Shown here: piece after piece, positions 1 to 64,000 of the stretch
Position numbering within the stretch: the first letter of the stretch is position 1
How the letters are laid out: every line of letters begins with the position of its first letter
NCBI RefSeq assembly: GCF_041381155.1
Contig: NC_091149.1
Span: forward strand, 8,944,609 to 9,008,608
DNA length: 64,000 bases
Direction: 5' to 3'
Source of the DNA: Argopecten irradians
Taxonomy: Eukaryota > Mollusca > Bivalvia > Pectinida > Pectinidae
The notes under the pieces: generated by a model
The model's database searches: none
Told to the model about the DNA's origin: nothing
The model's input: the letters and a program-made list of their open reading frames with translations, nothing else
Program-made: the position numbers and the translations under genes

Positions 1-804
1 ATCACACTTTTTCAAAACAAAAATGTAGTGTGTGAAGTTTTCAATTTAGATTTTTACGCTTGCTTTAAGTTTATCCAGATAAAGTTCAATTATGGTAATG
101 AGAAATAATATACTACTAGCCAGCCTACTTTGTAATGTAGTAATAAAGCAACTCAACCCCTCCCCCACCTCTCCTAAAAAAAAATTCCCGACCGATCTAC
201 CCTATTTTTGTCAGTTATGTAACCTGAAACATGCATATAATTTTTTTGCCTAAGATAACACATTTATAGGCTAGTATAGTTTGTGCTATTAATATAGAAC
301 TGCTGCTGTTATTACCAAAACATGGTCAGCTCCGTCTCCTAGGATAACACATTTATAGGTTAGTATAGTTTGTGCCATTAATATAGAACTGTGGCTGTTG
401 TTACCAAAACAGTCAAACACAATGTCTGTCGTATTTGTCTGTCCGGCTAAGTTTCTGCTGATATTTAATAAATACTTACACTCCCATACAATCACACCCA
501 GACACACTCTGTTTCATACAGTACATTATGTTTATGACAACATCCTATATGGGGTCACGTTCTAATGACCTGTAAAATTGACGCATCAAAACATTTGAGT
601 AGAGGTCGCTAGCTGGAAAAAAATCAATTTTACAGTGAGTATTTCGATTATCAGAATGTGACCCAGAATGGGATGATGGCAGATCCTTTCAGGAATAAGT
701 ATATATATTTTGCTTAGTAATCATATTGCTTGCAACAATGCAAGGATAAATAAATCTTTAATAAAAGTATAAGGCATTGATCTATTTTTATTTGGTCTTT
801 ACAG
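1..804. other. Upstream intron or intergenic sequence
   Basis: No convincing coding sequence is seen. The stretch is AT-rich and ends in a good splice acceptor (T-rich tract, then ACAG at 801-804), so at least its right part is probably the last intron of the gene whose exon starts at 805. The only internal structure noticed is the 70-bp direct repeat at 253-411. Confidence 0.5.
253..411. repeat. Two-copy direct repeat of about 70 bp
   Basis: Bases 253-322 and 341-411 are near-identical. Both begin with A(A/G)GATAACACATTTATAGG and end in TTACCAAAACA, and an 18-bp spacer separates them. The differences are a few single-base changes. It looks like a local duplication with no sign of coding function. 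Confidence 0.8.
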
Positions 805-826
805 GCACCAGTTCCCGAAAGAGAGA

Positions 827-1405
827 ATGTCTTCCAAGAGTTCACCACCAAAGGCCTGGTCTGAGAAGCGGAAGTCTGACTTTAACTTCCGGTTCAGAAC
901 TACGATTGTTTTGACAATTGCTTATTATGTAGCTGCCTACCGTTTCTTTCCATTTCAACTTCCGGCTATGGAGACCGCGGTTGAGAGGGTTATATTCACC
1001 TTGCGATGGCAGATGTTCGGAGGTTTAACCCTTTTGATGGGGATGATGGGCGTCATGGCGATACGAGGTCAAAGCGATGCTGCAGCTGACCCCATCAAAG
1101 GGAACGCGGAAAATTTGACCAAGCTACCACAAAACATTCTACAGAACACACTGGAACAGTTTCTGTTTCATTTCGTGGGACAAATCGTGTTGTGTACCTA
1201 CCTTACTTCCGAGTCGATGAAAGTTATCCCTATTCTCGTCGTACTTTTTGTCGTCGCTAGAATCATCTATAAAATTGGATATCAAACAGAACCAATGATG
1301 AGATCCTATGGGTTCGGCTCTACGTTTTTACCAACATTGGTAGTGTACGGATACTGTATTTACTGCTTCGCTGTATATGGGCCTGGGTACGGTTTCGGAA
1401 AGTGA
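827..1405 (+). CDS. MAPEG-like membrane protein, TMEM79-like (last exon)
   Basis: The reading frame encodes 192 residues with about five hydrophobic segments (near 24-40, 58-78, 108-126, 132-151 and 164-185). NTLEQFLFH at about 107-115 and ARIIYKIGY at about 144-152 match the pattern of MAPEG-fold proteins, and the overall layout resembles animal TMEM79-like proteins. In vertebrates TMEM79 is a membrane protein of the secretory pathway; the mollusc relatives have no role I can state. The frame is open upstream of ATG 827 to the splice acceptor at 804, so the true start may lie in an earlier exon outside the window and 827 may be an internal methionine. The C-terminus is glycine-rich (PGYGFGK). 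A poly(A) signal AATAAA lies at 1454-1459. The MAPEG fold is fairly sure; the TMEM79 assignment is less so. Confidence 0.7.
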   Translation: MSSKSSPPKAWSEKRKSDFNFRFRTTIVLTIAYYVAAYRFFPFQLPAMETAVERVIFTLRWQMFGGLTLLMGMMGVMAIRGQSDAAADPIKGNAENLTKLPQNILQNTLEQFLFHFVGQIVLCTYLTSESMKVIPILVVLFVVARIIYKIGYQTEPMMRSYGFGSTFLPTLVVYGYCIYCFAVYGPGYGFGK

Positions 1406-1683
1406 TTGTAATATTGTAATTTTATGTTTTTGTTATTTTCATAATTGATCAAAAATAAAGATAAAAAAGAGAGAATTACTGAAATGTATTTTTATGTAAA
1501 TTGTAATATGATAACTTTACGTTTTTGTTATTTTTATAATTGATAAAAAATAAAAATAAAAGAGAGAATGACTGAAATGTATTCGTATGTAGATTGTAAA
1601 ATTATAACTTAACGTTTTTGTAACTCTGATAATTGATTGGTAATATTGATAGACGAGAGTATGATTGATATGTATTCATATGT
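1404..1683. repeat. Three tandem copies of a ~93-bp unit in the 3' flank
   Basis: Three degenerate tandem copies lie at about 1404-1496, 1497-1590 and 1591-1683. Shared landmarks are (A/T)GATTGTAA near the start, CGTTTTTGT(T/A)A, ATAATTGAT, GAGAG and TGAAATGTATT(T/C). The first copy begins within the stop codon and carries the AATAAA at 1454. The second has a similar AAAATAAAA. The third is the most diverged. The repeat therefore forms the 3' UTR and polyadenylation region of the upstream gene. Confidence 0.75.
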
Positions 1684-1689
1684 ATGAAT

Positions 1690-3420
1690 GGTTGGTGCTA
1701 AATTTGCTGTATGTTGAAATCCCATATTACGTGATGTGATAACAATCACTAGTCTTTGTTTTACAAAAACAAGTAAATTGTAATATTTGATTAATTAAAA
1801 ATATAATACACAAATGGCTACTGTTATTGTTAAAATAATGTCATATCGACAAAACATGTAGATATAGTTAAAGATGCTCCACAGTTAACTTTTTTTTTCT
1901 TTGTCAAAAAAAAACAAAAAAACCGATAGGATCAGACGGATTCGTATTTCTCTTCATTTACAAAAGTTACTGACTTTACACCATTACGATCATGAACAAG
2001 TTTGAACTTCTTATTTTACTTCAAGATAAAACTATAAAAAGTAATTAACTGCGTTGCGAGAAAATTCCATGGCACTATGGCCTATCTAGAATGAAGTAGT
2101 GATTGCGCAAGTGCAACACTTTTTTATATGCATTTTTGTGTAAATTAGACATATACATGTATATACATGACTAAACAAAAGTTGTTGTTTAAATGATATG
2201 CATTGTTTATACTCTGTTGGCGTTTGAGCATCTTTAAAAGGAGGGGAGGCAGTGATATCTTGTTGAAATAATGGCTTTACAGAGGTTTAATAGAATGGTA
2301 TTATTGAACTCATTCCCGTTTCTCTACACGAATTACTTCCCTTGGGCTACCCGAATAATGTGGGCAAAACTATGGAATACATTTAACGTTAGGAGTAAAA
2401 TGTCGGTCAGGTGCATCGCATGCCCATGTAAAATAACTTTCTAGTAAATATAGGAAACTGTGCGAGATAGCTTTGCATGTTACTCCGGCATATCAAATGT
2501 CACTTATAACTGGATGTTTATTTTTTCTTAAACGATTTTACTGTCGATTAATTCGCAACACATATATTGAATAGATCGAATTACATTACTCAGTGCTTTC
2601 CATACAAAACAACTCAGAATTAAACAGAAAATGGACATTTATTTAACATAGTATACAACATATGCAAACGAACCGCCAACTTTAAATAATTTCAGAGACG
2701 CAAATGTGACATTAATTCACCAACAACATCCCTGGGGCCGCCACTCTTTCACATCAATCGCTCTAAAGTAATAGTGTGCAAGTTTTTATTTCGCTTTGTT
2801 AAAGTATATTGTTTAGTACATATTTTAACCTAAAAAGGTTGAGCTCGCGAAATTCTTGTTGGACCAGTAGACTTAAAACGTAATTCGGTCGATTTACGAT
2901 ATGGCTGATTTCGTTTTCCCTTGTTTGCATATACGGCAGAAAACTAATAATATTTTTCATGATACTTCTTGCGTACTGTAAAACATTTTTAAAGTTCATA
3001 CTGTAATTTTAACTGAAATGTGGAAAACGATATATAAGGATTTTATTAGCGCATATAAATAAGCGTAACTCGGTGTTTCATTATTAGAAATGTCCTTTCA
3101 CAATAGTTACCGCTGTACATGAATAAGCGTTTCAAAGACAGTACAAAAAGCCACAAAACCACTGATAAAATAAGAAATTACACAGTAATTCAAACTGACC
3201 TAGCAAAATAGGTTACACCGACGTATCAAACCACACCTACATTAAGATGTGTCGTCTCACAAAGTTTGTATTTAAACGTTGAATAAATTTGTCATAGTGA
3301 AAACTGTTTAAGTGTTATACATAATTTTCTCCGTCTGTCTGAGTTTTAAACTTACTAATTTTACCATTTTTTATAAAGTTGCAACATTGGAAGTATTTTT
3401 AATTATAAAAGTAAAAAATC
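1690..3420. other. Intergenic, AT-rich, nothing recognised
   Basis: Short open frames on both strands here lack recognisable motifs, splice context or codon bias. No TIRs, direct repeats or RNA gene signatures were noticed. Confidence 0.5.
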
Positions 3421-3426
3421 TTTTTA

Positions 3427-4020
3427 ACGTGTACACGTGCAAAAAAGGCTCGAAAGATGCCGAATCATTCTGAACTCTTCCGAACATCGTCGCGACAATC
3501 TCGAAGTAAAACGAGAGTTGTGAAACCAAGAGAATATGTCAACAAATTTTCATAAATAAAACATGTGGTCGACCTCAGCAGACCTTATCTACAGAGAAAA
3601 TAATGCTCGAATATTGCAATATTTGATACACACAATATTTTACGGCAATGTGTAAATTGGATGTTTCAAATACTCAAATTGTGGACATATACCAGCATAA
3701 TTTGCTCATATTACCCAGAAGGAAAACGTAAACAACCACATGTGCGCTTACGCTAGTTACCTGGCTCACCACGTGCAGGTCGTGTCGAACGTCAGCCACG
3801 TGATACGATTCGGAATCCGACAAAACCCAAAGTTACTGAACATGGCGGTGATTGAAGGCGCTTTATTCAAAACCATGAATATATGATACCTAGATTTCGG
3901 CTCTCTTATAGGCCGATATATGCTTTTGGGGAGCTAAATCATCAAGTTATATGTACATGTTCAATTCATGGTGACGTCATACAGAAACAATAAACTGACG
4001 TCAGGAAAAATGACGTAACC
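3427..4020 (+). promoter_or_regulatory. Promoter-like patch with E-box and CRE clusters
   Basis: Seen in the sequence: a 12-bp palindrome ACGTGTACACGT at 3427-3438 overlapping a CACGTG E-box (3434-3439), further CACGTG boxes at 3770-3775 and 3797-3802, and three CRE-type sites, TGACGTCA at 3973-3980 and 3997-4004 and TGACGTAA at 4012-4019. A YY1-like GACAAAATGGCGGCC follows at about 4042. Base composition is visibly more GC-rich than the flanks. CREs bind CREB/ATF factors and CACGTG binds bHLH-ZIP factors in animals. That this is a working promoter is inferred from the density of sites and from the candidate exon just downstream. Confidence 0.45.
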
Positions 4021-4047
4021 TCAGGATTACGGGAACGGCGGGACAAA

Positions 4048-4106
4048 ATGGCGGCCTCTGCTGGATTTCTGGAATACATTTTGACGTGGAATTCTTTGTT
4101 ATGTAG
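4048..4106 (+). CDS. Candidate first coding exon, 19 codons plus splice donor
   Basis: An ATG in good context (GGGACAAAATGGCGG) opens 19 codons reading MAASAGFLEYILTWNSLLC, followed by AG and a consensus-like donor (TAG|GTATTT) at 4106/4107. It sits directly below the CRE cluster, as expected for a first exon, and the peptide looks like the N-terminus of a small membrane protein. Downstream exons were not identified in the window, so the gene may have been disrupted or may continue through exons too short to recognise. Function unknown; this call could be wrong. Confidence 0.35.
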
Positions 4107-4349
4107 GTATTTCTAGATATGTGATAAAAAGTATCTTACATTTGTGTTCATTCCTTATGAAACTCGTCTCGAAGTTTTAATTTTTGCTCTCCAAGGCTCA
4201 CAAAAATAAAAACTGTTTAGACTCGTTTCAAACAATCTGATATGAAATGAAAACTCATGTAAGATCCTATATATACAATATAGATAGACATTCACCCACA
4301 TATTCGCTTACAAAGTTATATTTAACCGATAACATTGCCTAATTTTTAT

Positions 4350-4498
4350 AAAAGAGAGAAAAAGAAAAGAAAAAATAGGCAGATGAGAGAAGGAATAAAG
4401 AAGATGTGCAGAGAAGAGAAGCAAATGGTGGAGGAGATTTGAGAAGGAAGAGATATAGAGACAGGACTGGGGAAAAGGAGGGTAGCAGGAGGACAGAA
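4350..4498 (+). repeat. Polypurine tract of about 150 bp
   Basis: The + strand is almost entirely A and G, built from irregular GAGA, GAAG and AAGA runs with few pyrimidines. It is low-complexity sequence, not a simple microsatellite. Long polypurine runs can adopt non-B structures, but nothing here shows a function. The minus-strand open frame across it is a product of the composition. Confidence 0.75.
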
Positions 4499-4770
4499 TG
4501 CATTTTTAATTTCCATACCTAATTTTATATACATAGTAACTTGCTAAATTGCAGGAGATATATTATAATATTCAATGCCATGTATGAAAATAGGGAAAAA
4601 ATAACATAATTTATCTAAATAAAATTGACCTTTTCCAAAGGCTATATATTTCTTCACTGTATGGTAATCTTTAATGGAATTGACTAATCTCATAACATTA
4701 AGTAAATTTTGTAAGCATCGCTTTTATAAATTGAGTGTTCAATATAGAGAAAAAAATCATTACCAATTTT

Positions 4771-4865
4771 ATTATATATTCCAATGTGGTTGAAAATTCC
4801 AAACGTATAAAAAGAAATATATTATATATTCCAATGTGGTTGAAAATTCCAAACGTATAAAAAGA
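4771..4865. repeat. Two tandem copies of a 50-bp unit
   Basis: The unit begins ATTATATATTCCAATGTGG and ends in ACGTATAAAAAGAA. Copies at 4771-4816 and 4821-4865 are essentially identical with a 50-bp period, so the duplication is recent. Confidence 0.85.
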
Positions 4866-5974
4866 ATATCAAGTAGTTTTTTCAAAAATCAATTCAAATA
4901 TTCCGTATTTCAGCACACTCCCACAAGTCATGAGTAATTATCTCCCTTTCTGCAAAGCAAAGCATACATTGCGGATTACTAGATATACTTAATTTATAAA
5001 AGTTAAAAAAATTTTGTTAAAATATGGTGTGAAATTCTGAACTGTAACCATTGCAGTTTAGTACTGTTAGTGACCCTAAGAGGAACATTTTCTATATACT
5101 TCCATGAATCCTGGTTATACATAATAATGTAGTCAAACATTTCCCTCACTTAATTCGGCCTGTAATGGTAGTTTCAATTTGAATAAGGATTTTATAAAAA
5201 AAATTGATATCCAGATTTAGAGGTATTGGGATAAGAGATGTATTGAGAACTTTTAATACACATAATTAATCAACGATATTCGTGAAAATTACAAATTCTG
5301 CCATGAATGTCACACAATTCAATAAAAGAAAAAAGTTCCACTAGTGATATCTTTCATTAAGTCTTGTATACATGTTATTCCTTTAAAAAAGTGAGCAAAA
5401 AAAAAATTCTTTCCATTTTCTTTGTTTTCATGATACCATATTAGAGATTTTAACACCACAATTTTATTATTTTTTCTAAAGATTTCAAATCTAAATTGTA
5501 CCATGATTTAAAAACATCTATCCAATTTTTTATCCTTTTCATTACTATATTTACATATAAGTAGTCACTGCAACAATTGGCTAAAAAAAGCTTTGTTTTC
5601 AGTATCACACGCCATTTACTTTCTGTCTTATAAAGTCTCCGTCTCCAAGTAATTTTCGAGATTTGCACGAAAAAACCGACGTATTCGTAGGGTCACAGAA
5701 AACTATCACTAGAATCGTACATTAAAAGTATTTCATTTGATAAAATATATTAAATAAATAGTTATTAGTATTGATGTTACTATGTCATCAGGTAATGTAA
5801 CTATATCGTTTTTCAAACTTTGTGAGAAACACTAGCTTTGAAATGTATTTTTTTCATACCCATATAAAATCGAAATGATAGTGGCATCAATGCTTAAGTA
5901 TTTCAAATAACAAAAATAATTTTAAGATCATTTTATGTCGTTGATTTTCCTCAAACAACAAACTTTGTAGTTCA

Positions 5975-6022
5975 TGAATTGCCCTGGCTGTTAATAGGAC
6001 ATTAAAAACTAATAAAACCAAA
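5975..6022 (-). repeat. Fragment of a dispersed repeat (minus strand)
   Basis: On the minus strand this reads as a T/G-rich lead followed by ATGTCCTATTAACAGCCAGG. The same phrase, slightly diverged, heads the fragment at 53680-53835, and unit 3 has it at about 22575-22625. It is probably a truncated copy of a dispersed, SINE-like element that predates the tandem duplication. Confidence 0.5.
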
Positions 6023-6191
6023 CACAAACATTTAGTTGTGAGACAATGTATCCATAGATACGCCTGTCCTTTTTCTGTGTGTCACATTCTAGTGATATTT
6101 TCATTCCTGTATGCCAGTTCAAATGCATTTTTAACATCAGACTACTTCAACTGAACATCGCATTTCGTCATTTTGGTATGGGTCGTTTTAG

Positions 6192-6470
6192 GTTATGGAC
6201 CTTGGTTTTTTTTTGTTACTTTTTATTTATTTTTTTTTCAACATCATAATCATTAAATTCATCATTGCCCTCATCTTAATCATCATCATCATAATAATAA
6301 TCATTATCAACATTCATCATCATTCATCATCGTCATAATCATTCATCAACACCATGAAATATCATCATGATCATCATTCTTGTCATCATCATCATCATCC
6401 TCATCATTACTATCATAATTATCATCCTCATCATCTTCATAACCATTCATTAACATCGTTATGGACCTTG
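6192..6470 (-). mobile_element. Retroinsertion carrying an ATC microsatellite, 13-bp TSD
   Basis: Unit 3 is continuous here (GGTTATGGGCCTTG then TTGTTCTTTTATG near 23115). Unit 1 carries about 253 extra bases (6205-6457) flanked by an exact 13-bp direct repeat GTTATGGACCTTG at 6192-6204 and 6458-6470. The insert opens with two T-rich runs, reading as poly(A) on the minus strand, and then holds an interrupted (ATC)n/(CAT)n array at about 6243-6450. A long target duplication with an A-tail is the signature of LINE-machinery insertion. The short open frames across it (His-rich on +, Asp-rich on -) are microsatellite artefacts. Confidence 0.75.
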
Positions 6471-9400
6471 TTCTTTTATGAAGTAAAGACGAATAAGATG
6501 ATTTTATATTGTTTTCAGACGAGCCGTAGTTTGACAAAGTCCTCATAGGCCTGCATTAAAATCTGCAGTTCTGTGAAGATTTATACTTGTAATAATAAAT
6601 ATGATTTAATAAACGGTCGAACCGGTTGTTCCGAATAAACGAAATCGACCCAGATGTACTCTATGGGCGAAATGACCAGATACTAAGTATGCGATAATGT
6701 TTCTGACAGGTACATGTATACAAACTATTTCGTCCCATGACATTAACCGTCAAGATATTTGGAGACAGTACTTTGATTGGTCACCTTGTAAGGTCACCAG
6801 AACGTGACCCTAATATGATACAGGACTGTGTTCAGAGTAGCACAATAGGAACAGAAACAGTTTGCACTAAAAATATGTTATGAAAAATATTTAAAAGGAT
6901 AACAATATTTGTTGAGGTATTAAATGTATGAAAAGATAAATAAAATTATAAATATAGGAAAAATCATAACATATCGGGCCAAAAGATTGATGACTTCAAC
7001 AACACAGTTATGTCAACGTAAAGCAGAGATGTGATATTTTCAGAGTCTGTATGAAAGAATAAAAGAAATACAATTATGTATCTATCAACTAACAAACTAG
7101 AGTGATATACCTAGACTCGCCTTAATGTAATTACCATTAATTTTTGTTTTTCAAAATCGTTAAAGAATAGGTGTATGGTAATATAGTGACAAATGGCTTT
7201 AGAATCCGAACCGTAGCACAAATTTTACATTAACCTTTTAAAATTAAAATCGTCTCCGTATACGAGGTACCTTTATCCTGTATTTAAAACTACTTCGCGT
7301 GTGTTTATTATGTTTGATTTGCATGCATTTAATTATCATTTAATGGCTATTTTATTCATTAATTAAGGAATTTTATTTTCTGTAAAGCCGTTTTGATTAT
7401 CATATAAAACAACCTGAACTTAGGCAGAATACTTGCATATATACTTATATATGATCTCACAGCCCAGCTCCTATTTCTTAATTGCCATTTGCATTGTGTA
7501 AACTTTACTAGCGATACATTCATGAATAACCATGACGTATCCAGTAGAAACAGTACGCCGTGTATCCTCTGACAACGACTTAATGTTCGATATACCTGTA
7601 GCAGTCGAACGGAACATAGGTATACGCATCTACGTGCAAAAAGCGAGAAGCGGTCGAGAAAATTCAGATTTGCACAAAAGGATCTATCTCTCCGAATTCC
7701 TGAATTCAGCTCCATTACCAAAAACCGGCCAGTAACTGTGATCGAAGTTACCATCATCTATCAGGTACAATGTAATATTTACAGTCATTCGATTCATTGT
7801 TTTAATGACTATATTTTTTGCAATATCATTTGAGTTGTCCTATGTTGTTATGGTGAAAATCCATCCGCATTGCTGGGTGATGTCATCATGTATAATTGCG
7901 TTTTTATTATTTGTATAATAATCAAGTTAAGTTAACTATGCTTCAATATTAATTCCATGAGAGTATGCATACAAATTGTTCATTTTTATCTTCAGTGGAT
8001 ACGATTGCTTTACAAATATATACAAAAAGAAATTTAAAAATAAAAACAAAAGCAAGATAGTCTCTGCAGACATTACCTCCTCAAGAAGCTCCTCAATAAT
8101 AACTGGTCAGATCTGTTAAAATTCCCCTATATATTTGTATTTTCACAGTTATTAATTGAATTTACTTGAAGAATTTACATGCAGATTAAATGAAAATTGT
8201 CTGCTTACCCAACTCATGATAATTCATAATTTCCCGTTGTTTCGTTTTCAAAATATATCATTTGTGTAACGTTAAAACTTGGTTGGGGATCGTATTCTTC
8301 TTTCGATACGTATTACCAATAGGTTCGAAATAAGACATAGTTTCATAACAATAGACACTATTCAATATAATATACTAAATGTATAGTCTGAATGAGTAGA
8401 CATATTTGTAGAAATACCGTGTTTGTTGATAATTCAGCATTGAAATAAATTGAAGAAATGGCAGAAATACACATAAAATATAGAACAAACTTTTTTACAA
8501 TGCCAGTTCGAAACTGTTGACCACCCACATGGTCATGCAACCGCCAGGAAAACTTTTTTTAATAATAATAATAACAAGGAACTTTATATCCATTCATTGA
8601 GTCAAAGAGTCTTCTCAAATGTGGTCGAAAATATAAGATGTACAGTATTCACAGCAAATTTCCATTTTCTATCATAGATATACATAGCGAAATAAACTGA
8701 GGTTAGGTATTTTCCTATTATCTGTTCCTGTTACACATACATCCTTTGATGAGAAATTGGTAAAAAACTAGTTTTATCAATGTTTGTCAATATCCCTTAC
8801 ATGTAGTTTTTTTTCGGATTGCAGAGATTGGAATCATTTACCAAACATGTATTTGAATTTTTAAAGGTCACTAAACGATCCAAGTTCACTGAAAACGTCA
8901 AATAATGTCTTTAAACATTTTTTATGGTATACATAATTCAACAGCTTTGTATTCCATGACCTTCGGTATCACCTTGGGAAACACTGGAGCGTAACGCATA
9001 GGGGATGGTTACCTTGCTCAAATCACTCCGCCAGTTCACACAATAGCTGATACACTGTATACAGTCATAACCCATCTGCCATATTGCTCGACATCACCTG
9101 TTATTTTTATCTTTTCTTTCTTCTTTTTTTTTTACTTTTAGTTGAACGGATTACTTTTGGAGTAAAGCTTATCATATTGCGCAAACTCATCCTTTTGTTC
9201 TATTTACTTATTGTTTGTTTATATTGATTGCTTGTTTTTGTTTTTGTTGTTGTTGTTGATTTGTGTGGGTTTTTTTACTTTCACTTGAATGAATTACTTT
9301 GAAACTGAGACATACATTACTTTTACAATCATATAGAGAGGGATACTATTTCTCAGAGGATAAACTGGGTCTTCTCCCATTTTTAAATGCACATCTAGTG

Positions 9401-10303
9401 CATAGATTCAAAACATTTTTTGAACAATGGTTTGGTTTGGTTTGGTCTATAAGCTGAACAGCCAAGGTCATCTAAGGACAACCTCCTATATGTATACAAT
9501 GTCTTGCATGTGTGAATCACGGGTTGTGTGTTTTGGGAGACTGTGGTAAATTCGTGTTGTGACTTCTTGTATAATGGAATTGTTGCCCTTTTTATAGTGC
9601 TCTATCACTGAAGCATGCCGCCGAAGACACCAACCAACACACACAACCTGGTCACAGTATAATATTATTACTTTTGATTTAAAAAACAGAGTCAGCAACC
9701 GTTATATTATACTGTATGTTTAATTACAACTTTTTGAAACAAATATATAAACTTTAATAAGAAATCTTCATAATATCGAAACATGTTAAAAATCAATACA
9801 CGCGTGTTCCGCAGCCTCCCAAAACGAACAGCTTCACCGCAACATATTTAACACCTTGCCATTCTTAAATGACATAATCTATAAGGATGTTTCCTTACAT
9901 CAACCCTTTCAAAGGCTAACAACCAAATGTGATTCGTACATGATACCTTGTTACATAAAATTTAATGTAAGGAAAGTGCTTCGCACTTGTGAAAAATATC
10001 AAAGTTTCCACTTCACGCGATAACTGGTATTAATCAGGAGGAAACAAAAAATATCCTCTATACATATAGACTTTCTACCCTAAATACATTGTGAGACTTA
10101 TATTTTATAATATTTAATATAAAGTAGTTGCATCGATAAAATTACTTGCAAATAACGAAAATTTTCTTACTGGTGATATTTAATCAATCTCTATGAGACT
10201 CTTTACATGTAATAACAATGACTCTGGATAAATTCATAAATATCAACACTATATATCAATGATTTAAACAAGCACTTATATATGTTCTTATATTTGTTGA
10301 ACA
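6471..10303. other. Upstream flank of galactosyltransferase copy 1
   Basis: The stretch is shared with 23128-26894 in unit 3. It contains a 67-codon open frame at 7532-7735, conserved in position but with only amino-acid-changing differences between copies, followed by a possible donor CAG|GTACAA at 7764/7765. That could be a non-coding first exon of the gene below. A dispersed-repeat copy sits at about 9428-9680. Otherwise only AT-rich sequence was seen. Confidence 0.45.
9428..9680 (+). repeat. Dispersed bivalve-type repeat, copy in unit 1
   Basis: It opens with a TTTGG run and AAGCTGAACAGCCAAGGTCA, and later includes GTTGTGACTTCTTGT and GCATGCCGCCGAAGACACC. The sequence looks like a family spread widely in bivalve genomes (from memory, not searched). 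The counterpart in unit 3 lies at about 26101-26340 and is slightly more diverged at its right end. No TIR or target duplication was found, and no protein is encoded. Confidence 0.5.
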
Positions 10304-10353
10304 GATTTCCAGCTGGTCCCTTTGAAGCGAAGACGAAGACATTCATTGTCACA

Positions 10354-11433
10354 ATGTATAAGGATTCGCTGAGATCTACACCCAAAACAACAAACCAGAA
10401 TGATTCAAAACTCCATATTGTATATGCCTTACTTGTAGCTGTTGTATTATGCATTGTGCTGATATTTGCCACATCCCTGTATACAACAGAGGCGTTTATT
10501 CCGTATTCACAGTTACACTATCCGGTCAGAATGGAATTTCTCTCAAATTATAAAACATTCGAAAACACAGGAAGGAAGCCTTTAGCAAAAATCATCAACC
10601 CACATCCTTTTAGATATATTAAATCGCGAAAGGGTTGCAATTTCACAGAAACGAACAAACCAACATTATTAATTTTGATAAAATCAGCTGTGTCTAATTT
10701 TCATTTACGGGAGGCGATTCGATCAACATGGGGTGATGTTAGTAGAATCAATGTTGAAATTGTGTTTTTACTGGCGTTCAAAGCTAAGGAACAAAATCAT
10801 GTTGATACAGAAGCTGTACTATATGGGGATATAATTCAACAGGACTTCCGAGATGCATACATGAACAACACCTATAAGACCATAATGGGATTTAACTGGG
10901 CTGTTTATTACTGTCATCAAGCGAATCACATTGTCTTTGTTGATGACGATCATTACGTGAATCTACCAAATTTGCTTAGTTACATTGATACACTCGATAC
11001 ACGGGACAATAAAGATTTAATGGTCGGTAACGTCGTAAAGGATGCAGTCCCATTTAGGTCCCCGTACTCAAAATGGTCTGTTACGACAAAACAGTATCCC
11101 TACGACAGATGGCCGCCATATTTAGCCGGCGCGGTGTACTTGATGTCACGTGACGTAGTCAGGAAAATGGCGTTCGCATTTCCATACGTAAAATCTGTAG
11201 ACATTGATGACGCATATCTGGGTATAGTAGCAAGTAAGATAGGTATAAAGCTCACCCATGAGCCGCGATTAGTTATACCTCCATATGTACTGTACACTGA
11301 CTCCTCCCATATGGTATACGGTGAATTTAAAACTTTGGCAGAGTTTCAGACAGTTCACAGACACCTTAAGCGGCATTTAAAGATGACAATGTGTGTTCTG
11401 ACATGGAAATGCCAATTTGCGTTCTTACTGTAA
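10354..11433 (+). CDS. Beta-1,3-galactosyltransferase-like (GT31), copy 1
   Basis: The frame encodes 359 residues. It is a type II membrane protein: short cytosolic tail, one membrane segment at about 21-43, then a lumenal catalytic domain. GT31 features are REAIRSTWG at 119-127, the acidic YGDIIQQDFRDAYMNNTYKT stretch at 157-176, a DxD-type metal/nucleotide-sugar site VFVDDDHYVN at 194-203, WPPYLAGAVYLMSRDV at 253-268 and DIDDAYLGIVASKIG at 283-297. The family transfers galactose or N-acetylhexosamine from UDP-sugars in the Golgi; donor and acceptor cannot be told from sequence. NFT and NNT sequons are present. An in-frame ATG at 10282 lies ahead of a plausible acceptor (GAACAG, about 10304), but it is absent from the other intact copy, so 10354 is the shared start. 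The coding part is a single exon. A poly(A) signal AATAAA lies at 11535-11540. Confidence 0.88.
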   Translation: MYKDSLRSTPKTTNQNDSKLHIVYALLVAVVLCIVLIFATSLYTTEAFIPYSQLHYPVRMEFLSNYKTFENTGRKPLAKIINPHPFRYIKSRKGCNFTETNKPTLLILIKSAVSNFHLREAIRSTWGDVSRINVEIVFLLAFKAKEQNHVDTEAVLYGDIIQQDFRDAYMNNTYKTIMGFNWAVYYCHQANHIVFVDDDHYVNLPNLLSYIDTLDTRDNKDLMVGNVVKDAVPFRSPYSKWSVTTKQYPYDRWPPYLAGAVYLMSRDVVRKMAFAFPYVKSVDIDDAYLGIVASKIGIKLTHEPRLVIPPYVLYTDSSHMVYGEFKTLAEFQTVHRHLKRHLKMTMCVLTWKCQFAFLL

Positions 11434-11454
11434 CATTTTGTTCTTACTGTTAAT

Positions 11455-11830
11455 ACCCCTGCGAGATGGTATTCATGACATCATAAATATTCATGAATGA
11501 TTCATGAACTTTCAAGATTGCATGTGGTTCATGAAATAAAGTTCATGAATATTCATCAAATGACTCATGAACTCTTCAAGAAGTTTTATAAATCCATGAA
11601 ACAATCATGATTGTTCATGATCAATGTGTCAAAAATTATCCATGAAGTTTTATGCGTAATTGATATTCATTAAAATTCTTCAAAATGAATGGAAATGTTT
11701 CATTCATTTTGAAAATTTTCAATGAACATCTGTTATGCATAAAACTTCATAAATGATTCTTAAAATGCTATTTCATTCATTTTTATGAATTTTAATGAAA
11801 ATCCGCAGAAGTCAAATTACTTGTCACATT
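11455..11830. repeat. AT-rich palindromic element in the 3' flank, copy 1
   Basis: The stretch is dense in TTCATGAA-type palindromes and folds into a long imperfect hairpin. The centre is at about 11695, where TTCAAAATGAATGGAAA faces TTTCATTCATTTTGAA. The stem extends outward to ATGAAGTTTTATGC (11643) pairing with GCATAAAACTTCAT (11737), about 50 bp per arm with mismatches. The same structure follows the other two galactosyltransferase copies (about 17665-18010 and 28045-28390). It may be an old MITE of unknown family; no target duplication is clear. The AATAAA signal of the gene lies inside it. Confidence 0.65.
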
Positions 11831-11857
11831 ACCACATGAGTCACATGATTTCTATAT

Positions 11858-11990
11858 ATATTTCCCGCCAAAATAGACACAATCCAAAATGGCTGCTGTA
11901 TCTGCTGGCATGAGGAAGTGGAAATATTATTCACCTTAAAATGGAAGTTTTGTCACATTAATGGACGGATTATTCCATTCCTGGATTTCT
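11858..11990 (+). promoter_or_regulatory. TATA plus E2F-like motif ahead of a short ATG frame
   Basis: A TATATATA run (about 11865) is directly followed by TTTCCCGCCAAAA, which matches the E2F consensus, and about 20 bases later by AAAATGGCTGCTG, an ATG in good context opening a 16-codon frame (MAAVSAGMRKWKYYSP). A CACAG|GTGAAC donor-like site follows at about 12000. All three duplicated copies keep the ATG (about 18102 and 28482), but copy 3 has lost one base of the E2F core. It could be the start of a lost gene or the promoter of an old element; transcription is only inferred. Confidence 0.35.
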
Positions 11991-11999
11991 TTAAGCACA

Positions 12000-14280
12000 G
12001 GTGAACTCTTTCAGTAAGTTTTGATTTATCTGCAGTTCTTTTCAACATGAAATTGTTGCACACTGATATTGCTATAGTGATTATGCATACATATTGGTTT
12101 TTGTGTCAAATGTTATTGAATTACATTGTCAATATAAACCATCATGCTTTACACCTGTAGGTTTATTTTGGACAAATGCTAGTTTACTTGATTGTATTAT
12201 GAAATTGAATGCTGCACTTCATTGAAAAATGATTTTGTTAGAATTTACCTGTGGTAGTATGAAAACATAATTAATGGAGTTAACTGTTGGTGATTTCATG
12301 TTATATATTAAAGATAGGTTTCGCCCAAACAATTTTTTTTTTTGTAAATCCGCTAAACCTCTGTAAACTTTAAAATACAGCCACAGTGGATATTATAATG
12401 CCAATAGGCATGTGTCTCGTTTATTGAACAAATTTGGCACAACTAGCTGAGGTGGGTACAGTATTAAAAACGTTACATACATGATACTCCAGGGGTTACT
12501 ATCGTTGACATTTATAGCCACCACAAAAATTTCGCTAAGTTAAACTGACGGAAGTTCAGAAGAAAAAAAAACCTTACCAATCACAGGCCTACAGAAGCTT
12601 ACTTCCTTTGAAGATACAGATAATGAGCGACGCACAACTTCAACATAGTTAACCACAGTGTTTTCCATTTTACAATTCCTTTGAAATATATCAAAGGATC
12701 AGACTACCTCTTTTTTCTGTTATCTATAGTTTTACTTAGGGTTGGATATAATGTCAGTGATAGTAATCCCTGGAGTATCGAGGGTGTGTTACATGCTACG
12801 ACGTCATTTGTTTTGTTATGATATTAAAACATAAATTAAAGCCAATTAAGTTCCTCCTTACAAGCACGATAATATTAAATTAAAAAATGTTTATGGAAAT
12901 GCGATTCATAGCCTAAGTCAGTTTAAAATGTATTGACTAATCTAAGTCAGCTGAATATTGACTTTTAAAGAATCTCAATTGTTGTCAACGGACGATTTGC
13001 AACCGTTTTGTAGCTTAAATTTGGTGTATAAATAACCGTGTACACCGAAAGTCTTACAAACAGATACATGTATTATAATTATTTCTTATTTATCTCTAAC
13101 TAACTATTAAATGGGTATTTTAAATACTGTATAAAATTATTCCAGAATTACATACTTTTGTTTTCAAAATCATGAACATTGTAATGATTAACCCTACCGA
13201 TCTGAATGCAGGGAATAGTGAATCCTTGAGCTCGATCCTCTAGATGTAATTTGAGTTTTTACCTTCAGGAAGTGTAACCTCTGTAAGCAGTTTGGTAAAT
13301 AGATTTCGCTGATTTTGTTGAATAGATTTCGTTGAATTCGTTGAATATCTTGTAAAATCATTTTTTTTCTATTTGTAATGATATGACCTAGGAGACATTC
13401 TGTAGATGATGTTTATCAATATCTAGCTTGATATTTTAGGATATCATCATCATTAGATAAATATAGCAATTCAGATTATCTATGTATATATATCAATATT
13501 GATTTGTATCTACTGTTAATATGTAAGGAGAGGGTGTGTATTGGCATGTTGCCTGTTGCCCAATTCCGATTGTCTGTAACATCTGACAATAAAATATTCT
13601 GAAATGAAAAATTAGATTTGAGTACATGTGTACCTTTTGAGTGCTACAGTGGGATGCAGTGTGGCCAGTGAATCTTATAGAGGTAAATTATTTGCATTTT
13701 CATAAGATATGGTTGTTGATGAATACTTAATTCCTAAGAAAATCTAACTCTATAGATAGGCCGAAATTGAACCCTTCCTCTAACGTTCCATTTCAGATGA
13801 TTATGAAAGACACAAATTAAACAAAATGGGAGTCAGATTAAGCATAAAAACAGAAAACTAATCATTATGTTTCTAATTGAAATTTTAATTTGGTATAGTG
13901 AATACAGTGTATTGAGTTTACACAGTCGTATTCAATCAGCGCTCAGTTTCATTTGATACATTGTGTAGCCCTAATTACCGTTATCCAGTTGCTCAAAGGG
14001 TGGTTAGCTTAATGGCTTGTTTTAGTGAAATTTTCATGTCTCATCTACTCATCAATACCTATGATTATATCATCACTGAAATGAGCAAGAAGATAAATAA
14101 TAGAGTTCTTAAAATTCTTGTAAAATTTGTAAAGTTAGTTTTGCAAGAAATAGTTTATCTTCATTTTAAATTATCGTTATATTGTGATTAAGCCTATCAG
14201 CCTTTAAACAAGCGGACGCTGGTCCTCCCATATAGCTTTCCCTATACATATTAATATATCATTGACCAGTGTCACATCGA
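12000..14280. other. Spacer between galactosyltransferase and GPCR, unit 1
   Basis: AT-rich spacer. Position 12350-12357 (CGCTAAAC then CTCTG) is where copies 2 and 3 carry an extra block. A 76-codon frame at 13961-14191 is also open in unit 3 (32457-32687), but it starts with TTG and shows no motif, so it was not taken as a gene. Nothing else was recognised. Confidence 0.45.
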
Positions 14281-14317
14281 CGACTGACCACTGACCACTG
14301 ACAACCCCACAGGTAAG
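14281..14317 (+). other. Probable splice donor of a GPCR 5' exon
   Basis: A run of CTGACCACTGACCACTGAC is followed by CCCCACAG|GTAAGA, a textbook donor with the exon ending at 14311. The acceptor TTTTCAG at about 15067-15073 lies 17 bases before the GPCR ATG, so a 5' UTR exon plus an intron of roughly 760 bp is likely. Unit 3 keeps both sites (donor at 32815/32816, with one more CTGACCA unit upstream). Confidence 0.5.
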
Positions 14318-15089
14318 AATAACGTTGATATCTAGAGTATCGGATCATACGTACAGAAACAAAATCATTTACTCATTTTATGGAGTGCTTTTTTCACTTT
14401 GTCTTTTAATTTGAAATTTTGATTTAATTGGGGTTTGCCATGAAACACCAAATTCAATTTTTCCCGAAAAAGAAAACATCCTAGTTTTTCTTTTGATATA
14501 AGTCTTATTTTTGTCCATGATCTGTTTTTTCAAATTGCTTACGAATATGAACACTCACAATATTTTTCAATAATTCCTTCTTTATCCATACCAAAATCAT
14601 TTCAACAAAATGTAAACCCTATTTTCGAAGAATGATATCTTTGCAACCAATAACTTACATTACTATCAAAGTAAACTATAATGTAGAACATTGTATATTA
14701 ACCTATAACAAATTGCATTCTGGGAACCGCATAAATATATTTTAATGTGAGATAGCACTGGATTCGATGACAAAAATGACGCTGTTTCCATGTTTTTTCA
14801 CAATGACTTCCATTCTTTCAGTATACGGTGTTCGTGTTTTTTTTATCATTTCTTTTTTGTCATAATTTTCTGATGAAGTAATTCAGTAATGTATACAAAA
14901 ATGTTTGCGGGAAGGAAGGTTCTATGTTTTGTATTGTGTGTGAAGATAATGATGATGATCTACAATGAAATCATCGATTGATTGATGCTATTGTTTATTT
15001 GTACTGAAGATGACTTTGAAAAATAAACGATTATAAAATAAATAAATCAATAAATAAAAAAAACTTGTTTTCAGATTTTGTCCAGGAGA

Positions 15090-16433
15090 ATGAACAACAC
15101 ATCTAGCAACGGCACACAGGAAAATGAGCCCCCGGCGTTGACTTCCTATCAGTCTCTTATTGCTTGGACAACATGTACTGTAGCAATATTCGGCATAGCT
15201 GAACATTCTCTAATATTGCTCATGACAATTTTCAACAAATCCTTACGGAAGAAGCCATTCATGGTATCCATTCTGCTGCTGAGTAGTAGTGATGTATTGC
15301 TTGGTGTGGCATTGTTCTTCAGATCTCTGATTAGCATAGCATCACTGCGACAGGCTTGGATATGTGGGTTGACGATTTTTCTCATACACTTAGGTTTAGT
15401 GTCGTCCCTTGTTCATACTTTAGTGATCTGCGTAGACCGATACCAGAGTTTGAAGCCCGTTCCGATGGAGGTACTCTCGGTGCGCAAGCGTCAGATGCTG
15501 ACAGTCATAATTATTGTGATATGCTCCCTCTTTCTTGCGATACCGTACCCGTTTACGGTCAAACAGTCAACAGTTGCACCATGCTCTGTTGCTACTCTAT
15601 TCCAGGAAAACAAGTCCTATGTATTGGCTCCTGTGCGGTCTATAACTCTCTTGGCTTGGATATGCACTATCATTATGTACATCGGAACTGCTAGAAATTT
15701 CCGAAAAGTTCGGCGAAGAATAGATACATTAAAGAAGGGGAAAATCATGCGACTTAAAGGACTCCACGATACGGCCACACAACGGCATTGCGGTAATACT
15801 ACAATGTCCTATTCAACTTCATATTCACATGATGCTGGAGGAAGTCTGGACGCGTCTAATAGAACTCAGAAACGAAGACGAAATTCGAAAGGAAAATTAG
15901 ATGAAAGTATTGCGGAAACGAAGTCATTAGATAATGTTTCAGTCAGAGAAGACTGTACCGTGTCTGATTCCACGATCTTATCCCTGCGTGAGCTCAGGCT
16001 CCAAACTATCGAGAAATGTGCTGGCAGCAGTAATAGCAAGGTTATCAATTATGAAAACAAACAAAGAAAAATCACTCCTCATTTTGCCCAAATTGAAAAA
16101 CATTCGAGCAAATTGAACAACAGACAGACATCACAGACGAGATTGAGTGAGACACCTTCCTCTTCGCGGTATCTCAGTTTCCATAGAAGACAAACCCACC
16201 ATTCACCTGTAACACCAGAGGTAAAAGCTTTTAGAATCGTCTCGGTTGTTTTTGTGGTTTTCCTTATTACGATGACTCCGCAATCTATCATTGGATTTGT
16301 AAAGTTAATGTATCCAGTTTCAAAAAATATGGAATATTTTTGTTACTTCCTGGCAGTGTCCTCTATCGTAACAAACCCTTTCATGTATGCGTTCTTGCTG
16401 AAAGAGTTCAGAAGAGCCCTCAGATGCAAATAG
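15090..16433 (+). CDS. Class A (rhodopsin-like) GPCR, copy 1
   Basis: The frame encodes 447 residues with seven membrane segments: TM1 about 24-48, TM2 57-80, TM3 92-115, TM4 135-155, TM5 177-201, TM6 381-404, TM7 412-436. Family marks are an Asp in TM2 (SSSDVLLG), the disulfide pair Cys92/Cys165, DRY at 116-118, TMTP in TM6 in the place of CWxP, NPFMY at 429-433 matching NPxxY, and a Cys near the C-terminus suited to palmitoylation. The N-terminus has three glycosylation sequons. The third intracellular loop is long (about 202-378), rich in Ser, Arg and Lys. The usual TM1 Asn, TM4 Trp and TM5 Pro are not evident, so it is a divergent orphan-type receptor. The ligand is unknown; a peptide or amine cannot be excluded. 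The start is the first ATG after the acceptor at 15073. Confidence 0.88.
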   Translation: MNNTSSNGTQENEPPALTSYQSLIAWTTCTVAIFGIAEHSLILLMTIFNKSLRKKPFMVSILLLSSSDVLLGVALFFRSLISIASLRQAWICGLTIFLIHLGLVSSLVHTLVICVDRYQSLKPVPMEVLSVRKRQMLTVIIIVICSLFLAIPYPFTVKQSTVAPCSVATLFQENKSYVLAPVRSITLLAWICTIIMYIGTARNFRKVRRRIDTLKKGKIMRLKGLHDTATQRHCGNTTMSYSTSYSHDAGGSLDASNRTQKRRRNSKGKLDESIAETKSLDNVSVREDCTVSDSTILSLRELRLQTIEKCAGSSNSKVINYENKQRKITPHFAQIEKHSSKLNNRQTSQTRLSETPSSSRYLSFHRRQTHHSPVTPEVKAFRIVSVVFVVFLITMTPQSIIGFVKLMYPVSKNMEYFCYFLAVSSIVTNPFMYAFLLKEFRRALRCK

Positions 16434-17030
16434 ATTCACTGGATTTGTTTTTATTACTTATTTGAATCTTACCAAATACGAATGTTTACATACAAGTTAT
16501 ACATTCATAACTTCAATAGGCAGTCGTTTAAACCAATTTGGACAAATTAACCGTTATGTTTTAATTACGCTTAAATCTTCTCAAATTTCGATCAACATCA
16601 AGGGTCCAACGAAGAATCAGGTGACATATACAGTGACCTATTATAATCGGTTGTCATCTGTCCGTACATAAATTACATTTTTGAGTTCTAAATTGCTGAA
16701 AAATTGCAATGAAGACCCAAGCAACCCCAGGGGTCATGACAGGAGCGTAAAGTGGTCAAATTGGCTAACACTTCAAAAAAGTTCTTTAATTTTCAATTTG
16801 CTGATGCCGTGGAATGAAATACGACAGGTGTTTTTGTCCTATGGATAACGGTACACTGTGGTTGACTGTATGACTTTGAATGTGGGCGTCTCCTGGTTTC
16901 ATATCCTGAATTGGAATATCTTAAATTTTCCGTACACAATTGATGAATTTCACTAACGTTTTTTTCAGTCCTGGAAATAGCACAATTGATGACAACATAC
17001 GACAGGTGTTTTTGTCATGTTCATACATAA
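16434..17030. other. GPCR 3' flank and duplication junction
   Basis: The stretch matches 34928-35545 in unit 3, with small indels. It contains CAGTCCTGGAAATAGCACAA at about 16968. At about 17016 the match stops (GACAGGTGTTTTTGTC then ATGTTCATAC), and by about 17031 the sequence is inside a galactosyltransferase copy. This is the junction between units 1 and 2. Nothing coding was recognised. Confidence 0.6.
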
Positions 17031-17643
17031 GCTGTACTATATGGGGTTATCATTCATCAGGACTTCCAAGATGCATATATATGAACAACACCTATAAGAC
17101 CATAATGGAATTTAAGTGTACTGTTATCAAGCGAATCACATTGTCTTTGTTGATGACGATCATTACGTGAATCTACCAAATTTGCTTAGTTACATTGATA
17201 CACTCGATACACGGGACAATAAAGATTTAATGGTCGGTAACGTCGTAAAGGATGCAGTCCCATTTAGGTCCCCGTACTCAAAATGGTCTGTTACGACAAA
17301 ACAGTATTCCTACGACAGATGGCCGCCATATTTAGCCGGCGCGGGTTATTTGATGTCACGTGACGTAGTCAGGAAAATGGCGTTCGCGATTTCCAAACGT
17401 AAAATCTGTAGACATTGATGACGCATATCTGGGTATAGTAGCAAGTAAGATAGGTATAAAGCTCACCCATGAGCCGCGATTAGTTATACCTCCATATGTA
17501 CTGTACACTGACCCCTCCCATATGGTCTAAGGTGAATTTAAAAATTTAGTAGAGTTTCAGACAGTTCACAGACACCTTAAGCAGCATTTAAAGATGACAA
17601 TGTATGTTCTGACATGGAAATGCCAATTTGCGTTCTTACTGTA
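17031..17643 (+). pseudogene. 5'-truncated galactosyltransferase pseudogene, copy 2
   Basis: The sequence aligns with about 10826-11433 of copy 1 from AGCTGTACTATATGGGG onward, so it lacks the first ~440 bases, including the membrane anchor and the REAIRSTWG motif. It still shows the DDDHYVN and RWPPYLAGA regions. Relative to the intact copies there is a small deletion near 17118-17125 where NWAVYYCHQ should be, a one-base insertion near 17388 that shifts the frame after the KMAFA region, and a TAA in place of TAC in the HMVYGEF segment at about 17527. It is therefore non-functional. Much of the body remains nearly identical to copy 1, so decay is recent. Confidence 0.88.
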
Positions 17644-19047
17644 ATATTTTGTTCTTACTCTTAATACCCCTGCGAGATGGTATTCATGACATCATAAATA
17701 TTCATGAATGATTCATGAACTTTCAATATTGCATGAGGTTCATGAAATAAAGTTCATGAATATTCATCAAATGACCTCATGAACTCTTCAAGAAGTTTTA
17801 TAAATCCATGAAACAATTATGATTGTTCATGATCAATGTGTCAAAAATTATCCATGAAGTTTTATGCGTAATTGATATTCATTAAAATTCTTCAAAATGA
17901 ATGAAAATGTTTTATTCATTTTGAAAATTTTCAATGAACATCTGTTATGCATAAAACGTCATGAATTGTTCTTGAAATGCTATTTCATTCATTTTTATGA
18001 ATTTTAATGACTATCCACAGAAGTCAAATTACTTTTCACATTACCACATGAGTCACATGATTTCTATATATATTTCCCGCCAAAATAGACACAATTCAAA
18101 ATGGCTGCTGTATCTGCTGGCATGAGGAAGTGGAAATATTATTCACCTTAAAATGGAAGTTTTGTCACATTAATGGACGGATTATTCCATTCCTGGATTT
18201 CCTTAAGCACAGGTGAACTCTTTCAGTAAGTTTTGATTTATCTGCAGTGATTTTCAACATGAAATTGTTGCACACTGATATTGCTATAGTAATTATGCTT
18301 CTATATTGGTTTGTGTGTCAAATGTTATTGAATTAAATTGTCAATATAAACTATCATGCCTTACACCTGTAGGTTTATTTTGGACAAATGCTACTTTACT
18401 TGTAATGTATTATGAAATTGAATGCTGTATTTCATTGAAAAATGATTTTGTTAGAATTTACCTTTGGTAGTATGAAAACATAATAAACAGGGTTAACTGT
18501 TGGTGATTTCATGTTATATATTAAAGATAGGTTTCGCCCAACCAAATAATTATTTTTTTGTAAAATCCGCTAAACGGAAGAAAATATGAAAAAACATATT
18601 AAAGATACCTCAATTTAATTTCTTTATGCGTACGAGAATGAACAAATGTATCTTGAATACAACATTGAAGGAAATCCTTGATTTATTACGACGTCAGCTA
18701 GACAGATTAGTATGCAAAAAAGATGCAATGGATTGTGTTGTCGAAGTTTCGCGCATGCGCATTGTTATGCACTAAAAGTAAACAAAATGGCTGAACAAAG
18801 GCGTGTGAGATAAAACAAAATATATCTGAATCGGCAACAAAGAGGAGGAAAATAGAATGGAATCGCTAGCACCCTAGGATATCTCTAGGAAATTATATTC
18901 AGGGATGGCGTGTACCAGTAGAAGAAACAGAAGCCACATCACAAGCGGAACTTTCCCGGTTCGTGTTGCACGTTGTGAGTTAAATTTCAACACATATGCC
19001 AGCGCACATACAGCCGCTTAAAAAGGAGGTTTTAGGCTCCGATGTTT

Positions 19048-20169
19048 GAATTTCATTGTCTGTATATGCTTTTGTACATTGAAGGAGGAAATATCTCTGG
19101 AGTGCAATTTCCTTATTGTATTATGATGTTCAATCTTAATTGTTATACACTGTTTTTCCCATGCTGATGCTATGTTGTCTTGTGAGTTCTGAAGATCGGA
19201 GACACAGTCCTTAAGATTTGTGATTTCAGATTAAAAATTATCACATTCTCGTTGTAGAATCTCTACTGTTGACACGAGTCTTTTGTTCTTTTTTGTGAGG
19301 CATTTTAAATTGTCCTGTTTCAGATCAGTTTTCAAAATGGCCGTCAGCTCAATCTCAATGTTAGAAATTTCATAAAAAGGAAATGATTTCTGTACCTTAT
19401 TGATCTCTCGGTAATTCCTGAGTCGTTCGGAATCTCGCCGCCGTTTAGATGTGGACTTGGTTTTTTTCCTTGGCGATGTCGGACGATCAGACTCTCTGTC
19501 CGAAGAATTTTCCGGAGCAGAAGCAGGACGTGCAAAGAAATCGGGACACTGTCTGGTCCAGGGAGACGATCCTGTAGTACTGATGTTTTCAGTACGATAT
19601 CCGGTCCGACAAAAACATATTTGAGAAAAATGTCCAATATTTCCACACCGGAAACAGTAACATCCATTTGCAGGACACCACAATACATGATTGGGGACGA
19701 ATTTATCACCGCATCTGTAACATGCGGCGTTCGTCATCCTAACAGTTACTGTCATACACAAACGTTACTCTGGTTAGATCCTAAGTATGACGAACACAGC
19801 CTTGGTAGGGTTCCAGTCCGTGTGATTCCGAATAGAGTTGGTCCTTCTAGATCTTTGTGTCGCTCGTAGGGAATACTTCGCTTAGCAGTTGAGGAAACGG
19901 GAAAGCGTACCCAGCATAGAAGTGGGTACTACCAGGATTATCTCCACCAATTAACATACGGAACTTCCGCACGTTTTGTCAAATTGAAATGATGACGTAA
20001 GAGAATGTTGAAGTTTAACTTTAAAATTTAATAACGATACGTTTGACTTGACGGAGGGCTATTCTGGAGTATCCAGAATGTACCCGATGTGTTTCGTACA
20101 AAGTCTGGGACCTAACTGACATAAAATAAAACATAGCACGGTTAAATATATATACAGACAATGAAATTC
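19048..20169. mobile_element. Element with exact 20-bp inverted ends around a zinc-knuckle ORF
   Basis: GAATTTCATTGTCTGTATAT at 19048-19067 is repeated exactly in inverse orientation at 20150-20169, enclosing 1,122 bp unique to unit 2. The inside carries one minus-strand open frame (19231-19755). No clear target duplication flanks the repeats. Exact inverted ends suggest a DNA-transposon-like or foldback unit; the encoded protein is not a recognisable transposase, so the family is open. Confidence 0.55.
19231..19755 (-). CDS. CCHC zinc-knuckle protein, 174 residues, function unknown
   Basis: The N-terminus has two close zinc-binding clusters. The first is CYRCG followed by NHVLWCPANGC; the second is CFRCGNIGHFSQIC (CX2CX4HX4C), a classic CCHC zinc knuckle. 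A Ser/Pro stretch follows, then a basic segment (SPRKKTKSTSKRRRD) and a C-terminal part likely to form helix or coiled coil. Paired knuckles of this kind occur in nucleic-acid-binding proteins, including gag-like proteins of retroelements, but no protease, polymerase or transposase is attached. It is found only in unit 2, between inverted repeats. It could be a cargo gene, a relic of a larger element or a small nucleic-acid-binding protein; I cannot choose. Confidence 0.45.
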   Translation of the reverse strand: MTVTVRMTNAACYRCGDKFVPNHVLWCPANGCYCFRCGNIGHFSQICFCRTGYRTENISTTGSSPWTRQCPDFFARPASAPENSSDRESDRPTSPRKKTKSTSKRRRDSERLRNYREINKVQKSFPFYEISNIEIELTAILKTDLKQDNLKCLTKKNKRLVSTVEILQRECDNF

Positions 20170-20517
20170 TGGAATTGTGATTGACAGATGTCGCTTATCT
20201 ATAGGTGTTAAATTAGACTGAGGCAATCTGAAGATGACCAGTGGACTAATAGGATAATCCTATTATGTACTATAATGGGCAGGTTAGCTGAGTTGTTATA
20301 CCTAACGACAAAGAATTGATCAATGTTGACATGTACAGTAAAGCTGGACTTCCGGACTCTAATTATATATATTGTTAATATTAACAAAAGGAATACTAGC
20401 TATTGGGATGTCTTAGAAATATATTTAACAAAGAGTCGTATGAGTAAAGGTATTTTGAACAGTTCAAAGTCAATTTTAGCACTACACTTTTTATCACAAA
20501 ATTTCTTTGTGATAATT
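20170..20517. other. Unit-2-specific filler
   Basis: About 350 bp lying between the inverted-repeat element and the point where similarity to unit 3 resumes (GTCAAATGGTACTATTTAAA, 20520). It has no counterpart in unit 3 (29430-30261) and nothing in it was recognised. Confidence 0.5.
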
Positions 20518-22736
20518 GTGTCAAATGGTACTATTTAAATCTCGGCTAACCTTACATATGTTTGTCTATTGTTATCTTTAAACGACTGTTTTGAATGAAG
20601 AAATAATTCAATAGAGTTAAAATGCATACATTTTATTTGAATTAAGGCTTACGGCTATTATTATATATCTGTATATAATTAGCGAGATACCGAACTTATG
20701 ATGCATGAACTGGTTTGACCCGTTTTAATATGGTGTTGAAGTATTTTCAGTGTTTATTATAGGTTGGTCTTAGGATACATTCATTTACACCTATATTCAT
20801 AATAAATAACAAAAAACTACCCCTTTATTACAGCTTCGTCACTGTCTTCAACAGAATCTGTTGATCGCTATTTCCAGAAAACATACAGAGCAGTTCGACC
20901 TCTGTGTAATATTATAGTCCGTTTCCTAATAATGTCTGACGTTACATTACGAACATCAAATGCATCCTACAATGTATATGTGTCGATACTATAAAAATAA
21001 AAGGTTGACCCTTTTCATAAGAATATAGTTTCAGATGATTAAACTTTTTGCTTTGTTTTCCTTTCTCTGTAGCTAAACCTCTGTAAACTTAAATACAACC
21101 ATAGTGGATATTATATACTGCCAACAGGCATGTGTCTCCTTTATTGAACAAATTGGGCACAACTAGCTGAGGTGTGCAGAGTATTAAGAATGTTACATAC
21201 ATGATACTCCAGGGGTTACTATCGTTGACATTTATAGCCACCCCAAAAATTTCGCTAAGTTAAACTAACGGAGGTTCGGGAGAAAAAAACCACCTTACAA
21301 ATCACAGGCCTACAGAAGCTTACTTCCTTTGAAGATACAGATAGAGAGCGACGCACAACTTCAACATAGTTAACCACAGTGTTTTCCATTTTATAATTCC
21401 TTTGAAATATATCAAAGGATCAGACTACCTCTTTTTCTGTTATCACTAGTTTTACTTAAATATAGTTAGGGTTGGATATAATGTCAGTGATAGTAATCCC
21501 TGGAGTATCGAGGATGTGTTACATGTTACGACGTCATTTGTTTTGTTATGATATTAAAACATAAATTAAAGCCAATTAAGTTCCTCGTTACAAGCAAGAT
21601 AATATTAAATTAAAAAATGTTTATGGAAATGCGATTCATAGCCTAAGTCAGTTTAAAAGGTATTGACTAACCAAAGTCAACTGGATATTGACTTTTAAAG
21701 AATCTCAATTGTTGTAAACGGACGATTTGCAACCGTTTTGCAGCTTAAATTTGGTGTATAAATAACCGTGTACACCGTAAGTCTTCAAAACAGATACATG
21801 TATTAGAATTATTTCTTATTTATCTATAACTAACTATTATATGGGTATTTTAAATACTGTATAAAATTATTCCAGAATTACATACTTTTGTTTTCAAAAT
21901 CATGAACATTGTAATGATTAGCCCTACCGATCTGAATGCAGGGAATAGTGAATCCTTGAGCTCGATCCTTTAGATGTAATTTGAGTTTTTACCTTCAGGA
22001 AGTGTAACCTCTGTAAGCAGTTTGTTAAATAGATTTCGCTGATTTTGTTGAATATATTTCGTTGAATTCGTTGAATATCTTGTAAAATCATTTTTTTTCT
22101 ATTTGTAATGATATGACCTAGCTAGTATTACAAAACCGGTATACTAGTAATACGAAACTAATGGTAATAATGTATAATTATTTTAAAGTTGTTAATATTT
22201 TTCATTCTAAATCTGATCTTCTGCTTGGCCAATACTCTTTCCATACCACTATGAAAAAATCGAGATTTGCACGAAAAACCGACGTATTAGTAGGGTCACA
22301 GTGAAATATCACGAGAATCGTACATTGAAACATTTGATCAAATGTATTAAACAAATAGATATTAGTATTGATGTAACTATGTCATCAGGTAATGTAAAAA
22401 TATCGTTTGCAAACTTTGTGAGAAACACTAGCTTTGAAATTAATTTTTTTCATATCCATATGAAATCGAAATGATAATGGCATCAATGCTTAAATATTTC
22501 AAATAACAAAGTTAATTTTAAAATCAATTTATTTCGGTGATTTTCCTCCACCAACAAACTTTGTAATTCATAAATTGCCCTGGCTGTTAATAGGACGTTA
22601 AGAAAAACTAATAAAACCAAACCAAAACATTTATTTCATTTTGCGACAAAATAATAGCTAGGGTCATTAAAACAGGTGTTAGTTTTTGAAAGTCGTTGTG
22701 AGACAGTGTATCCATAGAAACGCCCGTCCTTTCTGT

Positions 22737-23000
22737 CTCGGTGATCGGGTGGTGTAGTGGTTAAGCCGCTCGCCTTTCACCTAGTCGGCCGGGGTTCGAT
22801 CCCCACATCGGACGTGAAAAGGTCAGGGGTCACCTGCCCGATCACGTGGGTTTTCTCCGGGCACTCCGGTTTCCTCCCACACTAAGACTCCTCACGCGCT
22901 TACATCCGGGCCATCGAGAGTGATTTATGTTGTTTCTCAATCAATGTAAAATATCTATATTTATATATTCCGTCTCGAGCAACCTTATGAACACTTCTTT
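22737..23000 (+). mobile_element. tRNA-derived SINE inserted in unit 3
   Basis: Unit 1 is uninterrupted here (GTCCTTTTTCTGTGTGTCAC at about 6067). The insert begins GGTGATCGGGTGGTGTAGTGG, a pol III box A-like start, followed by GGGGTTCGATCCC, a box B match, so the head derives from a tRNA. A second conserved part follows (GTGGGTTTTCTCCGGGCACT and CCGGTTTCCTCCCAC), resembling a core domain shared by many invertebrate SINEs. The tail is AT-rich. Target duplication is not clean (CTTTCTGT at left, CTTCTTTTGTGT at right). The body is well preserved, so insertion is fairly recent and postdates the duplication. Confidence 0.75.
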
Positions 23001-26000
23001 TGTGTGTCACATTCTAGTGATATTTTCATTCCTGTATGCCAGTTCAAATGCATATTTAACATCCGGCTACATCAACATCATCGCATTTCGTCATTTAGAT
23101 ATGGGTCGTTTTAGGTTATGGGCCTTGTTGTTCTTTTATGAAGTAAAGACGAATTAGATGATTTTATATTGTTTTCAGACGAGCCGTGGTTTGACAAAGC
23201 CCTCGTAGGCCTGCATTAAAATCTGCAGTTCTGTGAAGATTTATACTTGTAATAATTACATGTAATATGATTTAATAAACGGTCGAACCGGTTGTTCCGA
23301 ATAAACGAAATCGACCCAGATGTACTCTATGGGCGAAATGACCAGATACTAAGTATGCGATAATGTTTCTGACAGGTACATGTATACAAACTATTTCGTC
23401 CCATGACATTAACCGTCAAGATATTTGGAGACAGTACTTTGATTGGTCACCTTGTAAGGTCACCAGAACGTGACCCTAACATGATACAGGACTGTGTTCA
23501 GAGTAGCACAATAGGAACAGAACAGTTTGAACTAAAAATATGTTATGAAAAATATTTAAAAGGATAACAATATTTGTTGAGGTATTAAATGTATGAAAAG
23601 ATAAATAAAATTATAAATATAGGAAAAATCATAACATATCGGGCCAAAAGATTGATGACTTCAACAACACAGTTATGTCAACGTAAAGCAGAGATGTGAT
23701 ATTTTCAGAGTCTGTATGAAAGAATAAAAGAAATACAATTATGTATCTATCAACTGACAAACTAGAAAGACATACCTAGACTCGCCTTAATGTAATTACC
23801 ATTAATTTTTGTTTTTCAAATCGTTAAAGAATAGGTGTATGGTAATATAGGGACAAATGGCTTTAGAATCCGAACCGTAGCACAAATTTTACATTAACCT
23901 TTTAAAATTAAAATCGTCTCCGTATACGTGGTACCTTTATCCTGTATTTAAAACTACTTCGCGTGTGTTTATTATGTTTGATTTGCATGCATTTAATTAT
24001 CATTATTCATTAATTAAGGAATTTTATTTTCTGTAAAGCCGTTTTGATTATCATATAAAACAACCTGAACTTAGGCAGAATACTTGCATATATACTTATA
24101 TATGACCTCACAGCCAAGCTCCTATTTCTTAATTGCCCTTTGCATTGTGTAAACTTTACTAGCGATACATTCATGAATAACCATGACGTATCCAGTAGAA
24201 ACAGTACGCCGTGTATCCCCTGACAACGACTTAATGTTCGATATACCTGTAGCAGTCGAACGGAACATAGGTATACTTATCTACGTGCAAAAAGCGAGAA
24301 GCGGTCGAGAAAATTCAGATTTGCACAAAAGGATCTATCTCTCCGAATTCCTGAATTCAGCTCTATTACCAAAAAACGGCCAGTAACTGTGATCGAAGTT
24401 ACCATCATCTATCAGGTACAATGTAATATTTACAGTCATTCGGTTCATTGTTTTAATGACTATATTTTTTGCAATATCATTTGAGTTGTCCTATGTTGTT
24501 ATGGTGAAAATCCATCCGCATTGCTGGGTGATGTCATCATTTATAATTGCGTTTTTATTATTTGTATAATAATCAAGTTAAATTAACTATACTTCAATAT
24601 TAATTTCATGAGAGTATGCATACAATTGTTCATTTTTATCTTCAGTGGATACGATTGCTTTACAAATATATACAAAAAGAAATTTAAAAATAAAAACAAA
24701 AGCAAGATAGTCTCTGTAGACATTACCTCCTCAGGAAGCTCCTCAACAATAACTGGTCAGATCTGTTAAAATTCCCTTATATATTTGTATTTTCACAGTT
24801 ATTAATTGAATTTACTTGAAGAATTTACATGCAGATTAAATGAAAATTGTCTGCTTACCCAACTCATGATATTTGCATAATTTCCCGTTGTTTCGTTTCC
24901 AAAATATATCATTTGTGTAACGATAAAACTTGGTTGGGGATCGTATTCTTCTTTCGATACGTATTACCAATAGGTTCGAAATAAGACATAGTTTCATAAC
25001 AATAGACACTATTCAATATAATATACTAAATGTATAGTCTGAATGAGTAGACATATTTGTAGAAATACCGTGTTTGTTGATAATTCAGCATTGAAATAAA
25101 TTGAAGAAATGGCAGAAATACACATAAAATATACACTGTAGAACAAACTTTTTTACAATGCCAGTTCGAAACTGTTGACCACCCACATGGTCATGCAACC
25201 GCCAGGAAAACTTTTTTTTAAATAATAATGATAACAACGAACTTTATATCCATTCATTGAGTCAAAGAGTCTTCTCAAATGTGGTCGAAAATATAAGATG
25301 TACAGTATTCACAGCAAATTTCCATTTTCTATCATAGATATACATAGCGAAATAAACTGAGGTTAGGTATTTTCCAATTATCTGTTCCTGTTACACATAC
25401 ATCCTTTGATGAGAAATTGGTAAAAAACTGGTTTTATCAATGTTTGTCAATATCCCTTATATGTAGGTTTTTTTCGGATTGCAGAGATTGGAAACATTTA
25501 CCAAACATGTATTTGAATTTTTAAAGGTCACTAAACGATCCAAGTTCACTGAAAACGTCAAATAATGTCTTTAAACATTTTTTATGGTATACATAATTCA
25601 ACAGCTTTGTATTCCATGACCTTCGGTATCACCTTGGGAAACACTGGAGCGTAACGCCTAGGGGATGGTTACCTTGCTCAAATCACTCCGCCAGTTCACA
25701 CAATAGCTGATACACTGTATACAGTCATAACCCATCTGCCATATTGCTCGACATCACCTGTTATTTTATCTTTTCTTTCTTCTTTTTTTTTTTTTTTTTT
25801 TTACTTTTATTTGATCGGATTACTTTTGGAGTAAAGCTTATCATATTGCGCAAACTCATCCTTTTGTTCTATTTACCTATTGTTTGTTTATATTGATTGC
25901 TTGTTTTTGTTTTTGTTGTTGTTGTTGATTTGTGTGGGTTTTTTTTTACTTTCACTTGAATGAATTACTTTGAAACTGAGACATACATTACTTTTACAAT

Positions 26001-26890
26001 CATATAGAGAGGGATACTATTTCTCAGAGGATAAACTGGGTCTTCTCCCATTTTTAAATGCACATCTAGTGCATAGATTCAAAATATTTTTTGAACAATG
26101 GTTTGGTTTGGTTTGGTCTATAAGCTGAACAGCCAAGGTCATTTAAGGATAACCTCCGATATGTATATAATGTCTTGCGTGTGTGAAGCACGGGTTGCGT
26201 GTTTTTGGAGTCTGCGGTATATTCGTGTTGTGACTTCTTGTACAGTGGAACTGTTGCCCTTTTTATAGTGCTATATCAGTGAGGCATGTCGCCGGAGACA
26301 CCAATCAACACACACAACCTGGTCACATTATAATATTATTACTAATTATTTATAAAAGCAGAGTCAGCAAACGTTATATTATACTGTATGTTTAATTACA
26401 ACTTTTTGAAACAATTATATAAACTTTTATAAGACATCTTCATATATTCAAAACATGTTCAAAATCAATACATGTGTGTCATGCAGCCTCCCAAAATGAA
26501 TAGCTTCAACGTAACATGTTTAACACCTTGCCATCCTTAAATGACATAATCTATGAGAATTGGAATATTTCCTCACACCAGACCTTTCAATGACTAACAA
26601 CCAAATGTGTTGTGACAAGATACCTTGTTACATAATATTTAATGTAAGGAAAGTACTTCGCACTAGTGAAACAACTCAAATAACTGGTATTCATCAAGAG
26701 GAAACAAAAAATATCCTCTATACAAATAGACTTTCAACCCTAACTACATCCATACTGATTATATTTAATCACTCAATCACTCTCTTAGAGACTCTTTACA
26801 TGTAACAACAATGACTGGATAAATTCATAAATATCAACAGTATATATCAATTATTTAAACAAACACTTATTTCTGTTCTTGTATTTGTTG
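23001..26890. other. Upstream flank of galactosyltransferase copy 3
   Basis: Matches 6471-10303. It includes the 67-codon frame at 24183-24386 (no evidence of selection), a longer poly(T) run at about 25782-25802 than in unit 1, and a copy of the dispersed repeat at about 26101-26340. No further genes were recognised. Confidence 0.45.
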
Positions 26891-26944
26891 AACAGATTTC
26901 CAGCTGATCCCTTTGAAGCGAAGACGAAGACATTCATTGTCACA

Positions 26945-28024
26945 ATGTGTAAGGATGCGCTGAGATCTACACCCAAAACAACAAACCAGAATGATTCAAA
27001 ACTCCACATTGTATATGCCTTAATTGTGGCTGTTGTATTATGCATTGTGCTGATATTTGCCACATCCCTGTATACAACAGAGGCGTTTATTCCGTATTCA
27101 CAGTTACACTATCCGGTCAGAATGGAATTTCTCTCAAGTTATAAAACATTCGAAAACACAGGAAGGAAGCCTTTAGCAAAAATTATCAACCCGCATCCTT
27201 TTAGATATATTAAATCGCGAAAGGGTTGCAATTTCACAGAAACGAACAAACCAACATTATTAATTTTGATAAAATCAGCTGTGTCTAATTTTCATTTACG
27301 GGAGGCGATTCGATCAACATGGGGTGATGTTAGTAGAATCAATGTTGAAATTGTGTTTTTACTTGCGTTCAAAGCTAAGGAACAAAATCATGTTGATACA
27401 GAAGCTGTACTATATGGGGATATAGTTCAACAGGACTTCCGAGATGCATACATGAACAACACCTATAAGACCATAATGGGATTTAACTGGGCTGTTTATT
27501 ACTGTCATCAAGCGAATCACATTGTCTTTGTTGATGACGATCATTACGTGAATCTACCAAATTTGCTTAGTTACATTGATACACTCGATACACGGGACAA
27601 TAAAGATTTAATGGTCGGTAACGTCGTAAAGGATGCAGTCCCATTTAGGTCCCCGTACTCAAAATGGTCTGTTACGACAAAACAGTATCCCTACGACAGA
27701 TGGCCGCCATATTTAGCCGGAGCGGTGTACTTGATGTCACGTGACGTAGTCAGGAAACTAGCGTTCGCATTTCCATACGTAAAATCTGTAGACATTGATG
27801 ACGCATATCTGGGTATAGTAGCAAGTAAGATAGGTATAAAGCTCACCCATGAGCCGCGATTAGTTATACCTCCATATGCACTGTACACTAACCCCTCCCA
27901 TATGGTATACGGTGAATTTAAAACTTTGGCAGAGTTTCAGACAGTTCACAGACACCTTAAGCAGCATTTAAAGATGACAATGTGTGTTCTCACATGGAAA
28001 TGCCAATTTGCGTTCTTACTGTGA
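26945..28024 (+). CDS. Beta-1,3-galactosyltransferase-like (GT31), copy 3
   Basis: The frame encodes 359 residues, the same length as the protein at 10354-11433, with about ten amino-acid differences scattered along it and none in the DDD site, the REAIRSTWG motif or the WPPYLAGA region. It has a membrane anchor at about 21-43 and a Golgi-lumen catalytic domain, and the reaction class is as for its twin. The codon equivalent to ATG 10282 is not an ATG here, which supports the shared start at 26945. An acceptor-like GAACAG lies about 50 bases upstream. All motifs are intact, so both copies could be active. The same palindromic flank with AATAAA (about 28127) follows. Confidence 0.88.
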   Translation: MCKDALRSTPKTTNQNDSKLHIVYALIVAVVLCIVLIFATSLYTTEAFIPYSQLHYPVRMEFLSSYKTFENTGRKPLAKIINPHPFRYIKSRKGCNFTETNKPTLLILIKSAVSNFHLREAIRSTWGDVSRINVEIVFLLAFKAKEQNHVDTEAVLYGDIVQQDFRDAYMNNTYKTIMGFNWAVYYCHQANHIVFVDDDHYVNLPNLLSYIDTLDTRDNKDLMVGNVVKDAVPFRSPYSKWSVTTKQYPYDRWPPYLAGAVYLMSRDVVRKLAFAFPYVKSVDIDDAYLGIVASKIGIKLTHEPRLVIPPYALYTNPSHMVYGEFKTLAEFQTVHRHLKQHLKMTMCVLTWKCQFAFLL

Positions 28025-29430
28025 TATTTTGTACTTATTGTTTATACCCCTGCGAGATGGTATTCATGACATCATAAATATTCATGAATGATTCATGAAC
28101 TTTCAATATTGCGTGTGGTTCATGAAATAAAGTTCATGAATATTCATCAAATGACTTTCATGAACTCTCCAAGAAGTTTTATAAATCCATGAAACAATCA
28201 TGATTGTTCATGATCAATGTGTCAAAAATTATCCATGAAGTTTTATGCGTAATTGATATTCATTAAAAATTTTCAAAATGAATGGAAATGTTTCATTTAT
28301 TTTGAAAATTTTCAATGAACATCTGTTATGCATAAAACTTCATAAATGATTTTTGAAATGCTATTTCATTCATTTTTATGAATTTAAATGAATATCAACA
28401 GAAGTCAAATTACTTGTCACATTACCACATGAGTCACATGATTTCTATATATATTTCCGCCAAAATAGACACAATCCAAAATGGCTGCTGTATCTGCTGG
28501 CATGAGGAAGTGGAAATATTATTCATCTTAAAATGGAAGTTTTGTCACATTAATGGACGGATTATTCCATTCCTGGATTTTTTTAAGCACATATATACAC
28601 TTTCAGTAAGTTTTGATTTATCTGCAGTTATTTTCAACATGAAATTGTTGCACACTGATATTGCTATAGTGATTATGCTTCTATATTGGTTTGTGTGTCA
28701 AATGTTATTGAATTAAATTGTCAATATAAACTATCATGCTTTACACCTGTAGGTTTATTTTGGACAAATGCTACTTTACTTGGAATGTATTATGAAATTG
28801 AATGCTGTATTTCATTGAAAAATGATTTTGTAAGAATTTACCTGTGGTAGTATGAAAACATAATAAACAGGTTTACCTGTTGGTGATTTCATGTTATATA
28901 TTAAAGATAGGTTTCGCCCAACCAAATAATTATTTTTTTGTAAAATCCGCTAAACGGAAGAAATGATGAAAACACATATTAAAGATACCTCAATTTAATT
29001 TCTTTATGCGTACGAGCATGAACAAATGTATCTTGAATACAACATTGAAGGAAATCCTTGATTTATTACGACGTCAGCTAGACAGATTAGTTTGCAAAAA
29101 GATGCAATGGCTTGTGTTGTCGATGTTTCGTGCATGCGCATTGTTATGCACTAAAAGTAAACAAAATGGCTGAACAAAAGCGTGTGAGATAAAAAAATAT
29201 ATATATCTGAATCGGCAACAAAGAGGAGGAAAATAGAATGGAATCGGTAGCACCCTAGGATATCTCTAGGGAATTATATTCAGAGATGTCATGTACCAGT
29301 AGAAGAAACAGAAGCCACATCACAAGCGGAACTTGCCCGGTTCGTGTTGCACGTAGTGAGTTAAATTTCAACACATATGCCAGCGCACATACAGCCGCTT
29401 AAAAAGAGGTTTTAGGCACCGATGTTTGAG
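28025..29430. other. 3' flank of galactosyltransferase copy 3
   Basis: Contains the palindromic element (about 28045-28390), the TATA/ATG patch with a damaged E2F-like core (about 28443-28500) and the left part of the extra block (from 28953), including ACAAAATGGCTGAACAAAAG at about 29160. Within the block a short stretch reads VPVEETEATSQAEL in one frame in both units 2 and 3. It may be an old exon, but it is too short to name. Confidence 0.4.
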
Positions 29431-29611
29431 GTTACTTTCACTGATTATAATGATTTTCAAAATTATAAAATCAGTCGAAACAGATTCAGTGGGTTTGTCT
29501 TTGATATTTACAATCGGAATAAATATGAATAAATAATAATAAATAAATATACGATAAATATTGGTATCCTTTTCTTATACCTTCAAATCATTTGTCAGTA
29601 ATCACTGCCAT

Positions 29612-30115
29612 TTAAAGGGATAATTCATCCAAGAAAACATTAAAATTTGTACATATTTCGGACAAAAACTAGTTCTGATGTTAATTAGATCAGTCGGTTT
29701 TACTGTGATATGCCAGAAAATCCCAAGGTGGTGAAATGTGTGTGAAATGTTCAAACTCGCTCGCTGTCCGCCATTACACATTGTGGTCGAACTTCTTGTA
29801 TGCTGAACCCTGTCCCTTGCTCGTAGAGTAGTGTAACTTTTGTCTAGAACTTCTCAAATCGCTCTGACAGTAGTGTGTTTACCTTATTATGGTTAACGTG
29901 ACTTTTGCTCGGGTATGGGTACAGCCTACATATTGTACCTGCTAAATCGGATTGATCAACGATTTGTAATTACAAGTGTATAAATTAAACTATGACGTGG
30001 AATTTGTCAATATTTTATGATGTATGTTTCATAAGGAATGTAGAACAATACGTTTATGTTATATTTTGCTTCTTGGTTATGTAAAAGAATTAGCCTGAGT
30101 GAATTGTTCCTTTAA
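29612..30115. mobile_element. TTAA-flanked MITE (piggyBac-like)
   Basis: TTAA at 29612-29615 and 30112-30115 bounds a 496-bp element. The inner ends are imperfect inverted repeats, AGGGATAATTCATCC at left and GAATTGTTCCT at right (reverse AGGAACAATTC). TTAA duplication with short TIRs is characteristic of piggyBac-type elements and their MITEs. No protein is encoded. It occurs in the centre of the unit-3 block only, so it inserted after units 2 and 3 diverged or in a segment unit 2 has lost. Confidence 0.7.
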
Positions 30116-30818
30116 GTTTTTGCATTTCTAATGCTAAATCTGAAAGATTTAGAACTGTCAATTAAATCGAACCTTTGAAGAAATAATCAAGCAATGCTGT
30201 ATGGTTTGTTGCCAAAATCGCTATTCACTTACATTCAATTAACTATTAACCGTAGTGTGCTGTGTCAAATGGTACTATTTAAATCACGGCTAACCTTACA
30301 TATGTTTGTCTATTGTTATCTTTAAATGACTGTTTTGAATGAAAAAATAGTTCAATAGAGTTAAAATGAGTACATTTTATTTGAATTAAGGCTTACGGCT
30401 AAATCATTATATATCTGTATATAATTAGCGAGATACCGAACTTATGATGCATGAACTGGTTTGACCCGTTTTAATATGGTGTTGAAGTATTTTCAGATTT
30501 TACTATAGGTTGGTCTTAGGATACATTCATTTACACCTATCTTCATAATAAATAACAAAAAACTACCTCTTCATTACAACTTCGTCACTGTCTTCAACAA
30601 AATCTGTTGATCGCTATTTCCGGAAAACATACAGAGCAGTTCGACCTCTGTGTAATATTATAGTCCGTTTCCTAATAGTATCTGACGTTACATTACGAAC
30701 ATCAAATGCATCCTACTATGTATATGTGTCGATACTATAAAAATAAAAGGTTGACCCTTTTCATAAGAATATAGTTTCAGATGATTAAACTTTTTGCTTT
30801 GTTTTCCTTTCTCTGTAG

Positions 30819-33560
30819 CTAAACCTCTGTAAACTTTAAAATACAGCCACAATGGATAGTATATACTGCCAATAGGCATGTGTCTCGTTTATTGAACAAA
30901 TTTGGCACAACTAGCTGAGGTGGGTACAGTATTAAAAACGTTACATACATGATACTCCAGGGGTTACTATCGTTGACATTTATAGCCACCCCAAAAATTT
31001 CGCTAAGTTAAACTAACGGAAGTTCAGGAGAAAAAAACCACCTTACAAATCACATGCCTACAGAAGCTTACTTCCTTTGAAGATACAGATAGAGAGCGAC
31101 GCACAACTTCAACATAGTTAACCACAGTGTTTTCCATTTTACAATTCCTTTGAAATATATCAAAGGATCAGACTACCTCTTTTTTCTGTTATCACTAGTT
31201 TTACTTAAATATAGTTAGGGTTGGATATAATGTCAGTGATAGTAATCCCTGGAGTATCGAGGGTGTGTTACATGCTACGACGTCATTTGTTTTGTTATGA
31301 TATTAAAACATAAATTAAAGCCAATTAAGTTCCTCCTTACAAGCAAGATAATATTAAATTTAAAATGTTTATGGAAATGCGATTCATAGCCTAAGTCAGT
31401 TTAAAAGGTATTGATTAATCGAAGTCAACTGGATATTGACTTTTAAAGAATCTCAATTGTTGTCAACGGACGATTTGCAACCGTTTTGCAGCTTAAATTT
31501 TGTGTATAAATAACCGTGTACACCGTAAGTCTTCAAAACAGATACATGTATTAGAATTATTTCTTATTTATCTATAACTAACTATTAAATGGGTATTTTA
31601 AATACTGTATAAAATTATTCCAGAATTACATACTTTTGTTTTCAAAATCATGAACATTGTAATGATTAACCCTACCGATCTGAATGCAGGGAATAGTGAA
31701 TCCTTGAGCTCGATCCTCTAGATGTAATTTGAGTTTTTACCTTCAGGAAGTGTAACCTCTGTAAGCAGTTTGTTAAATAGATTTCGCTGATTTTGTTGAA
31801 TAGATTTCGTTGAATTCGTTGAATATCTTGTAAAATCATTTTTTTCTATTTGTAATGATATGAACTAGGAGACATTCTGTAGATGATGTTTATCAATATC
31901 TAGCTTGATGTTTTAGGATATCATCATCATTAGATAAATATAGCAATTCAGATTATCTATGTATATATATCAATATTAATTTGTATCTACTGTTAATATG
32001 TAAGGAGAGGGCGTGTATTGGCATGTTGCCTGTTGCCCAATTCCGATTGTCTGTAACATCTGACAATAAAATATTCTGAAATGAAAAATTAGATTTGAGT
32101 ACATGTGTACCTTTTGAGTGCTACAGTGGGATGCAGTGTGGCCAGTGAATCTTATAGAGGTAATTTATTTGCATTTTCATAAGATATGGTTATTGATGTA
32201 CTTCTTGTTTGATGAATACATTTATTCATAAGAAAATCTAACTCTATAGATAGGCCGAAATTGAACCCTTCCTCTAACGTTCCATTTCAGATGATTATGA
32301 AAGACACAAATTAAACAAAATGGGAGTCAGATTAAGCATAAAAACAAAGAAAACTAATCATTATGTTTCTAATTGAAATTTTAATTTGGTATAGTGAATA
32401 CAGTGTATTGAGTTTACACAGTCGTATTCAATCAGCGCTCAGTTTGATTTGATACATTGTGTAGCCCTAATTACCGTTGTCCGGTTGCTCAAAGGGTGGT
32501 TAGCTTAATGACTTGTTTTAGTGAAATTTTCATGTCTCATCTACTCATCAATACCTATGATTATATCATCACTGAAATGAGCAAGAAGATAAATAATAGA
32601 GTTCTTAAAATTCTTGTAAAATTTGTAAAGTTAGTTTTGCAAGAAATATTTTATCTTCATTTTAAATTATCGTTATATTGTGATTAAGCCTATCAGTCTT
32701 TAAACAAGCGGACGCTGGTCCTCCCATATAGCTTTCCCTATATATATTAATATATCATTGACCAGTGTCACATCGACGACTGACCACTGACCACTGACCA
32801 CTGACAACCCCACAGGTAAGAATAACGTTGATTTCTAGAGTATCGGATCATACGTACAGAAACAAAATCATTTACTCATTTTATGGAGTGCTTTTTTCAC
32901 TGTCTTTTAATTTGAAATTTTGATTTAATTGGGGTTTGCCATAAAACACCAAATTCAATTTTTACCGAAAAAGAAAACATCCTAGTTTTTCTTTTGATAT
33001 AAATCTTATTTTTGTCCATGATCTGTTTTTCAAATTGCTTACGAATATGAACACTCACAATGTTTTTCAATAATTCCTTCTTTATCCATACCAAAATCAT
33101 TTCAACAAAATGTAAACCCTATTTTCAAAGAATGATATCTTTGCAACCAATAATATACAGTACTATCAAAGTAAACTATAATGTAGAACATTTTATATTA
33201 ACCTATAACAAATTGCATTCTGGGAACCGCATAACTATATTTTAATGTGAAATAGCACTGGATTCAAAGGCAAAAATGACGCTGTTTCCATACTTATTTC
33301 ACAATGACTTCCTTTCTTTCAGTATACGGTGTGCGTGCTTTTTTTATCATTTCTTTTTTTTCATAATTTTCTGATGAAGTAATTCAATAATGTATACAAA
33401 AATGTTTGCGGGAAGGAAGATTCTATGTTTTGTATTTTGTGTGAAGATAATGATGATGATCTACAATGAAATCATCGATTGATTGATGCTATTGTTTATT
33501 TGTACTGAAAATGTCTTTGAAAAATAAACGATTATAAAAAAATTAATAAAAATATACATG
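30819..33560. other. Spacer between galactosyltransferase and GPCR, unit 3
   Basis: Matches 12357-15073. It holds the probable GPCR 5' exon donor CACAG|GTAAGA at 32815/32816 and the acceptor TTTTCAG just before 33568. Nothing else was recognised. Confidence 0.5.
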
Positions 33561-33583
33561 TTTTCAGATTTTTGTCCAGGAAA

Positions 33584-34927
33584 ATGATCAACACATCTAG
33601 CAACGGCACACAGGATAATGAGCCCCCGGCGTTGACTTCCTATCAGTCTCTTATTGTTTGGACAACATGTACTGTAGCAATATTCGGCATAGCTGAACAT
33701 TTTCTAATATTGCTCATGACAATTTTCAACAAATCCTTACGGAAGAAGCCATTCATGGTATCCATTCTGCTGCTGAGTAGTAGTGATGTATTGCTTGGTG
33801 TGGCATTGTTCTTCAGATCTCTGATTAGCATAGCATCACTGCGACAGGCTTGGATATGTGGGTTGACGATTTTTATCATACACTTAGGTTTAGTGTCGTC
33901 CCTTGTGCATACTTTAGTGATCTGCGTAGACCGATACCAGAGTTTGAAGCCCGTTCCGATGGAGGTACTCTCCGTGCGCAAGCGTCAGATGCTGACAGTC
34001 ATAATTATTGTGATATGCTCCCTCTTTCTTGCGATACCGTACCCGTTTACCGTCAAACAGTCAACAGTTGCCCCATGTTCAATTGCTACTCTATTCCAGG
34101 AAAACCAGTCCTATGTATTGGCTCCTGTGCGGTCTATAGCTCTCTTGGCTTGGATATGCACTGTCATTATGTACATCGGAACTGCTAGAAATTTCCGAAA
34201 AGTTCGGCGAAGAACAGATACATTAAAGAAGGGGCAAATCATGCGAGTTAAAAGACTCCACGATACGGCCACACAACGGCATTGCGGTAATACTACAATG
34301 TCCTGTTCAACTTCATATTCACATGATGCTGGAGCAAGTCTGGACGCGTCTAATAGAACTCAGAGACGAAGACGAAATTCGAAAGGAAAATTAGATGAAA
34401 GTATTGCGGAAATGAAGTCATTATATAATGTTTCAGTCAGAGAAGACTGTTCCGTGTCTGATTCCACGATCTTATCCCTGCGTGAGCTCAGGCTCCAAAC
34501 TATCGAGAAATGTACTGGCAGCAGTAATAGCAAGGTTATCAATTATGAAAACAGGCAAAGAGAAGTCACTCCTCATTTTGCCCAAATTGAAAAACATTCG
34601 AGCAAAAAGAACAAAAGACAAACATCACCGACGGGATTAAGTGAGACACCTTCCTCTTCGCGGTATCTCAGTTTCCATAGACGACAAACACACCATTCAC
34701 GTGTAACACCAGAGGTAAAAGCTTTTAGAATCGTCTCGGTTGTTTTTGTCGTTTTCCTTATAACGATGACTCCGCAATTTATCATTGGATTTGTGAAGTT
34801 AATGTATCCAGTTTCAAAATATATGGAATATTTTTGTAACTTCCTGGCAGTGTCCTCTATCGTAACAAACCCTTTCATGTATGCGTTCGTACTGAAAGAG
34901 TTCAGAAGAGCCCTCAGATGCAAATAG
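33584..34927 (+). CDS. Class A (rhodopsin-like) GPCR, copy 3
   Basis: The frame encodes 447 residues, collinear with the receptor at 15090-16433 without any gap. By eye about 32 residues differ (roughly 93 percent identity). About 19 of those fall in the long third intracellular loop (about 202-378); TM2 and TM4 are unchanged and TM3 has a single Leu/Ile change. The DRY, Cys92/Cys165, TMTP and NPFMY motifs are all kept. One N-terminal sequon is altered by an Asn-to-Ile change at residue 2. The frame is intact throughout. The loop controls G-protein and arrestin coupling in this family, so the two copies might differ in signalling; relaxed constraint is the plainer explanation. Confidence 0.88.
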   Translation: MINTSSNGTQDNEPPALTSYQSLIVWTTCTVAIFGIAEHFLILLMTIFNKSLRKKPFMVSILLLSSSDVLLGVALFFRSLISIASLRQAWICGLTIFIIHLGLVSSLVHTLVICVDRYQSLKPVPMEVLSVRKRQMLTVIIIVICSLFLAIPYPFTVKQSTVAPCSIATLFQENQSYVLAPVRSIALLAWICTVIMYIGTARNFRKVRRRTDTLKKGQIMRVKRLHDTATQRHCGNTTMSCSTSYSHDAGASLDASNRTQRRRRNSKGKLDESIAEMKSLYNVSVREDCSVSDSTILSLRELRLQTIEKCTGSSNSKVINYENRQREVTPHFAQIEKHSSKKNKRQTSPTGLSETPSSSRYLSFHRRQTHHSRVTPEVKAFRIVSVVFVVFLITMTPQFIIGFVKLMYPVSKYMEYFCNFLAVSSIVTNPFMYAFVLKEFRRALRCK

Positions 34928-35608
34928 ATTCACTGGATTTGTTTTTATTACTTATTTTAATTTCTACAAATAAGGATGTTTACATACATTCATAACTTCA
35001 AGAGGCAGTCGTTTAAAGCAATTTGGACAAATTAACTGTTATGTTTTAATTACGCTTACATTTTAAAAGGCTTTCTTCTACGCTGGTGTTTTGTTGATCT
35101 TCTCAAATTCCTATTATAATCAAAGGTCCAACGAAGAATCAAGTGACATATGCTGTGGCCTATTCTAATCGGTTATCATCTGTCCGTACATAAATTACAT
35201 TTTTGAGTTCTATATTGCTGAAAAATTGCAATGAAGACCTAAGGAACATATGGTTTACAACCCCAGGGGCCGTGACAGGAGCCTGAGGTGGTCAATTGGC
35301 TAAAATTTCAAAAAAAATTCTTTAATTTTCAACTTGCTGGTGCCGTGGAATGAAATACGACAGGTTATTTTGTCCTATGGATAACGGTACACTCTGTTTG
35401 ACTGTATGTCTTTGAATGTGGGCGTCTCCAGGTTTCATATACTGAATTGAAATATCTTAAAATTGCCGTACACAATTGATGAATTTCACTAACATTTTAT
35501 TCAGTCCTGGAAATAGCACAATTGATGACAACATACGACAGGTGATTTTGTCCTATGGATAACGGTACACTGTCGTTGACTGTATGACTTTGAATGTGGG
35601 CGAGCGTC

Positions 35609-37940
<2,332 letters not shown>

Positions 37941-38061
37941 ATTCACTGGATTTCGACAGAGTCTGGCATGAAGGATTATTATTCAAATTAGAGTCTTATG
38001 GTATAAAAGGAAGAGTGTTACAGTGGTTTCGAAATTATCTTTCTGATCGAAAACAAAGAGT
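37941..38061 (+). mobile_element. LINE fragment 1 (reverse transcriptase, 5' truncated)
   Basis: One frame reads SLDFDRVWHEGLLFKLESYG, then KGRVLQWFRNYLSDRKQRV, the standard segment of a non-LTR reverse transcriptase of the jockey/CR1 type. The upstream part is missing, as usual for 5'-truncated LINEs. The frame is cut at AAACAAAGAGT by the Ngaro-like element and resumes at 42960 with ATCTACTGAGGGTTTCC, giving codons that follow on directly. Confidence 0.85.
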
Positions 38062-38132
38062 CTTCACTCCACTACTTCAAAAAATATAACTACAACGCAA
38101 ATATCAATTTGCCGTACTAGCGTGTCAGTGTA
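38058..38132 (-). repeat. B2 terminal repeat of the Ngaro-like element
   Basis: 75 bp, the same as 38675-38749 by eye. It begins GAGTCTTCACTCC and ends GCGTGTCAGTGTA (given on +). It is the outer 3' end of the element in its own orientation. Confidence 0.85.
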
Positions 38133-38488
38133 GCAGTCGGCGTTTAATGAAAACCATTGTGAAATTTTTTAAGAAAATATATACATAGAATGAAGGCTCC
38201 TCTCTGTAGAACTACAGCAATACGAATGTACATGTAAAAACAAGATATTATTTATGCTCGACTCATTAGAAAAACAAAACCGCCCCATCAACAGCACACA
38301 CCTGTCGCCCAGGAAAAACCGGAGATAGCCCCCGGAAACCTGTGTCCGATGGCAGGAAACAATTATATCCAAACAGGAGGGCCTAGGGGAAACGCTGGAC
38401 CTGCGCCGTCATAGAAATGTATCTATTCCAATAATTCAATATAACAAACATACGCTAACAATGAAAAAAAAAGGAACATTGAATTCCA

Positions 38489-38749
38489 AAAATTAAAAAT
38501 TAAGTGTCCGACCTGCTAGGAAGACAGCTAGAAAATGACCCTACCTACGCGTGTACCGATATTGTACACGTGATCCCGCTCCCACGGAGCGTGCGCCTAC
38601 ATGTAGCACGATAGTCATACGATGTCGTTTAAGACAAATAATTCCCGCTATACTGTCGAAACGCGGGAATATTTGAGTCTTCACTCCACTACTTCAAAAA
38701 ATATAACTACAACGCAAATATCAATTTGCCGTACTAGCGTGTCAGTGTA
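38489..38749 (-). repeat. A2 and B1 internal repeats of the Ngaro-like element
   Basis: A2 (about 38489-38678) matches A1 at about 42773-42963. B1 (38675-38749) matches B2. They meet at GAGT, the same four bases found at both junctions with the host LINE, so this internal join reproduces what a circular form would have at its closure. A2 contains several perfect palindromes, described among the findings. Confidence 0.85.
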
Positions 38750-38873
38750 CTAGAAAAAACAAAGAAAGGGAAAAACTCGAGTGACGCGACAAAAGACAAA
38801 GTGGGAAAACGAAATGCATAATAACTAGGCCTAAATATATCTGTAAAAATGAAGGTAAAAACATAATTAATAT

Positions 38874-39911
38874 TTACAAACCAAGCTTCTGCGTAACACT
38901 CAAACGCGACTGTAAAGAATCGGCAACATTTCCGTCCTTACAAGCTTCACTTTTCCAACGACCGTGCCTCTTAAAACATCTGTCATTAACGCCGTTATTT
39001 GCGGCGACGGTAGCTCCCCCAGCCCGTAAACTGTGCAAACCGACGTTCTTAACGTCACACACCAAAGACAGACGCTTCAAAATGGCTTGTCTAGTCCCTG
39101 TGTAGCTTAAACATTTGTTCTTATGGATCAACTTACAAGTAGATCCCGAGCGAAAAATAGGTTTAAATAAAAACGCGTTGTCGTCGAGATTAATCTCCGC
39201 GATTTCAATGTATTTGCGTATCATAGTGAGCGGACAGGCCACTGTCTGGCCTTTGCTTATTACTACCTCGTCACCATGGCGATATTGGTCGGTTTTACTT
39301 TTCCTAATTTTTAAAACTAAATAGCTGTCACAAATTTTCAGGTCTGAACAAAGCAGATTGCTAAGCTCATTGAAACGGAGAAAACCAGAAAAACACAATA
39401 AAATCATTGACAAATCTCTAATTACCAGTAAATCGCTATTACCAGAAAAATAATTACACAAGTTAATCAAAATGTCCGCAGTTAATGGTTCCTTCTTACA
39501 AACTGGTTTGTGTGAACATCTCTTGGAGGTCTCCAACAAATGTCGAACAAAACTGTTGGTGGTGGGATCCGGATGTCCATTAATATCATGTACCCATTTA
39601 ATAGCGTAAACAACGGATGAAATAACGGAGAAAGAAGAGTGTTTGTCCAATAGAAAATTCAGATATAATGCAATATGTACAGGATTTGCGGGTAACGCAC
39701 AACAATCGTGAGACAAACAAAAATGTTTCCAACGACGAAAAACGTCAAAGTACTTTTTGTTGGTGTTGTCGCTTTTACTATGCAGGATCCGGTCGGCCAT
39801 ATTCTCCGACAACTTGTGAAGGGATGATCCTACTGTTACGCCTGCAGCCCTCACGGCCTTTTCCACCGATCCTTGTAAGCCTATGCCTGTTGAAAAAAAC
39901 CAACAATGCAT
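38874..39911 (-). CDS. Tyrosine recombinase region of the Ngaro-like element
   Basis: About 345 codons. The N-terminal part is helical, like the core-binding domain of phage-integrase-type recombinases. The catalytic part shows the family signatures: the Arg box (CFSGFLRFNEL), a conserved Lys in KSKTDQYRHG, HSLRAGG and HGRWKSEA. In this family the enzyme is thought to integrate a circular DNA intermediate, taking the role of the DDE integrase of LTR elements. It is the last frame of the element. Treated as part of a fossil element. Confidence 0.85.
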   Translation of the reverse strand: MHCWFFSTGIGLQGSVEKAVRAAGVTVGSSLHKLSENMADRILHSKSDNTNKKYFDVFRRWKHFCLSHDCCALPANPVHIALYLNFLLDKHSSFSVISSVVYAIKWVHDINGHPDPTTNSFVRHLLETSKRCSHKPVCKKEPLTADILINLCNYFSGNSDLLVIRDLSMILLCFSGFLRFNELSNLLCSDLKICDSYLVLKIRKSKTDQYRHGDEVVISKGQTVACPLTMIRKYIEIAEINLDDNAFLFKPIFRSGSTCKLIHKNKCLSYTGTRQAILKRLSLVCDVKNVGLHSLRAGGATVAANNGVNDRCFKRHGRWKSEACKDGNVADSLQSRLSVTQKLGL

Positions 39912-39927
39912 AAATACAACAAGCCTG

Positions 39928-41787
39928 CTAACTTCTAAAATCTAATCTTAATGCTATCATATTGAAAGACAACACTTGTCTCTCAAAAACTCCATTATTT
40001 CCCCTGCCACCCTGTGTGACCTTTGTCCGTGACAATGGAAGGTTATCTTTTACAAAACTATAAAACATTTCCCCCTGACATAAAATAGGCCAAAAAACTG
40101 CTGAGTGCCATACTGGAACTACTAGTGTCCCATATGCCTCATCCGCCTTCATTTTGTCCAAAGTTTTACAAATAAGCCGGGGAGGGGGAACGAACCAATT
40201 GTTCTCTTTACCCCAGTATGCAGTGAAACAATCGATAGCCTCTGTGCCTGCGCACCACCAGCGAGAGTTGAACCGCGTACATTTGGTGTTATAATCGGAA
40301 GCGAAACGATCCACGTCGTGTGGTCCCCAACTTTTCTCGCACAAATCGAACACCCATGCTTGTACAGACCAGTCATCGGAATCAGAGCATCTGCTTAAAA
40401 AATCGGCTGTCTTATTATTATTTCTTGGCACCCACTGAGTTTGCATAGTGATACTATACTCCGATGTAAGCCTCAACATATCCATAGCAACCTTCTGTAA
40501 ATAGGGTTTGGAGCTACCTACCCTCGCGATAGTGCACGCGCTTTTGTTGTCCATAAACAACCTGACGCTGTGACCCTTGACCTTGTCTAAAGTACTATTT
40601 AATACACGTCTCGCACCTTCCAACTCCCTCCAAGTGGAACTGCGCATGCGTTCGTTATTATTCCATGTCCCCATGACAACGCTATCACCGTGCTCATATA
40701 ACCTATTCAAGTTTTGATACAAACCATCGCCTTCAGGAAAGGCTAATGCATCACGCATTATTCTAGTGTCCTCGACAGCTAGAATTCCGTCTCCCTCCAT
40801 AAGAGGATCCTCACATGGGATTAAGAAACCTCCGTAACCAACCTCGGAAGCATCGGTACAGATTACCTTGGAACATTTGTTTTCAAGTGGCGTTTTCAAA
40901 TTCGACCCTTTGTCGTTTAGAGCTTGTACGTTACACAACCAGAACTCGATTTCGTTCAGTGCCTCAACGCTTAAAAACACTCCAGCATTCCAACTGGCCC
41001 TTGTCAATAAACACGCGCTAAGCTCTCGCGTACGCAAACGAACCAACGACCCTATCACACTTTGCATTGATATGACCAGCCCGACAATGCTCGCTACATA
41101 CCTGGCCGAGAATAATAGCTGACCTCTGTCAGACACTAAAAACATAGTGTGGTTCAACAATGACAACAACCTGTCGACCCTGTCAATCGAAACTCTGACC
41201 ACGCCTTCTTTCATTGTCCACGTATAGCCGAGCCACGTGGCGTCCTGGGAAGGCTCCCATTGGCACTTATCGTCGGCTATCAAAAAACCGTATTTATGCA
41301 GACACGTCTGCACGAACTGACTAGATTCGCTAGCCCCGCCTACGGTTTTGTGACCACCAATTCCGTCATCTAAATACATTACTAGTTTATGACCTTGCCC
41401 ACGCACGTGTTTGACTACCTGTCGTAAGACCTTTGTAAATATATAGCCGGCGGTAGAAATACCGAAAGGAAGAACGTTAAATACAAAGAATCGCGTTGTT
41501 CCGCCCATATCTACTTCGAAACCTAAAAAGCCTCTATGATCGGGGTAAATTTCGATATGATGGTACGCCGATTTCAAATCAAACGTGTACAAAAAATCGC
41601 CAACATTGAACATATCTCGGGCTTCAACTGTATCCTCATACTTGAACTTGAACTTGTGCAGAAAAACATTGATATGACGACAATCCAACACTAGGCGTGC
41701 TTTACCAGCGCGATTGTACGCGACCGTCAATGGGTTAACGACACGTGGTTGAACTCTGACCTCTGCTATACAGCCTATCCTAAGCAA
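39928..41787 (-). CDS. Reverse transcriptase and RNase H region of the Ngaro-like element
   Basis: About 620 codons. Reverse transcriptase motifs run from KARLVLDCRHIN through FDLKSAYHHI and FNVLPFGIS to YLDDGIGG, the YxDD active site. RNase H follows (CTDASEVGYGGF, FMDNKSACTIA, NKTADFLSR). A C-terminal extension with WFVPPPRLI and VPVWHSAVFWP is typical of DIRS/Ngaro polyproteins. No methyltransferase domain was recognised, which favours Ngaro over DIRS proper. It briefly overlaps the preceding frame at 41775-41787. Confidence 0.88.
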   Translation of the reverse strand: MLRIGCIAEVRVQPRVVNPLTVAYNRAGKARLVLDCRHINVFLHKFKFKYEDTVEARDMFNVGDFLYTFDLKSAYHHIEIYPDHRGFLGFEVDMGGTTRFFVFNVLPFGISTAGYIFTKVLRQVVKHVRGQGHKLVMYLDDGIGGHKTVGGASESSQFVQTCLHKYGFLIADDKCQWEPSQDATWLGYTWTMKEGVVRVSIDRVDRLLSLLNHTMFLVSDRGQLLFSARYVASIVGLVISMQSVIGSLVRLRTRELSACLLTRASWNAGVFLSVEALNEIEFWLCNVQALNDKGSNLKTPLENKCSKVICTDASEVGYGGFLIPCEDPLMEGDGILAVEDTRIMRDALAFPEGDGLYQNLNRLYEHGDSVVMGTWNNNERMRSSTWRELEGARRVLNSTLDKVKGHSVRLFMDNKSACTIARVGSSKPYLQKVAMDMLRLTSEYSITMQTQWVPRNNNKTADFLSRCSDSDDWSVQAWVFDLCEKSWGPHDVDRFASDYNTKCTRFNSRWWCAGTEAIDCFTAYWGKENNWFVPPPRLICKTLDKMKADEAYGTLVVPVWHSAVFWPILCQGEMFYSFVKDNLPLSRTKVTQGGRGNNGVFERQVLSFNMIALRLDFRS

Positions 41788-42747
41788 TTTTTCTCTATTT
41801 CGTTATAAACAAATTGAAGGTTGTCACGAGCGGACTTATTGTTCCTTAAACGAGCATTCGGGGGAATCTCTTTAAATGGCAGCTTATAACCATCAGTAAT
41901 CACTGACAAAACGCTCTCGCTAGCGCCTGTTGCTTTCCAAAAAGCTAAAGATTTCTTTAATCTACCAACAGGTGAAACAGACCCTTCTACTAATACAACA
42001 GAATTATGATCACTGCTATGATCAACATGGTTAAAACAAAAAGTTTTACTTAGCTTTTGACCGTTGCTGTGTCCGGAAGCTGACATAGCTGGGCACTCTG
42101 ACCTCCAGTGTCCGGCCCTACCACAACCATAACACACTCCAGGCCTTGGAGCTCTGACGGTAGCCGTCTTGTCCGCTGGCACGGGGACTTCAGTAGGCGC
42201 TGAATAAAAACGGTGTTGATACGGCGAGTAACGGGGCCTCCCTTTTCCGGATTTTTGCTTGGCGGCCTTGATTTTTCTGTCCGCTCTAGATCGAGCGCCG
42301 GTCCATACGTTTCTCGTCGTCCGAGTCTGAGGCGAGTGGATTAGACACATACTCTTCCACGGCTTTCCATCCGGCCTCCGAGGTATCAGCGAGCTTAATG
42401 AGCTTCTGTCTGTGATTGAGCAAACTCATACCTTCCGCTATCAATGATTTGGTTGCCGGGGGGTCATGAAGCGATGTCTCCTCGGCCTCCTGTAGCTTGG
42501 AAACTACCTTTTGGTTAAACTTAAATTGTTCTTCGCAACTCTTTTTGGTAAATTTGTGATTGTCCGCGCCAATAATGTCCTGACGAATTTTCGCACGTTG
42601 AGCATTAGAAATATTAACTTGTTGCACATGAATTTTAGACTCCAACTCCGTTAGCTTTTGCGTCATCAACATATCCAAACGTGAAAACATATCCGCTTGT
42701 GCTGAATCTACAGTAGTCTCTATGTGATTTTGTAATTTTGGGTCCAT
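41775..42747 (-). CDS. Gag-like region of the Ngaro-like element
   Basis: Two open frames cover this region (42286-42747 and 41775-42350). The first starts MDPKLQNHIETTV and is predicted mainly helical. The second is basic and contains a zinc knuckle, CYGCGRAGHWRSEC, typical of nucleic-acid-binding gag proteins. Listed as parts of a fossil element. Confidence 0.75.
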
Positions 42748-42772
42748 GATTGATTGTAGAGGAGCGAGAAAT

Positions 42773-42963
42773 TAAAATTAAAAATTCAGTGTCCGACCTG
42801 CTAGGAAGACAGCTAGAAAATGACCCTACCTACGCGTGTACCGATATTGTACACGTGATCCCGCTCCCACGGAGCGTGCGCCTACATGTAGCACGATAGT
42901 CATACGATGTCGTTTAAGACAAATAATTCCCGCTATACTGTCGAAACGCGGGAATATTTGAGT
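42773..42963 (-). repeat. A1 terminal repeat of the Ngaro-like element
   Basis: About 190 bp, the same as A2 at 38489-38678 apart from a base or so at the inner edge. It is the outer 5' end of the element and ends in GAGT at the LINE junction (42960-42963). Confidence 0.85.
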
Positions 42964-43810
42964 ATCTACTGAGGGTTTCCTATCTTCTTTTAAAAATGTC
43001 AATGCCGGTGTACCACAAGGTTCTGTCTTAGGGCCATTCCTATTCTTATTATATATTAATGACATAACTGAATGTGTAAATAGTAAAATTAAACTCTTTG
43101 CTGATGATACTTCACTTTATGAGATAATAACTGATAACCATGTAGAAATTGCAGATAATCTAACCAATGATCTAAGTAATATCAATAATTGGGCAAAGAA
43201 GTGGGACATTAATTTTAATCCTTCAAAAACAGAAACTGTACTTTTCTCAAGAAAAAGACATATATTCAATCCTGATATTCTATTTGCAGATGATATTGTA
43301 AACTCTGTTCTATTTCATAAACATTTGGGGGTAACTTTCAGTAGTGATGGTAAATGGTCCAAACATATTAATAATATTTATACTCAGGCCTCTTAAAAGA
43401 CTAAATATTTTTTATAATATTAACTAAAACATAATGTAGATTTAGAAAGAGCCTTTGTAAATACTGTATACATCCTTTAAAATGACATTGTTTTAGATAT
43501 GGTGATGTCATTTGGATAATTGTACAAACCAAGATAAAGACTTATTAGAATCTGTACAGATAGAAGCAATAAGTATTATAACAGGCCCTGAGAAGATGAA
43601 CATATCATAATAAACTTTATGCTGAAGTTGGACTTGATTAAGTTGCAATCAGACGATAAAACTAAATAAATCAATATTGATGTTTATAATTGTAAATAAT
43701 GAATAACCCTAGATATACTTACAATAATTTGATTGATCCATCTTAATGATAATAATATTACTCCTTACACATTAAGGAATATTCGCCTGTTAATCCCCCC
43801 CTCTAGAACT
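42960..43810 (+). mobile_element. LINE fragment 2 (reverse transcriptase core)
   Basis: Continues the LINE: NAGVPQGSVLGPFLFLLYIN, then KLFADDTSLYEII with the FADD active site, then NWAKKWDINFNPSKTETVLF and FHKHLGVTFSSDGKWSKHIN, all standard non-LTR reverse transcriptase blocks. After about 43395 the frame decays; YGDVIW and DLLESVQIEAISIITG are still legible around 43495-43590, in different frames. Near 43770-43807 TLRNIRLLIPPSRT is readable. It is cut at TCTAGAACT by the Harbinger element and resumes at about 49011. Non-functional. Confidence 0.85.
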
Positions 43811-44973
43811 GGGGCCTGTAACTAGAAGCTACCTTAGTTCTTAAGGTCATCTTAACATTATCTTAGAGCGCTAAGGTGTAACTAGAAGTTCCCTTTGGTG
43901 GTCTACTAAGTGGATAACAGTAAATTGTTAAGAGTAACAGTACAACGTACCTTATCAAAAACGTAACTCCGTCTTAACTTGACCTTAACTAAATGCGTAT
44001 CTCGAAGCATTCTTATTTGTCAAGGGAATGCAAAGATCATCTTAGACATTTTTAAGGGATAACTTTCTGTATCTAGAAGCAACCTTTAGACAGGAATAGA
44101 GGTTGTATGCTAAGGGAACTTCTATGCACCCTTATCAGTTTTAACAAGATGGCAATTCTGGTTCTTCGTCGAGATCAGGATGTTCCAAAACGATTGTTTC
44201 GAGACAGGAAGAATCCATTGGATTATCTGAATGATGCTGTTGTTATTTCTGACTATCGCCTTGACAGACAATCTATATATGCTGTGTTGCGATTCTATCA
44301 AGGAAAATCTTGAACGCCACACAAAACGAGGCATGGCGCTTCCGTATCACTTCAAGTGATGATTGCCTTAAGGTTCTATGCTAGTGGGGGTTATATGTCG
44401 GTTATTGCGGAAGCACATGGAGTTAGCAAAATGGCAGTATCTCGAGCAGTCAAAATTGTTACCGATCTGATCGTAGGACAATCGAATGAGCACATTGTGT
44501 TTCCAATGAACAGACAAGATCAGTTGACAGTAAAACAAAATTTCTACAATATCCGAGGATTTCCAAGTGTCCTGGGTGCCGTGGATGGCACTTTGATTCC
44601 CATTGAGACACCTTCCACTGACGAATATCACTATGTTTGTCGAAAAGGATTCCTTGCGCTTGCAACTATTTAAAGGGAAGTGTGCGTTTGCTACAGCTCG
44701 AATTTTATTAAACATAGTATCGAATATAGGGCCTGGCTCTACACAAAGGCTCAATTTTATATTGGCTAATTGCGGTCTGTGTGCTTCTTGTCGTATCCTA
44801 ATCGAAATATCTGATGGATGGGTTATTGGGCACGATTTTTATCTTAAGGGGGGGGTTTTTGGGTTACGGACTGACGACCATGGCCTGCTTTCTCCTAAAT
44901 TGACCAAAGAACCCCCGCTGACTGGAAGTTTTATGTCTGAAAATAAAGCGGACACCGTCGTTGTGTAATAGGA

Positions 44974-46145
44974 CAGGGTTGGGGGTCAATTACATTGAAA
45001 TGTAATTTAACTTTACAACTACAATTACTTGGTTATAAAGTCAATCTACTTTGTACAAAATTTACACAATTACTCAGTTTTGTAAATGTAATTAATTACA
45101 ATTACATTCAAAAAGTAATTAATTACAATTACACATTACATTTTCCTAATATGTTTATTTTTGATAACGTCATACAATTTAGCATTGATACAGATATATA
45201 AGTCAATATCAGTAAATTCTGACAGAACACATGTTCACTTCACATAAACCGCAAGTTACAATTGAGTATTGGTAGGGTGTATTAGTTTTACATGTACATT
45301 TTTATTGGACCTAGCAGTAACATTGGCAAATGTGTCAACTTTAGGTACCAGGTACTCATGTTTTTGAATTGCATTTTATCATCATCAGCTTGAAAATTAT
45401 CATCAGACAGTCTGATTATGTGTGATCGGAATACTTTGGCAGCAGCACTAAACAATCTCTCTACTGGAGCAGAAGTGGCTGGTATAGCTATAAATGCTTG
45501 CTAGCTAAAATAGACGAATTTGGATATCAGCAAGGATTATCTTTCCAGAACTTTAATGGGTCACAACATCTCTCATTAAAGCATTGAATTTAAGACCTGA
45601 GTTGTGTCTCTTTCGTGGGGGTGTAATGGGAAGAAAACTGAAAAAGACTTCTGTTTTAATTTTCTTGGCAGGGGGCGGTGAAGACTAATATGAGCTATCA
45701 TCTATACTTTTGCCTTCATTAGATATGCTAATTAGTGATCAACAGATGTTATATAAGCAAGACCTTTGTGAGTTGTAATCACAGGCTATGTGTTCACACC
45801 TCACACCTGTATAGTGCCTGAGGGGTAAACTACAGGTAAAAAGAGGTACAAGTGTAGTTAGTGTATACTATGGTCACTGCCTCACATGTGTTACTTAATT
45901 GTTTAAATTTCTATATAGCCAAATATATGTCATTAATTAATCTTGTTATTAAACATTAGTAAATATGTATTATGTAATTGAAAAGTAATTGAAATGTAAT
46001 TGTTAATTACACATTTTTAGAATGTAATGAATTACAATTACATGTAATTGAAATATTTCTTAATTACAAATTACTTTCAAGTACTTGAAAAAAATGTAAT
46101 TAATTGCAATTAATTACAATTACATTTTTAATTACCCCAACCCTG
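44974..46145. mobile_element. hAT derivative nested in the Harbinger transposase
   Basis: The ends CAGGGTTGGGG (44974) and CCCCAACCCTG (46135-46145) are inverted repeats with the CAGGG start typical of hAT elements, extended by ATTACAATTACATT-like subterminal repeats on both sides. A direct repeat GTAATAG flanks it (44965-44971 and 46146-46152), consistent with the 8-bp hAT duplication after slight change. Removing 1,172 bp plus one repeat restores GTCGTTGTAATAGAACG and so the transposase frame. It is internally deleted and keeps only a C-terminal scrap of its own transposase. Confidence 0.85.
45371..45498 (-). pseudogene. Relic of hAT transposase C-terminal (hATC) domain
   Basis: The minus strand reads AFIAIPATSAPVERLFSAAA, followed by KVFRSHIIRLSDDNFQADDD. 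The phrase PATSAPVERLFSAAA is the hallmark of the hAT dimerisation domain. The rest of the transposase is absent, so this confirms the family of the enclosing element but has no function. Confidence 0.85.
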
Positions 46146-46295
46146 GTAATAGAACGTGCGTTTGGTTTATGGAAAATGATATTTCGCTGTATCTATAGAC
46201 CACTTCATTTGGCACCAGAAAGAGCAGTGCCTGTAGTGACAGCAATATTACACAATATTTGTGTAGAAAAAAGGACTCCCTTTGCCCGAAAGCGA

Positions 46296-46817
46296 TGACG
46301 ATGAGGATAGTGATGAAAACGGCAACGCCATTTACAGCCCCGATGATACTGCAAATGGAGCCAATGTAAGAGAAGAACTCATCAACAGGGTGTTTTCTTG
46401 ACTTGAATTTTTCATTCAGAAAAAAAAATTGAACATTGGCTTGTTCAATAAAAGTGAACTTCAAAATCTTCAATGACATTGTGACAATATATGTCCTTTA
46501 TATACTATTGCGTAATAAAAATAAATTGAAAGTCATAAGTTTAAATTTGTTGTTACTCTAATAAGCATCAAAGGCAGATGTAAGGTTGTTTATCATGACT
46601 TCTGATAACATGTTTAGGTGTAACAAAAGGATTTACCAGCTTTACAAAAACATATTTTTCATTTGTTTGAAACGAATTCAAACTGTTATTAAACATTTAA
46701 ATGAAATTTGAGCAAATAATTCCTTTATTTGCTTCCAAAAGAAGAGGCTGGTTATTATCTATAAAAATGTCTTGTATCAACTTAGATTATATTGCCTGAA
46801 TACGCCTAAAAAGAAAA
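46296..46817. other. Internal Harbinger spacer
   Basis: AT-rich sequence between the end of the transposase relic and the minus-strand Myb-like region. An AATAAA at about 46447 may be the old polyadenylation signal of the transposase. Nothing else was seen. Confidence 0.4.
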
Positions 46818-48720
46818 TCATTTCAAAAGTTGATGAACTTGTTCCTCACATTCTTTTCTGGTCAAAAAAGTAGACTGTGACACTTGAATAAGGCATTCAT
46901 CAGCACCAAGGGCATATACAGAGTTCACTGATGCTGATGATAAGGGCGTTGATGAGCATGATACCATATTTGTTGAACAGTCAGAATCTTCTTCCAAGAA
47001 ATCATCCATTTTGTTGTAACTCTTTTTATTTTGGAGGGATTCGTAATACCATTGCAGATTGCAGCCGTATTCATATGGACTTCTTTCACACTTTCTCAAA
47101 AGTCTGCAAAATAAAGCATGATTTGCTTATTGATCTAATCATCTTTCAAGGATATTAGCACTTCTAATTTTCTTCATAATTTTTGATACATATTTTGCAT
47201 CCGAATGTTATTTAGATATATTTCCTTAAAACAAGTACGGACGACGGAAAGTGCTTACATTCAAAATTTTGAAAACAGTAGACCATGGCGTCATTCTCAG
47301 TTTCTAGTTAGGAGTATTGTGCAAACTTTAGAAACACTTACACTGTCTTACATATTTTCTGGTTTAATTTTCATTAATTTAGATATTTATATGTTACTTA
47401 ATATCCTTACCATAGCAAAGCAAATGACAGTGGTGTTCCCTCCTCGTTTTCTACGTCTGTTCTTAAATCAATCGCTGCTGAGTAGCCTGAAGTAAAGTTA
47501 CCTGACTGTTGAATATCAACACTGCATGGTATGAAATGATCTTTGAGCTCCATTGCAATTTTTAGGAAACTTTCTTCACATCTTAAACGAGATTTCTCTA
47601 TTTCAAGCCTGCTTTTTTCGACAGCTAATCTCTCTGTTTCCACATTAAGCCTGCTTTTCTCAACCATATACAAATCATAATTGGTGTAATTTAATGATGT
47701 CACTGATGACGTTTTTTACCGACATTTTTCTCTTTTTGTTTTGGTTTGTTGACGATGGATTAAATGCTGAAGTGGACGGCGGTGTTGTTGTTGGAGACAC
47801 AGACATGGCAGTTGATATATTTAGATCTTCATTAGAAGCTGTGCTTTCATCCCTTATATTGACATTGTCACAGTTTGTGGAGTTTGTATCAATAATATTT
47901 CTGATAGCTCTATCCCAGACTTGTTCGACCCTTGGATTGTCATCGTGTGCAAACACGGATGCTGACGATGACTGATGATGTCTAGAAATATAAGAAGGGT
48001 TGTGATTCTTGAAATTTCATTCAATTTATGGACTTTTTTTGTGTTATTTGTTGATCTGTTATGAAGTTTTATATCATTTTTAAAGTTTATATTCCATTGC
48101 ATGACTACTGTTAACTATATGACTATGTATGGAAAGGAAATTCAACTATGCTACACACTAGCATATACATTACTTATTAGGCTATTATGTCAAAGGAAAT
48201 ATATGACGCCACTGTTTACTGTTTATGTCATTTCTGTCAAAAGTGATAAAATTCATTATCTAGGCCTAACGATTTTTTTCCAGACACACATAGTTTTTAT
48301 ACTTACCTTTGTATATGAAACGTATCTGTAACAGCGACATTTTGGACACCATCGACAGCGGCAACTCCTAGCACTGCTATCACTTTTTCCTCTAAAGGAC
48401 TTAATCCCTCTACTTTTTCACCACCCCCGGTTTTTGATCTTTCGCGTTTTATTTTGGCTTCTTTTCCTTTCACAACACTTGCCCAGTCTTGCCATTTTTT
48501 TCTTATATCATCCACGGTTCGGCATGATCTGCTCACGGCATTTACAATATTTGTAATGTTTACCCACTCTCTTTTTTTCTTTTCGTTTGATATGGTATCA
48601 GAAAACTTGCCTAAAATTACTTCACGCTGGTCTGCGACGCCTTCGACTAGGGCCGTTAGCTGTTTCTGAAAAATTAGGTTTACGCGTTCGTTTAGACATC
48701 TTGTCGTCAACTGTTCTCAT
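46818..48720 (-). pseudogene. Myb/SANT-like accessory gene of the Harbinger element, decayed
   Basis: The minus strand begins near 48720 with a methionine frame reading MSKRTRKPNFSE; the neighbouring frame then carries QLTALVEGVADQREVILGKF, REWVNITNIVNAV and TVDDIRKKWQDWASVVKGKE, a Myb/SANT-like DNA-binding domain of the type encoded by Harbinger second genes. The frame switch near the start indicates a frameshift. A good donor (CAAAG|GTAAGT, at 48307/48306) and acceptor (TTTCTAG, about 47982) suggest an intron. The next exon holds a Ser/Thr-rich part (AMSVSPTTTPPSTSAFNPSS), and a Glu/Lys coiled coil (EKSRLEIEKSRL) follows in another frame. A further open piece lies at 46818-47099. It is inactive. 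Confidence 0.65.
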
Positions 48721-49010
48721 TAAGAAGCTTGACATCAGCTTCCAAAGGTACTAATAAAAAACGCACAGAAGACACCGATTGGTTAATTGTAATTGAAAAT
48801 TAAAAAACGATAGACGGATTCCGGAATCGTCACGTTTAGCATTCTCGTAAAGTCGGAACTTAAGGGCTTGTTAATAGGTATTTCAACAAGCTTACGAGAA
48901 AGTTACATGCTTGTTACGGAATTGTCGAGATACACACGTAAATTTCCCTTAGCTATCTCTTAATTCAGTCCCTTAGCCTTAGCGTTAAGGGAACTTTCTT
49001 GGTACGGGCC

Positions 49011-49305
49011 CCTGAATTATACTCCAACAGCTTTATTCCCTCAATGCTAAGAGAATTTAATCAAATAGATATAGAACTCATATTTAATAATTCATTAGAA
49101 CAATTTAAAAAAAGTATCAAAATTGATAATGATATTCCTACTACAGAAATTTCTAATATTTTTAAATATCATGGCGACCGTAAATATAACATTTTTCTGT
49201 GCCAGCTACGAAACCAAGCAAGTAATTTAAACTCTGATCTTTATCACGATCACTTAAGAGAATCTCCAGCCTGTTCCTGTTATTATACCAATGAAAATTC
49301 ACATG
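49011..49305 (+). mobile_element. LINE fragment 3 (C-terminal region)
   Basis: Resumes the LINE after the Harbinger element: ELYSNSFIPSMLREFNQIDI, then KYHGDRKYNIFLCQLRNQAS, NLNSDLYHDHL and ACSCYYTNENSHDFF. The phrase after the reverse transcriptase, with a CxC motif and a following HYFF-type segment, is typical of the C-terminus of jockey/CR1-type LINE ORF2 proteins. It is cut again at GACTTCTTCTTT by the next insertion. Confidence 0.82.
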
Positions 49306-49681
49306 ACTTCTTCTTTTTTTTTTTTTTTTTTTTTTTTCTTTTTTTTTTTATTTTTGCATAATTACATTACAACACAATGCACATAGTCACATAAAACAAT
49401 ATACAGGTACACATATATATGTATTCACAATCACATATCACTCGCGAGCACACATAAAAACACACATACACACACCCACACATCCTCACACCCACACACT
49501 CCCACCCACACACTCACCCTTACACACACCCACATTCGTGCAAGAATGTAAACACAAATATTTCATTTTAAGGGAAAATTTTTAGAATTGAATTTTATAA
49601 TTGTTATAAATAGCACAATATTAATATCAAGTGTATTGTTGTACTAGTTTAAAATACGTATTTGAACATCACTTCTTCTTT
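49306..49681 (-). mobile_element. Poly(T)-headed retroinsertion with 11-bp TSD
   Basis: ACTTCTTCTTT at 49306-49316 is repeated exactly at 49671-49681. The 354-bp insert between them begins with a T-rich run of about 35 bases (a poly(A) tail on the minus strand), then unique AT-rich sequence and a CA/CACACCC-rich patch at about 49450-49550. The target duplication and tail identify a LINE-mobilised short retroinsertion. The body was not recognised as a known SINE. Confidence 0.8.
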
Positions 49682-50670
49682 GACTGTAGGCACTTCTATG
49701 AACAGAGAGCAGTTCTTATACAGGGAATGAATAACTTAGGTTTACCAGATAATCATAATCATTGAAACATTAAATGGATGTAAATTTTGCAATAATGATA
49801 TTAACAAAGATATTTTACAATGCGTGATTGAATATATATGCCATACTAAAAGATTTGATTTCTGATAAACATATTTTATATACATGTATCATAGCCCTCT
49901 GCATATATAAGCAAACAAAAACAAGTAACAAGTACCCATATCTAATTACTTGATAGTCAAAATACTATCTAGCAGTGCAATTAAACATCTAAACTATTGT
50001 ATATGTTAATATTTATTTCTAATTTACTCTAAACTATCCTGGCTGGATGGATACTGAATACTGTTTATCGAATATTGAGAATCGTTTTATACTATAATAA
50101 TTATTTAATTGAATAATCAAACTGTACATATTAGAACCATAAATGTTGGTTAACTCCAATTGTATAAAAAATTGCATTCAATCTCCTACCATTTTTTTTT
50201 CATATTCAACTGAAGACAAAATGCTCATTTGTTGTCAGACTTTCATACATATATCCCAAAGGGATGGGTCATTGTGCATAAGCACGGGGACTTTTTGGCC
50301 TAATATCTCATGGTGTGTATGTATGTTAGTCTGTCAATAAATGAGCATGATTCTTATCCCTATCCAAAAACTACAATCACTAGGAATATGAAATCCAAAT
50401 AACTAAACTTGTTCTGAAACATTTTCTATAAAAAATAAAATTGGAGTTATCCCCCTTTAATTAGTAATTACTAATATTATTATCACTATACTGTAATTAA
50501 TTCAATTTATTTGTATATATAAATATATGTATTAATTAATTGCAGAATGAATTCATGTTTATACTTTAAAATAAGATCTGGAGAGGACTTAAATAGGCGT
50601 AGCCTGATGTCTGATCCTATTGATGTACATAATATCAATAAAATATTGTTGAAATTGAAATTGAAAGTCA
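49682..50670 (+). mobile_element. LINE fragment 4 (C-terminus and 3' UTR)
   Basis: Codons continue the LINE protein (FDCRHFYEQRAVLIQGMNNL, GLPDN), then decay; YICHTKRFDF at about 49838 is a usual LINE C-terminus. The following AT-rich kilobase is probably LINE 3' UTR. It ends near 50635-50668 with AATAAAATATTG and (TTGAAA)n-type short repeats, the kind of tail seen on CR1/L2/jockey-type elements. The exact 3' boundary is inferred. Confidence 0.65.
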
Positions 50671-50695
50671 CAATAGTTTGTTTCGGGTTAAATAT

Positions 50696-50710
50696 GGCGC
50701 ATGCGCAGAA
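50696..50710 (+). promoter_or_regulatory. NRF1-like site upstream of the SWIM-YqaJ gene
   Basis: GCGCATGCGC at 50697-50706, within GGCGCATGCGCAG, matches the palindromic NRF1 consensus. It lies about 60 bases upstream of the chosen ATG, in a short GC-richer patch directly after the LINE tail. The context suggests a TATA-less promoter. An ATG inside the motif (50701) opens the same frame 21 codons earlier, but the ATG at 50764 gives the better N-terminus. Confidence 0.5.
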
Positions 50711-52870
50711 ACCACCTGGGAGGACAAACGTCATCTGGGCGTCCTTTGTTTATAGCAACCAAGATGTCGTCGCGGGAATTACAAAATTCTTTCGTTGACA
50801 GCATCGCCTCCCGTCAGGTTTTTCAACCTTATAACTCGGTAGCATATGCTTCGATTTTTCAAAGTAAGGTTCCAAACATAAATTTCCAAGTTATTTATGA
50901 CTTCATGGTCAATAGGAAGCGGCCAGTTGGGGAGTCAGGCGACGGATATCATCAGCTGTCAACTGTCAGCTGTCATTCTGTCAAATCGTACCGATCGATG
51001 GATAGAGCTGTCGCACATTACCAGGCAGGGGATGTCCAGCAGATCAAATTTGTGGAGGTATCGATGTTTTTAATAGAAACTTATGTAATTTATATTTAAA
51101 TCGTTAGATATATTCGTTGATTAAAATTCAAGCGGGCCTAGATTCAGTCGTACGGTGGCCTAGGCTACAGTAGGCCTACACGGTGACCTAATTTTCGGCG
51201 ATGTTATTGCATTTGTCAATGAAGTCAATATAATTTAAAAGCAAAATTTCAAACCCCATCATTGGTAACAAAGAATATATATAAAAATTATAAACACAAA
51301 TTGCTTTAAATGTCTTTAAAAAGCATGTCAAAAGAAAAAAAATATTATGAAAAGACGCAACAGACAGTGAAGTAGTCTAGTCAAGTAATTAACCAAGAGT
51401 TATCTTTCTTCCTTCATGATTTGCACTGACAGGATTGGGGAAAAGTTGCATCTTCTATTGTTTTCTTTTTATAGGTTGATACTGATCTAATTTATGGGAC
51501 AGCAATGGTACTTGCGTCAATGAATAAAACGAAATATTCTGTCAACATCGCCTTCAAGAATGAAATACCCATTCATGCTTATTGCCAGTGTCCTATCGGG
51601 TAAGACCACAGTCATTATACATTTTGTAAAGCAGACAAATGAAAACAAATTTTAGGTTGAAAAGTATCCTTTTTTTAATTTTTTTTTCAAATTATAAATA
51701 CCGCATAAATGCATTCAGTCTGTCCATAAAATCATTTATTATTTTTCAATTAATTAATTCATAAAATTCTGTCCTCAAGTCTGTTTATTTATTTAGATTA
51801 ATTTGTTAATTATTAATTTAGATTAATCAATATATTTATGTATCCATTTATTTTTTATTTATTTTACAGTTTGGCCAAATGCTGCAGCCATGTTGGGGCA
51901 TTATTATTCGCCATCAATGGGTACCATTTAGAAAAAGATAAAGAAAATTCTCAAATCCAATGTACATTAAGAAAATATGAATGGAATGTACCAAGAAAAC
52001 TCTATATGGATCCGCAACCTGTAAACAATATGCATTTCTGAAAGAGAACTGATTGTGACAAGCAAAGTGTCTTGAATTATTGATCCACGACACTCTTCCG
52101 ACAGAATTTATGATCAAGATCACTACACCAATATGATGATGGAATTAAAGGCAGTTTTTCCAAAATCAGGTTTGTAAATTACCTTCAGATATTTCAGTTT
52201 TCTGATATATACATGTATTACCATCAATGAATCAAAAAGATAAAATACTATGATATAGAAACTTTCAGACTTGTATTACCATCATAAATTTTAAAAAAAT
52301 GCAAAAATCTTGGGATTTTATAAATAATTTTTTTATAACCCAGTGATTGTTATAATTTCTTTCAAAACCACAATAACTATTTTACCTTCAAATACTAGTT
52401 CTCCAGGGGGAGAATGTATATAAACATTACACAGTATAAATATCCCTTCCACAAATTTTCGGCCTCTTGGCCATCTTCAGGTACATAGAAACACAAGAAA
52501 AGCTAAGTGAAAGCCATCTTGAACTTTTGATACTATTTTACCAGCAATGTTTTTATATTGGCAGGTATGTCACACTTAGCCATTATTCCTGATGTCAAAC
52601 CACCTGTCCAGAGAGAAGAAGTTGTATTGACAGCCATAGAATCTGATCCAATGGAAGAAAGGGCACATGGACTGGTGTACAAGCCAAATAGCAGCACTGG
52701 TACATACATTGTAATTAAAAAAAAAAAAAAAAAACAAACACACACACACACAAACAGCATTTCTTTCAGATAAATGTGATTTATTACAATGTTCTGAATT
52801 TAGATGATAGTAATGACACAACATTGATTTTATAAAATCTGTACATGTATTATTTATTACACAAAACAAC

Positions 52871-53063
52871 TACCGTATTTGAGCCAATAAGCGCCCAGGG
52901 CGCTTAAAAATGATAAAAATAGAAAGGTGCTAATAAGTCGCAAATTTATACCGTTTTATGTAATTTTGGTCCTTATTTATGCATGGGCAATTGAAATTGA
53001 GGCCTCAAAAAAGGGAGAGGGGCGCTTATAGGGACATGGGCGCTTATTGGGTCGAATACAGTA
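52871..53063. mobile_element. TA-flanked MITE in intron 4
   Basis: The left end TACCGTATTTGAGCCAATAA continues GCGCCCA; the reverse of the right end is TACTGTATTCGACCCAATAA continuing GCGCCCA. That gives about 27-bp TIRs with three mismatches around a 190-bp element, with TA at both ends as for Tc1/mariner- or pogo-type MITEs. GGGCGCTTA is repeated just inside the ends. No protein is encoded. It lies in an intron and so does not disrupt coding. Confidence 0.75.
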
Positions 53064-53679
53064 CATGTATTCACATTAACGATTCATCCATAAAATAACA
53101 TGCATATTCATTGTAATCAACTAAATTTATCATGGAAATATTCACATAAATATTCACACTTTATATTTGATACAGACAAATTTACATTTAATTTATTACA
53201 ATTACTGTTTGCATTTAATCAACACAAATGGAATTTGTTTTACAGCTGCAGTAACATTATAATTGTTTTGTCATATATTTCAGTTCATCTCCTAGCACCA
53301 ATTGATCCCTCTTTAACCCAATATATTGAAGAAAAAACAAGAGGTCAACGGGAAAGTGTATTGTGGCAAGATTTGCATAAAGGTAGAATTACCAGCTCCG
53401 TGTTTGGGGACATACTTCGGGCAGGTGGTAAACCTTTATCCCTGATAGATCGAATTATGCATGGATCTGGTTTAGAAAGGTAAGTATTTGATCTGAATTA
53501 AAATTATAGATGACAAATTAAAAATTCAAATAATGTACATACAAGATATTCCTTTTGGACAACACTTCAGTTCTCATCAGCTTTACTTGATCTGTATGCA
53601 TGTAATACACATGTTCACCGACCAAAATATGTACATGTACATATACATGTATATATATATTGTATTATTTGATTTTGTT

Positions 53680-53835
53680 TGTTTAATGTCCTACTAACAG
53701 CTGGGGTCATTTAAGGATGTGTTAGGTTTGTTGGTGGAGGAAAGTCAGAGTATACAAATACACGGAGAAAAACCATCGATCAGTGGTCACACATTGGATT
53801 CCAACTCGCAACCCTGAGGTCGAGGGCTTGTGGTA
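53680..53835. mobile_element. SINE-like repeat fragment in intron 5
   Basis: It opens TTTGTTTAATGTCCTACTAA and CAGCTGGGGTCATTTAAGGA, then has GGTGGAGGAAAGTCAGAG and GGAGAAAAACC, and ends near TCCAACTCGCAACCCTGAGG, whose reverse resembles a tRNA box B region. It is the same family as the fragments at 5975-6022 and about 22575-22625. Truncated and diverged. Confidence 0.55.
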
Positions 53836-54533
53836 ATATGTATGTTCTGTACATGTATATAAAAAGTGTATGCACCTGTACTAGTATACATTGTAGCCAA
53901 TTACTAATTTTAAACTGAAACAGGTGTTTTCTCAATTTTAGGTACAGCACTTTACCCAAACCGATTCAGTGGGGAATCGACCATGAAAGGGAAGCTGTGG
54001 GTGACTATATAAAGCTCCAGAACCGGGTTACATCTCTGAGTGTTAGTAAGACAGGTCTTACTCTTCTCCCTTCTCACCCCTTTATTGGCGCGTCCTGGGA
54101 TGGTAAGATTATTGATACCTCCATGCCCCAAGAAAACAATATTGGAGTTTTAGAGATAAAGTGTCCATATTCTGTAAACGGCCAGCTTGTAAATGAAATG
54201 CAAGTGCATGAAATTGTAGAAATGGGATCAAACGACTTTTGTTTACAAAAGACAGAAGAGGGAACCAGACTGAGAAGGAGTCACTGTTACTACGCACAAG
54301 TGCAAGGCGAAATGGCGGTTATAGGTATCACATGGTGTGATTTTGTGGTTTTGACCAGAACAGCACATGGAAACTGTTTTATAGAAAGAGTGTATTTTGA
54401 TCGTGACTTTGTTTCAAACATGATGCCTCGTTTAGTGGAATTCTATGTGAAACATATTTTACATGATTGAATTCCTATTTCCAACAAACTTTAATTCATA
54501 TGACTTTAAGATATGTTTACAAAAAAAAATAAA

Positions 54534-54877
54534 AGTAAGGAAGGAAGAGAATATAAATAACTATTTGTGATACAGTAAAAAGGTTCAAGCAAGTTTATTG
54601 GGAATGAAATTGATTTAATTTTTTTAAGTTTCAACTTTGAAAATATTTTCTGAGCAATATATCTTTCAATATTTTTTAGCAACAACAATTTAATATCTGG
54701 ACTGTCTAAATCTTTCATATTTGTTTTTGGTTATTTTTCATACAATATCCAATTATCAATTATTGTTTTACACAAAAGAAACGGTTTTTGATCCATTAAA
54801 CATTAACCTTGTACGCAGACAAGGGGTATTCTATATTCATGTCTTCTTGTCGTCATTACATTATATATATATACAGC
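54534..54877. other. AT-rich spacer before the satellite
   Basis: About 340 bp of AT-rich sequence after the poly(A) signal of the preceding gene, ending in a short TA run (about 54862-54874). Nothing was recognised. Confidence 0.5.
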
Positions 54878-57800
54878 GATCACACCCTGCTGTACTGTAG
54901 TAGTTTTATCACAGCTATCACACCCTGCTGTACTGTAGTAGTTTTATCACAGCTATCACACCCTGCTGTACTGTAGTAGTTTTATCACAGCTATCACACC
55001 CTGCTGTACTGTAGTAGTTTTATCACAGCTATCACACCCTGCTGTACTGTAGTAGTTTTATCACAGCTATCACACCCTGCTGTACTGTAGTAGTTTTATC
55101 ACAGCTATCACACCCTGCTGTACTGTAGTAGTTTTATCACAGCTATCACAACCTGCTGTACTGTAGTAGTTTTATCACAGCTATCACACCCTGCTGTACT
55201 GTAGTAGTTTTATCACAGCTATCACACCCTGCTGTACTGTAGTAGTTTTATCACAGCTATCACACCCTGCTGTACTGTAGTAGTTTTATCACAGCTATCA
55301 CAACTTTATCACAGCTATCACACCCTGCTGTACTGTAGTAGTTTTATCACAGCTATCACACCCTGCTGTACTGTAGTAGTTTTATCACAGCTATCACACC
55401 CTGCTGTACTGTAGTAGTTTTATCACAGCTATCACACCCTGCTGTACTGTAGTAGTTTTATCACAGCTATCACACCCTGCTGTACTGTAGTAGTTTTATC
55501 ACAGCTATCACACCCTGCTGTACTGTAGTAGTTTTATCACAGCTATCACACCCTGCTGTACTGTAGTAGTTTTATCACAGCTATCACACCCTGCTGTACT
55601 GTAGTAGTTTTATCACAGCTATCACACCCTGCTGTACTGTAGTACTTGTATCACAGTTATCACACCCTGCTGTACTGTAGTAGTTTTATCACAGCTATCA
55701 CATCCTGCTGTACTGTAGTAGTTTTATCACAGCTATCACATCCTGCTGTACTGTAGTAGTTTTATCACAGCTATCACATCCTGCTGTACTGTAGTAGTTT
55801 TATCACAGCTATCACACCCTGCTGTACTGTAGTAGTTTTATCACAGCTATCACACCCTGCTGTACTGTAGTAGTTTTATCACAGCTATCACACCCTGCTG
55901 TACTGTAGTAGTTTTATCACAGCTATCACACCCTGCTGTACTGTAGTAGTTTTTATCACAGCTATCACACCCTGCTGTACTGTAGTAGTTTTATCACAGC
56001 TATCACACCCTGCTGTACTGTAGTAGTTTTATCACAGCTATCACACCCTGCTGTACTGTAGTAGTTTTATCACAGCTATCACACCCTGCTGTACTGTAGT
56101 AGTTTTATCACAGCTATCACACACCCTGCTGTACTGTAGTAGTTTTATCACAGCTATCACACCCTGCTGTACTGTAGTAGTTTTATCACAGCTATCACAC
56201 CCTGCTGTACTGTAGTAGTTTTATCACAGCTATCACACCCTGCTGTACTGTAGTAGTTTTTTCACAGCTATCACACCCTGCTGTACTGTAGTAGTTTTAT
56301 CACAGCTATCACACCCTGCTGTACTGTAGTAGTTTTATCACAGCTATCACACCCTGCTGTACTGTAGTAGTTTTATCACAGCTATCACACCCTGCTGTAC
56401 TGTAGTAGTTTTATCACAGCTATCACACCCTGCTGTACTGTAGTAGTTTTATCACAGCTATCACACCCTGCTGTACTGTAGTAGTTTTATCACAGCTATC
56501 ACACCCTGCTGTACTGTAGTAGTTTTATCACAGCTATCACACCCTGCTGTACTGTAGTAGTTTTATCACAGCTATCACACCCTGCTGTACTGTAGTAGTT
56601 TTATCACAGTTATCACACCCTGCTGTACTGTAGTAGTTTTATCACAGCTATCACACCCTGCTGTACTGTAGTAGTTTTATCACAGCTATCACACCCTGCT
56701 GTACTGTAGTAGTTTTATCACAGCTATCACACCCTGCTGTACTGTAGTAGTTTATCACAGCTATCACATCCTGCTGTACTGTAGTAGTTTATCACAGCTA
56801 TCACACCCTGCTGTACTGTAGTAGTTTTATCACAGCTATCACACCCTGCTGTACTGTAGTAGTTTTATCACAGCTATCACACCCTGCTGTACTGTAGTAG
56901 TTTTATCACAGCTATCACACCCTGCTGTACTGTAGTAGTTTTATCACAGCTATCACACCCTGCTGTACTGTAGTAGTTTTATCACAGCTATCACACCCTG
57001 CTGTACTGTAGTAGTTTTTATCACAACTATCACACATCTCTGCTGTACTGTAGTAGTTTTATCACAGCTATCACACCCTGCTGTACTGTAGTAGTTTTAT
57101 CACAGCTATCACACCCTGCTGTACTGTAGTAGTTTATCACAGCTATCACACCCTGCTGTACTGTAGTAGTTTTATCACAGCTATCACACCCTGCTGTACT
57201 GTAGTAGTTTTATCACAGCTATCACACCCTGCTGTACTGTAGTAGTTTTATCACAGCTATCACACCCTGCTGTACTGTAGTAGTTTTATCACAGCTATCA
57301 CACCCTGCTGTACTGTAGTAGTTTTATCACAGCTATCACACACTGCTGTACTGTAGTAGTTTTATCACAGCTATCACACCCTGCTGTACTGTAGTAGTTT
57401 TATCACAGCTATCACACCCTGCTGTACTGTAGTAGTTTTATCACAGCTATCACACCCTGCTGTACTGTAGTTTTTATCACAGCTATCACACCCTGCTGTA
57501 CTGTAGTAGTTTTATCACAGCTATCACACCCTGCTGTACTGTAGTAGTTTTTATCACAGCTATCACACCCTGCTGTACTGTAGTAGTTTTATCACAGCTA
57601 TCACACCCTGCTGTACTGTAGTAGTTTTATCACAGCTATCACACCCTGCTGTACTGTAGTAGTTTTATCACAGCTATCACACCCTGCTGTACTGTAGTAG
57701 TTTTATCACAGCTATCACACCCTGCTGTACTGTAGTAGTTTTATCACAGCTATCACACCCTGCTGTACTGTAGTAGTTTTATCACAGCTATCACACCCTG

Positions 57801-60800
57801 CTGTACTGTAGTAGTTTTATCACAGCTATCACACCCTGCTGTACTGTAGTAGTTTTATCACAGCTATCACACCCTGCTGTACTGTAGTAGTTTTTATCAC
57901 AGCTATCACACCCTGCTGTACTGTAGTAGTTTTATCACAGCTATCACACCCTGCTGTACTGTAGTAGTTTTATCACAGCTATCACACCCTGCTGTACTGT
58001 AGTAGTTTTATCACAGCTATCACACCCTGCTGTACTGTAGTAGTTTTATCACAGCTATCACACCCTCTGTACTGTAGTAGTTTTATCAGCTATCACACCC
58101 TGCTGTACTGTAGTAGTTTTATCACAGCTATCACACCCTGCTGTACTGTAGTAGTTTTATCACAGCTATCACACCCTGCTGTACTGTAGTAGTTTTATCA
58201 CAGCTATCACACCCTGCTGTACTGTAGTAGTTTTATCACAGCTATCACACCCTGCTGTACTGTAGTAGTTTTATCACAGCTATCACACCCTGCTGTACTG
58301 TAGTAGTTTTATCACAGCTATCACACCCTGCTGTACTGTAGTAGTTTTATCACAGCTATCATACCCTGCTGTACTGTAGTAGTTTTATCACAGCTATCAC
58401 ACCCTGCTGTACTGTAGTAGTTTAATCACAGCTATCACACCCTGCTGTACTGTAGTAGTTTTATCACAGCTATCACACCCTGCTGTACTGTAGTAGTTTT
58501 ATCACAGCTATCACACCCTGCTGTACTGTAGTAGTTTTTATCACAGCTATCACACCCTGCTGTACTGTAGTAGTTTTATCACAGCTATCACACCCTGCTG
58601 TACTGTAGTAGTTTTATCACAGCTATCACACCCTGCTGTACTGTAGTAGTTTTATCACAGCTATCACACCCTGCTGTACTGTAGTAGTTTTATCACAGCT
58701 ATCACACCCTGCTGTACTGTAGTAGTTTTATCACAGCTATCACACCCTGCTGTACTGTAGTAGTTTTATCACAGCTATCACACCTGCTGTACTGTAGTAG
58801 TAGTTTTATCACAGCTATCACACCCTGCTGTACTGTAGTAGTTTTATCACAGCTATCACACCCTGCTGTACTGTAGTAGTTTTATCACAGCTATCACACC
58901 CTGCTGTACTGTAGTAGTTTTATCACAGCTATCACACCCTGCTGTACTGTAGTAGTTTTATCACAGCTATCACACCCTGCTGTACTGTAGTAGTTTTATC
59001 ACAGCTATCACACCCTGCTGTACTGTAGTAGTTTTATCACAGCTATCACACCCTGCTGTACTGTAGTAGTTTTATCACAGCTATCACACCCTGCTGTACT
59101 GTAGTAGTTTTATCACAGCTATCACACCCTGCTGTACTGTAGTAGTTTTATCACAGCTATCACACCCTGCTGTACTGTAGTAGTTTTATCACAGCTATCA
59201 CACCCTGCTGTACTGTAGTAGTTTTATCACAGCTATCACACCCTGCTGTACTGTAGTAGTTTTATCACAGCTATCACACCCTGCTGTACTGTAGTAGTTT
59301 TATCACAGCTATCACACCCTGCTGTACTGTAGTAGTTTTATCACAGCTATCACACCCTGCTGTACTGTAGTAGTTTTATCACAGCTATCACACCCTGCTG
59401 TACTGTAGTAGTTTTATCACAGCTATCACACCCTGCTGTACTGTAGTAGTTTTATCACAGCTATCACACCCTGCTGTACTGTAGTAGTTTTATCACAGCT
59501 ATCACACTCTGCTGTACTGTAGTAGTTTTATCACAGCTATCACACCCTGCTGTACTGTAGTAGTTTTATCACAGCTATCACACCCTGCTGTACTGTAGTA
59601 GTTTTATCACAGCTATCACACCCTGCTGTACTGTAGTAGTTTTATCACAGCTATCACACCCTGCTGTACTGTTGTAGTTTTATCACAGCTATCACACCCT
59701 GCTGTACTGTAGTAGTTTTATCACAGCTATCACACCCTGCTGTACTGTAGTAGTTTTATCACAGCTATCACACCCTGCTGTACTGTAGTAGTTTTATCAC
59801 AGCTATCACACCCTGCTGTACTGTAGTAGTTTTATCACAGCTATCACACCCTGCTGTACTGTAGTAGTTTTATCACAGCTATCACACCCTGCTGTACTGT
59901 AGTAGTTTTATCACAGCTATCACACCCTGCTGTACTGTAGTAGTTTTATCACAGCTATCACACCCTGCTGTACTGTAGTAGTTTTATTCACAGCTATCAC
60001 ACCCTGCTGTACTGTAGTAGTTTTATCACAGCTATCACACCCTGCTGTACTGTAGTAGTTTTATCACAGCTATCACACCCTGCTGTACTGTAGTAGTTTT
60101 ATCACAGCTATCACACCCTGCTGTACTGTAGTAGTTTTATCACAGCTATCACACCCTGCTGTACTGTAGTAGTTTTTATCACAGCTATCACACCCTGCTG
60201 TACTGTAGTAGTTTTATCACAGCTATCACACCCTGCTGTACTGTAGTAGTTTTATCACAGCTATCACACCCTGCTGTACTGTAGTAGTTTTATCACAGCT
60301 ATCACACCCTGCTGTACTGTAGTAGTTTTATCACAGCTATCACACCCTGCTGTACTGTAGTAGTTTTATCACAGCTATCACACCCTGCTGTACTGTAGTA
60401 GTTTTATCACAGCTATCACACCCTGCTGTACTGTAGTAGTTTTATCACAGCTATCACACCCTGCTGTACTGTAGTAGTTTTATCACAGCTATCACACCCT
60501 GCTGTACTGTAGTAGTTTTATCACAGCTATCACACCCTGCTGTACTGTAGTAGTTTTATCACAGCTATCACACCCTGCTGTACTGTAGTAGTTTTATCAC
60601 AGCTATCACACCCTGCTGTACTGTAGTAGTTTTATCACAGCTATCACACCCTGCTGTACTGTAGTAGTTTTATCACAGCTATCACACCCTGCTGTACTGT
60701 AGTAGTTTTAGCACAGCTATCACACTCTGCTGTACTGTAGTAGTTTTATCACAGCTATCACACCCTGCTGTACTGTAGTAGTTTTATCTATCACAGCTAT

Positions 60801-63800
60801 CACACCCTGCTGTACTGTAGTAGTTTTATCACAGCTATCACACCCTGCTGTACTGTAGTAGTTTTATCACAGCTATCACACCCTGCTGTACTGTAGTAGT
60901 TTTATCACAGCTATCACACCCTGCTGTACTGTAGTAGTTTTATCACAGCTATCACACCCTGCTGTACTGTAGTAGTTTTATCTATCACGGCTATCACACC
61001 CTGCTGTACTGTAGTAGTTTTATCACAGCTATCACACCCTGCTGTACTGTAGTAGTTTTATCACAGCTATCACACCCTGCTGTACTGTAGTAGTTTTATC
61101 ACAGCTATCACACACCCTGCTGTACTGTAGTAGTTTTATCACAGCTATCACACCCTGCTGTACTGTAGTAGTTTTATCACAGCTATCACACCCTGCTGTA
61201 CTGTAGTAGTTTTATCACAGCTATCACACCCTGCTGTACTGTAGTAGTTTTATCACAGCTATCACACCCTGCTGTACTGTAGTAGTTTTATCACAGCTAT
61301 CACACCCTGCTGTACTGTACTGTAGTAGTTTTATCACAGCTATCACACCCTGCTGTACTGTAGTAGGTTTATCACAGCTATCACACCCTGCTGTACTGTA
61401 GTAGTTTTATCACAGCTATCACACCCTGCTGTACTGTAGTAGTTTTATCACAGCTATCACACCCTGCTGTACTGTAGTAGTTTTATCACAGCTATCACAC
61501 CCTGCTGTACTGTAGTAGTTTTATCACAGCTATCACACCCTGCTGTACTGTAGTAGTTTTATCACAGCTATCACACCCTGCTGTACTGTAGTAGTTTTAT
61601 CACAGCTATCACACCCTGCTGTACTGTAGTAGTTTTATCACAGCTATCACACCCTGCTGTACTGTAGTAGTTTTATCACAGCTATCACACCCTGCTGTAC
61701 TGTAGTAGTTTTATCACAGCTATCACAATCTGCTGTACTGTAGTAGTTTTATCACAGCTATCACACCCTGCTGTACTGTAGTAGTTTTATCACAGCTATC
61801 ACACCCTGCTGTACTGTAGTAGTTTTATCACAGCTATCACACCCTGCTGTACTGTAGTAGTTTTATCACAGCTATCACACCCTGCTGTACTGTAGTAGTT
61901 TTATCACAGCTATCACACCCTGCTGTACTGTAGTAGTTTTATCACAGCTATCACACCCTGCTGTACTGTAGTAGTTTATCACAGCTATCACACCCTGCTG
62001 TACTGTAGTAGTTTTATCACAGCTATCACACCCTGCTGTACTGTAGTAGTTTTATCACAGCTATCACACCCTGCTGTACTGTAGTAGTTTTATCACAGCT
62101 ATCACACCCTGCTGTACTGTAGTAGTTTTATCACAGCTATCACACCCTGCTGTACTGTAGTAGTTTTATCACAGCTATCACACCCTGCTGTACTGTAGTA
62201 GTTCTATCACAGCTATCACACCCTGCTGTACTGTAGTAGTTTTATCACAGCTATCACACCCTGCTGTACTGTAGTAGTTTTATCACAGCTATCACACCCT
62301 GCTGTACTGTAGTAGTTTTATCACAGCTATCACACCCTGCTGTACTGTAGTAGTTTTATCACAGCTATCACACCCTGCTGTACTGTAGTAGTTTTATCAC
62401 AGCTATCACACCCTGCTGTACTGTAGTAGTTTTATCACAGCTATCACACTCACCTGCTGTACTGTAGTAGTTTTATCACAGCTATCACACCCTGCTGTAC
62501 TGTAGTAGTTTTATCACAGCTATCACACCCTGCTGTACTGTAGTAGTTTTATCACAGCTATCACACCCTGCTGTACTGTAGTAGTTTTATCACAGCTATC
62601 ACACCCTGCTGTACTGTAGTAGTTTTATCACAGCTATCACACCCTGCTGTACTGTAGTAGTTTTATCACAGCTATCACACCCTGCTGTACTGTAGTAGTT
62701 TTATCACAGCTATCACACCCTGCTGTACTGTAGTAGTTTTATCACAGCTATCACACCCTGCTGTACTGTAGTAGTTTTATCACAGCTATCACACCCTGCT
62801 GTACTGTAGTAGTTTTATCACAGCTATCACACCCTGCTGTACTGTAGTAGTTTTATCACAGCTATCACACCCTGCTGTACTGTAGTAGTTTTATCACAGC
62901 TATCACACCTGCTGTACTGTAGTAGTTTTATCACAGCTATCACACCCTGCTGTACTGTAGTAGTTTTATCACAGCTATCACACCCTGCTGTACTGTAGTA
63001 GTTTTATCACAGCTATCACACCCTGCTGTACTGTAGTAGTTTTATCACAGCTATCACATCCTGCTGTACTGTAGTAGTTTTATCACAGCTATCACACCCT
63101 GCTGTACTGTAGTAGTTTTATCACAGCTATCACACCCTGCTGTACTGTAGTAGTTTTATCACAGCTATCACACCCTGCTGTACTGTAGTAGTTTTATCAC
63201 AGCTATCACACCCTGCTGTACTGTAGTAGTTTTATCACAGCTATCACACCCTGCTGTACTGTAGTAGTTTTATCACAGCTATCACACCCTGCTGTACTGT
63301 AGTAGTTTTATCACAGCTATCACACCCTGCTGTACTGTAGTAGTTTTATCACAGCTATCACACCCTGCTGTACTGTAGTAGTTTTATCACAGCTATCACA
63401 CCCTGCTGTACTGTAGTAGTTTTATCACAGCTATCACACCCTGCTGTACTGTAGTAGTTTTATCACAGCTATCACACCCTGCTGTACTGTAGTAGTTTTT
63501 ATCACAGCTATCACACCCTGCTGTACTGTAGTAGTTTTATCACAGCTATCACACCCTGCTGTACTGTAGTAGTTTTATCACAGCTATCACACCCTGCTGT
63601 ACTGTAGTAGTTTTTATCACAGCTATCACACCCTGCTGTACTGTAGTAGTTTTATCACAGCTATCACACCCTGCTGTACTGTAGTAGTTTTATCACAGCT
63701 ATCACACCCTGCTGTACTGTAGTAGTTTTATCACAGCTATCACACCCTGCTGTACTGTAGTAGTTTTATCACAGCTATCACACCCTGCTGTACGTGTAGT

Positions 63801-64000
63801 AGTTTTATCACAGCTATCACACCCTGCTGTACTGTAGTAGTTTTATCACAGCTATCACCCTGCTGTACTGTAGTAGTTTTTATCACAGCTATCACACCCT
63901 GCTGTACTGTAGTAGTTTTATCACAGCTATCACACCCTGCTGTACTGTAGTAGTTTTATCACAGCTATCACACCCTGCTGTACTGTAGTAGTTTATCACA
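54878..64000. repeat. 38-bp satellite array, about 240 copies, open-ended
   Basis: The unit is TATCACACCCTGCTGTACTG followed by TAGTAGTTTTATCACAGC. It repeats head to tail to the end of the window, so the full array is longer than 9.1 kb. Each unit contains one GTAC and one AGCT, and TATCACA occurs twice per unit. Most copies are identical. Variants include an extra T in the T-run (for example near 55950, 57548, 60173, 63497), CATCCTG in place of CACCCTG in three neighbouring units (about 55708-55785), a shortened unit near 55296 and an irregular unit near 57025. The 38-bp period shifts the frame and stops occur in all frames, so it is non-coding. Confidence 0.97.

Follow-up and report, generated by a model that had tools for sequence, protein, structure and literature searches.

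A single LINE can be followed through four pieces in the window (the whole 64,000-nucleotide stretch of Argopecten irradians DNA that was analysed), and the three gaps between them are occupied by a PAT-type retrotransposon, by a Harbinger-superfamily DNA transposon with a hAT derivative in its transposase gene, and by a short retroinsertion. To this account taken as a whole, comprising a truncated LINE, three independent insertions into it, the hAT derivative inside the Harbinger-superfamily element, and two indel-rich patches that are probably assembly errors, we assign a probability of about 0.9. The features are as follows.

37951..38061, plus strand: LINE piece 1 (reverse transcriptase; 5' truncated), 97-100% identity to all seven relatives
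38058..42963, minus strand: PAT-type (DIRS group) tyrosine-recombinase retrotransposon inside the LINE; Gag, reverse transcriptase (RT) with methyltransferase, and recombinase on the minus strand
38058..38132, minus strand: repeat B2, outer
38489..38685, minus strand: repeat A2, inner; overlaps B1 at the GAGT junction
38675..38749, minus strand: repeat B1, inner; 75/75 identical to B2
42774..42963, minus strand: repeat A1, outer; differs from A2 (38489-38678) at 1 of 190 bases
42960..43811, plus strand: LINE piece 2; 42960-43392 clean, 43393-43811 indel-rich
43393..43835, no strand: indel-rich patch 1; right edge approximate, reaching the LINE/Harbinger border
43812..49011, plus strand: NuwaI-like DNA transposon of the PIF/Harbinger superfamily, flanked by CTG copies; terminal GGGCC(T/C)GTA, transposase on the plus strand
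44648..45065, no strand: indel-rich patch 2, spanning the Harbinger/hAT border
44974..46145, no strand: non-autonomous hAT derivative, 1172 bp, in the Harbinger transposase gene; site empty in C14
45291-45500, minus strand: remnant of the hAT C-terminal region; Dimer_Tnp_hAT 20.8 bits, cut-off 21.4
48306..48716, minus strand: Myb/SANT-domain ORF of the Harbinger-superfamily element; PF13873 (Myb_DNA-bind_5), 53.3 bits, cut-off 21.7, E 2.7e-14
49012..49316, plus strand: LINE piece 3; contains the left copy (49303-49316) of the retroinsertion target duplication
49317..49667, minus strand: poly(A)-tailed retroinsertion, opposite in orientation to the LINE; 5'-truncated copy of a longer repeat
49668..50665, plus strand: LINE piece 4; right duplication copy 49668-49681, 3' TTGAAA tail, 90-97% identity to the seven relatives

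Relatives of the LINE were picked via its middle piece (41 matches; 40 of 392 candidates scored), and seven non-self loci, L002-L008, were compared by blastn with positions 36000-52000 of the window. All four pieces are present and collinear in every one of the seven. At the first cut, the adjoining pieces share four bases (GAGT) in six relatives, the seventh, L005, having about 90 additional bases at that point; the overlap is three bases (CTG) at the Harbinger cut and 12-16 bases at the retroinsertion cut, in both cases in 7/7. That the four fragments are separate, independent insertions lying together by chance is exceedingly improbable, given this collinearity and the expected few-base overlaps at each cut. 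The continuity of the LINE and its junctions are direct observations, and the alignment to relatives, which the sequence-only reading had proposed, bears out its claim of one LINE over four pieces. Its coordinates for them needed correction at the 5' edge, which lies at about 37951 and not at 37941: a query begun at 37300 matches the LINE only from there. LINE sequence extends upstream of this edge in L048-L050. Alignments of piece 1 are shorter in two relatives (start at 37972-37974) and in one relative (stop at 38046). The codons had also been said to join at each cut, and ORFs inspected by eye agree with this at the first and the retroinsertion cuts, but not at the Harbinger cut, where an indel-rich patch has already disrupted the reading frame of the window copy.

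The clean part of piece 2 differs from L047 by two substitutions and no indels in 433 bases, and piece 3 aligns ungapped to L006 and L047 at 98.4% identity (81-98% across the seven relatives, split in two parts in L007). Piece 2 gives an RVT_1 match in Pfam of 47.3 bits, and the longer LINE of L048 gives RVT_1 with 109.4 bits and Exo_endo_phos with 40.9 bits. The window copy resembles APE-type non-LTR retrotransposons in its 5' truncation and short tandem 3' tail, and in the endonuclease and RT domains of its longer relative; it differs in that a search for its target duplication found none, and for this reason the 5' edge may instead be a deletion or rearrangement. Target duplications are visible by eye in the relatives L047, L051 and L052. 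The next repeat starts about nine bases past the 3' end of the LINE. No Rfam match at the gathering threshold was obtained for positions 36000-54000.

The 4.9-kb element in the first gap had been labelled Ngaro-like, and this label has to be given up. Under the published key (PMC4157794), a methyltransferase domain assigns an element to PAT/DIRS and not to Ngaro; since such a domain was found, Ngaro identity was rejected. The methyltransferase family PF05869 scored 30.7 bits (cut-off 28.1) when positions 39931-40470 of the minus strand were searched alone, and stayed below the cut-off within the whole window ORF (26.9 bits) and in two relatives (24.4 and 25.4 bits). The domains named by Pfam in the element are RVT_1, Dam, zf-CCHC and Phage_integrase. 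The zf-CCHC match of the Gag reached 22.6 bits (cut-off 20.8), and Phage_integrase scored 23.7 bits in the window element, below its cut-off of 27.1, and 27.6 and 31.7 bits, above it, in the relatives L022 and L023. No RNase H family was listed by Pfam for the RT ORF at E<=0.1. The direct repeats are split in the order A1-B1-A2-B2; they had been called identical, which holds for the B pair and not for the A pair with its single difference. With PAT (the Pat1-like, echinoderm form) the element shares the methyltransferase domain, the zinc-knuckle Gag, the split direct repeats, the internal repeats downstream of the recombinase, and the location of RT and recombinase on one strand (PMC4157794). 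Its structure places the element in the PAT type. Copies matching it over nearly the whole length are present at C248 and, each in two pieces, at C14 and C690. Reading GAGT as a 4-bp target duplication of this element was rejected, because the same four letters form its internal A2/B1 junction and because the copies at C690 and C8 end on the right in GAAT and GATT. The sole base common to the junctions read of PAT-type copies (four left, four right) is one A.

The second gap is indeed occupied by a Harbinger-superfamily element with a 3-bp duplication, as had been proposed: CTG flanks both sides in the two copies whose ends were read, those of the window and of C14. Outside the window, copies lie at C14 and C9. 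The TWA target duplication of narrow-sense PIF/Harbinger was not found, CTG standing in its place, and the DDE_Tnp_4 match (16.9 bits, cut-off 24.8) falls on the 50-residue right fragment of the transposase. With NuwaI, a group within the PHIS (PIF/Harbinger) superfamily (PMC4482050), the element shares a CWG-type 3-bp duplication, here CTG, and a Myb/SANT second ORF; it differs in that its transposase is split and frame-broken. These duplications and this ORF are consistent with the NuwaI group.

The hAT derivative splits the transposase of this element, in agreement with the sequence-only reading, and the Harbinger copy at C14 has the site without the insertion; this empty site and most of the domains are seen directly. 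The C9 copy is uninformative, because its DNA hardly matches to the left of the hAT site. Like other non-autonomous hAT derivatives, the window copy has CAGGG...CCCTG ends and 8-bp duplications, and weakly matches the C-terminal dimerisation region. At least 11 other near-full-length copies exist at 90-96% identity (40 of 245 candidates scored), and 8-bp duplications flank all five that were read. A duplication is present where a GTAATAG repeat had been noted, but its true form is the 8-bp GTAATAGA, the left copy having one extra base.

For the retroinsertion, the 11-bp duplication noted earlier can be read as 11 perfect bases or as 14 with one mismatch. At least 39 other places match it at 92-98% (40 of 111 candidates scored), and in four of the five copies read the shared sequence extends past its 5' end. 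The 2.5 kb lying upstream in one longer relative hold no ORF above 73 aa. Both copies of the duplication carry a T-to-C change that is absent from all nine distinct LINE relatives (L051 and L052 being the same loci as L004 and L003). Because the change is shared by both copies, the LINE had probably already acquired it when the retroinsertion arrived.

What is known of the families suggests how these elements may have entered. A 5'-truncated APE-type LINE copy would have inserted through target-primed reverse transcription, and three independent insertions into it would have followed: the PAT-type retrotransposon, joined in by its recombinase at a short stretch of common sequence with no duplication of the target; the NuwaI-like transposon with duplication of CTG; and the poly(A) retrocopy with duplication of 11-14 bp. 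The hAT derivative could have entered the transposase gene before or after the entry of the Harbinger element into the LINE.

Of the order proposed earlier (LINE, then Harbinger, then hAT), the precedence of the LINE over its three insertions and the nesting of hAT within Harbinger stand. The hAT-last step is not firm, because the hAT-bearing transposon could have entered the LINE as one unit; nor does nesting say in which sequence the three elements entered the LINE. Such a prior composite, with hAT entering Harbinger first, is a tentative alternative of appreciable probability. It is compatible with nesting taken alone, and the rates of private substitutions outside the patches do not differ between the LINE (7/1802, against nine relatives) and either hAT (5/~1050, an estimated denominator, against five relatives; p=0.77) or Harbinger (11/2284, against two relatives; p=0.81). 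On the other hand, a second such composite was not encountered, the C14 site being empty and C9 uninformative. The PAT copy had been thought the youngest large insertion, and it probably is: its 5/4737 private substitutions (against two relatives) compare with the LINE rate at Fisher p=0.024, uncorrected and one of several tests, which lends modest support. The retroinsertion has 3/318 (against five relatives). In all these comparisons, a transposon may have acquired its private differences before it inserted.

The LINE inserted recently, and the insertions nested at this locus form a record that is ordinary in kind yet unusually clean. Nesting is an established means of ordering or defragmenting insertions, as in REANNOTATE (PMC2672092) and TinT (PMC3014933), whereas here a single locus was read manually with the help of empty sites in relatives. 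The details are new and the kind of finding is known. The locus offers a worked example of ordering mobile-element insertions by empty sites in relatives, and it adds two elements to those of the genome, one of the PAT type, whose sister copies are nearly identical, and one NuwaI-like.

Both indel-rich patches are probably uncorrected long-read sequence or assembly error and not a sign of age. The LINE part of patch 1 differs from L047 by 20 substitutions, with 18 bases extra and 10 missing in 418. Over 415 bases it holds 16 private substitutions along with 17 extra bases, in contrast to 7 and 1 over 1804 in the remaining LINE pieces; patch 2 differs from C14 by 29 substitutions, 52 extra and one missing base in 324 aligned bases. 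It is very unlikely that these are real mutations, produced for instance by error-prone repair around insertions. Both patches touch or span an insertion junction, and among the comparable patches in the PAT copies C690 and C248, that of C690 stops about 150 bases short of the 3.6-kb interruption of its own copy. However, the private changes of patch 2 run on for about 90 bases into hAT, to 45065, extra bases exceed missing ones amid many substitutions, and a binned comparison showed no such cluster at the other junctions of the window. Moreover, a comparable patch occurs in one of eight uninterrupted LINE relatives (L007), with no junction inside. Slightly less probable still is the specific version in which error-prone repair synthesis accompanied the insertions at the two junctions; if true, transposition in this genome would bring local hypermutation with it. 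As the patches resemble uncorrected long-read sequence, part of the apparent decay at this locus is probably an artefact, and caution is warranted elsewhere, as assembly patches can pass for decay through the frameshifts they introduce.

The nested stack of insertions within the LINE is real, well read and of ordinary kinds; our analysis corrected two of its family labels and weakened one claim about its ordering. Relatives of each element were located by search in the 846-Mb genome (1508 contigs; the window lies at C16:8944609-9008608) and read as stretches, and copy numbers are lower bounds because every search scores only its best candidates. The elements are as follows.

37951-38061, 42960-43811, 49012-49316 and 49668-50665: LINE pieces, delimited by blastn against relatives L002-L008
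38058-42963, minus strand: tyrosine-recombinase retrotransposon, 4.9 kb
43812-49011: Harbinger-superfamily DNA transposon
44974-46145: hAT derivative of a 1172-bp family, inside the Harbinger-superfamily element
~49317-49667, poly(A) on the minus strand: retroinsertion

The sequence-only reading proposed that the four pieces belong to one LINE and should be aligned with relatives from the same genome. A search with 43000-43800 gave at least 41 matches, self included (40 scored of 392 candidates), and all four pieces were found in the same order in seven of seven non-self loci (blastn, query 36000-52000), which bears the proposal out. At the first cut, adjacent pieces have 4 bases in common in 6/7 relatives; the overlap is 3 bases at the Harbinger cut and 12-16 at the retroinsertion in all seven. 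L005 carries ~90 additional bases at the first cut; piece 3 matches L003 at only 81%, and its match to L007 falls into two parts. Since two further relatives, L048 and L050, have 4856 bp in common (99.3% identity) and the L048 ORF holds endonuclease and reverse transcriptase domains, the window copy reads as 5' truncated at ~37951. Near the start of that ORF (2007-5024, minus strand) stands DVELNPGP, which resembles the 2A-type motif known in some LINEs. Target duplications were read by eye at L047, L051 and L052, relatives with other truncation points; the window copy yielded none, and one may be concealed there by a further repeated element (50674-52985) starting ~9 bases past the LINE 3' end. 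This repeat is 94% identical to a C15 sequence across 2.3 kb, and 50664-51500 has five other near-complete matches (88-92%).

The 4.9-kb element had been called Ngaro-like. Its RT ORF matches RVT_1, and its Gag, in two overlapping frames, has a zinc knuckle. Taken by itself, the MT segment reaches 30.7 bits, above its cut-off of 28.1; in the context of the whole ORF it scores 26.9, and two relatives 24.4 and 25.4, all below that cut-off. The window recombinase (23.7 bits) falls below the Pfam cut-off of 27.1, which two relatives exceed. Of the split direct repeats, described earlier as identical, B1/B2 are so over 75 bases, while A1/A2 have 1 difference in 190. In PMC4157794, Ngaro lacks MT, MT defines DIRS among tyrosine-recombinase (YR) retrotransposons, and DIRS elements with split direct repeats are PAT; by this key, MT speaks against Ngaro and, with the split repeats, places the element in PAT. 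The zinc-finger Gag and the internal repeats lying downstream of the recombinase agree with the Pat1-like type in its echinoderm form, as given there. Large sister matches lie on C248, C14 (two pieces) and C690 (two pieces), and short differences in length separate the window copy from near relatives. The C248 copy begins within its B repeat, preceded by ~500 bases (L010 1-500) without PAT match; this abrupt start is possibly a misassembly.

For the Harbinger element, the superfamily and the 3-bp duplication stood: CTG is present on both flanks of the window copy and of the C14 copy, itself interrupted (a C9 copy is diverged). The CTG flanks and a Myb/SANT ORF match NuwaI, as described in PMC4482050, and we correct the label to NuwaI-like. 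Evidence for DDE is weak because the transposase gene is split and frame-broken. That the hAT derivative splits this element was confirmed by the empty site in the C14 copy, GTAATAGAACG. The hAT family has at least 11 other near-full-length copies (90-96%; 40 scored of 245 candidates), with 8-bp duplications in all five read.

The retroinsertion occurs in at least 39 other places (92-98%; 40 scored of 111 candidates) and is truncated, since four of five copies read extend jointly past its 5' end. Both copies of its duplication have CTTCTT against CTTTTT in 9/9 distinct LINE relatives, so the LINE had probably mutated prior to this insertion; a second difference, between the two duplication copies, arose later.

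The LINE is firmly older than PAT, Harbinger and the retroinsertion. The proposed order of LINE, Harbinger, hAT holds for its first step, but arrival of hAT after Harbinger had entered the LINE is not firm. That the supposed Ngaro copy is the youngest large insertion remains, for PAT, a suggestion from counts of private substitutions: 5/4737 in PAT (two relatives), against 7/1802 in the LINE (nine; p=0.024), 11/2284 in Harbinger (two, 46154-49008 only; p=0.005), ~5/1050 in hAT (five, by eye outside the patch described below, where three private indels also occur; p=0.022) and 3/318 in the retroinsertion (five; p=0.011), all p values versus PAT and uncorrected for several tests.

A separate problem is posed by two indel-rich patches, from 43393 to ~43835 and from 44648 to ~45065. 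When the LINE is set against L047, the 433 bases of 42960-43392 differ by 2 substitutions and are free of indels, and 43393-43811 differs by 20 substitutions, with 18 bases extra and 10 missing, in 418. For the Harbinger element set against C14, 43812-44647 differs by 10 substitutions, with one base extra and one missing, in 834; in 44648-44973 the corresponding figures are 29, 52 and 1 in 324. Private changes of the second patch, which holds one extra base in the left hAT duplication, run on to 45065 within hAT. Like patches occur in PAT copies on C690 (equivalent to ~40400-41540, stopping ~150 bases short of a 3.6-kb interruption) and C248 (~41900-42350). As a control, indel events relative to L050 were counted per 50-base bin in eight LINE relatives. 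Bins with ≥2 events were absent from seven of them; L007 had seven such bins in 2800-3200, within uninterrupted LINE, a patch like those of the window. The simplest account would be uncorrected long-read sequence, which exposes a likely assembly artefact in the window.

Elsewhere in the window, a 38-bp tandem array (54873-64000; ~239 copies, 97% matches) extends to the window end, a CT dinucleotide repeat of ~70 units occupies 35609-35748, and three related near-palindromes (11629-11761, 17841-17975, 28222-28356), each 133-135 bp long around a 3-base centre, show mutual complementarity of 79-81%.
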